Assembly (NCBI GenBank): GCA_001692895.1
Contig: KV748249.1
Coordinates: 434,001-498,000 of the forward strand
Reading direction: 5' to 3'
Source: Cenococcum geophilum 1.58
Taxonomy: Eukaryota; Ascomycota; Dothideomycetes; Gloniales; Gloniaceae
Length of the DNA stretch: 64,000 nt
Under the pieces are notes generated by a model that had not been told where the DNA came from, searched no databases, and saw only the letters and a program-made list of their open reading frames with translations. Below, one piece after another: positions 1 to 64,000 of this stretch. A program made the translations under genes and the position numbers. Each line of letters starts with the position of its first letter. Position 1 is the stretch's first letter.

Positions 1-2402
1 GACTCGCCTAAGGGTTAATAGTAATATAACAACTAAAGAAATGGCTAGAACTATTAGCCGCCTTTTAAATAATATAGTACTAGGACCAGATAGAATCCTA
101 AATAAAGCCCTAAAGACCTACGGACCACTAATAGTACCTTAGCTTGCGAATATAGCTAGAGTATACTTTATAATAGGCTACTACCCAAGACTTAGAAGAG
201 CTATAACAACGTTTATCCTACGTAAAGAAGGCAAAGTAGACTACTTACTCCTAGGAAGCTACCGCCCTATTGCCTTAGAGAATACCCTTAACAAGATCTT
301 AAAAAGGGTAATAGCGGACCATATAGTAGACACGGCTAAGAAACACGCCCTACTACTATAAAGCTAAATAGGGGCAAGAAAGAACCGCTTAACACTATTA
401 GNACTTACGCTACTNGCTGCNACTATTAAATCTANATNGGCGATNNNAAGGGACTTTGTAGTATTAATGCTCAGCCTAGATATTAGTGGCGCCTATAATA
501 ATATACCCCATAAGCGTCTCCTATATATCCTTAGGGTAAAAGGCTTCCTAGAATAGATTATATAATTTATTTAAGGGTTTATAGGTTAAAAAGAAACATC
601 ACTAGTCTTTAGCAGATACTAAAGCCCCCCTATTGCAGTTGCAACAGGAATACTATAAGGATTACCCCTCTCGCCTATACTCTTCCTTTTCTTTATAAGC
701 AACCTACTTAACTCCTTTAAGGAAGGGGCGACCTAGGGAATAGGCTTTATTAATAATATAAACCTAATTATATACGGGCTAACAGCCGTAGAGAATTACA
801 GAACACTAGAGAAAGTATATAACACCTATATAGAATGGGCAAGATAATATAGAGTCCAATTCTTACTAGAGAAATACCAGCTAATCCATTTTATAAGAAA
901 ACGCAACTAATCTGCAGATCTTTAGCATATAATTTATATCTAAGGCTTTAAGGGTTAACCAGTTTAGGGCCTAAGAGTATTAGGAGTATAGGTAGATAGT
1001 AAGCTCTAGTAGAGCGTATATGTGGCGTAAGCGGCCCATAAGGGCCAAGCACAGTACATCGTATTATCTAGGATCGTTAATTCTATATAGGGTCTATGCT
1101 TTTAGAGGTTACGCCTACTATACACAGCAGTTATTTAGCTAACTATAACGTATGGGTCTAGTATCTAGGCCATTAGAGAATCTAAAAAAGGCCCCCCTAA
1201 ATCGCTCCTTAAACCACTCTAAAAGGTCTAAACAGCCTACCTCTAGAGTATAATAGGCGGATATAAGCGAACGGCTACAGCTCTACTTAAGAAGGAAGCT
1301 AATATTCCCCCCCTACAACTATATATTAAAGCCGCTGCAATATAAAGGGCGTAAAAGAAACGCAACTTTAATGTTATAAAGTATATTAAGACACGCCTAA
1401 ATAAACTATAGAGGGACCCTAGGGCGCCTTATAGGAGAATAAACTAATAACCCCAAAGTAGGGAAGATATATTAGAGAAATAGGTAAAGAAAGCAGAAGA
1501 AGAATGGTGCTGCTTTAGGGCCCAGGCCTATATAGAGGAGAAAGGGAGACGCGTAAGAGGCCAGTAAGGACAATAATAAGAGAGAGAAAGGAGCTAAAGT
1601 AGAGTATAAAAGAACGCTGGGAAACTATCTACCGTAATGCAATACTGGCTAGACTAACGCTAGAGAGGTATATGGGAGTTAAAGGTATAGAGGCTAACTA
1701 AGGCAAGAGGAACCCAAGCCGTAGCATAGTTAACGCCATAGGGGGTAGATACCCTAGGGCTCTAAAAAGGCCTAATAAAGGCAGAAAATATAATAGCAAC
1801 GCTCTTAAGAATAGGAATAATAGGACTAAAAGACTGGCTCTACTGGGTGGGTATTCTAGTAGGTAGCCCGAGATACGAATATAGCTAGCCAAGACAGACA
1901 CCAAAACATGTAATACTATTATGCCCCTTACGCACTAACTAAGAAGTAATACTCTTAGTAGCTAGCATAGAGAACTATAAGACACTGCTCTTAATATAAA
2001 AAGGCCTTAAGGCGGTTACCTAGTGGCTTATTAGCTAAAATGTACTAAACTAGTTCCGGGTTGCAAAGGAAATAACAATAAAGGGCGGGGGGGCGAGCAA
2101 CGAGCGCCCCCTAATAACTCTATAGTAGCAGAGTAAAGTGTACAATACTAGCGCGTCCGTAGGCTAGTTACGGCAGTAGTGGTTCCCAAAGAGGTTAAAA
2201 AGTAAGGTAGTAGGAGCACTATAGGTGACTTGTAGGCGCCTTATAGGCGCCTTATAGGCGAGTCCTAAGAGGCGGGGAGATGGATCACGGGGTTTTCTCA
2301 AGTTAAGTCTTTTTTAAGTTGAGTTTTCTTCCTATATGTAAATAAGGAGTAGTCCGCGTGGGCCTAATAGGGATCCGAATCGGACGTTAAGTAATAAATT
2401 AT
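1..2402 (+). mobile_element. LINE-A, RIP-degraded non-LTR retrotransposon (3' part)
   Basis: This is the 3' part of a LINE running off the left window edge. With stops ignored, the plus frames read as a reverse transcriptase: a YRPIALEN block near 265-290, the S/DxxxAYNN block near 480-510, and a GIPQGSPLSP-like block near 645-680 with the Q codon turned into TAA/TAG. An RNase H-like region and a C-terminal Cys/His knuckle follow (1860-1930). Frames are full of TAG/TAA at CAA, CAG, CGA and TGG codons, the RIP pattern. The last ~830 bp match the better-preserved copy at 5051-5889, which confirms orientation and the 3' end (about 2395-2402, TTATTATTATAA tail). It interrupts the integrase of an older Gypsy element that resumes at 2403. 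The bases at 402-426 contain N calls, so the assembly is uncertain there. Clade (Tad1/I-like) is inferred. Confidence 0.8.
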
Positions 2403-2729
2403 TATTATAACCCTATTCTTATCCTTATAGACTATTTTATAAAGCTAGTACGCTACTATTTAGTGTATAAAATAATTAATACTATATAACTTATAAAGCT
2501 CTTATTTAGAGTCTTTATATAAATAGGGCCTTTAGATAATATTATCTTTAATAAGGGTAGTATATTTATAAGTAAGTACTAAAGCACTATATATTACTAC
2601 TTTCGTATTTAATATAGGCTTAGTACTACATTTTATCTATAGATAAATAGTTAGATAAAGCGCCAAAACTAAGAGCTTAAGGTATACCTATGTATATTTA
2701 CAATTAGAAGTAGTTTAATTAGGCCTCCC
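2403..2729 (+). mobile_element. Gypsy-2 integrase-core fragment (left piece)
   Basis: Translated with stops read through, this gives a Ty3/Gypsy integrase core: an IDRLTKLV-like block, a GLPDNIISDRGS-like block carrying the second catalytic Asp, ISKYW, then a FHPQTDGQTERQNQEL-like block near 2625-2670. Trp, Gln, Arg and Asp codons are altered by C-to-T or G-to-A. The reading continues across the Gypsy-1 insertion into 9783 onward, so this is the left half of one old element. LINE-A truncates it on the left and Gypsy-1 splits it on the right. It has no open frame and is not functional. Confidence 0.75.
2725..2729. repeat. Target-site duplication CTCCC of Gypsy-1 (left copy)
   Basis: CTCCC directly precedes the left LTR (TGTTA...) and recurs at 9778-9782 directly after the right LTR (...TAATA). 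Five-base duplications are normal for Ty3/Gypsy integration. Together with the TGTTA/TAACA-type termini this fixes the element borders. Confidence 0.85.
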
Positions 2730-3372
2730 TGTTATAGGACACCCCTATATTACCTTATACACGTCTACCTATTTTTACTAACTTAGTAACTAGAGACCAA
2801 CTATAAGATAGCAATTTAATAGCAATCTGCGGCAATCTAATAGCAAACTTGCTATATTCTACTATATTCTACTAAGTTTTACTAAGTTCTATTAAATCTA
2901 TAAGGCAGTATTGCTAGGATATACGGGAGGGAGCAGGTAAGCCGAGCATAAGTCACATAGGGAGTCGATAGAAGAGGACGATATAGTAATAAGGGTAGGT
3001 AATAGCCTAAGTACAGAGACGAACCGATAGGGGAGGAAGGAGGCTGCAAGCCTAAGGAGCTTATAAGGGGTGGCCAAGGCCTAGCCAAAGGCTAGCCTTG
3101 GCAGCCCCTAAGAGCTCCCGGGATGTAGCCGAGTAAGGGACCAAAAGTACCCTTATAAAATCCTGCTAAGTTCTGCCAGGACCACTACCTAAATCCTATC
3201 CTACCCCATATATATGTTAACTAAGCAACCAAGTCTAGAATATATACCCTTCTTTCTATTTTCCTACCTTCTTTTCTTATATAACGTCTTAACTTCTTAT
3301 ATAGTTTATATACATAGCTTAATAATATTTACTTTACTATATATTACCGCCGCTTATACTTACTCCGTAATA
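2730..3372 (+). repeat. Left LTR of Gypsy-1, enlarged by an insertion
   Basis: It starts TGTTATAGGAC and ends near TCCGTAATA, matching the right LTR at 9390-9777. It is 643 bp against 388 bp for the right LTR because about 255 bp are inserted near 2899-3158. The shared parts differ mainly by C/T and G/A transitions. Confidence 0.82.
2899..3158. mobile_element. ~255-bp insertion of unknown type inside the left LTR
   Basis: The right LTR reads straight through AAATCC at this point. The left LTR carries AAATCT, then about 255 bp, then AAATCC again, so a short target duplication of about 6 bp is likely. The insert is richer in G+C than its surroundings and contains an imperfect inverted repeat at about 3072-3102 (GCCAAGGCCTAGCC / GGCTAGCCTTGGC). 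It has no coding potential. It could be a MITE or SINE-type sequence; the family is not recognised. Confidence 0.5.
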
Positions 3373-3429
3373 CTACGTTATATTAACTTTATATACTACC
3401 TCTAAAATACAGAACGACCCTAAAGCCCT

Positions 3430-5036
3430 CATAACGGCCGCTAGTATTATATCCGCACTCTAAGAATAACTAGTAGAGATATAGAAGTCTTTTATAGACG
3501 CCCTTACATAAAACTAAGCCACTTTAATTTAATAATAAGCTAAATAAGAAGCATAATACTAGCGATTAATTAAGGACCTCTAAGAAGAAATCCGCACACT
3601 TAAGATGCCTATATTAGGGCCTTAAAACCAAATACTATCTTTAAAGATAAATACGTGGAACGTAAGCCCTAAACCTATAGTAGTTATCCACCCCAAACTA
3701 ACTACTATACTAAAACGATCTGAACGACTACTAGATCCCCTAGTATTTACTAGTAAATAATAAGAACTCTAATTATTTTTAAGCTAGCTTAAAAATAAGC
3801 TAACTAGTAACGCTAATTATTACCTAACTAAAGCTAACCGACTCTATTACGCCCTAAGTTAACTAGGAGAAGAGGCAGCTAACCTTATTAAACCTCTTTA
3901 GCTAAACTTAGTATAAAGCCTAGTTATACTTCTTAAAGCCTTATACGGTGACCTAAACCGCTAAGCTACTACTTAGAGGAAGATAAACTATATAGCTTAA
4001 GGAACAAAAAGTTTCCTAATATACTTCTCTAAATTTAACCACTACGTAAGGAAAACAGGCTAGAATAACTCCGCACTAATTAACAGCCTCATTAAATCTC
4101 TAAGCCCTAAACTAAAAACCTCCCTAATAGGCGTAGACTTACTGGGAGCCCTTAATGCCTATATAAACGTCGTTAATAAACGGTATAATAATATACTACG
4201 CCTAACACCGAAACACGCTCCTTAATACAATACAACAGCCCCATAAACGTCCCCTAAGTTATCTTAGCTTAAGCACCCCAACGCTATAGATATTAACACT
4301 GGGACCCTAGGATATACCCCACTAGGGTCCTTTAAATAAGAATGACGCATTAAGCTAGGCCTCTACTTTAAATATAGAAGTAACTCCCACCTCTCTAGCT
4401 ACTACTCCACCCCTTTTTAAAAAGATCTATAAATAGTTAACACTAGTAGCCCACCGCCTTAATCCTCTAGCTACTATCCCCGGTCTTTATCTAGCTCTAG
4501 CTTAATAATTAATAAGTACTGTTTATAAGGACGAAGCTTTAACTAACGTCCTATAAGAACCCCACCCTAATTACCTCTAAAAGGAAGGTCTTAGAGCTAA
4601 GTCGCTCTCTAGAATGGCTCTGCTATAGGATTTTATTAAACGTATTTAACGTTACAAACTCTAACTCTTAGGACTATAGCATAACTATTAACTACTATCT
4701 TTAGCAGAATAGTTAATAGGCTAATACTTAAATCTTAATTAATACAGGAGCTAGCGGTATAGGATTTATTAATAAGATCTTTATATAAGATAATAGTTTT
4801 ACCCTAACCCCCCTTAACCAGCATATTAACGTATTTAGATTTAATAGTAAACGCACTATCTTAGGCCGTATTACCTATGTAGTAACTCTAAGACTCTAAT
4901 ACCTAAACCATAAAGAACTAATTAAGCTTTTTATTACTACTATAAGTCACCTAGTAATCCTTAAATAACCCTAGATAAAGCTATATAAGGTAACTATTAA
5001 TTAAGACAATCTTAAGCTTCTATTTACCGCCTCCTA
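3430..5036 (+). pseudogene. Gypsy-1 gag-protease region, degraded
   Basis: Read-through translation gives a gag-like region followed by a retroviral-type aspartic protease with NTGASG (normally DTGASG) near 4740-4760 and an LGRITYVV-like stretch near 4860-4885. Frames are closed by many stops at RIP-type positions. The end of this stretch is the target of the LINE fragment at 5051. No product is expected. Confidence 0.65.
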
Positions 5037-5050
5037 TTATAAGTAGAAGT
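5037..5050. repeat. 14-bp target-site duplication of the LINE-A fragment (left copy)
   Basis: TTATAAGTAGAAGT occurs here and again at 5890-5903, exactly bracketing the LINE fragment. A duplication of this length is typical of target-primed reverse transcription. Confidence 0.88.
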
Positions 5051-5889
5051 AAGAGACCAGCAAAGACAACAGCAAGAGAGAGAAAGGAGCCAAAGCAGAG
5101 CACAAAAGAGTACCGGGAAACCATCTACCGCAGCACAATACTGGTTGGACCAACACTGGAGAGGCGCATGGGAGTCGAAGGTACAGAGGCTGTCTCAGGC
5201 AAGAGGATCCCAAGCCGTAGCATGGTCAACGCCATGGGGGGTAAACACCCAAGGGCTCCAAGAAGGCCTAATAAAGGCAGAAAATACAATGGCAACACTC
5301 TTAAGAACAGGAATAATAGGACTAAAAGATTGGCTCCACTGGGTGGGTGTCCTAGTAGGTAGCCCAAGATGCGAATGTGGCTGGCCAAGACAGACACCAA
5401 AGCACGTAATACTGTTATGCCCCCTACGCACCAACCGAGAAACAATGCTCTTAGTAGCTGGCATAGAGAACTATAATACACTGCTCTTAACACAAAAAGG
5501 TCTCAAGGCGGTTACCCAGTGGCTTATTAGCCAAAATGTACTAGACCAGTTCCGGGTTGCAAAGGAAATGGTAATGGAAGGCAAAGGGGCGAGGATTAGG
5601 CGCCCCCTGATGACTCTATAGTAGTAGAGTTAAGTTTACGATACTAGCGCGTCCGTAGGCTTGTTACGGCAGCAGTGGTTCCCAAGGAGGTTAAAAAGTA
5701 AGGTAGTAGAGCACCACAGGTGACTTGTAGGCGCTCCGTAGGCGAGTCCCAAAAGGCGGGGAGATGGATCACGGGGTTTTCTCATTTTCTTAAATAGAGT
5801 TTTCTCCCCACATGTAAATAAGGAGTAGTCCGCGTGGGCCCAATAGGGATCCGAATCGGACGTTAAGCAATGAATAATTAATTAATTAA
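5051..5889 (+). mobile_element. Young 5'-truncated LINE-A insertion
   Basis: This 839-bp insertion matches the last ~830 bp of LINE-A (1-2402), ends in an AATT-repeat tail and is bracketed by TTATAAGTAGAAGT. It carries far fewer RIP changes than the copy at 1560-2400 or the Gypsy around it; many CpA/TpG sites that are TpA in the older copy are intact. It is therefore the youngest layer of this nest. Dead-on-arrival 5' truncation explains the absence of the reverse transcriptase. Confidence 0.85.
5145..5621 (+). pseudogene. C-terminal end of LINE-A ORF2, open frame in a truncated copy
   Basis: A 158-codon open frame encodes the carboxyl end of the LINE polyprotein. Near residues 75-92 it has a Cys-x-Cys-x7-8-His-x4-Cys knuckle (CECG...HVILLC), the nucleic-acid-binding finger found after the RNase H of fungal LINEs. 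No promoter or upstream ORF2 is present because the copy is 5' truncated, so it is counted as a broken gene. It shows what the mutated reading in the older copy used to encode. Confidence 0.7.
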
Positions 5890-5903
5890 TTATAAGTAGA
5901 AGT

Positions 5904-8900
5904 GCCTTATAACTTGCTACTTAGACCTAGAACTAAAATCTAAAAAATCTACTAGGATCTGCTAGTCTAAAATTTCTATAACCGCCTACCCTATACCTAA
6001 GGAATCTACTAAATTCCATTAATATAAGAATTCTACTAATATCCACTAAGGATCCGAAAACCCCACTAAATTCCATAAGTTATTACTAAGCACTATACCG
6101 CCCTAAGCTAAGCAGAAGCTTAAACTTAATACATAAAAATACTAGAAGGACTAGTATTCTACTATAAAAAGGATTCTTAAAGAACCTAAACTTAAATCTA
6201 ATACTAACTCTATACCTAATACTAAACCTAAACCTAAATAAGAAACTATAGACAATCTAAGCGAGCTTAGCACCCTAGATATCCGTATAATTAGAGCTAC
6301 CCCGCTAGCGCGACTTACTAAGAAACCCGATAATATAATCTTCGCTGTTACTATAGCTAATATTAAAAAGGCCTTAGCACTAATAAAGCATACTAATCCT
6401 ATTATAAAGGTACTAGTAGAGTATTATAACCGCCTAAAGGTATTCTTATAGAAGGAAGCCGATAAGCTATCGGAGTACCAATTGTATAACTATAAGATTG
6501 TACTTAAAGAAGGAAAGTAGCTTAGATTTAGACCTCTATATAGGATATCCTAAAACAAACTCTAAGTACTATAAAAGTATTTAGATAAGAACCTAAGCAA
6601 AGGATTTATTAGAGCAAGCTCGTTGCCTATAGCCGTACTAGTAATCTTTATTAAGAAACCTGGCGGCGGTCTGCGCTTCTATATAGACTACTAAGCTCTT
6701 AACACTATTACCGTTAAAAACTAATATCCAATCCCATTAATATAGAAGACACTCAGCTAATTAAGTAAGACTCGCTACTATACAAAGCTTAATATTATCT
6801 CTATATTTAACCGCCTCTATATAATAAAAGGAGATAAATAGCTTACTGTATTTTGTACTCGGTATAGATTATTTAAATACTTAGTAACGCTATTTAGCCT
6901 TATAAATGCTCCGAGCTTATTTTAATATTACGTAAATAATACCTTGCGTCCCTACTTAGATATCTTCTATACTACTTATATTAACGATATCCTAATATAT
7001 AGTAATAACCTAACCGAATATTAGAAATACGTTAACCTTATCCTATAAGCCCTGTATAGAGCAAGTCTATAATTAGATATAAATAAATACAAGTTTTATA
7101 AAACGGAAGTCCTATACCTTAGACTCCTTATTTTTATAAACGGTATATAAATAGACCTAAAGAAAGTTAAAGTAATTATAAATTAGCAAGAACCTAAGAA
7201 TGTTAAGGATATAAGAGCCTTTATAGAATTTGCTAATTTCTACTAACGGTTTATTAATAACTTCTCCGCCTTAGTTTTACCCCTTATTGCTCTAACCTAA
7301 AAGGATAAAGCTTTTATTTTTAATAAGGAATATAAGAAGGCCTTTACTTATCTAAAGGTTATATTTACTACTATACCTATACTTTAATACTTTAACCTAA
7401 AACGAATAAGTATTATAAAAGCCGACTTATCTAATTACGTTACTAAAGGCATTCTATCTTAATATAATAAAGAAGGAGTATTACACACTATAGTATACTT
7501 TTTAAAGCGACTAAGCCCTACTAAATATAATTATAAGATTTACAATAAAGAATTACTAGCTATTATTAGATGCTTTAAGTAATAGCAACCTAAACTAGAA
7601 GGCGCCGGATTTTTAATTAAGGTCCTTAGCAACTATAAGAACCTATAGTACTTTATAACTATAAAATAGCTAAGTTATTATTAGGCCCGCTAGTCGGAAT
7701 ATCTATTACGCTTTTAATTCTTAATTATATACTACCTAGACGTCTAAGGTTAAAAGCCTAATACTCTAACCTAACACTTGCAAGACGTGCTATCCCTAAA
7801 AGAAGCGCGCTCTTACTAAAATTAAACCCTACTTTACCCTAAACTATTTAACCCTTCTGCCGAAGACCTTATAGTATACGTTCTTAAAATAACTAATTAA
7901 CTAATTAAATAGATTATAGTTAATAAATACCTAAATAATAAGTTTATCTAAGAAACGCTTAAGCTAATTTAAGATAGCGTTAGATTCTCTAAAAAGATTT
8001 CCTTAAGTAAATGCGAAGCTTATAGAAACCGCTTATATTACTAAAACCGTCTAGTTATCCCTAATTATAATAGGCTTAAGCTTAAGCTCTTTAAACACGT
8101 ATACGATTTACCTATTACCAGCTACCTAGGCTAAGGAAAGACCCTAGAACTACTCTAATAGAAGTATTACTAGCCGAATATATATAATATAATATGAAGG
8201 TATATCTTTAGCTGCTATACCTGCTAATAAGCTAAAGCCTTGCATAAGATATATAACGGTCTTTTAAAGCTACTACCTATTCCGGACCAAAGATAGAAAG
8301 ATATCTTAATTAATTTTATTATTAACCTCCCTAAAAGTAGAGGCTATATAAATATTATAGTAGTTATAGACCGACTATTTAAGATAAGATACTTAATCGC
8401 CTATCCTAATATATTAACGCCTACTATCGCCTAACTATTCCTAGATTACGTATAAAAACTTTATAGACTCCCTAAAACAATTATCTCTAATAAAGATAGC
8501 TAGTTTATCTTAGCATTCTAGAAAGAACTAACTACTTAACTCTATATTAAAGTACTATTATTTATTACGTATTACCTAGAAACGGATAGTTAAATAAAAT
8601 GTATAAATGCTATAATAGAACAGTATATTTAAATATATACGTTATATTTATAAAATAACTAGAATAACTAGCTTATATTTACTAAGTTTACTATAAAAGT
8701 CTCCCCGTTTTTAGCTAATTACGGCTAGTACCTATAAATAGGTTTTAAACCCTTTAGTAATATTCCTTACCCCGCTTATTACGCCTTATAAGTTATAAAA
8801 GTAAATAAATTCGTAAAAAAGATAGAGGAACTATAACAGTTTCTTACTAATAAGATAATATAGGCTTAATCTGTCTATAAATCCGCAGTAAATAAGAAAC

Positions 8901-9365
8901 GAACCCTAGTACCAGCCTACTAAATTAGTAATTTCGTCTGGCTAGATATAAGAAATCTAAACATAAAACGACCTACTAAGAAACTTAATTAGAAAAATGC
9001 TAGCCCCTATAAGGTTAAAAAGGTTATCTCTCCTTATACCTACTAACTAAAGCTCCCTAATACGGTTAAAATCCACCCTATATTCTATACGTCAGTCCTT
9101 CGCCCTACTACCCCTATATTAGATGCCCTGCCCAAATAGATATAGGACCCTCCCCACTAGTTAAGGTGGGTAGTAAGGATAAGTACTTTATTAAAAGAAT
9201 TAATAATATTAAGTATAATAAACGGAAACGCTAATATATATATCTTATAAAGTAGAGAGGCTATATTAAGCCCTTATAAAAACCCGTTAACTTTATAGAA
9301 CTTATATAAGCTATAGAAGACTTTTATAAACTCTACCTAGAACTACTATAGCCCTATTTTACAGA
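5904..9365 (+). pseudogene. Gypsy-1 pol region (RT, RNase H, integrase), degraded
   Basis: Stops ignored, it reads [14 protein letters not shown] (RT) near 6645-6690, LNIISIFNRL, a YINDILIYS block (from YIDDILIYS, the catalytic YxDD box with Asp to Asn) near 6980-7005, and the RNase H region near 7400-7600. The integrase core follows, with IDRLFKI near 8370 and a C-terminal GPY/F-like module near 8930-9110. Almost every disabling change is C-to-T or G-to-A. No intact frame survives. Confidence 0.8.
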
Positions 9366-9389
9366 AGCTTAAGTTTAAAGGGGGGGTAC

Positions 9390-9777
9390 TATTATGGGAT
9401 ACCCCCGTAATACCTTATATATATCTACCTATTTCTACTAACTTAGCAACTAGAGACCGACTATAAGACGGCAATTTAATAGCAATCTGCGGCAATCTAA
9501 TGGCAACTTGCTATATTCTACTATATTCTACTATATTCTACTAAGTTCTACTAAGTTCTACTAAATCCTACTAAGTTCTGCTAGGACTACTACCTAAATC
9601 CTATCCTGCCCTGTGCACGTATTAACTAAGCAACTAAGTCCATAATATATACCCTTCTTCCCGTTTTCCTACCTTCTTTTCTTACGCAACGTCTTGACTT
9701 CTTATATAGTTTATATATATAGCTTAATAATATCTACTTTGCTATATATTACCGCCGCTTATACTTACTCCTTAATA
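9390..9777 (+). repeat. Right LTR of Gypsy-1
   Basis: A 388-bp sequence starts TATTATGGGAT (from TGTTAT) after a G-rich polypurine tract and ends ...CCTTAATA (from ...TAACA), followed by the CTCCC duplication at 9778-9782. It contains a short tandem array of TTCTACTA-type units near 9525-9590. Confidence 0.85.
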
Positions 9778-10225
9778 CTCCCTACTTAATAAAGCAGCCT
9801 TTACCTGTAACTCTAAGGTCCATACTATAATAAAGTGTTCCCCTATTAAGCTCGTCTATCGCTAACTATTAAATATCTTAGATAGAGTCCTAGACGGCAT
9901 TTAAGACGCCTAGTAAGATGGGGAAGGGTCTAAGTTAATAAATATTTAACTTGCAAAGGCGTACTTATAACGCCTACACCTTATATATAAGAAGGCAGCG
10001 GCGTTAATAATATATACCTAAAAGCTTTAGGTAAAATACTATAATCGTTACTATCTAGCTAAGCATTTCGCCGTTAGTAAATAAGTCCTACTTTTTTCTA
10101 AAAATATCTATATAAAACATCTCTATAAAAAGCTTAATAATAAGTTTATAGAACTGTTTTAAATCCTAAAGCGTATAGGGCAGTAAGTATATAAGCTAGA
10201 GCTCTGTAAGAGTACATATATTAGA

Positions 10226-10297
10226 TCCCGCCGCGCTTGCAAACAAGTTCGCAAGCACTCCGTGTCTTTTTGGCCGAATGGCGACGTTGGGGCGGGA
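10226..10297. repeat. 72-bp G+C-rich patch bounded by TCCCGCC/GGCGGGA
   Basis: Inside the AT-rich, RIP-mutated Gypsy-2, this short G+C-rich patch starts TCCCGCC and ends GGCGGGA (inverted ends). It splits the integrase reading between the YKLEL block and the LLEPY block. It looks like a tiny later insertion that escaped mutation; origin unknown. Confidence 0.4.
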
Positions 10298-11506
10298 AAC
10301 GTTACAAGCTCCTATCTACTATAGTACGGCTCCACCTAATTTTCTATATCTCCCTACTAGAGCCTTATAGATTACGCCCTAGGTTTTAACCCCTAGTAGT
10401 AAAAGAGCTTAAAAAAGGCAGCTAGGAAGTAAAAGCAATTATTGCCTAACAGAATTGTACTAGATAACCACAGTACCTTATTAAATAGCTAGGTTAGCTA
10501 AATAAGTATAATAAATAGAAATACGAGACAGAACTTAAAAGTTATTAGTAACTATTAAATAAGTACCGCAAGCGGAATACCCTAGCCCTATAGTTAAAGC
10601 GTAGATAAAAAGTAAGCGCTATTACTAAAATATAACCTATACTAAAGTAAAATAGAGGACGTTTTAAGGGATTAAAGAATAAGCTAACGCTTATAGTAAG
10701 AACTGTGGCATATATATAAGGTAAAGCCTAATTTATTAAATATCCTATATAAGCCACACTTTAATACAACCTAGCTATACTAACGACTTATAGGTAACTT
10801 ATAGGCAAGGCTATAACCTATACTAATAATAAAGCTTAATTTAGAAAGTATCCTTTCTAGACATAGTCTGTTACTCTATACTAGCTTAGTAAATTATTTA
10901 TATTAGAAAATAGGCCTATTTATAACCGGGGTCTATTTAACCAGGGTCTATAACCTACTAGTAACCCGCTAGTAATAACTATACTAATAACTTATATACT
11001 ATTCTATATAGATACTATATAGATAACGCGTAAGGCTAAAGTATAAGTTAATAGCAGATTAAACGAGTATATAGCCTTACCGTCCATAAATCTAGCTATA
11101 TATAAGTAACTTATAACCTACCTATAAAGTATACATGGCGCTATACTAGTATAGCGTAAGGCTAAAGTATAGGTCTACTAAATTTAGGTAATAACGTTAA
11201 GCTCTATTAGCTCTAAGTATTAAATAGACTAATTAGGATTTTCTATACTAGGTATAGAAAATTGCTATTAGCTTAGTTAAATATAAGAAGTCTTAGCAAT
11301 GCAAGTTTAACTAATTAGATAACTTTAACCAGCGGTCGAAGTTTCTTAATATCTTATATTGCGTATATATATTACCTATCTCTCTATATATAAAATTAAG
11401 ACACTCTTTCCCCTCTAATTTTTTTTCTTATTAAGGTTTTTATAGGGTTTTATTAAGGCTTAAGTATATAAAGAATTGGGAACAATCCTTTTAAAGGGGG
11501 GGGCAT

Positions 11507-11715
11507 TGTTAGGTAAAACCTAAGTAAATAGTTATATAGCCGTAAGGTATGGGCGACCTAGGGGTAATATAGGGGTAACTCGCCTGTAAGGTATGTGCGC
11601 TATATTTACCTAGAGAAAACCCTCCCTTACCTCGCATATAGACTCCTCCTTTCCCTTAAGGATTTGTCTGTCTATACAATATACCCTATTGTTCTATTAA
11701 TTGGACTCCCTACCT
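11507..11715 (+). repeat. Partial 3' LTR of Gypsy-2
   Basis: It begins TGTTAGGTAAAACC directly after a polypurine run of G's and continues for about 209 bp until the sequence becomes an inverted Gypsy-1 fragment. No matching left LTR is in the window. Confidence 0.55.
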
Positions 11716-12300
11716 ATATTCTTACCTTATAAATATCCTATATAGGGGTCCAAATCCGGGCTATTTTCCTTCTTTAAATACGATCTTATAGTTATATAGT
11801 TAGTATTCTAGTAGCTTATTGGCTTCCTTTTATAGGAATATATCTATATATCTATAATACTCTACTAGTACCTTTATAGTAGGGTTAATATACTTCTTTA
11901 GTGCTAAGGCCTTTTTAATATTAGCTATTATAATAGCGAAGATTGTATATTTAGGTTTCCTAGCGAGTTATACTAGTAGGGTAGCTCTAATTATATATAT
12001 ATTTAGGGTATCAAGTAAGCTCTAATCGTCTATTATTTCTTATATAGTTTCTTATTTAGCTTTAGGTTTAGTATTAGGTACGGAGTTAGTATTAGATTTA
12101 GACTTAGGTTCTTTAAATATATATTTTTTACAGTAGAGTACTAGTTCTTTTAGTACTTTTATATACTAAGTTTAGACCCCTACTTAGTTTAGGGTAGTAC
12201 GGTAGTTAGGATCAGTTTATAGAGTTTAGTAGAAATCTTATATTAGTAGAATTAAGTAGGTTCCTTAGGTACGGGGTGTAGTCGTATAGCTAGAGGATCG
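11716..12300 (-). mobile_element. Inverted Gypsy-1 family fragment
   Basis: The reverse complement of this stretch aligns with Gypsy-1 from about 5980 to 6560, covering the protease-to-RT linker. Shared blocks include the GGACCTAAATC/GATTTAGGTTC-type stretches and the Thr-Lys-Lys-Pro region. The two copies differ mainly by transitions. It has no LTR and no open frame, so it is a rearranged scrap of a second family member. Confidence 0.75.
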
Positions 12301-12600
12301 TATAAAAACCCTACTTTAGGCGGCGCTGCCATTCTTCTCCTTTCCTTTCTCTAGCTTTAGATCCTCGTTAATAGACAATCTAATTATATAGACTTGTATA
12401 CGTCCTCCTTACTATACTCGAGCCTTGATTAACTAGGTCGCTAATATTATCTAAAGTTTATACTACCCTTTTTCCTAAGAAGGAGCTTAAATATATTTGC
12501 GGACCACGAATAGAACAAGAATATAGAACCGGGCCTAAAGGCTATTACTAGAACCCTAAGGATAGGATAGAACCTAAAAGACTTGTGGTGTAGGTAGGAA
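12301..12600. other. AT-rich transition zone without recognisable gene
   Basis: TpA-rich sequence continues from the repeat nest and gives way to normal composition near 12600. No open frame or repeat match was found by eye. It may be further Gypsy-derived sequence. Confidence 0.4.
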
Positions 12601-15600
12601 ATTCTCTGTATATACCAACTAGCCTATAATATGCGGCATTGCTTCGCAGAATTATCCTCGGAAGTGGCAATTGAAAACGCTGAAGCATCCTAGCTACCGT
12701 TGCCAGAGGCGTGCAAATGAGGGGCTAGTCATTCCTGTTTAGTTCTTGCTACGCCATATAGGCTTTGGGTAAGCGCTAGGGGTACTTCAGAACTCACTAC
12801 ATAGAGGAGTTTACATAATTTGTAACTGTTCTAACTACCGAAGGAATTGCCCAGCGAGGGATGCTACGAACCACTGAGGAAGAATTCAAGCAAGCAGCGT
12901 ATGTGTGGCCCTGACCCAACTAGCAATAGCTTTGGATCTCAGATGAGCACGGGCAGGTCGCGTTTCAGTTATCTGTAAGGCTGACAGGGAGTCTTTGTAC
13001 ACCGGAACAAAATGTTGATGGAATTGCAACATGAGAAGCCTTGGGCCAAGGAATGGCTGGGCCGGTGGAGCTGTTTAGTGACAGCTCATCGTAATAGTCA
13101 ATTTTTGTGGAAAATAAACGGAAGCCGTACATTCTTCGCTGCGAATCAGCCTGGTATTCATTACTAGGTTAACATGCGGAGATAAAAAATTGGAAGGGTA
13201 AGGAATATGTTGTGCCTAAACATATGCAAGTAGGGACTATGAAAATGCTTGTGAGATGCTCTTTTTAATACTTGTGCCTCACCCTACTTGTTTTGTGGCT
13301 AGAGGGGAAAATATCTCAGAGCGTTCAAAGAATGACAATGAGCATTATCGCAGGTGGCTCGGGAGTAATACCACATTATTGGAACCCTGCTTTCATCGTT
13401 GGTGGGGGAACGCGACCAGCGCCTTCCGCAAATTTTAAAAAATTGTTGGTCGCTGTTAGTGTTGAAGCATTCTTGGCACGGTAAGTCTGGCTCTTGGGTT
13501 CTGAAAAGGGTTAGCTATTCTTAGACGTCGTCATGTTAGGTCGGCAACACTCACGGCAAACCCTTGATATTGAGGGCGGCCAATTACGGGGCATTCTTCG
13601 GCGGTTAACCGCTCTAAGGATTCGATATTTCTGCTACGAGAAATCTTGAGGCTGTCTCATTAATCCGATAAGGCCACCCGTTTAATGTCATGCAGTGATA
13701 CTCGGCAAGGAGGCTGTCCATGGCCCCTTGGCTAGAGAATGTTACTGCAACATCGTTCCCGGCCTTTCTGTATGGGTGGCTGTTCATCCGACGCTGGGGC
13801 GCAGCAGCCTGGGAAGGCTCGATCATGAATGGCCCTTTGCTTCAACAGCCATGGCTTTTCCTGGTGGACAGTGCACTTGGCGCTCATCCATCCCGCGAGC
13901 TGAGGCGAGGAGGCGCACATCTCCGTTCGCGGCGCTCCGCCAGGTCATCGCGCTTGCATGCAAGAAGCCCCTCGGTTTCTCGCACACGCCAGCTGCCATA
14001 TGCATCAAGGATTGGCCATGGACGTACTGTGCCATGGTCTCAACCATCCTCAGGGCGCTATTCCTGGCGTGGCTTGCATGTAACCTTCAAAATCTCCCAT
14101 CTGAAAGCGCGCATTCGTGGACTATGGCTGACGCATCTGGAACCGACTGGGCGCGAAGGGCTATTCACGGCACGTGCGTCATTTCATCTCTGAGCTGCAC
14201 TGCCGTGACGTGCCCTTGTTGTGGTATGCAGCAGCGCGAGCTAAGAGTGAATGTAGCGAACCCCAGGATTTTTCGTGACCGGAACAGTATGTACGGCTGC
14301 TCCGTGCGGCAACTGCCTGCACACCGGTTGTTAGCGAACCGTTTGCCTAGTATCAACTTTTTACGAGTTTTCCTCTCATGAAGTACTCAAAGTACCTGTT
14401 ATGCATGGTTTCATATTGTTCGGCCGTTCTCCTTACACCGCTTATTCTTACTCGCCGTTGTTGCTTAAACGGGTGCAGCTGACAGGCGGACCCTTGGGAT
14501 AGTCACGTTGACCTTAGAGTATACCCTTGAATTTATTCGGAGATGTGTGATATCAGAAAAGTTTACTCTCTTGGAGGCAACTTGAGCTGAAAACCCAATC
14601 CAAAAAGATTTTATCTACATCCAAAAAGCGCGATGAAATACAAGCTGACAGGACATTTGAGACACCTAAAGTGGTATTGTTGATCCACGAAATTATTTTG
14701 CCGCGAGACTCAAGCATGCTTGCGTGTGGGGAGAGTTGTGGCAGCTCGGCAGCTAGGTCGCGGTGTACTGTTAGGTACGAGTGGGTACGGTACGTGGCCA
14801 TACTCGAGCGAAAAGCGCGCGTTACTCGTTGAGCGACTATGTAAGTTGCAGGAAATCAAAAATTTATCATCGTAACAAAGGGTCATTTGTTTACCACTTA
14901 ACTGCATATGACAACGCTGGTAAGCAAGCATGCTTGGCCCAAAGATTTTTTTTTTTGCTAAACGTATTAGCTCTTGGACGCTTCTATCTTGATTTGGAAG
15001 CATTTTTCCTCAAGAGCGTGCAAATTTTATACCTTGTTTTGGATAGTAGGATAACTTTTGTTGGATAGCAGCATAAACTTTTATATTTATTGTGGCTGGG
15101 CGCTTATTCTCGCTTGCTTTATTATGGAAAGTTAGTAGTAATAAAACAAGATTAAATACCTGTACATAACGAGTCTGAAATCGTTGGGGTTTGAATGATA
15201 CTTGAGGGATGCTGCGAACCTGAACACCGCGACTCGCGGAGTGCCTATAGAGTAAGTGACCCGCAGCTAGCTTCGTGAGAAATGGATGGGAGGATAGTGG
15301 TAGCTGTGTATTCTCCATCTGCAAGCCACAGACCACACAGCAGTCAGACAATATGGTTGTGTGGGAGTCAGCCGTCAATTAAGCTTCTTGGGCCGGCAGT
15401 AGCGGCCGTATCCAGATTATGGATGGTGTGGAGCACCGAGATAGGCAAGGCCATGCGCGAACTCGGCTCTTCGGGTACGATAAAACTGGCCCATTTGGCA
15501 CGTGCGCAGCCCACTTAAAATAATCGTCAATTTACACATACATTTAAGGAGGAGCTAGACCGAAAGAAGGTTCAGAAGCAGTGCGAGTGGTACACAAAGC

Positions 15601-16279
15601 GGTTTCATAAATGTAGACGATTAGACTGTCAAATGACGAGGTATTAGATCATATATGTGGTGTTTTGACTCTTGATTTTTGGGGGTTGCGCACGTGCCAA
15701 ATGGGCCAGTTTTATCGTACCCGAAGAGCTCGGTAACTTACAACTCTCGCCTATTCCCGCCAACAAGTATGCCCCACCTTGCTCGCGCTAACCCCAAGTA
15801 GGTATTAGCTTCATGCCGCCTTACGCCACTCAAGTGCTAGGGCGGTGGGAAATTCGCCAGATCTACAGGGCTTTGACGCCCGCTAATTGGCTGGACGGCA
15901 TTGTTGGGTTCGGCGTAATGCGTATGGCGCGCTCTTGATCACTGACAGGAGCTACGAAACAGCAAGAATAAGAAGGCTGATTCGGTGAATATGCTGAATT
16001 GTGTCTGCCTTTATTTACGCCCCAGGATAAGCATATGCGCGACAACCTTGCTTTGGGTTGGGCACAGCTACCTGGTACTCTGGGAATTTCTATCGGGTGC
16101 CTTAAGAAGCAATGGCGCCGCTGAGGACATGTAGTTTCTGGCTGACACCAGACTCCGCTTGCTCCAGGATCAGATTGATCTAGCCCTTCCTCATACAGAA
16201 ATAATTGTACACATTTTTACATGGCTGGAAGCTCTTCACTTCTTCACATTGACGATTCATAGTAGTGCTGCATCTCGTC
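12601..16279. other. Gene-poor stretch of normal composition
   Basis: No RIP pattern is visible and no protein family was recognised. The longest open frames (for example 13695-14381 and 13720-14193, plus strand) overlap each other and minus-strand frames of equal quality, and have no convincing splice context or domain. They are not called as genes. The only structured object is the MITE at 15467-15728. Confidence 0.45.
15467..15728. mobile_element. 262-bp MITE with ~45-bp inverted termini and 5-bp TSD
   Basis: Both ends carry the same ~45-bp sequence in inverted orientation, starting CTCTTCGGGTACGATAAAAC and ending in CACGTGCGCA plus one variable base. The pair is bracketed by CTCGG at 15462-15466 and 15729-15733. 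The ~170-bp core has no coding frame. Size, long perfect termini and a direct duplication identify a non-autonomous DNA transposon. Superfamily is not assignable from this copy. It is unmutated, so recent or low in copy number. Confidence 0.8.
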
Positions 16280-16644
16280 ATGGCAGATACACAAAGCAAC
16301 ACTCAAAAAGGAACAGAACAGCTAGGGAGCGGCGTCGGAACTATACGCAATGCTAATGGCGGGTGTGCCCGTGCCAGGTGCGCTCAAGCAGGAGGTGTTG
16401 AGGACAAGGTGATTCCATTCCAACCATGAAAGTTACAGCGCTGATACGTTTTCTTTTCTTCCAGGGTGTAAAGGTCCCCAATGAGCAAATACAATACCGC
16501 GAAAATATGGCTACACCAATGCCCGGCGGACAACAGCGGTCGGAAGCATCTAGAGCCCCTCTGTCGTATTTGATGGTTCGTTGGCTTGGTGAAGGACCAA
16601 AGGAGGAATACTGGAACACCAATAGTCGCAACAGCTTGGAGTAA
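16280..16644 (+). CDS. Possible small two-exon hypothetical protein
   Basis: Exon 1 is 16280-16408 and exon 2 is 16465-16644. The 56-nt intron between them has a GT donor (GTGATT), a CTGAT branch-like site and a pyrimidine-rich TTTTCTTTTCTTCCAG acceptor. Splicing keeps the frame and gives 102 residues, beginning MADTQSNTQKG and ending in a Trp-rich tail (RWLGEGPKEEYW). I do not recognise the family and see no signal peptide or membrane segment. The intron signals are the main support; the donor is weaker than the acceptor. It could be the remnant of a larger gene. Confidence 0.4.
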
Positions 16645-17179
16645 TGATACTCTCGGACTCCAGAGAGCTTAAATGGTCTCTTGCTATTTCAGGGATCTAG
16701 GCCTCCTTTTATGTCTTCTGGTTATGGTTGTGGGCTTCATACCATTGTCCGTGTCTATTTACTATGCTGTCATGCTGGGTACGCTTATAAGGCTGTATGA
16801 ATGAAAGTACCTACGCAACTGTCTCATACAGCTTCACTGCAAAATACACCGCTCTTTTCAGAAAAATTAATGCCCAAAAGTCTTTGGTAAAAATGTACCT
16901 GGTAAGGGCTGATCACAGGAGAAACGGAGGACCCCGAGTATAAAAAAGAAAAGGACTTGGCTTAGACGAAACAAATTGGAGCTCTCGTGTCTTTGTTGTG
17001 GTGATTCGGCGGTGACTGGCGAATGTTGCGTATGCTGTGGGAAAGACAAAGTATCGCCAACACCGTCGATATCTGGAGAGGGACACGGTGATGCTCTGGT
17101 TCTCAGGCCACGGATATGCTTGTGCGGGAGCGCACCCAGCGACCATTTACAGAAGCCGGCGTCTTCAACCGCCAACACT

Positions 17180-17671
17180 GGCACCTACACCTGCACTTAC
17201 CATGGCTGCATTGCGCTTCGAGACCCCGTAGAAACTCCAGAAGCATAAGCGGGAAGGGCATCACCAAAACCCTAATGCAGTAAACCCTGCGAGTGTGGGC
17301 GGCGGCACGACATCAGCGGCGCTCTTGGAGCGGAGCGGGCCCGCACAAATGTGAGCGCATTTACCCCACCCTGCAACACCGGCCTTACGACCTCACCAGG
17401 CCACCCATCGAGGTTATCGAGAACATCCTAGTTCCTCCGTCCGGAATCGTTTGCAACGGAACCATCTCCTCACCCGACACGAAGATACAATTCACAACGC
17501 ACGCAAGCAGAAAGTCCGCTGCGCGCTTTGCATCGAGGAGAAGACATTCAGCCGCAACGATGCGCTGACGAGGCATACGCGGGTCGTCCACTCAGAGGCA
17601 GATTTCCCCGGTAAGCATCGCAGGCGCGGAGGTAATCACTGCGATGAGACGGAGCCGGTATCTGGTACCTG
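17180..17671 (+). pseudogene. Decayed C2H2 zinc-finger transcription factor
   Basis: Three partial readings in different frames match a known fungal C2H2 architecture. These are GTYTCTYHGC near 17182-17211, KLQKHKREGH continuing to SAALLERSG near 17235-17340, and PHKCERI...RPYDLTR near 17341-17400. Then from 17451 comes NHLLTRHEDTIHNARKQKVR, a CALC-x-EEKTFSRNDALTRH finger and a PGKHRRRG tail. The frame breaks, an in-frame TAG (17229-17231) and a duplicated finger stub around 17390-17450 show it is broken. The family binds DNA through the HEDTIHN and RVVH fingers. Upstream sequence to about 16976 (Cys-rich) may be the 5' part. Confidence 0.6.
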
Positions 17672-17894
17672 AGCAATTCGTTCGAGATCGTGCACCGGTA
17701 GCCTTGGTCGCCGATTGGGCCTGCCTAGTGTCAGTCATCTTGCACCTCGAAAAGGCCGGGGACACGCTAGTGTGGAGGCGATCCTGGCCATGGCCCGCCC
17801 GGGGTCGTGGATGAATTGTGGCTGAGCCTGAGCAGGCCGCCGCGAAACCGACAGGCTGTGCACGTGATGTGTCTCTAAACCAACTAGCGGAGAG

Positions 17895-17902
17895 GCGCTT
17901 GT
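17895..17902. repeat. 8-bp target duplication of the small TIR element (left copy)
   Basis: GCGCTTGT immediately precedes the terminal TTATCTCAGTTG. GTGCTTGT follows the other end at 29625-29632. The copies differ by one C/T. They pair across the tandem LINEs, showing that the inverted-repeat element was one unit before the LINEs entered. Confidence 0.65.
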
Positions 17903-17914
17903 TTATCTCAGTTG
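17903..17914. repeat. Left tip of the small TIR element, used as LINE-B target
   Basis: TTATCTCAGTTG is the first 12 bases of the terminal inverted repeat that continues at 28960. It is repeated after each LINE-B copy (23416, with one G-to-A, and 28960), so it serves as the LINE target-site duplication as well as a transposon tip. Confidence 0.75.
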
Positions 17915-18000
17915 GGAATAGAGAAGATAGCGAGAGCTCGATTATCTATATTATACACCCCCCCCCCCTAACACGTAGTATTCAAGTTGAGAGAGGGAAG

Positions 18001-18186
18001 ATGGAGACGACAGAGGGGGAAGGAGGCTTGTCGCGTCAATCGCGTCGGGAACGCGTTAAGACAGCTAAGGCCTTTGAACACGATAGTTACGAGAGCAATA
18101 TAGAAGATACGGTTCACGTGGCAGCAGTAGCCCCTGGGGCACCACGATTAAAGCGTATAGGGAAAAAACTACGTCCTAAGGATTAG
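18001..18186 (+). pseudogene. LINE-B ORF1 N-terminal fragment
   Basis: An ATG at 18001 opens 61 residues (METTEGEGG ... GKKLRPKD), rich in Arg/Lys as expected for a LINE ORF1 nucleic-acid-binding protein, and closes at a TAG. The same stretch in copy 2 (from about 23542) has lost the ATG (ATA) and shows further transitions. An upstream in-frame ATG at 17818 lies outside the element, so the open frame running from there is a chance extension across the insertion border. Confidence 0.55.
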
Positions 18187-19429
18187 ATAGGGTTAATAAG
18201 AAACTATATAATGGCCGAAAAGAGAGCAGAGCAATTGGTAATAATAGCTACTACGGCAAATTAAGTAATAACTAAGAAGATAAATACAACAAGTATGTAG
18301 ATTAAGGTGCTAATTAACCTAGTTACGTTACTACTAGGGGTAATAGAGGAATAGAAAGAGGCACAAGCGAACTAAATTAAAGCCCTTACTAAAATATTTA
18401 TAGAGCAGATTAACGCGCTTAGAGTAGAGGTTATAGAAAAGATGGAGGTAATCTAGATCTAATTGTCTAATATTTAAATACTACTAAGCGCGGATCTGTT
18501 GTACGTGGAGGTTACTTATACGCCGCTAAATAGTTAACTAAGTAACCTAACGTCCTTTCTATTAAGGAATACTATGCCATTAACTATTACCGATACGCTG
18601 TACTATACAGTTAATATATCTAGAGTTAAAGAAGAAAATAAGAATGAAGTATAACCGGGGGTAATTAGGTAAGTAATTAAAAGTAATATATATATAACGG
18701 AAGGCCACGAGAGCTAGCGCTGCGTAGTAGTAATTAAAGACCCTAGGAACCCCGCACGTATTAGGATAACTTATAGGAATAAAGTTAAGCTCTAATATAT
18801 AAAAGAAGCGGCCTAAAAAACCTTAGCATTTAGTGTTCGGGTGCTGTGAGACTAGCTCTACCTAGTAAAAATTAACAACACTAACTAAACAGCAGTTCTT
18901 AACTAGGAAGGAAAGATTTAAGATAAAACAGTAGAGGTGCTAGGAAAAGAGAATAATATATATATAGCCTAGATAGGATGGCTTAGTAAAAAAGACACAG
19001 GAAAGGTATATAGATTAATAGTTATGTACGTTACTAAAAGTAGTAAGGCAGCACGGTTGCTGCAGGATTAATACTTTTATATTATAGGGGAATCAGCCTA
19101 TATTAGAACCTATAAACCTAAAAGCGGTCTAATGTAATGCTACTGGTGTTAGACACTAGGATATAAAGTATTTATATATATAAGACTGTAAGTATATACT
19201 AGATGCGCTTAAGAAGGACATTATTATAATGACTGCTAAGGATAGATTCTAAAGTATATACCTTGCGGAGGACCACATAAATTATTTAGTAAAAATTGTC
19301 GAGTGCTTTATCCTACCCGCTATGTATAAGACACTTTAGGTACTTTAACTAAATATCTAAAAGCAGAGTATAGTATAGCAGAGCCTAATAAACGATAAAC
19401 AACTAAAAGACTTTAGAGTATTAGCAATA

Positions 19430-22400
19430 TTAAAGCCATATATATAGAAAACGGATAATATGGTTATAATAGTCCCTATAGGACACCTAAATTAGACTAA
19501 GGTAATACCTATAGCCTAGCGTAAAGAGAGGTAGGCGGTATGGAGCATGCTATGGATTTAAAAAGATATTAAGGCCGTATAGGTGCCAGTATAATCGGCA
19601 GACCTTACTATAGCGGTGCTGCGCCTTCCTAATAGATTAGTACTGGTGGTATTAGTATACGTTAAGGGAAAGAATATAGAAGTACTATAAGATATAACTA
19701 GTAAACTATACTAACTAATCTAAGAAATATAGAATAAGATAGGTATATAAACCGATATAATACTCGTAGGAGACTTTAATCGGCATAATTAGCTATAGGG
19801 AGGAAATAACGTCTTGCTGGCGAGATAGGGAGAAGCCAACCCAATTATTAATCTTATAGAAGATTACTCCCTATATAGCCTACTGCCTAGGGGTATAAAA
19901 ATATGGTAAAATAGCAACTATAAGATAACAATTAACCTAATCCTAGTATTAGATAAGCTAGCATTTATGATAGTAAAGTGCACTATATATAAGATAGAAC
20001 ACGGATCTGATTATAGGGCAATTAAGACAATATTTAATATTGCGGTCCCTAAACACACTAAGGAATAGAGAATGCTTTTTAAGAACATACTATGGAATGA
20101 AATTAGGAATAGAATTGCTACCGCCCTTTATATTATCCTAGTAGGCGGTAGAGTGTAATAGCAAACAGACCGGCTTATAGAGGTAGTGCTAAAGGTAGTT
20201 TACGCATTAACTCTAAAATCTAGACCGTCACTATATATAAAAAGGTGGTGGACAACAGACCTTATAAAGCTCCGCTAGGTATATACTTACTAGAGGAACT
20301 AGGTAAAGAACTAACGCTAAGCGGGCCAGATAGTACTAGAACTAGAGCAATAAGTAAAGGAGGCCTTAAAGGAATATTATAATGTAATACGGAAATAGAA
20401 AAGGACACATTAGAACAACTTCCTAGCTAATAATATAAATATTTAGTAAGTAGTAAAATACCTTAACCTAAGCGGCAACTTAGCGTTTAATAAGATACCA
20501 CTATTAGTAAGGATAGATAGATTTACTACAGAAGGCAAAGATAAGTAAGTAGCGGAGATATTAACTATGTTTTTTCCCCCGCTGCTAGTAGGAATAGAGG
20601 ATAAAGGTTTACGGCCTTAATAAACGCTAATACTAATGCCGCGTCTTATAATGGAAGAGGTAGAACGGAAGATATTTGCGGCAAAGCCTTAAAAAGCGCT
20701 AGGGGATGACGGCCTACTAGCGATAATGTGGAGGCAGATATAGCTAGTAATAAAAGACAGGGTCCTACTCCTCTTTTAAACCTCACTAAATAAGGGTAAC
20801 CTTCCTAACTAATAGAGAAATGCTAAGATTATACCGCTTAAGAAGCTAAATAAAGGAGACTATATAAAGGCAAGGGTATAGAGGCCTATTTCTCTACTAT
20901 CTATATTAGGCAAAGTGCTAGAGTCTATAGTTACTAAGAGAATATTATATATAGTAAAGACCTTTGGATTACTACCTACAAATTACTTTAGGGTAAGGAA
21001 GGGGCGCTCTACTAAATAGGCGCTACTGCTACTGTAAAAATATATCTACAACGCGTAGAGGTCTAAGAAGGTGCTTAGCCTTATTAGCTTTAATGTAAAG
21101 GGTATATATAATAGAGTATATAAAGAGAGGCTACTATAGAGGCTTATAGTAAGAGGTATACCGCTAGTACTAGTGCGGTAGATTAATACATTCTGCTCTA
21201 ATTATACGGCAACTATTTTAGTTAACGGCTATACCTCTAACTAGTAATAGTTATTACAAGTAGGACTACTATAAGGATCGCCGCTCTCGCTAATACTGTT
21301 CCTCTTTTTTAACGCCAATCTAGTCTAGCACCGGCTTAATATAAATAGAGGCTTAATAGCGTTTGTAGATAACTATAATGTATAGGTTATAGAACCATCG
21401 GCAGTAGTAAACTATAAAGGCATTTAGGCTATTATTAATAGAGTAATAAACTGGGAGAAATGAAGCGGCGTAACGTTTAAAGGTAAAAAGACTATACTAG
21501 TGCACTTTATAAGAAACGCGGACCGGACTAATACTACCCTATTTATAATTAAAGGAAAAACAGTTATACTAGGGTATATAGCTAAGATCCTAGGGGTAGT
21601 TGTGGATGCGGAGCTTTAGTATAAGTAATATATTATAAAAGCAGCCACTAAGGGCCTTGTCGCAGCTATAGCACTAAAGAGACTCCGGATGGTATCCCCT
21701 TTAACCATAAGATAACTATTTAGGGCAACGGTAGTGCCGGCGGTAAACTACGCCTTAAATATCTAGATGTATGCCTGTGGGGGTTCCGCTATAGCCGTAA
21801 TAAATAGGGTATAAAAAATTGGAGCGTAGGCAATTATAGGAACTTTCTATATAGTAGCTATGGTTATTAGGGAGGCTAAAGTAAGTATATAGTTAGTACG
21901 CGAGCGGCATTTAGAGAGGGCTACTAAGTTATAGGTTGACCTTAATACGCTATATAAGATAAACCCACTCTTAAGGCTTTGTATAAAGGTGCTATAGAGG
22001 TTTACGTCCCTACTGTAGAAGATAGCCTATATATATTAATATACACCAACAGATAAGATAAAGGTTATTTAGCCCTATATAGTACCACTATAGGAGGATT
22101 AACTACCTATAAGTATTAACCTAAATAAAGATAGGGTAACTAAAGCCGCTAACTCTACCTAAGGCATACAGATCGCAATAAGCTCGTCTAGGAGGAGAGG
22201 TATAATGGGGATGGGAGGTATCGTTTACAACACCCTTAGTAATACGCTAAATAGGGAAGCTATTATATACTTAATTACACTAGGATTAAGAGCAGAATAG
22301 AACCTATATATAGCTAAACTAGCAGCAATATTAATGGCGATAAGGTACTTACTGCTAGATCTATAGGAGAGACAGATTACTATATTTACTAGTAATTAGG

Positions 22401-23090
22401 TAGCACTATTGACGATTAGCCAACCTAAGCAATAATTTGGCTAAATGAGTATTATATAGATCTATAATATAGCCCGTACGTTAAGGCAAAGAAGTAACTA
22501 TTTTCTTATTATATAGGTCCCTTAAGGGGAGTTCGAACTAGGCAAGAAGGTAAAAGTAGTAGTATAGCGAGCTACTATATAAGGACGCCTACTATAAGGA
22601 CAATAATACTAGGCTAAGGCTATAACAATAAACACCGTAAGAATAAAATAGTAGGGTAGGAAAACACTACTAGAAGGAGTAGGAAGGTATTTAAGAAAAA
22701 TAGACATAGTACTACTAGGTAAACATACCTATAGGCTATATAACTCTTTTAAATAAAAAGAGGTAAATATATTAGCCTAGTTATGGATAGAAATAATATA
22801 ACTTAATAGGTATCTATACCGCATTAGAGCGGTAGAATTAAATTAATATAATTACGGATAGGCAAGAAAAACAGTTAAATACTTTTTCTTTAGGTGTATA
22901 AAATGGACATTATATTAAGAGTAAATGCTACAGCAAATAGATATAAGAAGAGGCAGCTTATTCTTCTATCTTAGGGGAAAGACGTTAAGTGACTTTAGAT
23001 AGTGGATATTAAATATAGACGCGGTTTAAGCAATAGTAAAATACGTAATAGCTACTAGATAACTTAAGGCAGAATTAAATTAATAACCCG
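19430..23090 (+). pseudogene. LINE-B copy 1 ORF2 (endonuclease, RT, RNase H), degraded
   Basis: Read-through translation gives an APE endonuclease (VLRLPNRLV, VGDFNRH, YSLLPRGI), an RT palm (LLSILGKVLESIV, KGRSTK, FFNANLV, AFVDN) and an RNase H region with LITLGLRAEQ...AELAAILMAIRYL near 22270-22360. This is the domain order of Tad1-type fungal LINEs. The catalytic FADD-type box reads FVDN, a G-to-A change. No open frame longer than about 50 codons remains. Confidence 0.75.
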
Positions 23091-23427
23091 TCTACTACAG
23101 TTAGAAACTCCCCCCCCTCCTCTACGCTTTAACTAACCTATACTATATACCCTCGTGCTACTAGTAGATCTCGCTTTAATTGCCAAAGATAGGATACTAA
23201 ATACTTGGAGGAACAGCCCCCTAAAACTACCTGCTACTAACTACCTATAAAATCTTATAGAATAAGGTATAAGTAATACTAGGGAATACTAAATAAGGTA
23301 TATATACGGGCTTATATAAGAATATAGCAAGACTAAAGGAAGTGTAATTATGTAATATAGTACTAGTGCCCTTTAGGCTTAGTGCCTCTGGGCGGAATAA
23401 ACTTTATTATTATTATTATCTCAGTTA

Positions 23428-26400
23428 GAACCGATCTCCTAGAAAAAGGCTAACGCAATAGAGAAGATAGCGAGAGCTCGATTATCTATATTATATACCC
23501 CCCCCCCCTAATACGTAGTATTTAAGTTAAGAGAGGAAAGATAAAGATAATAGAGGGGGAAGGAGGCTTGTCGCGTTAATCGCGTCAGGAACGCGTTAAG
23601 ACAGCTAAGGCCTTTAAATACGATAGTTATAAGAGCGATATAGAAGATACGGTTTACGTAGTAGCAGTAGCCCCTAGGGTACCACGATTAAAGTATATAG
23701 GGAAAAAACTACGTCTTAAGGATTAGATAGGGTTAATAAGAAACCGCGTAATAGCTAAAAAGAGAGTAGAGTAATTGGTAATAATAGCTACTATAGCAAA
23801 CTAAGTAATAACTAAGAAGATAAATATAATAAGTATATAGATTAAGGTGCTAATTAACCTAGTTATATTACTACTAGGGGTAATAAAGGAATAGAAAGAG
23901 GTATAAGTAAACTAAATTAAAGCCCTTACCGAAATATTTATAGAGTAGATTAATACGCTTAAAGTAGAGGTTATAGAAAAGATAGAGGTAATCTAGACCT
24001 AATTGTCTAATATTTAAATACTACTAAGCGCGGATTCGTTGTACGCGGAGGTTGCCTATACGCTGCTAAATAGTTAACTAAGTAACCTAACGTCCTTCCT
24101 ATTAAGGAATACTATGCCATTAACTATCACTAATATGCTGTATTGTATAGTTAATATATCTAGAGTTAAAGAAGAAAATAAGAATAAAGTATAACCGGGG
24201 GTAATTAGGTAAGTAATTAAAAGTAGTATATATATAATAGAAGGCTATAAGAGCTGGCGCTACGTAGTAGTAATTAAAGACCCTAGGAACCCTATATGTA
24301 TTAGGATAACTTATAGGAATAAAGTTAAGCTCTAATATATAAAAGAAGCGGCCTAAAAAACCTTAGTACTTAGTGTTTAGGTGCTGCGAGACCAGCTCTA
24401 CCTAGTAAAAATTAATAACACTAACCAAATAGCAGTTCTTAACTAGGAAGGAAAGATTCGAGATAAAGTAGTAGAGGTGCTAGGAAAAGAGAATAATGTA
24501 TATATAGCCTAGATAGAATAGCTTAGTAAAAAAGACATAGGAAAGGTATATGGATTAATAGTTGTATATATTACTAAAAGTAGTAAGGCAGCACGGTTGC
24601 TGTAGGATTAATACTTTTATATTATAGGGGAATTAGCCTATATTAGAACCTATAAACCTAAAAGCGGTCTAATGTAATACTACTAGTGTTAGACACTAGG
24701 ATATAAAGTATTCGCATATATAAGACCGTAAGTATATACTAAATGCGCTTAAGAAGGACATTATTATAATAACTGCTAAGGATAAATTCTAAAGTGTATA
24801 CCTTGCGGAGGACCATATAAATTGTTTAGTAAAAATTGTTAAGTACTTTATCCTACCCGCTATATATAAAATACTTTAGGTACTTTAACTAAATGTCCAA
24901 AAGCAGAGTATAGTATAGTAGAGCCTAATAAACAATAAACAACTAAAAGACTTTAGAGTGTTAGTAATATTAGAGCTATATATATAGAAAACGGACGACA
25001 TAGTTATAACAGTCCCTATAGGACACCTAAATTGGACTAAGGTAATACCTACGGCCTAGCGTAAAAAGAGGTGGGCGGTATAGAGTATGCTATAGATTTA
25101 AAAAAAACATTAAGGCCGTATAGGTGCCAGTATAATCGGTAAACCTTATTATAGCGGTATTGCGCCTTCTTAATAGATTAGTACTGGTAGTATTAGTATA
25201 CGTTAAGGGAAAGAATATAGAAGCACTATAAGATATAATTAGTAAATTATACTAACTAATCTAAGAAATATAGAATAAGATAGGTATATAAACCGATATA
25301 ATACTTATAAGAGACTTTAATCGGCACGATTAGCTATAGGGAGGAAATAATATCTCGCCGGCGAGATAGGGAGAAGCTAACCCGATTATTAATCTTATAA
25401 GAGATTACTCCCTACATAGCCTGCTGCCTAAAGGTATAAAAATATAGCAAAATAGTAACTATAAAACAACGATTGACCTAATCCTAGCATTAGATGAGCT
25501 AGCATCTATAATAGTAAAGTATATTATATATAAGACAGAACACGGATCTAATTATAGGGCAATTAAGACGATATTTAATATTATAGTCCCTAAACGCGCT
25601 AAGGAATAGAGAATGCTTTTTAAGAATATACTATAGAATAAAATTAGGAATAGAATTGCTACCGCCCTCTATATTATCCTAATAGGTAGTAAAGTATAGT
25701 AGTAAATAGACCGGCTTATAGAGGTAGTGCTAGAGGTAGTCTATATATTAACTCCAAAATCTAGACCGTCACTATATATAAAAAGGTGGTAGATAATAGA
25801 CCTTATAAAGCTCCGCCGGGTATATACTTACTAGAGGAACCGGGTAAAGAACTAACGTTAAGTAGGCTAGATAGTACTAGAACTAAAGTAATAAGTAAAG
25901 AAGGCCTTAAAGGAATATTATAATATAATACGGAAATAGAAAAGGACATATTAGAACGACTTCTTAGCTAATAATATAAATATTTGGTAAGCAGTAAAAT
26001 ACCTTAACCTAAGCGGCAACTTAGCGTTTAATAAGATACCACTATTAGTAAGGATAAATGGATCTACTATAAAAGGTAAAGATAAGTAAGCAGTGGAGAT
26101 ATTAACTACGTTCTTTCCCCCGCTACTAGTAGGAATAGAGGATAAGGGTCCGCGGCCTTAACGAACGCTAATACTAATACCGCGTCTTATAATGGAAGAG
26201 GTAGAATAAAAGATGTTTGCGGTAAAGCCTTAGAAAGCGCCAGGGGATAATAGCCTACTAGCGATGGTGTAGAGGTAGATATGGCCGGTAATAAAAGATA
26301 GGGTTCTACTCCTCTTTTAAACCTTATTAAATAAGGGCGACCTTCCTAACTAATAGAGAAATGCCAAGATTATACCGCTTAAGAAGCCGAATAAAGGAAA

Positions 26401-28959
26401 CTATATAAAGGCAAGGGTATAGAGGCCTATCTCTCTACTGTCTACGTTAGGTAAGATGCTAGAGTCTATAGTTACTAAGAGAATATCGCACGCGGTAGAG
26501 ACCTTTGGACTACTACTTATAAATCACTTTAGGGCAAGGAAGGGGCGCTCCACTAAATAGGCGCTGCTGCTACTATAAGAACATATCTATAACGCGTAGA
26601 GGTCTAAGAAGGTGCTTAGCCTTATTAGCTTTAATATAAAGGGTGTATATAACAGAGTATATAAAGAGAGGCTACTATAAAGGCTTATAGTAAGAGGTAT
26701 ACCGCTAGTGCTAGTGTGGTAGATTAATGCATTTTACTCTAATCGTACGGCGACTATCTTAGTTAATGGCTATACCTTTAACTAGTAATAGTTACTACAA
26801 GTAGGACTACCGTAAGGATCGCTGCTCTTGCTAATACTGTTCCTCTTTTTTAACGCCGATTTAGTCTAGCACCGGCTTAATATAAATGAAGGCTTAATAG
26901 CGTTTATAAACAACTATAATATATAGGTTATAGGACTATTAGTAGCAGTAAACTACGAAGGTATTTAGGCTATTATTAATAGAGTAATAAACTGGGAGAA
27001 ATGAAGCGGCGTAATATTTAAAGGTAAAAAGACTATACTAGTATACTTTATGAGAAACGTAAACCGGACTAATACTACCCTATTTATAATTAAAGGAAAA
27101 ATAGTTATACTAGGGTATATAGCTAAGATCCTAGGGGTAGTTATAGATGCGGAGCTTTGGTATAAGTAATATATCGCAAAAGCAGCCACTAAGGGCCTTA
27201 TTGTAGCTATGGCACTAAAGAGACTCTAGATAGTATCCCCTTTAACTATAAGACAACTATTTAGGGCAACGGTAGCGCCGGTGGTGGACTATACCTTAAA
27301 TATCTAGATGCACGCCTATAGGGGTTCCGCTATAGCCGCAATAAATAGGGTATAAAAAATTGGAGCGTAGGCAATTATAGGAACTTTCTATATAGTAGCT
27401 ATGGTTATTAGGGAGGCCGAAGCAAGTATACGGTTAGTACGCGAGCGGCATTTAAAGAGGGCCACTAAGTTATAGATTAACCTTAATACGCTATATAAGA
27501 CAAACCCGCTCTTAAGGCTCCGCATAAAGGTGCTTTAGAGGTTTACGTCCCTACTGTAGAAGATAGCCTATATATATTAATATACACCAATAGATAAGAT
27601 AAAGGTTATTTAGCCCTATGTGGTACTACTATAGAAGGACTAACTACCTATAAGCATTAACCTAGATAAAGATAGGGTAACTAAAGCCGCTAACTTTACC
27701 TAAGGTATATAGATTGCAACAAGCTCGTCTAGAAGAAGAGGCATAGTGGGGATAGGAGGTGTTGTCTATAATACCCTTAGCAATACGCTAAATAGGGAAG
27801 CTGTTATATACTTAATTATACTAGGACTAAGAGCAGAATAGAACCTATATATAGCTAAACTGGCGGCAATATTAATGGTAATAAGGTACTTACCGCTAGA
27901 TCTATAGGAGAGATAGATTACTATATTTACTAGTAATTAGGTAGCACTACTAGCGATTAGCTAACCTAAGTAATAATCTAGCTAAATAAGTATTATATAG
28001 ATTTATAACATAGCCCGCATGTTAAGGTAAAGAAGTAACCATTTTCTTATTGTATAGGTCCCTTAAGGGGAGTTTAAACTAGGTAAGAAGGCAAAAGTAA
28101 TAGCACGGCGAGCTACTATATAAGGACGCCTACCGTAAGGACAACAATACTAGGCCAAGGCTATAATAATAAATACCATAAGAATAAAATAGTGGGGTAG
28201 GAAAACACTACCGAAAGAAGTAGGAAGGTATTTAAGAAAAATAGATATAGCACTATTAGGTAAACATACCCGTAGGCTATATAACTCCCTTAAGTAAAAA
28301 GAGGTAAATATATTAGCCTAGTTATAGATAGGAATAATATAACTTAATAGGTATCTATACCGCATTAGAGCGGTAGAATTAGATTAATATAATTACGGAT
28401 AGGCAAGAAAAACAGTTAAATACTTTCTCTTTAGGTATATAAAATAGATATTATATTAAGAGTAAATACTATAGCAAATAGATATAAGAAGAGGCAGCTT
28501 ATCCTTTTATCTTAGGGGGAAGGCGTTAAGTAACTCTAGATAGTAGATACCAAACGTAAACGCGGTCTAAGCGATAGTAAAATATATAATAGCCACTAGA
28601 CAACTTAAGGCAGAATTAAATTAATAACCCGTCCACTATAGTTAGAAACTCTCCTCCCTCCTCTATGCTTTAACTAACCTATATTATGCACCCTTGTGCC
28701 ACTAGTAGATCTCGCTTTAATCGCCGAAGATAGAACACTAAATACTTAGAGGAATAGCCCCCCAAGACTACCTGCTACTAACCACCTACAAGATCTCGTA
28801 GAATAAGGCATAAGTAATACTAGGGAATACTAAATAAGGTATATATACGGGCTTATACGAGAATATGGCGAGACTAAAGGAAGCGTAATTATGTAATATA
28901 GTACTAGTGCCCTTTAGGCTTAGTGCCTCCGGGCGGAATAAACTTCATTATCATCATCA
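23428..28959 (+). mobile_element. LINE-B copy 2, tandem to copy 1
   Basis: This is the same element in the same orientation, starting after a TTATCTCAGTT target copy at 23416-23426. It has about 30 extra bases (GAACCGATCTCCTAG...) before the AATAGAGAAG start shared with copy 1, so it reaches slightly further 5'. It shows the same endonuclease, RT and RNase H blocks with many private transitions. Its last ~100 bp retain CpA sites (TCATTATCATCATCAT tail) that are TTA in copy 1. It is followed at 28960 by the interrupted inverted-repeat element. Both ORFs are closed by RIP-type stops. Confidence 0.85.
24950..28630 (+). pseudogene. LINE-B copy 2 ORF2, degraded
   Basis: This is collinear with ORF2 of copy 1: endonuclease near 25110-25570, RT near 26400-26930 and RNase H near 27690-27910. 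The two copies differ from each other almost only by C/T and G/A, as expected if RIP hit both after duplication. Confidence 0.72.
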
Positions 28960-29624
28960 TTATCTCAGTTGACTCAGCCGCTCCGCAGGAAATTTTTGGC
29001 GGTTGCATAGCCCAGCACGTACCACACCCCCCTGCAACCCCGAAATGCGTCTAAGAGAATATAGGCGCGTGTTTGGTGCAAACTGGGTCCATCTAAAATT
29101 TCCCTTTTGCGTTAGTAAGCTGCCATAAGGCTAATACTGCAGCTATTATCTTAGTTGTTGATGCATTTAATTCTTAAGGGACTTAAGTATCTCTTTCTAA
29201 CAATCTTAGGACTCTACCTATTTTATTAGGGGGTAAGATAGCCTTAAAGCTTAAAGACGTATTTTTAAAACTAGTCCCCTACCTTTCCCCTATAGTCGCA
29301 TTTCCCCACTACAGCTTAGATCTCTATAATAATTTAAAAGCTACTTCTTTCTACTAAGGAGAAGCAGTTTTTAAATTATTAGAGAGATCTAAGTTGTAGT
29401 AGGGAAGTTTTATCTTAAAAGTAGGAGAATATTTAGCTCATGAAGCGTGTACGAGGCGCCTATTTTCCCTTAGACCCTCGGTGAGGAATCTACCTGCGAG
29501 CACGTGAATCCACCCCGCACGGGCCATAAATCTGCACAACTTTGAGATGGAAGGTAGAACCGGGCGTGCCCAGGTGCATAACTCCCACAGCAGGGGAAAT
29601 TCCTCACCGAGTCAACTGAGATAA
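28960..29624. mobile_element. Small non-autonomous TIR element (right portion, split by LINE-B)
   Basis: It starts TTATCTCAGTTGACTCAGCC and ends in the inverse of TTATCTCAGTTGACTCGG. The left tip lies at 17903-17914, with 8-bp duplications at 17895-17902 and 29625-29632. Subterminal blocks (CCACCC..CTGC near 29020; CTAAGAGAATATAGGCGCG and AAACTGGGTCC near 29050-29092) match the ends of the 10.3-kb element at 53731-63993. It is therefore a ~0.67-kb non-autonomous relative with no coding frame. The core holds a fold-back at 29301-29407. Confidence 0.75.
29301..29407. repeat. Fold-back inverted repeat, ~50-bp arms
   Basis: The left arm (about 29301-29349, with CAGCTTAGATCTCT and AATAATTTAAAAGCT) is the near-perfect inverse of the right arm (about 29356-29407, with AAATTATTAGAGAGATCT). 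The spacer is only a few bases, so a long hairpin is possible. It may be a nested MITE or a structural part of the host element. Confidence 0.65.
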
Positions 29625-29632
29625 GTGCTTGT

Positions 29633-30585
29633 CCTTTTCCGTTCCCAACGCTTCCGACGTCGCCACCCGCTGAGAGCCCTGCTGTTGCGCAGCAAGGATT
29701 CCGAGACCGAGTTGGAGGTCTGCTTAAATGTTTCATTAGCCACAACTGTTACATTATCGAAACGGACTTCTGCCGGGCTGTGGCGACTTCCATCTAATCC
29801 ATTGCGCGGCTTCCTTGTCCTAAATGAATCTACGCTAGGGCACTCCAACGTTTCGATAACTGTCGCTCAAATCGTTATCGTCCGGCGAGCTGCTGGTCTG
29901 GGTGTAGTTGTAAAACATCCAGCACACTCCCCACAGCACAGCCAGTGAAGGCTTGATGCTCCATGGTTAGCGGCAACACATTAATAGGATGACCAAATCC
30001 TATCATGGTAAGTTCCGGCAGGGAGACTGCATGTTTCCGGGTTCTATAGCCAGTCCGTGGCTCTGGCCCTCGGACTTGTTATAAAAGCGCGGGGAGAGCT
30101 CCAGCACCAGGAATTGTTAGTATTAGCCGTTTCTCTTGACATTTGGCTCCAAATACAATACCTACTCAAATAATCCATATTTGAGAATATGGCTCTTATG
30201 CTTTGCAGCATGCCAGTAATTGACTAGATATACGTCGAGAAGGAAGGAGTGAAACGCACAAACCATATCAGAAGGCTCCCATCCTCACATCCTGTCCAAT
30301 CTCATCGTCACGCTCCTATCCTCTTCTCCTTATACTTTGAGGCTCCTGCGGTTGTTGAGTATCTTCTCGGGAGTTTAAATAGTCTCGTCCAATGGTTGGG
30401 TGGAACTATGTGGCCCCGCACTCTCAGAATGGGTTCAAGCGGAGATAGTTATCCCGCCGTGCAGCAGGGCACCGTCTTCCTTTCCTAACGCCGTAGCTAG
30501 GGCTATATAGTCTAGCACCGTCGCTCCTGCACTTACTGCTTTAAATTACACATTATCGGATCTATAATACGTTTTTGTGCTAAAC
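29633..30585. other. Intergenic stretch, nothing recognised
   Basis: Normal composition with no RIP signature. Open frames at 29625-29948 and 30249-30488 are short and opposed by equal frames on the other strand; no domain was seen. The right part would be the promoter side of the decayed dehydrogenase. Confidence 0.4.
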
Positions 30586-31898
30586 ATGGCTACAGGTAGC
30601 GTAAACGGGAAGACTGCGATTGCCACCGGCGGTGGATCAGGTGCGTGATGCAGCACGTGCTACATCTCTCATCTGCTCTGCCGGGATGACCTCGTTGAGT
30701 ATAGCTGACCAAGCACAGGCATTGGCCTCGAATTCGTTAAACTGCTTCATTCCAGAGGCTACAGCGTCGTGATCGGGGATTTGGGCCTTACACCGGAAGC
30801 AGAGGAGCTCGTATCCAAATCGTCGAGTCCTAAAGTACAATTCAAGAAGACAGGTGTGACAAACTGGAGTCAGTTGGCCGACCTCTTCACTTTCGCCAAG
30901 GGGGAGATTAGTACACCGGGATCGTTTGTCCGGGAGCAGATAAATTTACTCGCAGTATTTTTTGCCGATCGATATAAAACTCTAACTCTCACCAGGAATT
31001 TTTGAGCCTGTAAGTTCCGAAAATGAACTCGCGAAAGCCGTATTGTATGATTATCTAACACCGCATCCGAAAAGGCACGGTCAGGTTTCTAACCCGATAC
31101 CGAAGACAACGGCTACAAGACCGTCGCGTAAACATTGACCATCCAACAAAGCCACCCGACTCGCAATCAAATTATTCCTCAAAGCCAATAAGCCAGGAAT
31201 TGTGGCTTACATATCCTCCATGGGCGGCCAAACGACATAATGAACAGAATGAATCTATCGAATCTAACTACGAGGAATATAGGCCTTGATATAGACCTAT
31301 ATCTACGGATACCGAAGTAGTTGCTGCGGAGACCGAACCAAAGGAGTCTGCTTATGTAAGCAGGAAACGCGTGTAGACGCATGTGGAGGACTCTTCCAGA
31401 GCCATCGTCACGACACGACTTGCTATGCCGATCTACTGCGCGATGAAGGCGTACATTAATCATTTCGTTCGGGCATCCGCGGAACTAGACCAGAAGGAGA
31501 ATATCAGAGTCGTAGCTGTAGCACCTGGGTGAGTAAACCCAATCCTTAAATCAAGCTGGAGACTCGGTGCGCTTCCCTTCTCGATACCAATGTATATATC
31601 TTTGCCGAACAGCATGATACGGACACCACTTTGGTTCAGAGAAAACCCTGACAAGCTCAAATCCGTCGGCGAGGGCGATATCTGGATTGAGCCATCCGAG
31701 ATCACCGAGGTACTGCTGAAGCTCTGCGAAGATCAGGCCTATAAAGACGGGACGGTTCTTGAGGCTTCGGGACAGGGTCGGACGAGAGTAGCACTGGTAT
31801 TGAACGACCCCGGCTCGTCAACTGTCGGTCACGATAAGGGTGCGAATAGGCGTTTGAGAGGCTTGCAAAGGAGAGGTCTAGTCGTTTGTGGGATTTAG
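30586..31898 (+). pseudogene. Decayed short-chain dehydrogenase/reductase (15-PGDH-like)
   Basis: An NAD(P)-binding start MATGSVNGKTAIATGGGSG (TGxxxGxG with one change) is followed by an intron at about 30637-30717 (GTGCGT...CACAG). Splicing restores GIGLEFVKLLHSRGYSVVIG and LTPEAEEL. A second intron is likely near 30911-30998. Later blocks are NIDHPTKATRLAIKLFLK, AYISSMGG, the catalytic YxxxK region as YCAMKAYI near 31430-31455, and VVAVAPG. A clean 84-nt intron (31529-31612) precedes MIRTPLWF...GTVLEA. Damage includes a one-base loss near 31131, an expected motif missing after the second intron, and about 200 bp of extra sequence at 31217-31415. Preserved splice sites suggest recent decay. 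Confidence 0.65.
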
Positions 31899-32293
31899 TA
31901 GTATGATCTATCATTTCAATTGAGAAACTAAACATTAGGCCCGGGAGAACTCTTAACGCTATTCACTATGTCGTGAAGATGCAACATCTTCTCTAAACTC
32001 TTTCATATCCTATTCGGTCTTATCTCCATCAATTCTTCAATCTCACATTCAAGCGTGTTGAAGGAAGTGAAAAATCATTATTCGTAAAATATAGCTACCA
32101 TTCCAGAGCCATTTCATTATAAAAGAAATAAAGTATGACAGGTTTTAAAAGACAGGTTTCCTTCCACATTTTCCTTCAAACGGTCATCCACTCACGCACA
32201 GACCCCCGTATTCAAGTTCCTACATCTGAGCTATCGGCCTTAACAAGCCGACAAGACAAGCCCAAACTGCGAATCTGCCTAATATCAAACCCA
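31899..32293. other. AT-rich spacer
   Basis: This lies between the decayed dehydrogenase and the convergent decayed gene on the minus strand. No gene or repeat was recognised. Confidence 0.4.
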
Positions 32294-33571
32294 TCAAACC
32301 GCAATCGGGCTCGGCGCAAACGCCGCCGAAAGCCTCCCGAGCGTCAACGGCGCGACTCTCGCGAACCCATCCGTCTCCGGAGAATAGAGCGGACCAAAGC
32401 TCTCACTGGCACTTAGTCGGTCCACCAACGTCCACGTGAACAAGCAAAGGACGAGAAGACCGTAGCAGCCAAAAAAAAAACAACCCCCCGACAAAGGGAA
32501 AAGGAAAACCCACATCGGCATAACATCCTTCTCGACCCCAGCCTTCCCCCTCAGCTGAAAATACCCACCCCCCTCCTCCACCCTGTCCCCCTTCGCCTCC
32601 CCAAAACCAAACGGACTAACGCATTCCTCCTCCATCCCCGGCGTCGGCGGAACGGGCGCGAGCGGCGTATGCGAGATGCCGTCAGGCAGATGCGGGATGC
32701 GCGTTGGACACGCCGCAGAAACGGACTGGCGCAAGCCGAGCGGGCTCGCGACGGCGCCGAAGACACTATCGGCGCGCAGGGCCTTGGGCGGTGGCGGCGG
32801 GGGCAGCATGTGCGAGTGCGAGAAGGCGCGCTTGATGATGCCGGAGGCGGCTGGCGTTGGAGGAGGCGCGACTGCGCGAGCTGCCGTCCGCGGAGGACAC
32901 GCTGCTCAGGCTGCCGATGCCGCTGCTGGGGCTACTGGGGTTGCCGCCGCCGTTGGCCATGAGGCTGAAGATGCCGCGGAGGGCCGACACGGCGGCGTCG
33001 ACGCCGCTCTGGATGCTGCTCCAGGCGTACTCGAGCCGGATGAAGTCGTCCATGCAGAGCTCGATGGAATCCATCTGGTCGAGGCACACCTCGACCGCGT
33101 CGATGATGGTGGTGCCGGTGATCCAGGCGTTGGCGATGGCGTCTTGGGAGTGCGGCGGCTGGGCTTCGATCAGGCTGACGGCGGCGTTGGCGGCCTTGTT
33201 GATGGCGTGGTTGCCATCTCGCGCTGCTGCGATGCGTCGACGCGCAGCAGCGATTTGCGCGATTCCAGGCTGTTGCCCGCTTTGAACATAGTCGATTTCG
33301 CACTGTCGTAGATCGACTTGAACGCGTCTTAGTGCACGTATGCGATGCCGGCGTTGAGGTTGTCCAGTGTGGAGAGGACTGTGTCAGCGTCGTCTCCTAG
33401 CACGTCGTTGAGCGTGGCAACGTAGTCAGTGCCTTCGATCAGAGCATGTGCCTGGAGAGTTTTGAAAAAGGTAAAGTCGCTGGTGCGACGGGCGGCGTGG
33501 AGGTTGTGGCGGGCAAGGGCGATGCGCTGTGTCCAGTGGAGCTTCCTCTCGGTATTAATAGCCATGATCAT
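32294..33571 (-). pseudogene. Decayed hypothetical gene with Pro/Ser-rich tail and one TM segment
   Basis: Starting at MIMAINTERK (33571), the frame runs about 80 residues to a TAA at 33331-33329 where CAA is expected. It then continues coherently (DAFKSIYDSAKSTMF...). A one-base loss near 33215 shifts into NHAINKAANAAVSLIEAQ...LEYAWSSIQSGV. Another shift near 32866 leads to GIIKRAFSHSHMLPPPPPPK, a Pro-rich linker and a hydrophobic membrane segment (MWVFLFPLSGGCFFFGCYGL) near 32490. I do not recognise the family; the helical N-terminal half and membrane tail are what can be seen. G+C is high and RIP is weak here, so decay is limited to one stop and two shifts. Confidence 0.5.
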
Positions 33572-33631
33572 CTTTCTTGTCCTACCTGGATTGTCAGCAA
33601 TGGTGCTCCGATCAAAGGGGGGCATACTGTG

Positions 33632-34573
33632 AACCGGTTACACCAACCTTATCTCAGATCGCCTTATGTTACACAACGCTCGTGGTTGGATCGAGTAGCA
33701 GGCGGTACTCAGGGATCAAATTTTTGTTTGGGAGTCATAGAATCTGATACTATCCCTAGAGTAATCCCATATTTCGAAGAGGATGCTACCATGCCTCTAT
33801 AGACATTCAGCTAGCTGGCATCATCCTGCTCCAGAGCTTGACATATCCAATGCCTGGACCCCTAAAAATTTAGTCTGAACGGTGCATGAAGCTCCATGTG
33901 GGTGTCCCAAATGAGAACCGCGTAGACGGGTACGGGTCTGGGCTGGAGGTATATGAAGCCAGGTTAGTGCTGATATGCTTCTGTGTCGGAGTAGTGCCAA
34001 ATTCCCCCAAATTCAAGCTTATTTCTCTTTGTTCCGTCTAATAACGGAGAGTGCGGCTAGGGTTGTTGCAAAGAACTTGGCCAGGGAAAGTTTTCACGGG
34101 TCTGGAGGCGGTTGTCTCGGAGATATGCTTGGCGTTTCTTTGTCTCCCGCAGGCTTCGAGAAGAGTTCCCGGCAAGGCTGTCTCACTAGATCTGGCGCGT
34201 GCGCTTAGAGTTTCATAGGGCTGTCTCACACTGTCAAAATCTAATCTCTCAGCCCTCAGAGGGGTCAGGTAGTCCATCTCTTACACCTGCTCCACAATCA
34301 AGCCACGGAGATCATGCTTTGACGCCGCCAACCACCCCGCTTACCGAGCTCTTCTCTATTCCATAACAGCCTTTACCACGTCCCAATTTGCACACAAGCA
34401 CTTTCCCTTCCCGTTCAGGGAACTGAGCTGCTCCTGTTCCAGCCTGAGCTGTGGCTGAGTTGGGGTGAGCGGATCCTGAGTTGAGGCTGAGCAGCCTGAG
34501 CACGGACCTGAGTAGCACAAACGCACCCCCGCGCACGCTTGAGCGGGTCCTGTTTCGGGCCCCTCGAAGTCGG
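33632..34573. other. Intergenic, no gene recognised
   Basis: Open frames here (33446-33802, 33975-34208, 34312-34536) are short, overlap on both strands and show no domain or splice structure. The part next to 34574 may be the decayed 3' end of the adjoining LINE scrap. Confidence 0.35.
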
Positions 34574-35149
34574 TTATTCTTGCCCCAGTCGCATGCCCAC
34601 TGGCTTCACCCAAGCCCCGCAGATGGTTCTTGCTGCTCTTGCTTGGACGCTTCGTAGGGCCTCAAGCGTCTTCTTAGTATACGTCTTCCCTTTTGTGCTA
34701 CCGTTCGACCAGATCGAGCACGTATACATCATCTGTGGGAGCGCGGTTCCTTCATAGATCCCCCGCATGTCCATAAGGCCGACACCCCAGGTTGAGCCTC
34801 CCAGGCAGCTCAGCGCGTTCACTGTTTTAGTTGTCTTTCGTCTGATCTCTTCTATGTGTGCCTTCCATTGCAGCTTGGTGTCCATTGTCAGCCCTAGGTA
34901 TTTGCAAGTCGCCTTGGGTTTCACCTCGCCCCATTCGGTTTGGATGTGCTTCAGGCAATTCTCCTCAGAAAGAAGCGAGATAGCGGACAAGAATTTGATC
35001 GCTACAGATGATTTAACCCCCTCGAACTCGCTAACCATTGCTCCCCCTATATTGTTTTCTGAGTCTAGAAATAGCATGGCTAGGACGGCTTGCATGCTAA
35101 TCGCATCTAATTGGTCGCGAAGCATGTGGCGTGCAGATAGCCGCCGCAA
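34574..35149 (-). mobile_element. LINE reverse-transcriptase fragment, little mutated
   Basis: A 191-codon minus-strand frame contains CKYLGLTMDTKLQWKAHIEE, IRRK...VNALSCLGGSTWG and LPQMMYTCSIWSNGS, then RSVQARAARTICGA. This is the RT thumb region conserved in fungal Tad-type LINEs, here without palm, endonuclease or RNase H. The frame ends in unrelated residues after TICGA. Codon use looks normal, without RIP stops, unlike the other LINEs in this window. It lies about 170 bp upstream of the STAND gene on the opposite strand, so it may sit in that gene's promoter region. Confidence 0.7.
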
Positions 35150-35318
35150 CTCAACTCATGTCAGCCTCGTGAACGCAGCCTGACCTCTTCATGCCTCCTG
35201 AACAGCGATTCCTCTTTGCGACCAGCTCGCAACGATCTTAGTCTCAATTTCAGCAGTTCCATCATTCTACGACCTTCAGCATCCATGTCGTTTTCAATGC
35301 GGAACCCCTAGCGCGAGA

Positions 35319-38300
35319 ATGACGAGCTCACAGACAAGCTTACCTTTCCCGACTCAGCCTTGGGAGGCTGCGAAAGAAAGGTTCCTTGAGGGCCTCTCGG
35401 CGGCAGATAAGAAACGGTTTCAAGACGCCACGCTCGAAAATTTATTCTATGGTGCAAGTGCTGCGCAGAAAAAGCATGCCAAAGGGAGCAAGAGCTGGGC
35501 CATGCAGGAGAAGATCACCTCGTTAGCAGATGGAATTGAAGACTATGGAAAGGCATTGGATGTATATTCGAACGCCTATGGACTGATACTATGCCCAATT
35601 TGGGGCAGCATTCGAGTGGTCCTTCACATCGCTCAGGAAGCCGGGAGATTTCAGGAGAAACTTGTCGACATGTTCGCCCGCATCGGAGATGCGTTGCCAC
35701 AATTCCGAGTCTACCAGGATCTGTTTCGCAATCATGAGCGCCTTCTAGGAGCTTTATCAGCAGCCTACCTCGATATCCTACAGTTCTGTGTGCGGGCAAA
35801 AGAGTTCTTCGTCCGGACCAGGAAGACACCAAGTAAGTAACGTGACAGCATAGGTCAAGGGCGATACTAACATGACCAGTTCCGGCTTCCGTAGTGTGTA
35901 TGGGGGTCTGGAAGCATTTTCGTCAGGAGTTTGATGATTACATGGTGGCTTTTCGTAGACATCAGAAGTTGGTTGAGAGAGAAGCGCGCCTAGCCCATAT
36001 GATTGAAGCCGCCAAATCACGAGAAATCGAACTCGCGAATCGGGCTCTACAAGAGCGTAACGCAAAAATCAGCCGACGACACAAGCTACTATCATCACTG
36101 CCACCAGTCGATTATCAATCGAAACACACTAGGCTTCTTAGACTTCGACAACCGGGCACTAATACCTGGATCCGGAGTCACCCTACATTCAATTCATGGC
36201 TCGGCTATCCAACGTCTGATTGCTTGTGCTGCTACGGAATACCGGGCTCGGGGAAATCAGTACTAGCAGCTAGTATTGTAGAAGATCTTGAGGCACAATG
36301 CACGGAGAAGACATCTATCGTGTGCTACTACTACTGTGACTACGCGGATGCATCGTCACTGGAATCGGCTTGTCTAATTGGAAGCCTGATCAAGCAGATC
36401 CTAGTGCAACTACCTCTCGATACGTTCGACGAGAAGTTCTGCCGGTCTTTGGAAGGCAAAATCCCTGCTGCGACCCTCTCCGAGAGTCTCGCCTGTCTAA
36501 GCCGCCTTCTCAACGATTTCAGTCAAGTGTTCGTTGTACTCGACGGACTCGACGAACTTTCACGAGAAGCGCAGATTGCTTCTTTGGAGATTGTCCAGCA
36601 TCTTCTTCGTTCGTCCAAGCCCAGAATAAACGTTTACGTCTCTAGTCGTACCGAAGAGCTGCTTATCAAGGAAACCTTGGAAGCTCGCAAGAGTATCGAT
36701 CTCTCCACTGTCCAGGTCGGCGATGATATCGCAATATTTGTGGAGGCAGCCATCGATTCTGGTATTCTAGAGCATAATCCCGTTTCAAGAAAAGCAGAGA
36801 TGAAGCAAGAAATTATTCAAGCCCTAGTCAAAGGTGCCAACGGCATGTAAGTCGATCATGCAACATCCTCCAGTATACCCGTCGTACTGATTTACCAGGT
36901 TCCTTTGGGTCAAATTTCAGCTGTATGATCTCCGTGAGGCCCTTACCGAAGAAACAGTCCGGATGACTCTGCGTGCGCTTCCTCGAGATTTAAGCGAAAC
37001 TTATGCTAGGATCATCCAGAAGGTTTACCGCGACCCAGGAGGGGATCTCAAGATCGAGACGATGAGAAACGTCTTCCGCTGGGTACTATGCGCACGACGT
37101 CCCTTGCTTATCGAAGAGCTCGAGGAAGCAGTTGCTCTAAAACCATCGGACAAATATCTGCACACTGACCGGATCGCGACAGGTGCTGGCCATAACTTGG
37201 TTGGTGCCTGCGGCAATCTAGTAACCTACAATAGGAGCGATCGGACTGTAACTTTCGCACACTATACGGTCCATCAGTTCCTTTGCCATGCGGTTCGGCC
37301 TGACGGTCCCCAGAAACCTATTTGGTTTGAACGAGTCAATGCTGAGACAGAGATCGGTCGAATCTGCGTTGCATACCTCTCCTTCTCCGACTTCGAGACG
37401 CAATTGATAAAGGCGCCACCACCGCCTGCAGTCATGGATAACCAAGTCATTGAACAAGCTATTTGGAGTCAGGTCCCGTTGTCTTCGTTTGTCCGAAAGG
37501 CTATCACGCCATTTACCTCATGGGGTACTCCAACACACCGGCCTGTGCAGCGAATGACATTTGCGCTTCCGGTTCTCACACAGCAAGCTCATGATCTAGG
37601 GCGCAAGTATGCCATGCTCGAGTACCTCGTCGAGTTCTGGACATTCCACACATCACACTTTACCCGTGACATGGAATGTTGGACCTCCTTCAAACTTCTT
37701 ACCTTCTACCGCCAATTGAGTTTTGAGTTCCGACCTTGGCACACGAATCGGCGCCAAACAGACATGGCTCAGCATGAAGCAGACTTCAACTGGATGCCTA
37801 TGTATTCGTGGGCAATAGACCAAGGGATGCGATCTTTTCTCGAACTGATATGGTCAGATGCAGTAATGATCCGCGAACTTGAGGACTACTACAGTGAGAA
37901 GATTAGCAAGGTTGACGACCGAACAAACCTTGTTAAATGGGTCAGCGTCCGCGAATCTTTGACCCTAATTCTTGGCTACGACAAAATAACAGGTCTCGAC
38001 AACTTCTGGAGTGGAGGTTTCATCTATCACGCCGCTAACATGGCAAAGGATACGTCCAACCCAGGTACTCTCCACTTCATGCAATCCGAGTTGATACTGC
38101 GTTCAGGCTTAGACGCAACCAACCGTTTAAACACGCTGTTTGAAGAGGCTATTTTACTTGCTGTCAAGTACCGGGATGCACCGTCTCTCACTCGTCTCCT
38201 TACAGTCCATGTACAGACTATCGACCAATTTGCCAGGATTCTGGATCTCGTTGTTAAGCAGGGGCACATCAAAGAGTTTCCCATAACTACGCTGTTCCGT

Positions 38301-39056
38301 ATCTCATCCGACGATTTCCAGGGAGCACTCACTTGTCTAACGGACAACGCGTTGGATGAACTGGCTGCTTATCTCGATCAATGCATTCCCATCCTCATCG
38401 AGCCGGAGGGACTGAGCTGGACTGCCAAGAAGTGGGTGAAAGAAATTCGACCTTATTACAAATGGCTACTACTCGTTCGGACCTTAAGCTTCTCTATAGA
38501 CCGACATGTCCCTGTCATTCTAGATTTGCTGCACGATCGTAACATCGACCGGTTCATGGGTAAACACAAGTCAAGCAGCCTCTCACACGATTCGCGTCTG
38601 AAGTGGGATGCTGTCGCGGTAGCCTTCAAAAACACCCGAGCGATGCGCGATACAGGCGCGCCAGGCGACAAAGCTCAAAGAGAAAGCATACTCATGCAAC
38701 TGATCGAACGATCAGACTGCGATATGATGATGTTGCTTGACCACGGGATCTCTTGTCTCTCATGGGCAGCAGAATGCTCGATGACAATCCTAGTCCGCAC
38801 TATCATGCCACGTCATTCCCAAATTCTCGGAGACAGAGCATACATGATGCATGCGGTTGCCGCACTCTTGTCGGCAATGCGATATAGTCCCGATTGTTTA
38901 GAGATTATGCTGCAATGGCAGTGGCCCAGTGCCGCCCTGGACTTGGTGGTAGACAATGCGTTGGTGGAAACACTTCCAGCATCTCTCGGTATGAAGCTGA
39001 GAACGATGGCGGCGAAGCCTTCGGTGAGGAGGACTGTTCGCTCATTCATCAGATGA
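35319..39056 (+). CDS. DUF7708-NACHT STAND (NLR-like) protein, apparently intact
   Basis: Three exons (35319-35832, 35880-36846, 36899-39056) encode 1212 residues. Intron 1 (GTAAGT, branch CTAAC, ACCAG) and intron 2 (GTAAGT...CTGAT..ACCAG) both keep frame. Residues about 15-165 match the fungal DUF7708 N-terminal domain (WAMQEKITSLADGIEDYGKA, YGLILCPIWG). A coiled segment leads to a NACHT NTPase with Walker A GIPGSGKS near 291-298, Walker B VVLDGLDEL near 390-400, and GMFLWVKFQLYDL after it. The C-terminal ~650 residues are helical without recognisable ankyrin, WD40 or TPR repeats. Such STAND proteins are intracellular sensors in fungal allorecognition and immunity; that role is inferred from architecture. 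It is convergent with the DDHD gene. Composition is unlike the RIP blocks. Confidence 0.9.
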
Positions 39057-39959
39057 GACCATTCTACGAGATCGGCATCCTCAGTGGACGACACAATTAA
39101 CATGTAGGGACTTGAAGCGCTACTTGCTAAACCTTCGCTCCTTTATAGTCTCTTATTGATCTTTTTGGCAAAGAGAGCAACACTAATGATATAAGTGCCT
39201 GGGTGGGCATGTACCGCTATCATTCTTCGATACGGCTTCTGGGTCGCAAACTTCGGATACATATGTACCGTGTCTTGTTACATACAAAGGGATGTTGCAA
39301 AAGTACGCGGGAGCAATTCAACACCCAATCCAAGGCTCACTTGATCGCTGTGCAGGAAGCCGCCGCGCTTTCAATGTCCCATCATGAGTGGTAGGAGGTA
39401 GTATGCGAACCTATTTCGGATACACATGAACTACGCACTCGGAGACACAGCAACTTTCGAGGATCGAACACTTTCAAACGCACTTAGTTTTCCAGTGTCC
39501 GGATCCAGGGAGCTGGTGTTGTGGGATTGGGCCATGTGAGAATTTTCTGAGGAGAGGGACGCTGAATTCGACGTGCTGTGGGATCGAGGGGTTGAAGTTT
39601 GAGAGGAAGAGGCGGTGGTGTATAGGACGGCAAAGGTGCAGATTGGTGTGAAGACTTCGATATTTGAACCTGCTGCGATATCGACCTCACAGACGACTAT
39701 ATTATCCTCAACGACATTGGAAATGTCAAGCGCAACAGTGTCTCCGACTGCACAAGCAAGATCGGATACTAGTCTCGATGTCGCGTTAGGTGCAGGGCTC
39801 GGGATCCTAAAGATTGCACTGCTGATGGTCAGGATCGCATTGGTAGTATGGAGGCTGAGGAAAACGAAGGCGGGAAGAGTTGCGGAGAAATGAGCGTAAC
39901 ATTGACGAGCATTAAAGAAAAATGAATTTACATGCGTTCAATTTGGAAACTGGAGGCGG
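39057..39959 (+). other. Spacer with a possible remnant of a Ser/Thr-rich single-TM protein
   Basis: The frame 39615-39893 gives a Ser/Thr-rich stretch (SSATVSPTAQARSDTS), one hydrophobic segment (LGAGLGILKIALLMVRIALV) and a basic WRLRKTK end. This order is common in fungal single-pass wall-sensor-like proteins. The upstream frame is broken by stops, so at best it is a gene end. The rest of the interval shows nothing. Confidence 0.3.
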
Positions 39960-40450
39960 GGATTAGCAGACACAAAACTAATAATAACTTCTAGCATCAT
40001 AGTAAGGCTCTAAGGCTCAGACAAGAGTTGGCAGGCTTGATTATAAAAGCTAGCCAACTAGGTGTTCTTATATACGTGGCAATAGACCTAGGTTGCCTAA
40101 ACGGTAGTACCTGCCTACTAGGCAGTCACACGTAATCTAGGATCCAACTACAAGATCCTTCTATAAGTATCAAGAGTCATAAGAGCTTGATAATAGTGCT
40201 ATAGGGAAGGCACTCTATTACACTATAGAAGGAGGCTCTGTATAAACTAGGCATAAAGGCGACAATACGAACGTAATTTTTTAGGTAGAAGTGGTTTTAA
40301 ATATTGAGTAGCTATAGCGTATAACTTGTATAGAAATATAGCAAATATTAACGTATGCGCAGAGTCTGAGTTGCTTAAAGTCAAAGTACCCCTTATATTT
40401 TTCGGCACGGTGGGTTTTTGTTAGAGAATTAGAAGTAGAAGTGATGATCA
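39960..40450. repeat. AT-rich, probably RIP-mutated repeat scrap
   Basis: Composition drops abruptly to TpA-rich sequence, resembling the other mutated repeats, then returns to normal. It contains a possible LTR-like edge (AGTTGGCAGGCTTGATTATAAAAGC near 40024-40050) but no second copy in the window to test it. The family is unknown. Confidence 0.3.
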
Positions 40451-41202
40451 TTCAACTATCTGGTAGACTATAGACTTTAATACAGAGGGCTGACTCATTG
40501 CGGTATTGTAGCCTGGTAGGCGGAGACGCCACAGTGCCGTAGCTTAGTAGGCAGGGAGGTGTGTGCGTCCAAAACCAACAGTTTTTCGCCACGCAGGGAG
40601 GGACGTTAGTGCCCTTTTAAGACTCTCTTTTTGAAGGACAGGCATCGTATGGTTCGGAGCAGTATGTCCAAATTAGGTGGTTTTTGACTGGTTATTACGC
40701 ATGGGCACTTACCCTTTACCATATTTATATTCTGCTTATATATGTAGTCCTTCGTTCTGTACTCGTATATCAGATTATAGCAAGTTCGAATACTCAAAAC
40801 CCAGAATTGATCCGACGTCGAGTGGCCACGTCGAAGGATTCACCAACACATCCGGACCAACGCTTTTGCGTGTAGGTTTATAAGATACATTAAGTGTACT
40901 TTTCCATTAAGTTCAGCCTTAAAACAGTGACGCGGAAAGCCCATTATAAATGTTAACCCCTTCCTTATCCTACGTCACCATTTAATTGCAATAACTACGG
41001 CTTGCCTTTCTGTGACTCCTCCGCATAAATGGCGACTGAACCAGGGATTTAGTCTACAAGGAGGTGGATAGAAAAATAAAACGAAATTAGGAGGACGGAC
41101 CTGATTCTGAGGTTGCGAATAGCTGCACATCTATAAGGATGAGTATGCATATCGATTCCCTACTTCGCTACGACATAACACTACTGCGCGTGCTGTATCT
41201 TG
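40451..41202. other. Intergenic, no gene recognised
   Basis: Short opposing open frames only (40606-40797, 40677-40883). No repeat or RNA gene could be supported. Confidence 0.35.
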
Positions 41203-41469
41203 CTAGGCCTGCCCCGTAACGCTGCCGGCGCGGGTTTCGAGTTTTCCAGCTTGCGCGGAGCGCTTTTGGCGGCGAAAATATATGTAGAGAGCAAGCACTA
41301 TGACCGGGAGCACGACAATAGCTAGTACAATACCCGCTACTCCACCATTGCTTAGATGCTTAGAAGACCTATGAGTTGAGTACTTCCGTCGGCTAGTTAG
41401 GATCTTGTGGCTGCGTCTCGTCAATATACACTTATGCGTTAGAGGACTCGAATTACTCCGGAATTTCAA
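41203..41469 (-). pseudogene. Possible 3' end of a single-TM protein gene
   Basis: A minus-strand frame of up to 88 codons has a hydrophobic segment (GVAGIVLAIVVLPVIVLALY) followed by the basic stop-transfer YFRRQKR and a short tail. There is no ATG at the frame start (TTG) and no upstream exon was identified, so only the membrane end of a type-I-like protein is visible. Family not recognised. Confidence 0.3.
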
Positions 41470-41831
41470 ACATGGCGTTGTACGTTCGAACTACTCCCTT
41501 AAAGACACTACAAATGTTCTATGAGATGATTGATTCGAGACAGAACTAGGGATGTGAAGAGGTCATAGAATATCTTACATTTAGATCTGACCCCGCCACC
41601 ACTCCCTTAATTATAGGAATTTTGGGGGCCCGAGAACGGGTCCCACAGACTCAACTATCTATTTTTATACTTTGGTAGCCCATTTTTGGGCTCGCTTGAT
41701 GTACCGAGAGCCTTGCGTCATAATAAGCACTTTTTAAGAGCAGATTCCACAAAGATGAAGCTTGCTGAGGGGTTAAGTTACCCTCTCAGATTTTCTCCTC
41801 CTTCGCTTTCCCAGTCATCCTTCCAGTCAAT

Positions 41832-42737
41832 ATGATTATCGATATTGCCCAAGCATATGCTATATCCGTGGGTGGCATTTTTGTCTTCCTTTTCCTCATA
41901 AATCTCCGTCCTTACATAGAGGCATTCTTAAAATTTACTTATCTACTAGCATCTCAACACCTTTTCTATCGGCAGTTAATCCAACGCAACAAATACTTCG
42001 GAGCATAGACTCAAGCATATGTCCTTTTACAGATATTTTATGTCACGTTAAATGCTCTCTGTCTCGGCTTTAAGGTTCCGTCTATCCGCGTAGCTAGTCT
42101 ACGGGCTACCAGTCTCTCGTTGATCAACATGGTTCGATATTTTCGGCGTTTCTTTGAACACGTACCGACGCATCCATTACTCGGTTAGGATAATATCCCT
42201 CCCTCTTCTAATCTTCCATATTAGTACCGTAGTGGCTAGTCGAACATCTTTCTCTTTACATGTAGCAGAAAATATATAGGGACTTATCATAAGTGCTCCC
42301 TCTTCCCCTCCCCGTTCTCTAAAATTGACACGGGCTACTAACCGTGCCTAGGGAGGATCGTCGCTATACCTTCTTCTCCTACTCTCTCATCCGCTTTTCA
42401 GTAAGCCCTCCTACAAAATCTTGTCCGTGCGCACCAAGCACTGGCAGTCCTTTATACCTTTTCCATCTAGCGGCACTTAGAACCAAAGCCGTTCCCTTCT
42501 CGCCTTTACGTTTACATCCTTATAATCACGTTCCTCTCAATCCTTCTTCTCCAGTCAGCGTATTTCCTCTACCAGAACAAGGGTATAAGAGCTAGTTTCC
42601 CAGCGTGTGGATTGGGGTGGTATAACAAGCGGACTTCTACACAGATCGACGGTGCCCAGAAATTGGTGGCGGTAACCGTGGCGGATTTTTGGACGATGCT
42701 AACCTTACCACAACGGTTAGGAATCACCAGTCGCCAT
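41832..42737 (+). pseudogene. Decayed ferric reductase-like transmembrane protein (FRE family)
   Basis: From ATG 41832 the frame gives a membrane start (AQAYAISVGGIFVFLFLINL), NKYFGA-stop-TQAYVLLQIFYV and LRATSLSLINM, matching the N-terminal FRE block where the stop replaces Trp (TGG to TAG, 42006-42008). In the same frame further on come VRAHQALAVLYTFSI-stop-RHL and PFPSRLYVYILI, again with TAG for Trp (42468-42470). The segment between is degenerate, and NAD-binding motifs were not found downstream. FRE proteins reduce extracellular ferric or cupric ions at the plasma membrane using haem-binding membrane helices. Both stops are G-to-A, a RIP-type change, in a gene that does not look repeated here. 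Confidence 0.65.
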
Positions 42738-43105
42738 TGACACGGCTTAGTTCTCTGCATTCATTTGATCCGACGTGATGGTGCAACAAGCCGGATCTGG
42801 TTTTATCGATAATGCATATTTCAGAGACAGTATGGATGTCTCGCGCGAGATCCTTGCCCTGGGAACAGAACGAGTTCACTTTCTTTGGCCGCTTGCAAAC
42901 AGTGAGAGTAGATATTTTCGATAGATAAGGGCATGAAGATGAATTCAAGACCTCTCTCCTATTCTCGAGATCAAACAAGTGTCCCTGCAAGCGTTCCCAA
43001 CTCCAGCAATACTCATGCATGACGATACAAAATCCTTCCGATGCTTGCATTTCATCCTAAATGTCTACTTACGCAAGTAAAATTCAAACGACGCCGAGCG
43101 CCATG
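42738..43105. other. Spacer between the decayed reductase and the DDHD gene
   Basis: It may hold further decayed reductase sequence, but no motif was recognised. A 108-codon minus frame (42724-43050) lacks any domain or splice support and is not called. Confidence 0.35.
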
Positions 43106-46100
43106 CTAAATTCTAATGTCGTGAGCGCCCTCAGTTCGCTTAAATACGCGGTGCCGTGCAAGCAATTGTGAAGTTATAAAATGGCTAACGTCTTCGTCAG
43201 ACCAGTAAGACAGATGGCTAGCAATGCTTGCAATGAGTGATATGTCGAAAGCCTGTACGAGCAGCCAATTAGCGCGTTTCCATGTCATAATCGGGCAAAG
43301 ACTGTAAGCAGCTTACCCCTTCCTGAATACTATAATCAACTCTCCCATTACTATTCAATGCCCTGACCTTTGATTCCTCCCTCTTCAGCTTCCTACCCTT
43401 CTTTTCCAACTCCAGCCATTCAGCCTTCTCACGCAAGTCCTTGTCTCCTTCGGCCTCCTGGCTCTCTCGTCGCTGTTGGAATCCAGAGTAGAGCGTCTGG
43501 AGTTCCGAGTCAAGAAGCGTAGGTGGGTGTTCCCCAATATCGCCAGCAGTAATTGGCTCCTCGCCAAGCCTGCGCCTTCGCTCTTCAGTTATAGTAGCAA
43601 TATCAGGTCCCACTGCAGACCCCGAAACAACGCCACCGCTGATGTTTGTGCCTGCTCCAACAGAAGTGGGCCCTCGAAATTGTTGGGTTGGGTTGGTGCC
43701 GAGTTTAGTAGCATCATCGCCCGTGATACCCAAGCTTCGATTGAGGATACTACTTGCGATTCCAGAGCTCAGACTAGACCAAAGCCCAGACACACTCTGG
43801 CCCACTCTTACGCCAATTCCAGTAAGGCCTTGTCCAACCGGAGCACCGAATATTCCCTTTTTGGTATACGGTAGCGGTTGGGGTTTTAGTGAAGACATCG
43901 CGGACGATATGAGGGGCTCGATTCGATAACTAATAGGATCAGTGGGATGAAAGATGTTGTATATCTGCTTGCACTTAGGCGAAGATGTCGCTATCTCTAT
44001 ATGGTTCGTGCTTGTGTTGTCTTGACCCGAGGGTGAAAGAAACGGATCATCCAATCTAGTGCCGGGTTTCTCCGAGGGAACAAAATGTGTCAATGAACGG
44101 CCAGTGATGGTATGGCCTTTCAGCATTTGGAAGAGACCTATTGGAGAACCCAGAGCATAGAAGTCCTCAACTTCAAAATCCAACTTTAGGCCGTCATCAG
44201 TCGCTCGTCGATGTTTCCCCCGGGGCTTTTCCTTCGTCTCGTCTTCCTGCCGACAAAGAATATCGAACATAATGGCTGACCCAAGAGAGTGACCAACAAA
44301 GCTAACCTTCCCATGGAATGAAGGGTTACGTTCCTTGAATAGTCTATAAATACGGTTGCACTCTTCAAGGACTATGCGTGATATGTGTTCCTTATATGCA
44401 GGGCTTTGGTACAGTAGAATATCAAGGGCGAGATCTGTAATTAAGTTGCGGACGGCAGGTACGCCCTCGATTGTGATATCATCAAGGGTGGGGTATTCCT
44501 GGTCCTCGAAGTCTAGGTCGCCTAAATCCTGCTCCTTCCGATTATGCCTGAGGCTTTGTTTCGGGAAATCGAGTTTATGCCGCCAGCAGATTGGGAGTAC
44601 TTGGATGCGACAATTCTTAGTCTGCTTGTCTACTTCAGAATTTAGGGCTTGTAAGTCAGTCGAATTAGCGTAGACGGCTTTCATTGTCTTCCTCATTGTG
44701 TTGACATCGTGTATAAAATTGATGCTCTCTATTCGTATTCCAAGCTGTTGTCCAATCCCGTGAGTTGTGAGAAGAAGATGTTCAATTTCTCGACCCTGCT
44801 CTTCGCTTGTCTGCTCTCTGTAGTCATCACGGATTTCTTTTTCGTCTCGTTTCCGGATCTCCTCCTCCTGTTGTTCAGGGTCTTCTGGGTGAAGCGACGC
44901 TACAAGGGTTGGTATATGCCGCTCGAGAGTCTTCCTCTGAATTTCCAAAGGAGATTGGACCTTCTCGTCATCGTCCTTTTTGGGCTTCCGAGGCATCCTC
45001 GACGTTCGGTCTACTTTGGCCTCCACCGCGTCATCCTCCTCATTATTCGAGGTCGAACCGGAGGTTTCAGGCCGATCCTCATCCTTTTCTTCGGCCTTTT
45101 TAGATAAATCAGCATAACCTCTGGCAACCTTAACGCCTGCGAAATGACCTCCACCAGCAAAACGTTGGTAGACAGTACTGCTCATTCGCGAGAGAAAATC
45201 ATCTGTTAATATCCAGGCAGTTGTCGCGTTCTGGTATGTTACGACTGAATTCATATGCGCGCCGAATAGACGATGGGTTCTAAGCTGATCTTGAGGAGGA
45301 GAAATACTGGCGGAATAGTCGACAGCAGCATCCCCGCCAGATGATGTTGCTGTGTTCACCTTTAGATTCTCAAACGATGATTTAGGCGTAATTGGGTTCG
45401 ATATTGACTGGCTGACTGCCTTTCGAAGGTCTTCGCCAGCTCTCAGAGATGTTGGCCGGGAACGCGGCTGGGATACAGACCGTTTTTCTTGCTGGGCCAA
45501 CCTCCACGGTTTTATCTTCAGGTAACCTTCTTCCAGCTGAGTTGCCAGATTCTCGTCACACGGTCGAAGCGTAGAGCTATCTACGAATACGTAAGCTGCT
45601 GGCCTAGATTAATGTGCTGGGTAGTACCAACCTTGATAAAACCAAGTGCCACGGCGAACCTCGTAAACCGGACCTGGCCAGTACGCGGGTGCCAATTCCC
45701 GTTCCTCTATGTCAACATCGAAAAGAAAGTCCTCATTAACGGGAACTTTCGTTCGTCCGATCTTGCTCTTCGAGTCCACGTCTGGTTCCTCTAGAGCATC
45801 TAGCCCATCATTTCCCAAAATATTCTGTCCCTTGAACTGTCTCAATTCCGCAGCTTCCGCTTCATCTGCAAGCTTCTGAAATGCGGCTTCTATAGCACGG
45901 GAGTCACCGGGAGAGAACTGTAACCATTTCTTCGGAGCTGAAGCGGGCTTGTCAGATGGGGGAGGTACGCGACCTGAAGGTAATGGTTTTCTTTTAGGAA
46001 TCTGGATATATTAGAGATGTCCGGAATTTACATGCACGGAAGTGATGCTTCAGTTGGATGTACGCAGTTGTACTTACATCGATGGCATGGAACCATTGCA

Positions 46101-46317
46101 CAGCTAGAAGAGGGCAATCTCTTGGATAATTCCTCAAGCTTTGCCTATGAGTGCGGTTAATAGTATGGTCTCCACCTCTCTGAGAACCTAAGCTAGCTTC
46201 TGGCGGGAGCTCATCGCCTTCAAACCCTGATTGTCTTGGCGTAGTGGCTCGAGAACCCCATGGAGAGAATGCGCTGATACCTGCGGCCAGATATGACTTA
46301 TTCTCTGGAGTCGACAT
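43106..46317 (-). CDS. DDHD-domain phospholipase (PA-PLA1-like), intact, four exons
   Basis: Exons on the minus strand are 46317-46078, 46001-45632, 45580-43317 and 43252-43106. All three introns have GT-AG borders and keep frame, giving 1006 residues. The start at MSTPENKSYL was chosen because no in-frame ATG lies just upstream and fungal homologues begin this way. Landmarks are VQWFHAID at the exon 1/2 junction, WPGPVYEVRRGTWFYQ, CDENLATQLEEGYLKIKPWR across exon 2/3, the lipase GHSLGS (GxSxG) near 633-638, then DFYALGSPIGLF, FHPTDPISYRIEPL and HLSYWSDEDV forming the DDHD domain. The family hydrolyses phosphatidic acid and related phospholipids on ER/Golgi-type membranes. This is a conserved housekeeping gene with normal codon use. 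It is convergent with the STAND gene. Confidence 0.92.
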
Positions 46318-46783
46318 GTCCGTGTTGGGCCGGCTTGTGCCGCCGGCCTTTTCTTTAGAGAGCCAGTGAGGAGTGCCTTTACGTAGACGCCCAAAGACTG
46401 CGATGGTTTTAGAAGGGAGCCAAGGGAAATGAAGTTGTTGGCCGAGGGAGTGGAGAAATGAAACGCGTTGGGCCAACGTGACAAGTGGTTGAAGAGTAAA
46501 GGGAATGGGCAATGGTAAGGGAAGGCGAGAAGGCGTTTGGGGGCTCGAAGGGAGTGGGAAATAGGGCAGACAAGGAATGACTTTTAGTTAGTTTTAGAGG
46601 TGCAGCTTAGAATGATGGTGGTGGAGCTCTCTGCCTGATTCCCACTGACGTCGAGGGGCCGCCAGGGCTGCTCCGCACCGCCCGTGCACGAACCCTTTCC
46701 CTCAGAGCGCCCGAAGCTGAAAGCGAGGGGACACCAGCTCACAAGAGTCAACACACTTCTCTCACACTGCTAGATACTCCTCC
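46318..46783. promoter_or_regulatory. 5' region of the DDHD gene with a CRE-like TGACGTC
   Basis: TGACGTC at 46646-46652, about 330 bp upstream of the start codon, resembles a bZIP/CRE site. A pyrimidine/purine-biased stretch lies at 46500-46600. It is only a single short match, so it is suggestive. The transcription start is not determinable from sequence. Confidence 0.25.
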
Positions 46784-46859
46784 ATGCCACGGTCTTCCTC
46801 AATTCCAAGGAATCATCTTGGGAAGCGATCGTCTCAGAGAAATGCTGTAGGAGATACTG

Positions 46860-47810
46860 CAGCCCTTATGCTGAAGCTCCTCGAGTTCGATAGTATCACA
46901 CCCCAAATCAGCACAGCAACGTCGCCTTTGATGGTGTTCTCCCAGATAAAAGCTCCAAAGTCGATCATGCAGTGCAGACTAATGATTTAGTTGGAAAGTT
47001 TCACGGACTCCTGAAGCAGCCGAATCTACACCGACCTGATGATCCGGTTCTAGCTTACAAGAAAGCCTATAAAGCATCCTTGCTAGCCAGAACTATGAAA
47101 ATCAGATAAAAATATTTAACTGGTTCAAAGGCATCGAATGCACTTGTTCAGAAGCTATAAACGCTCTCCTTAAGATGGATGAGCTACTTGGGGCAAAACG
47201 TGCTTCTCGATTTGATCAGGCTTTCAGTTCTGGTGAAAATGCTTACCACCCCCTTGTGTGCTACATGCGGTAGCAGATCTTCTACCGAAGTTAGAAGCAT
47301 TGACATCTCCTTTCGCTCCGGAGATCTGTACCATGCTTCCTTGGGCGGAGAAGTGATTCGGAGGATCATTGAACGTTGTGTCAGCGATGCACCGGAAGCC
47401 AATTTCGCCGGCTAGGACTTGAGTTTCGTCCGAAATCCTATGATTAAAGAAATGCTAACGGAGTTCATGGAGTCACATGGTGGATTTAGAAAGGTAGAGA
47501 GTAAGCACTGGACTTCATAGAGACCGTATGGAGGAAAGGAAAGGTATATTGCTGAATGACCTATTCGAGCAAATAAATAATTGCAACCCCCCAGGCTCAA
47601 AAATCAGTGTCTCATATGGCCTATTGCTGGAAAGTATGATCCTTAATCTGAAGTCATTGAAAGATGGCTTCCAGGTGACATCAAGGTATTGGGTGGCGTA
47701 TAAAGAACTAGCGTAGAAATTCGCGCCTTAGGCGGCACGGGTCCATACATGGCCTTGCAGCTTCTTTCGCTAGCCTTAAACTTTCCTGTCCTATTCAGAC
47801 CAACTGCAGG
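46860..47810 (+). pseudogene. Unrecognised degenerate coding region
   Basis: Several coding-like runs lie in shifting plus frames. They include FHGLLKQPNLHRPDDPVLAY (about 47000-47060), FNWFKGIECTCSEAINALLK (about 47120-47180) then MDELLGAKRASRFDQAF, MLTEFMESHGGFRKVESKHW (about 47452-47511), and EIRALGGTGPYMALQLLSL (about 47717-47773). They are separated by frame breaks and stops. I do not recognise the family. The region precedes the HeLo-like gene in the same orientation and could be a decayed neighbour. Short open frames elsewhere in it are by-products. Confidence 0.35.
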
Positions 47811-47908
47811 CCGACACGGTAGCTGCGGGATGACAAAGCGTACTCGGCCGTCCGCTTGTTGAGTTCTTCGAATAACTCATGTCTTTACATTTCATCCAAC
47901 TTAACAAA

Positions 47909-48834
47909 ATGGATCCAGCGTCAGCTATCGGCCTCACTGGCGCCATAATTGGCGCTGTGGATGTTATCTCAAGAAGCATCAGCTCCTTGATGGATTTACA
48001 ATCTCGATACAAGAGTGCAGACCTCAAAGTCAGCCTTCTTATTGGACAGCTTTCAACTCTTAAGGCTGCTCTTAACCAGATTGCCGAGCTGATCGATGCT
48101 AACCTCGTTGCTGTTCCACGACACCAACAACTCGTAGACGATCTTAAAACCTCGGTAGACTGCTGCGAAGCTGTAATTTGCGCTTTAAATGATCGGCTTT
48201 GCTCTTTGCATAGAAATGAAGTTAACGGCTTAGATACGCTGAACAAAGTCCGGTTCGTGTGTGACGAAAAGACTATGGATTATTACCAAAATCTCTTGGG
48301 CAACCAAATCAATGCGTTGAGCCTCTTTCTTACGGCGCTGCAGTGGTCAGATACTATTCTCTTCTAATTTGATACAGAACTTTCAAAAAACTAACGAAAT
48401 AAAGCCGGTCCCTATTCGAGCAGGACAGTATCTTGCAGAGTAGCGAAAGTCGTCGTTTCATTGAACGGGTGAAAGATGATACTTCATCACTACTGTGGTT
48501 AAGAGACGCAGAATCATGTGGCACGAGGAGGAGCATCGCGACCGAGAATCTTGAGCGGTTAGACGCAACATTTGATTTCGATCCTGAACTTTTTAGCTCA
48601 AAGGTTTACCGAACGGCAACAAGATCTTGTATGACGGACTTGTTAGGCCGTGAGCGTAACAAGGGGCAACCCATCAATTCAGTTTTACGACCCTCTAAGG
48701 ATTCCTATCACTCTAGAGAAACCGATCAAGATGAGGATGTAGAGTTTATAAAAACAGGTGACGATGAGGAGGTTGACTCCATAGAAACACACTCAGTAGC
48801 AGCGTGGTTAGTTGCCCGACGTCTGGATCGTTAA
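47909..48834 (+). CDS. HeLo-like N-terminal half of a G-alpha-type protein, truncated
   Basis: Exons 47909-48345 and 48405-48834 are joined over a 59-nt intron (CTAAC branch, AAAG acceptor) and give 288 residues. MDPASAIGLTGAIIGAVDVI, SLLIGQLSTLKAALNQI and VPRHQQLVDDL match the fungal HeLo-like/STAND N-terminal domain. The splice restores TALQC/RSLFEQDS. VKDDTSSLLWLRDAESCG and FDFDPELFSSKVYRTATRS are the hallmark linker of fungal proteins that continue into a G-protein alpha domain. Here the frame ends in an acidic tail and TAA. The missing G-alpha part lies at 51811-52945, beyond a Tc1 element and a MITE. Whether the shortened protein is made is unknown. HeLo-like domains can act as membrane-targeting death effectors (family knowledge). 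Confidence 0.7.
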
Positions 48835-49036
48835 GGTTTAGACGGCCCGGGTTGGCCTCTTAATTAGAGCCTTTGATTATTAAGACCCGAATGCAAACGT
48901 ATACAGACGGCGGATAGGGCTGTATGGCTTAGTTTTAAGCCTTTTTAGATATGGTTTAGGGATAATTTAGGGGGAAATAATGAATGCACGGACCGTGCAC
49001 GGACCAAAAACAACGCGAACTCTTCACGCGTATCTA
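48835..49036. other. Spacer between the half gene and the Tc1 element
   Basis: AT-rich with a short inverted motif GCACGGACCGTGC near 48987-48999. No homology to the linker of intact HeLo-like/G-alpha proteins was recognised. It ends in the TA target at 49035-49036. Confidence 0.35.
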
Positions 49037-51430
49037 CACCACCTCGTCAATTCCGGTTGTTAGCGCCTTACTAGTGACGCCTCTCGGGCGGAAATCCTCA
49101 TATAGATTAGTATGAGTTTCCCCGTCTTGGCAGTGAGCTTTAAAAGACCTTAATATTAAAAATTTATGAAGTTTTTTAAAACCAATGATTGTATAGTAGA
49201 TTGCCTATATATGAATATTTCTGAAGTCACAGTAGCTAAATGAGTGTTAAAATCAACGCTTAGCAATTAAACGAGTGTCCAAATATTTCCTCTAGGCTCC
49301 TGATCCCTCTAAGCCCCTAATCGTCCTCTAAGATCCTGATCGTCCTCCAAGCTTTCTACTGTCCTCTACCACTTGGTAGGTCCCCCTTCTGCTTTAATTA
49401 CTGCCTAAAGGCGTGCAGGCATAGAAGCAACTAGATCCTTAAAGTAGCAGGCCTCTAGATTCTCCCATTCAGATTCAATAGCTGCTTGTATTGTTTCTTT
49501 TGTCAACGGGCGAGGCTTCCACTTAGCTATTTAAGTCTTTATTACATTCCAAACGGCCTTAATTAGGTTAAGATCCGGGCTGTTTGCTGGCCACTAAAGT
49601 AACTTAATATCGTCTTCCTAGAACTTGGCGATAGTAATACAAGCTCTATAACAGGGAGCTCCGTCTATTTGCACAATTATTAGGGTATTTCTAAATTCAT
49701 AATTAGGGAAATATATACTATACTTAGCGTTATAGAAGTCGTAGAATTCTTTAAGCTTTGGATATATATAATCCAGGAAGCCCTACGCCGTAATATTGCC
49801 CCATTCTTCCTTATTCTAAAATAGTAGAGGCCCTTTTTCTACACCGTAGAATATAGCCCATACCATTATATAAGGTATGTTAGTAAACTTAGGACGGAGG
49901 CAATTAGGATAAAATCGTTTATTAGGTCTTCTAATAACATAGAGCCGCTAGTGCCTACCACAATACATAGCTACCTTATCTATCCACATAACTCTCCACT
50001 AATCCTCTTTTTAGAAGTAACGGTAGGCCAATATAAATGCTAACCGGGCGTAATGGTGAGCTATAGTAAGCTAAGGCTTTGTATAAGCAACGCAGCGTTA
50101 AAAGCCCTCCTTTTTAAGATATCGGGCGACTGTAGAGTCGGAACAAGGGACTCCTGTATGGAAGGAAAGCTCTAAGTAGGTAAGGCGACGCGCCCAAGCA
50201 TTTAACTCTAGGAAATCAACTAGTTGACGCCGAATTAGCGAGCCATATATAAGAGCATTGCGATAGCCACCACGTGTCGGGGTCTGTGCTTTATTAATAA
50301 TGTAGTAGACAGTAGAATATGGTTGCTTAACCAATGCAGCAATGCAAGAGATAGGTTCTTAAAGGTAGCGATAGAGGCCTTTAATTGTGCATCTTAGGGA
50401 GTAAGGAATAAGCGCTCAAGCGTTACTTTCCTAAAGCCGTCGGCGACGTTAAATACGTTCTGCAGCTCGCTCCTCCCGTTCCTATTCCTTACGTCTCTCC
50501 CGTCTATTAAGACAAGCAATTACTTAGCAAATGCGACGGTTTAGGGTAGTAGGTATTAGAGTAGAAGAACTAGATGCAGTAGAGCGAGTAAAGGGAGTAT
50601 TCGGCACAGTTATATTACTAGGTAAAGAAAGAGTAAATAAGCTAAAGAAGCTTCCAAAGCTAGGAAGGGGCAGTAGAGCTCCAGGAGGATTAGGTAAAGT
50701 AGGTTCTGGAGTTCCTTCCGTACGGGAAGGATCGTACCCAGGAGATGGCATAGTGGATACCTTTAAGGATAGAATCTAAAAGATTTTAGTCAGAACTTGT
50801 CGTAGGAATATATAAATTTAGTATAAAAAGTGGTAAGGATAGTATTAACTTATAACAGGCGCAGATAAACATCTTTATACTTAAATCTGTAGAGCCATCC
50901 AAAGTCCCTTATGATCGCGCTAAGACTTAATATTTACCCAAACTCAGAAACCTCATCTGTGACTACCGCCATTAATATCCGTCTTAATAGCGTAATTAAT
51001 ACATCTGAGGGCCTATTTCTAACTTCTGCGAAGTTACCTAGGACGAAAGCAAGCCATTTTTGAGCTGATTACCGCCGGAAAGGTCATTTGGACGCAAGAG
51101 CTGGCAATCGTCATGNTAGAGGCTTGAGGAAGGTCGTGATAAAGGCTAAGTTGAGGATTGTCACAAACAACGCGTCGGCGGCTTAGAAGAGGGGTAGGAA
51201 ACTAGAAGACGTGTTAGACTTCCTAAGTCAGGTTCCTCATCGCGTGGAGTTCACCAATACACCTGATCACGATGCGGCTGGCAGAGGCGTCGAAAAGCTT
51301 CAAATTGACTGTCAGGTGAGGTTGTTCGGCAGTCTCTTTCTGATATTCAGCTGCCAAGCCGGATAGACTGAATTTGTGTTAGTTGGTGGCTTAATCAAAA
51401 GCGCTAACAACCGGAATTGACGAGGTGGTG
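49037..51430 (-). mobile_element. Tc1/mariner-type DNA transposon, 2394 bp, inactive
   Basis: About 30-bp perfect inverted ends begin CACCACCTCGTCAATTCCGG and are flanked by TA at 49035-49036 and 51431-51432, the Tc1/mariner target. A transposase remnant occupies the minus strand. The ~900 bp beyond the transposase (50560-51390) has no recognised content and includes an N at 51116. It interrupts the HeLo-like/G-alpha gene. Its right TA is also the left TA of the MITE at 51433. Confidence 0.82.
49366..50334 (-). pseudogene. Tc1-type transposase, DD34E with catalytic Glu changed to Lys
   Basis: Minus-strand frames show a helix-turn-helix region (50334-50098, STVYYIINKA...STVARYLKKEGF), then VMWIDKVAMY near 50000, QIDGAPCYRACITIAKF with the second catalytic Asp codon at 49665-49663, and WPANSPDLNLIKAVWNVIKT. 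The residue exactly 34 positions after that Asp is Lys (AAG at 49560-49558) where Tc1 enzymes have Glu; GAG to AAG is a RIP-type change. Stops replace Gln, Trp or Arg at several points. The C-terminal end is ...EGGPTKW followed by TAG. Not functional. Confidence 0.8.
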
Positions 51431-51432
51431 TA

Positions 51433-51578
51433 CAAGGGGGTAACATGAACGGGTCAGATGGCCCGCCCTGCTAGTACAGTAACAAAATAAGCGAGTCCAA
51501 AGTGACATAGCGGGACTAGGTTATTTTGTTACTGTACTAGCAGGGTGGGCCATCTGACCCGTTCATGTTACCCCCTTG
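51433..51578. mobile_element. 146-bp palindromic MITE with TA duplication
   Basis: Two ~61-bp arms starting CAAGGGGGTAACATGAACGG are inverse copies with one G/A difference and a ~25-bp spacer. TA flanks both ends (51431-51432, 51579-51580). TA duplication implies mobilisation by a Tc1/mariner enzyme, but the termini differ from those of the adjoining Tc1 element. It can form a long hairpin in single-stranded DNA or RNA. Confidence 0.8.
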
Positions 51579-51810
51579 TAGACTATCAGTCGGATCCAGT
51601 CCAGATTAAGACAGATAACTTCATGGACTAACTGGATTAGGCAGCTAAAATTTGGACGATCAATCGGACGACGGTTAGCCTACGGACCGGCCGCTTAATC
51701 GACCACGCTGCTCAGTAAACACAATTCAGCCTCCTAATACCCTTCAGAGTTCGAGTTTTCAGGGACAGATTAGATTCATGGAGCAAATCTTCATACAAAA
51801 GATATAAAAT

Positions 51811-52945
51811 ATGCCTTTATTGCTAAACCCGCAAGACATCGTGAAGAGAGTTGAGAATGAACCCCTTGAATTGGTGGGGTTCAGCTTTTCGAAGAGCGGT
51901 AAAGCTACACCTTCGAATTCAGTATGTCTACGTTACGGAGAATATACAGACAACGAGTGTAAAGATTGCAAACTTGATGTATTCCCCCATGTTTCGCAGC
52001 ATGCGGGCTCTCTTGAAGGCAGTCGAACATTTCCAGCTTGAGGACGCAAAACTTTGTCGCGCAGTGTAAGCGTTGGCTGTTCACTGCCAATTTGTTACTT
52101 CTTCTGCGGACTATACGCCGCCTTCTGAATTTGTTGGGAGTGTAGGGGTATTATAGGAATCCCCGAAGGTCCAGGAAGCGTTAGAGAAATCTCACGATTT
52201 TTGTTCATTTGCCTATGCTAAAGAGTATGTATATGAATTCAATACCTTGAACTTTACGAAGAGGACTCCACTAAACAGTTTGATCTAGTTACCTCGAGTC
52301 TATACATCGCCTTGCTCTGCCAGAATACCTGCCAATTATAAGCTCTCGTCATTGGACCGTGGAGCGGTATAAGGCGATATTCAACATTTCCCAGTTCCTC
52401 GTTATTTTTGATCTGGGGGATGCTACATCTGAGCGAATGGTATGCGCCGATGATCACTACGGAGTAAACAAATTTATCCTTCTGGTTGGTATAGCTGCCT
52501 ACGATGTGGTCTCTTAGGTACGTGGGGTCTTTAGGGAATTTCGCAATGAGAACTGCCTGGTTAGGGCTCTCGAGATGCTCGGTTAAGTTTGCGGTTCGAG
52601 CTGGTTTATGGAGATCGAGTTGTCCTATTCCTCGACAGGGCAGACCAGTTGGAGCGCAAGCTCGCAAAAATTTCCGTGAAAAAACCACTTTCCTGATTAC
52701 AATGGAGATCCAACGAACGTTGAAGAAGTAAAAGCATATTTTTGCGAGAGATTTTTGGCTTTCTTTAAGTGGTCAAACCTGGTTACTGTTTTTTATACTG
52801 CATTTCTGCGAAAAAGAGGCTTCCAGCTTTAACTTGTGCTTCGATCGATCAACAGTGTTGTGCGCAAGAGTCTATCCAAGACTCCTGATAATCATTGGAC
52901 GAATTTCAACGGGTTAAGGGATATTGTGAAGTGGCCTGGTGGGTT
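51811..52945 (+). pseudogene. Decayed G-protein alpha domain (second half of the HeLo-like gene)
   Basis: The plus-strand blocks match a G-alpha fold in order. A P-loop remnant FSKSGKAT (from GxxxSGKS/T) lies near 51890-51912, then LRYGEYTDNECKD and FRSMRALLKAVEHFQLED near 51991-52044. The helical domain reads VGVL..ESPKVQEALEKSHDF near 52140-52205. FDLGDATSER (switch II, normally DVGGQRSER) is near 52408-52437, with HYGVNKFILLVGIAAYD after it. VVLFLDRADQLERKL (G4, normally NKxD) is near 52620-52660, and FPDYNGDPTNVEEVKAYF near 52690-52745. At least four frame breaks and stops separate them. This reading depends on recognising short blocks, but their order and spacing are convincing. The gene was split by the Tc1 element and MITE. 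Confidence 0.6.
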
Positions 52946-53722
52946 GGTTTCTTGTTAGAAAAACCCCATGAAAGATAATGCCAACTGGTTTTTTTCCCGC
53001 GGATATGACTGTAAATTCAGAAGACTTCATTGTTTTCCTACGCAAATCCCGAATCTCCTTTTTAATCTTGGTGAGCCAATTAAAGTATCTGAATTAGCGA
53101 AAGACACCCAATGAAATCTAGTCGTGAACTTAAGCGACCTTAGCGTAGGACTCCAACGGGTTAAGGGATAGAGACAAAACCACCGATTCAAAGCGCAAAC
53201 TATCAGGAAGTATATTCAGATTCACGCTATCGGTCGTTCAGACTATGGTATTTTATTACCTCACCCTTCATCCATTCTGCCCAGCCCACTTAACTCCCTT
53301 CAAACCTCACCTACCGACTCCTCGCGCTTCACATAGACCAGTTGTCGATTGAGGGTCCGTGCGCAGGTCAAGAATGAGATGTCTGTCTATTAAATATGGC
53401 TCTAGGGCCTCTGTAAATACATAAGGTAGCGAAAGGCTGACGACGACGATTCGTAATCGGGTTCGTATTCGCGACCCAATTGACACCAGCACACACAAAC
53501 TCCTTGCTCACCCCCTCCTTGTAGAAAGCAACCCGCACCTTGTCGACGCTGTACTGCACCCACCGGCACGGCAGCTATGCCACCGCCTGGACGTACGAGT
53601 AATGCTTGAGGGCAACGTCACGCTAGTGCAGGTAGGCACGTAGCAGGTTTGGGTGTCTTGGGAATAGAGGGAGTAGTGGTAGGCTAAGGGGGTGGCTTAC
53701 TGTTCACGAGATCCGTTTCTTC
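52946..53722. other. Intergenic, no gene recognised
   Basis: A plus-strand frame continuing from the G-alpha remnant ends near 52960. AACGGGTTAAGGGATA occurs twice (52909 and 53157), perhaps a local duplication. Minus-strand frames at 53307-53559 are short and unsupported. Confidence 0.35.
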
Positions 53723-53730
53723 GGCCTCGT
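53723..53730. repeat. 8-bp target duplication of the 10.3-kb element (left copy)
   Basis: GGCCTCGT precedes the terminal TTATCTCAG. GGCCTCG is found right after the other end at 63994-64000, where the window stops, so seven of the eight bases are confirmed. Confidence 0.65.
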
Positions 53731-53955
53731 TTATCTCAGTTGACTCATCCGCTTCGCCAAGGAATTTAAGGAGGCGGCCACCCCCCTGCTCCCGCCCCAC
53801 TTCAGCGCCACAGGCCATCTTATGCAAACTTATAAGCTAATTAGATGGTCGCTCCAACTCATAGGTACTTATTAGCCAATAGAACGCCGCGCCACTCTTT
53901 GCCACCCCTGCCACCCTAATTCCTCTGCGAAGCGTTTAAGAGATTATGGGCGCGA
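53731..53955 (+). repeat. Left terminal inverted repeat of the 10.3-kb element
   Basis: This pairs with 63769-63993 on the other strand. The outer ~110 bp (G+C-rich, with GGCGGCCACCCCCCTGC and CCACTTCAGCGCCACAGGCC) differ at only a few positions. The inner part shows mainly C/T and G/A differences and includes the internal motif AAACTTATAAGC(C/T)AAT. Confidence 0.85.
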
Positions 53956-54339
53956 TTTATAAAGGCAGGCCAGCCTGCCTAGTAGACAACGGTTGTATCG
54001 CCTTTAATGTGGTATATTGCCCCCTAATATACCACCGCTTAACTCGCTAATACCTCTATTTAAAAGCCCTCCTCCTACTCTATAGAATCTATCCGTAATA
54101 GAGCCCAGCCGTGCCCTAAGTGGGCGTCACTCCAACTAAGACACCCCTAGCTGTCCTCCCTCTATTTCTAGCCTCTCTAGCTAGTTAGAAAATATTATCG
54201 AACTATCTAAGCCCTCCTCCTCCAATAGTGACAATAATGTAGGCGATAACTAGATGGGTAGCAATAAGAATAAAGCGCCTAAGCCTTTATTAAGGCGTTA
54301 TAGGAGGTAAAGGAAGCGCGCGCGAAGGTTATAAGCCGT

Positions 54340-56963
54340 AGTTAATACATTAAAAGAAGAAGGTTGGAGCTTTGCTTAGTTACTATCTACTTAGGTTAAG
54401 GCGGATAACATAGGGGAGAAGGGAATTGTAATTAAGCACCGTCGGTATAGTCGCGTTGGGCAACGGTATTAGGTTCTATTAGATGCAGTTACAAGAGACC
54501 CACAGTTAAGTAATATCCTATATACGCGAATAGAGTTATATACTATGGAGCTAGATCGCCTTATCTAGGAACTATATTTTACTACATTTAACAAAACGTT
54601 AAAAATTAAGGACTTAGACTTTAACGTCGCCTTCCGCTCTATATAGGATACTACCCTAAGATAGCATACAACCTTAATACAACTATTTAGCAATTAGCAG
54701 GCGCATAGGGCTAATTATAGCAATTAGAAAGCGGAGGACCAAAAGGTAGATAGCTAAGATGCGCTAGTAAGGCGGGCATATGCTATTATTAGTATAATTT
54801 GTTTCTCTTAGGCTAAAAAGCGGTCCAATTTCTTTTCTTTAGTAGTAAATATATATCTTATAGGCTCTAGTGTAAAAAGAAGGGTATTTAAGACGTTGGC
54901 TGGCTTTAGATTATACTATAGTTATTATTCCGCAAATTATACTATAGGTAGTATTACCGAAGAGGTAAAGATATGTTAGTTTTTATATTAGCACTATATA
55001 TCTATTAGCACCGGCCTTTTAGCCAAACTTATATAAACTCTTATAAACTTATAAGCCAATTAGCATGGCCTCTATAGACTACTGGCTAGCTAGGGGCTAA
55101 TATCTATAAAGGCATCTTATAACGCTAGCGTATGACCCCTAGATAGTCGTTATATATAATAATATAAACTTTAAGGATATAAAGCGCGATGAGCTGCTTG
55201 GTCACACGTTTATTATACGCTCCTTAATGACTACTGCTATTATCTATTATCCTAAACTGCCTCCATCGGGGCTATGTTAGTTAATATATAATCCGACTAT
55301 CCCGCTAAATATTAAGGACATCTACCGCTCTTCCAGCTTTGGCGACAAGTTATTACTATAGATTAGCCGTTACCTTATTACTAACGTAATAAAGGGGATT
55401 TACCTTGCTAGTATAGAGCGTATCTTTAAAGATAGTAATCTTTTCTCTTAGATGCTAAGTATATAATATATCAGCAATAGGAAGACCAAATTCTAGTAGT
55501 TTAATACTATTATAGAGGATAAGGGTACTATCTAGGGTACCTATAGCGTCTATAAAAGCATTTTCCTTAATTAGCTTGGTCTCCAGGCTCTAAATAACCC
55601 TTATAGCAGCACTACTCCCGACAATTTTACTAAGCAGCTCTGGCTTGCCCATAGTGACTAGCTTACTGCGCATTATATTAAGTCGGTAAAACAGGAGCAA
55701 ATTTATACCAGCCGCCCTTTCAACCATCGGGACTGGCTGCTTAGTATACCTATATAGTTCCACATTAAGATAAATCTATATAGTACTCTTATACGTACAC
55801 ACTTTACGCCTAAGGATAAGCAAGAGGAGGCTTATTATTGTCTACGGTCCAATATAATACTATAGAATCGCTCTATAATTATATAAGAGAATGCCAAATA
55901 CTATAAGTTGGTACCTATTATTGAACGGGGTTTTATAGCATATATAATCGCCCTCTTCTATACTACCATACAGCGTTAAGGCTTTAGAATTAGTATACCC
56001 AATTTATTTAAGCTATCTAACCCAGACACCCTATCTAACCCGTCTTTCCTTAAGTGTATTAAAGATACCACCCGGGCCATCGGCTGTCTTACTCCCAAGC
56101 AGTTCCTAAATATCATTAATAAGATCTAGCGCGACGCCTTTTCTTAGGACGCGTGGACGGGCGTAAAGTATAATAATGTTAAGTTTCGGACAATGTGTCG
56201 CATGCTTTAGGAAGTTAAGCTTCTACTTACTGTTTGGTATACTATTAAGCATGCCAATATAGGTATGCTGCGGTGGCTTATCAACCCCCTTATTATATTC
56301 TTCTTCAGCGCGTCACAGCATAATTACGGTTAAGAGATGCTATTCTATTAGTGGAATCTTATATTAGTTAATTTGCCTAAACTTTAGCACGCAATCCTAT
56401 CCTCTAGGTTAGTAAACTAGCTTAGAGCTCTAGATAAGCATAAGGCTATTAATCTTAGGCTAGAGCACTTAAATAGAAGCTATAAGAACTCTACTTATAA
56501 TATAGATATTATATTTAATCGAGTATACTTATTAAATATAACAGTTAGAATGTTATATAGTAAGATAGAAAATACGTTTAGTAAGAAGATATTAGGTACC
56601 TATATACAGGCAAAGGCAGACCTTAATATATTTATACTTACTTAGAATCTCTATTCTAGCAATTTAGCTATACCGCGGCAACTAGTATAGCTAGTAGGCC
56701 TACGCCTATTTAATTCTTATAATATTTTTAGCACTGGAGTGGAAGTTCTAATAAGGAAGGTTAATGAGTTTAACTAGGTCTATATACGGGGTCCGCGTTT
56801 AGTTGCTACCTCTTATCCTCCTTTAGATATAGAGGACTTAGCTAGCTTTGTAGATATATAAGACTTTATCAACGCTATTAGAGATAGGCTAGGTGATATA
56901 GAGGAACTAGATCTTACTTCTAACGTGCCTTCTGCTAGTTGGGAGGCTTTAAGTAGCCTATAA
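54340..56963 (+). pseudogene. DUF6589-type protein, RIP-degraded
   Basis: Ignoring stops, the plus frames read LKEEGWSFA near 54350, HRRYSRVGQRY near 54440-54470, then the diagnostic block FRTMCRML-stop-EVKLLLTVWYTIKHA, GMLRWLINPLIIFFF and SASQHNYG at 56185-56325. LEHLNRSYKNSTYNIDIIFN follows at 56466-56526 and an acidic C-terminus to about 56963. These match the DUF6589 proteins repeated in many fungal genomes (recalled family pattern, not searched). Function is undescribed; its position inside a TIR element suggests the transposase or a mobilisation partner. Stops fall at former Gln, Trp and Arg codons, and some frame changes occur in the first half. Confidence 0.6.
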
Positions 56964-59900
56964 ACTTAGGGGTATTTATACAAACTTATCGGCTAATTAG
57001 AGCGCGGCTTTCCTCTCTAGTTCGCCCTATAAGTCTTTATCTCCTCTATCCTACAAAGCCCCTCTACCCTAGCCCTATATATAGCCTCGACTATATTAGA
57101 TGGTCGCCCTATACTAGTCCATACTGGATAAGCTATGTTATTTTATAGTACTTCAAATCAATAATAAAGGTATTGCCGCTTCTTGGAGTTTAGAATGTAT
57201 AGGTTTGGCTTCAGGATTCAAACCCAAGGGTGGATGATTTAAAGTGTAAGCTAGGCTAATAAACTTAGTCCGGATATCTCCTAAACTTATATAAACTTAT
57301 TAGCTAATTAGGATAAGGCTAGACCCCCTAGGTTACTAACCCCGTTCCTAACAGCTCCTAGATTTTTTTTTCTTCCTGGCCTACCCCTAGACCCAGATAT
57401 CTCCTAAACTCTTATAAACTTATTAGCTAATTAAAGCCTACTACTTAGGGGTTTACTATACCCCTTAACTACCTACTACAGGCCCTAGACCCTAGGACGA
57501 TAATAACTTAAGAGGAGGATATCTAGGAAATACTATAAGGAGGAGGAACCGCCTGGCACTAGGCACTACTATATGCCCGTATACTAGCCACCCAAGACCT
57601 AAAATATTAACTCCCCTTAGACCACTACTAGGAAATAATAACTATAACAGCGATATTAGCATCGCTACTTCGTTTTATTCCTTGGCTAGGGTAGTATAAA
57701 CTACCATAGAGTATAGGACGCTTTAGTCCATTATTAAAATTGCGTAAGGCTACTACCTATATAAAACATCTTAACTAAGGGCCCTAGCCTTATTCTAATT
57801 GGCTAATAAGTTTATATAAGTTAATATAAGTTTAGGAGATCTCTAGATTGGGGGCCGGAGCCTACGTTAATGGGCCCTAAGAAGCTATTAGCTAGATAAC
57901 ATATCTTAACCTAACCCTTTACCTTATCCTAATTAGCTAATAAGTTTATATAAGTTTATATAAGTTTAGGAGATATTTAGAGGCCTATATTAGCGGAACT
58001 TAATAAAGAGTAGTAGCTAGTACCTATAAAAGACGTCTTAATATAGGGCCTCCACTTAAGCTATAATAATATCCTTAAGCCCCTAGCCTTATCCTAATTA
58101 GCTAATAAGTTTATATAAGTTTATAAGAGTTCGGAAGATATCCAGAGTAGCAGCAGCTTATATTAATAGACCCCCGCTAAAAGTAGAGGCTATCACCTAC
58201 GTACGGTAATTGCATACTAGCCTCTATCTATATATTAGTAATAGACGCAATTATATTACGTTATTAGAGTAGTAGGTTAACGGCAGAATAAGAAAGTAAA
58301 TTCGTTCTACCCGGAGTAGAGGCCCGCTATACTTACTCCACTTTTACTACAAGTAGAGGCCTATTATGCTTACTTATATATCTACCATCTATCTAGAGCA
58401 GAGGCCCGCCGTGCTTACTTACCTAATTTCCTACCTAGTAGAGGCCCACTATACTTACTTATTATCTTTCTCTTATTTTACTAGAGCAAAGGCCTACTAA
58501 GCCCGCTCTCTCTCTAGGGATAGAGGCCAAGTCCGCATATCCCAACCTATAGGGCTTATAACGCCTACAGTTAGGCCCACCTAAGACACTAGCTTCTTTA
58601 CCTATATAGGATCCAAACTAACTAGGTAAGGTTAAAGCTTATCCGCGAGGAGCCTTATAGTTAAACCCTTCTAAGACACTAGCTTTTACCGGAATAAGGT
58701 TAAAGCCTTCCCCACAAAGGGAGTCCAAAGACACGCCATACTATACTAAGTCCCACCCCCTTATCCCCTACGCCATTAATTCTATACCCCCAGCTCTAGG
58801 CGGAGGTGGTTACAGTCCCTTTAGTAATAGGGGCTGTAGGGGCGGAGCTAGTAATACCCGCCGGGGCTTAGGCTTAGCCCGCTTTAAAATAGAGCATCTA
58901 CTAAGGCGGGCCCTTATACAGCAGCGGGCACAAGCGTCCCTAAGCTTATACACCTACTAGACACCTACCCTAAAGTAGACCTAGTACTCCCAACTACCCT
59001 CCTAGTAAGCTAGGCACTAATCCTTACCATAAAGCTGCTTACCCAGCTCCGTTTCTATAATCCTCCTAATATAGGAGAGGTTCCTCTCACCGTTAGCCAT
59101 TTAGAGAGACGACCACTACTTGCCCTAGTAGACAGCGGTATAGCCGTCTATAATCTTACCCTAGAGTTACTAATTCTAAGGCAGACGCGGCTAGTTAGTA
59201 AGTTGGGTAGTATAGAAGCCTACCTAGGCGAGAGAAAGGGGAGGACCTAGAGCGGCGCTAGCGGTAGGGGTAGGCGGCTAAGTTGCAGGTCTATGTATAT
59301 ATAAGCTAATAATTAATATAATAGGCATTATAGTATATATACCCGGCGAGGCCGACTATGCTATTATTGTTATTATCGTCGCCGCCAAAATCCAGCAGGC
59401 GGTCATCGTTATTGTCGTTGTTATCGTCGTCGCCGCTAAGGGGGAAGGTGGCGCGATGGGGCTAGCGGGCGTAAGGAAAGGGGCAGGAGGCGGGAGAGGA
59501 GAAGGAAAAGGAGAAGGGAGGGCGCGCGGGCAAGGGTGGCGCGGGTAAGGGCGGCGCGGGCGAGGAGAAGGACTAAGAAGAATATTAGTATATAGGTCTG
59601 CTAAATAGAAGGAAGGTATAGCTACTTATCTCCTAGCTCCTTAAGATAGTTACTAACTCTTTAGGACGCTTAAATAGTTAAAAACTAGATAGGCTAATAC
59701 TTATAAAGGACGCCGGATAGTCTCTGACCTTAGTTAGCTATATAGGAGGGCGGCAGCAAAAAGGAGGATTTACTCCTTTTGGAGCGGGAAGTTTAGTAGG
59801 TATATAAGCACCTAAGCAGTAGGAGAAGATATTAAAGGCTTTTAAAAAAAATTATGGTGTTATAAATGTTTAAAGAGGAAGAGAAAGAGAAGCAAAGGTC

Positions 59901-60239
59901 TATTATAGGATTTACTTTACTATTAATAAGCTAAGGCGCTAGACCTAACCTAATATATACGATCTTATAGACCAATTACGCCATGCTAGGATAGACCTTT
60001 ACCTCCTTATATAGGCCTTATAATATCCCTAGCACTCTCTCTAGCAACTTATATAAACTTATTAGCCAATTAAAACGCGCTATAGGTTAATTAATACCCG
60101 CTATAATAGGAACTAATAGCTTATCTACTTAATAGGGCCTTATAATATCCCTAGACCCCCCTTTAGTAACTTATACAAACTTATTAGCTAATTAGGTTAT
60201 ACTAAGTGGCCCATCTATCTACGGCTCTGTTAAGAAGTT
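56964..60239. other. Non-coding middle of the 10.3-kb element
   Basis: AT-rich sequence with repeated copies of the internal motif (around 56983, 57285, 57405, 57790, 57925, 58090, 60045, 60170). Four spaced (T/A)AGAGGCC-type repeats with TTACTTA lie near 58310-58480. A low-complexity patch at 59340-59570 has GTT/GTC triplets and GGAGAAGG / GGGCGCGGGC purine runs. No coding block was recognised. Confidence 0.45.
58310..58485. repeat. Imperfect tandem units in the middle of the 10.3-kb element
   Basis: About four units of roughly 45-60 bp share AGAGGCC(C/T)(G/A)CTATACTTACT-like cores (58318, 58352, 58402, 58440). Unit differences are mainly transitions. A role is unknown. Confidence 0.4.
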
Positions 60240-63140
60240 TTCTTATCCCTTTAGCGTCGCCTTTCTAATACGTCTTACCCTTGTTCTTAGGGTAAATATA
60301 AGCACTATATCTATAGTTGCATCTCTCTCCTATAGTACTATATTTATATTTCTATCCCATTCCCGCAAGGCTGTCTGATATTTAGTAGGTAAATCCCCTT
60401 AGGTATTACCTTGTCTTTTCTAAGATAGCGTAAAAACAGCCCCTACTACTAAGGCTATATACGGCTAGGTAGTAGCTATATCTATAGGTTAGGAATTAAA
60501 GATAGCATCCACCTATAAATCTAGGATAATAGCTAGCTGTGAATTAAGAACGACCGTACCTTGGGAGTTAGGAATTGCAGTATTATACGAATTAGAAGTA
60601 GTGGCCTCCTAGAAGTCTGGAATTGCGGGATCCTAGAAGCCGGGCGTATTAATATTATAGCTCCCCTCTATAGATATAACATGCGGCATTATTGGTGTTA
60701 TTAGCCTTAAAATTAGCCTCTAGACCTCTTTAAGTACCTAGGCCGCGCGCTTAATACTATACGGGACACCTAGTAACGCGGACAATAGGCTAGATCTATC
60801 AATTCTACTAGTAACGTAGGTCCTAAGCGGTAAAGACGGCCCATTTACTACGCTCTGTTCCATTATACCCTATATAGCCTCTTATCTAGCAACCTATATA
60901 GCAAGACTATTATCCCGCCTCTAAATATATACTGCGTACTCCTCTAATATAGACGATCTAAGTAACTAGCGTATTAATAAGACCTCGCCCTTAGAGTCCC
61001 TAGTCCGCTAAGCAGCCTTTACCTATTACTTCTTTACTAGAGCCTTTTTATTGGTTAATCTAACTGGCTTAACTATACCCTTTAGCTGCTCGACTAATTA
61101 ACTGCTATAGGCCTCGCGATACTACTATAAGATAAGTAAGGGCGCCGCACTTTCTAGAGATTTGGCTATAAGTTTATCCCAAAAGGCGTTAGTCGTGCCC
61201 CTATAAAATAAGTATAAAAGCTACTAGCGGCACTCCTCGCCTAGAAACGCCGCTAATAGTATAGGAAATCGTTAGTATAGGCTAGCGTATATTAATTTAG
61301 CCTACTCGGCCATTTATATATTAAGAAGCTCTAACATAATAGCAGACTATATATCGGCCTATGGTTAATAAAGCGGCGCCGGAGCTATAGGGGGCAATAT
61401 AAGCTTAGGCACAATTAAGGGGTTATAATAACTATAGCATTAATCTACCGGGGCACGAATAATACGCTATAGTATAGCCGGCGGCAACCTGTCCTCTCCT
61501 AAGAAGGAAAGAAAGGCCTTTTAATAATATACTCTATTTACTATCTCTTTCTACTTAACCGGTAACTTCTTACGGCTTACTATTTTAGCCTTTATTTAGA
61601 ATAGACGGCCATCCTCTCTAGTAGCTGTAACTGCAGAATTATAGCTTGCGGTTAATTTCTTAGAGGCGATACTCTTAGTAATACTCTCGGCAACGCTCTT
61701 AGTATTGCTAATATTACTAGGCGTAAAGCTCTGTGTAAGTTGGCTGCGGGTATACTTAGCCAGCAAGCTATTGCGATTCCTCTAAGGCGCCTAAGTAAGT
61801 ACCTTTGCCTTAGGTGGTAGTGGTTTCCTCCCTAGTATATCTCCCCCCTTTATATTAAAGACCTAGTATAGAAGGAAAATATATCCTATACTAGTGCAAC
61901 CCTTTTATCGTCCGCCTTGACCGATTTGCTGCTATATATTAGCTAGGCTCTTAGTAATAGGAATCTTCTAAATAATCACGCGCTTAATATCCGGGACGTT
62001 TACACCTATACTAAGTAAGGTTATAGCTATTATAATTCTAATGCTAAATATAGCAGTTTTAAACTTAGTATACCGCTAAGTGCGGTTATACTTCTATATA
62101 GTAGTAGTAAACTCCTAGACTACAGTACTAACACAAATAGCCTTATCCACTATATCTATTAAATACCCCTTCTATAGTAACGCAGTCCAAAGGTATACAG
62201 CTACAGCCCGGATAGACAATCGCCCATTAATAAAAACTATTATCTTTGGTATCCTCTCCGGAGTAGGCTTCCTATTATTATTAACGTAATCATCTAATAA
62301 GAAATATAGGTGCTCCTATAAATTAACCTTTTTCCTAGGCAGGGGGTAGACAGATATTAATACATCTGGACGATCAATAGAAGTCCTAATAATCTCAGTT
62401 TGGTAAGAATAACGGCCGACTACTTAAAATCCGGCCTCTAATAGGATTAGCCTCTCTACCTTCTTATTAAGAGTCGCAGAGTAGGCAAACCAGACTATAT
62501 CTAGGCAGAGGATTATTTATAATTCGCTTAATATTATATAAGCCGGTCAAAAGCTCTCCCAGTCTTTAACAAGATAGTACTTATTAATTATAACTAGCCT
62601 AATTCGTAACTATAACTCTGGTTCTTTTAGAGCATCCCAAAAAGCCTTAGTTAATGCCTATTTAGGACTAAGTAGAATATAAGTATATACTCCCTCCCAA
62701 ATTTAAGTAATTAGTCCCTTCTCCTAACTCTAGGTTTTAGCATTAATAAGAACCAGGTTATATCCTTCTATCTTCTTAATATTATCTAATTGCTTATTAC
62801 CCAGCTTATTAAGCGGAATAATCTAAATAGTAATCTTGCCCGTTAAAACCGTATATATATAGAAGATTAGGCTTTTACTAAAGCCCATATAAGTAATTAG
62901 AAGGGTATCGCCTTTCCCAAATATTAACTAACGTAAGGTACGCACTTACTTATAGCGCGGCTCAAAATCCTTAACTAACGGACTAGTTTGGAGAATAATT
63001 CGCCAAAGATAAAGGTCCACAACTTTATATTAAAATGCTACATTCTCCAACCGCGCTGCCTACTGTATAACTAATAGTAACTCCTTTACGCGTAGCCTCT
63101 TAATAAACTAAAGTATCTCTGGGATAGAACTACGGTTAGC
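60240..63140 (-). pseudogene. RecQ-like superfamily 2 helicase, RIP-degraded
   Basis: Minus-strand read-through gives helicase motifs in order. Motif I is GFSKS (from GxGKS) at 62887-62871. Motif II reads INKYYLV (from IDECHLV) near 62592-62573, motif III FAYSATL near 62490, and a conserved QTEIIRTSIDRPDV near 62400-62360. Motif V is SIGVNVPDI near 62010-61980 and motif VI QQIGQGGR (from QRIGRGGR) at 61935-61907. Every motif change is explained by C-to-T or G-to-A. A tail of ~1.5 kb to 60240 carries coding-like blocks (MAE-AKLIYASLY, DKLIAKSLESAAPLLIL) with no domain recognised. RecQ enzymes unwind DNA 3' to 5'. Similar helicases occur near fungal telomeres; here it is cargo or machinery of the element. 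Confidence 0.68.
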
Positions 63141-63768
63141 TAACATATATATAACTAGTAGAGGTAGTAGAGGTGGCGGCGCGACACGAGCTTTATACCA
63201 GCAACTCTAAGTATCTAACTTCTTTAACTTCTTCTTTAATTTTAACCCATACCTTACTATTTCCTACCCTCTAATTAACTAATAAGTTTATATAAGTTTG
63301 CATAAGTTCGCATAAGTTCCTATAAGTTATTAAAATGTTATAGGGTATTACCGAAGTGCTCCAACGTAGGCCGAGCGCCCTAAAGGTGCCACAGTAACCG
63401 CGTCGCCTGCCAGAATATAACACAATGGTAGTATAGGTATACTTTAATTGGGTAAGCTAGTTATCATAGGATAGAAGAGGTACCTCTATAAATTTAGAAG
63501 GAAATAGAGTATTAGTAGTGGAGTACTACCATTATTTTAATGCGGCTGGTAGAGAGGGACCAGTTTTAAAAACGCGTCTTTAAACTTTAAGGCTGTATCT
63601 CGCCCCCTAATATAGTAGTTAGCTAGTTATAATTATTATAATTAAATAGAAGAAGAGATTATAATTTAAATATATCACGCACTAAGACCGTAGCTAGTAT
63701 ATTTACGCCGCTAGAGTTATTAAAAATTAACACGCGTTAGAAAAAGGACCCAGTTTACACTAAACGCG
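63141..63768. other. Subterminal region between the helicase and the right TIR
   Basis: It contains a cluster of the internal motif at about 63270-63335 (TAATAAGTTTATATAAGTTTG with extra CATAAGTT(C/T) units). No gene was seen. This is the likely promoter side of the helicase. Confidence 0.4.
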
Positions 63769-63993
63769 CGCCTATAATCTCTTAGACGCTACGCTAAGGA
63801 ATTTTTGGGGTGGTAGGGGTAGTAGAGGGTAGCGTGGCATTCTATTAGCTAATAAGTACCCATGAGTTAGAGCGACTATTTGATTGGCTTATAAGTTTGT
63901 ATAAGATGGCCTGTGGCGCTGAAGTGGGGCGGGAGCAGGGGGGTGGCCGCCTCCTCAAATTCCTCGGCGAAGCGGATGAGTCAACTGAGATAA
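63769..63993 (-). repeat. Right terminal inverted repeat of the 10.3-kb element
   Basis: This is the inverse of 53731-53955. It includes AAACTGGGTCC (inverse orientation near 63750) just inside, a block shared with the small element at 29080-29092. Confidence 0.85.
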
Positions 63994-64000
63994 GGCCTCG
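63994..64000. repeat. Right target duplication, cut by the window end
   Basis: GGCCTCG matches the first seven bases of 53723-53730. The eighth base (expected T) lies outside the window. Confidence 0.6.

Follow-up and report, generated by a model that had tools for sequence, protein, structure and literature searches.

Background

The described transposons closest to the elements reported here belong to AcademH, a lineage of the Academ superfamily (Kojima 2020) treated in PMC10045372 and PMC10799480. In the passages of PMC10045372 that treat these lineages, AcademH, tied to a helicase, makes 9- or 10-bp target-site duplications, and AcademX, tied to a nuclease, makes 3 or 4 bp. The AcademH-derived domains given in PMC10799480 include DEAD and Helicase_C, and the lineage is placed there in Ascomycota, Basidiomycota and Mucoromycota.

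We analysed a 64,000-nt stretch of the Cenococcum geophilum genome (C74:434001-498000, hereafter the window) and searched the genome (177.19 Mb, 162 contigs) for relatives of an element at its right end. The elements fall into families that we label A to D for this analysis, the window element being family A. This element is probably a RIP-inactivated AcademH-type (AcademH-like) terminal inverted repeat (TIR) DNA transposon, with DUF6589 as its transposase and a helicase as partner, and we infer its Academ lineage from the comparisons below.

The window element

A complete TIR element occupies positions 53731-63993 of the window (10,263 bp) and its borders are exact: TTATCTCAG begins at 53731, the reverse complement of TTATCTCAG stops at 63993 and both tips read TTATCTCAGTTGACTC. 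The arms match over 189 nt at 90% without gaps, or over 224/227 nt at 88% with gaps (∼225 bp). They are flanked by an exact 8-bp target-site duplication, GGCCTCGT, whose right copy is completed by the T at base 64001, read from the adjoining stretch. The first-pass annotation had proposed a complete element with these borders and an 8-bp duplication to be checked at base 64001; both proposals were borne out, the second also by duplications around further family-A copies. The features of the element are as follows.

53723-53730, no strand: left target-site duplication GGCCTCGT, 8 bp (direct reading)
53731-53954, plus strand: left TIR with tip TTATCTCAGTTGACTC (inverted-arm alignment)
55146-56591, plus strand: DUF6589 gene remnant, probable transposase (PF20231 profile and tblastn)
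53826-63898, both strands: 12 copies of AAACTTATWAGCYAATTA with at most two mismatches, 2 of the 12 in the TIRs
61899-62939, minus strand: RecQ-like helicase gene remnant (tblastn to the open family-B helicase)
63767-63993, minus strand: right TIR (inverted-arm alignment)
63994-64000, no strand: right target-site duplication, 7 of its 8 bases within the window (full: 63994-64001; direct reading)

On the plus strand, the PF20231 (DUF6589) profile matched positions 55356-56489 (E 1.1e-35), a reading interrupted by 19 stops, and tblastn aligned the same remnant with residues 346-835 of an open family-B protein (E 1.1e-24). The helicase remnant on the minus strand aligns with the open family-B helicase over residues 112-472 of the latter (tblastn E 3.3e-22), and a weaker helicase reading frame could be traced over ∼60240-63239, with 61 stops in the read-through frame. 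The two genes had been described as divergently encoded, but instead they point towards each other. The TA/AT ratio is 1.72 in the element versus 0.91 at window positions 29001-53000, and (CA+TG)/(AC+GT) is 0.55 versus 1.13. The window copy has been inactivated by strongly RIP-like mutation and both of its genes are broken.

Duplications of 8 bp flank all three family-A insertions with readable sites (window, C53 and C52). The second copy (C53:556278-572846) is 89-90% identical, carries ∼6 kb of inserted sequence and is flanked by ACAGAAGG; its duplication alone can be read as 9 bp if the left tip starts one base later, which the other two do not allow. On C52, a 1.6-kb deletion derivative is flanked by TGTCAAAC, and a further long copy on C36 has lost its first ∼200 bp.

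Elsewhere in the window, a near-perfect hairpin at 51428-51583 (71-nt arms, 94% complementary, 14 nt apart) is a possible foldback element, and inverted arms at 6163-6548 and 11733-12130 (76-86%) perhaps delimit another TIR element (6163-12130). The AT-rich region 17917-25397 contains direct repeats spaced 5540-5541 bp apart and 90-92% identical (17917-18216 with 23457-23756, and 19557-19856 with 25098-25397). Adjacent open frames at 35202-39056 on the plus strand, with DUF7708, NPHP3_N/NACHT and GPIID_WHD domains, resemble a fungal NLR-type gene, and a DDHD-domain open frame at 43269-45608 on the minus strand (E 9.7e-63) is likely a host gene.

Open relatives in the same genome

Eight DUF6589 matches without stops were found, with 102 of 274 candidates scored, so that DUF6589 counts are lower bounds. 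Seven of the eight lie at contig ends, and in all seven terminal stretches that we read, the contig breaks inside the element's own ORFs, in near-identical copies: C9, C42, C74 and C149 start at one identical base within the DUF6589 ORF and C88 ends within it, while the end of C41 and the start of C43 fall on a single base of the helicase ORF. C70:90-2735 is listed with these contigs broken in near-identical family-B copies. Since contigs break inside such copies, recent family-B insertions are under-counted.

Family B measures 6443 bp, taken across two contigs. In it, a 957-codon DUF6589 stop-to-stop frame faces an 883-codon helicase frame across 295 bp; these were the only long open frames found in it, and the open genes are present on several contigs. 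Its tips are TTGACTCAGCATGCTCAGACCA on the left and TTGTCTCAGCATGCTCAGACCA at the opposite end. Ten complete copies, all internal to contigs, show a 9-bp duplication once the tip positions are fixed (10/10; eight exact, two with one C/T mismatch). The longest exact word shared by the two flanks measured 9 in five copies and 6 in both mismatched ones; two others gave 10 and one gave 12, these longer words running by chance into tip bases. A 1.4-kb derivative is flanked by GGCCACGCA, and in a second derivative, L059 (C3:2531817-2533323), the left end is disrupted. CGCGAACAA stands beside the family-B ends of both C43 and C88, which probably represent opposite sides of a single insertion; this insertion is left out of the duplication count.

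In family C (C75:754919-765805, 10,887 bp), the helicase frame is open and the DUF6589 gene is split into two open pieces. The element lies within the left TIR of a B copy, where the duplication CAAGAAACA flanks it, and B sequence therefore supplies the empty site. Family D was found at C40:442804-453938 (duplication AGAGTTCGC) and, within a B TIR, at C4:3986509-3997599 (duplication GAAACCGAT). Families B-D thus have 9-bp duplications in 14 of the 15 insertions examined, the fifteenth being L059 with its disrupted left end.

The C and D elements in left TIRs of B copies lie a few bases apart (CAAGAAACA, GAAACCGAT), and in a third B-derived sequence, L059, GAAACCGAT again borders a family-D end. 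These clustered insertions may reflect either a target preference or a copied composite.

To what extent the two genes travel together can be read from their neighbourhoods. Among 51 scored B-type helicase matches, 33 have a convergent DUF6589 match within 15 kb, 1 has a divergent match as the nearest and 17 have none. The corresponding numbers for C/D-type helicases (n = 44, within 20 kb) are 19, 1 and 24; the sample was derived from the family-C helicase search, from whose 68 rows 13 B-copy rows were removed, 6 second fragments dropped and 5 split genes merged. In the single divergent C/D case (C75), the nearest match belongs to a neighbouring B copy and the element's own DUF6589 gene is convergent. 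Helicase matches that lack a DUF6589 neighbour are partly explained by the scoring of 102 of the 274 candidates. The pair recurs in families that are ∼27-52% identical, and each of the four families studied in detail has the RecQ-like helicase. The expectation that both genes would recur within the same kind of TIRs was therefore confirmed in three further families of this genome, which is the source of all our fungal data; among 314 pattern-matched viral-contig and 57 genome-contig stretches from other collections, no relative was confirmed.

The two proteins and a proposed mechanism

The helicase scores above the Pfam cut-offs for DEAD and Helicase_C in families B and C. In the PDB it is closest to RecQ, WRN and BLM; among NCBIfam models the RecQ family scores best (E 5.4e-30), though under that model's cut-off. 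Family C also shows a RecQ zinc-binding match (E 3.1e-4), likewise under the cut-off.

For two intact DUF6589 proteins, a Pfam search with HMMER filters on returned only PF20231 at E ≤ 10, and searches of DUF6589 gave no NCBIfam match and no credible PDB chain match. A fold predicted from the window's broken protein alone had a mean pLDDT of 31.9. Ten aligned copies retain D350 (YDNFDY), D510 (YGDQKTA) and E742 (NYxxEML; D/N in family D) when D-to-N changes by RIP are allowed. Further acidic columns are equally well kept, and the triad is therefore put forward as a proposal. DUF6589 is probably a DDE/D-type transposase, in line with the earlier suggestion of a transposase, which we regard as likely. 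Text searches found no literature naming DUF6589, and in the literature covered by these narrow searches the DUF6589-helicase pair is undescribed.

We propose that the DUF6589 transposase would cut at TTRHCTCAG tips and that the cut tips would be joined to target strands staggered by 8 bp in family A or 9 bp in families B-D. The convergent RecQ-like helicase might open the transposon ends or the target, or unwind and resolve intermediates. The borders, the duplications, the recurrence of the convergent pair within TIRs and the recent copies with both genes open are direct observations from which this scheme starts; we infer the action of the helicase in transposition and the catalytic residues of DUF6589.

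A dispersed 8-bp motif in families B-D

The usual view is that recognition of TIR transposons takes place at their ends or close by. In family B, ATATCCGC occurs 26 times in 6.4 kb, compared with a mean of 0.29 and a maximum of 3 in first-order random sequences (n = 200), and it is absent from 9.4 kb of family-B flank. Family C has 30 copies in 10.9 kb, where random sequences average 0.41 and never exceed 3; its 5.9-kb left flank contains 2, and the 64-kb window 3. In family D (L028, the C4 copy) we counted 26 in the 8.6 kb read, and stretches L029 (8.0 kb) and L030 (6.5 kb) have 20 each. The motif is absent from family A and from the C23 copy.

The ATATCCGC sites lie on both strands and within genes, including all four open frames tested, which contain 11, 8, 6 and 5 sites against shuffle means of 1.14, 1.20, 0.77 and 0.55. 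In each of the four ORFs, none of 2000 synonymous shuffles that preserved protein and codon usage reached the observed count. Twelve family-C sites fall in aligned coding sequence: two coincide exactly with B sites (in DUF6589), two are within 3 residues of one (in the helicase) and eight lie elsewhere. The 1.4-kb B derivative retains six. The best reading of these counts is that selection on the DNA itself maintains ATATCCGC in families B-D, and the motif looks like a self-recognition code of these elements. More tentatively, it is possible that ATATCCGC is a lineage-specific code, placed every 250-360 bp on average on both strands and in both genes and selected at the DNA level, which the elements' own DUF6589/RecQ machinery reads to mark self-DNA along its length. 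The sites could, for example, serve to load the machinery that would unwind the whole element if transposition were replicative, in a peel-and-paste manner. Close inverted ATATCCGC pairs number 336 genome-wide versus 88 for a reversed control pattern; these pairs were counted irrespective of element, and the motif may not be confined to families B-D.

The window copy of family A carries its own repeated motif, AAACTTATWAGCYAATTA, whose 12 occurrences (shuffles expect 0.11) are all inside the element, the rest of the window being free of it; several are part of local 41-74-nt duplications. There are 11 in the C53 copy, but the 1.6-kb A derivative lacks the motif altogether, which speaks against a need for AAACTTATWAGCYAATTA in cis. 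Among the literature matches listed for ATATCCGC and GCGGATAT, none was on transposons by title, and narrow text searches found no published report of the dispersed ATATCCGC code.

Classification of the elements

AcademH is the best filing because published AcademH elements combine a helicase with 9-10-bp duplications. DEAD and Helicase_C domains lie inside the elements of families B and C, with the window remnant recognised by tblastn, and the 9-bp duplications of families B-D fall within the AcademH range. The 3 or 4 bp of AcademX do not occur, all duplications being 8 or 9 bp. Family A agrees with AcademH in its genes and tips, but since its 8 bp lie outside the published 9-10 bp, it is called 'AcademH-like' and is not filed outright. 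The first-pass annotation had itself drawn the AcademH comparison, which our results support. Its statement that no standard fungal element has this pairing is now doubtful, as AcademH, in the published descriptions cited here, has the helicase and the 9-10-bp duplications that fit families B-D. It had also counted the placement of both proteins in an already classified superfamily against its own proposal; that placement is probable, though short of certain. The element is of a known or near-known kind, with a duplication length unusual for that kind.

The main competing explanation is that DUF6589 elements form a separate DDE superfamily outside Academ, which gained a RecQ helicase independently and resembles AcademH by convergence. 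The 8-bp duplications of family A, beyond the AcademH range as published, would fit such an origin, as would the match of DUF6589 to its own Pfam family only and its absence by name from the literature found. However, an uncatalogued Academ transposase would likewise show no Pfam name, and helicase type, gene number and the 9-bp duplications of families B-D agree with AcademH as described, so we consider a separate superfamily unlikely. A hAT, KDZ or MULE element with two passenger genes was suggested by the 8-bp duplication of the window family, as Zisupton and most hAT elements are described as making 8 bp (PMC12730594) and MuDR-related elements 4-10 bp (PMC10045372). Against this, neither intact DUF6589 protein matches such a transposase in Pfam at E ≤ 10, the long open frames found in family B are DUF6589 and the helicase only, and this pair recurs across diverged families. 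The hAT/KDZ lead of the first-pass annotation thus finds no profile support, and this is the least probable explanation of all.

A telomere-associated helicase element captured between TIRs is also very improbable. Subtelomeric RecQ-like genes are common in fungi according to PMC4522978 and PMC5576322, and our first open copies were found at contig ends, but 7/7 terminal stretches end inside element ORFs, complete B copies sit inside contigs and the window copy is more than 360 kb from either contig end. We therefore reject telomere linkage of the open copies, whose terminal positions are assembly breaks, and the suggested link to telomere-associated helicases is left without support.

With AcademH-type elements as the preferred reading, DUF6589, an unassigned Pfam family, probably functions as the transposase of TIR elements that bear a helicase, and in one genome recent copies in which both genes are open coexist with old, mutated ones. 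The one-base shift in target-cut spacing (8 versus 9) between sister families of one architecture offers a handle on what determines the distance between the cuts. A testable question also follows from the dispersed 8-bp code: are certain eukaryotic DNA transposons marked from end to end for the helicase that they encode?

Comparison with described systems

Subtelomeric RecQ-like helicase genes, as described from Magnaporthe, Zymoseptoria and Ustilago, are likewise fungal, repetitive and RecQ-like. In contrast, the helicase here is part of TIR elements that are dispersed and flanked by target duplications, and DUF6589 is its fixed partner. DTX-chim_G199 of Colletotrichum higginsianum also combines RecQ-type helicase domains with transposase-like motifs in a fungal repeat, but it is reported from seven subtelomeres with HTH and DDE motifs, and is likened to our elements by its description only (PMC5576322). 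KDZ and hAT elements share the 8-bp duplications of the window family; unlike them, DUF6589 lies outside their Pfam models, the sister families duplicate 9 bp, and the accounts cited here describe no helicase partner for them. AcademH, as published, resembles families B-D as a fungal TIR DNA transposon with a DEAD/Helicase_C helicase and duplications that include 9 bp. The passages describing it make no mention of the dispersed ATATCCGC code of these families, and its published 9-10 bp differ from the 8 bp of the window family.
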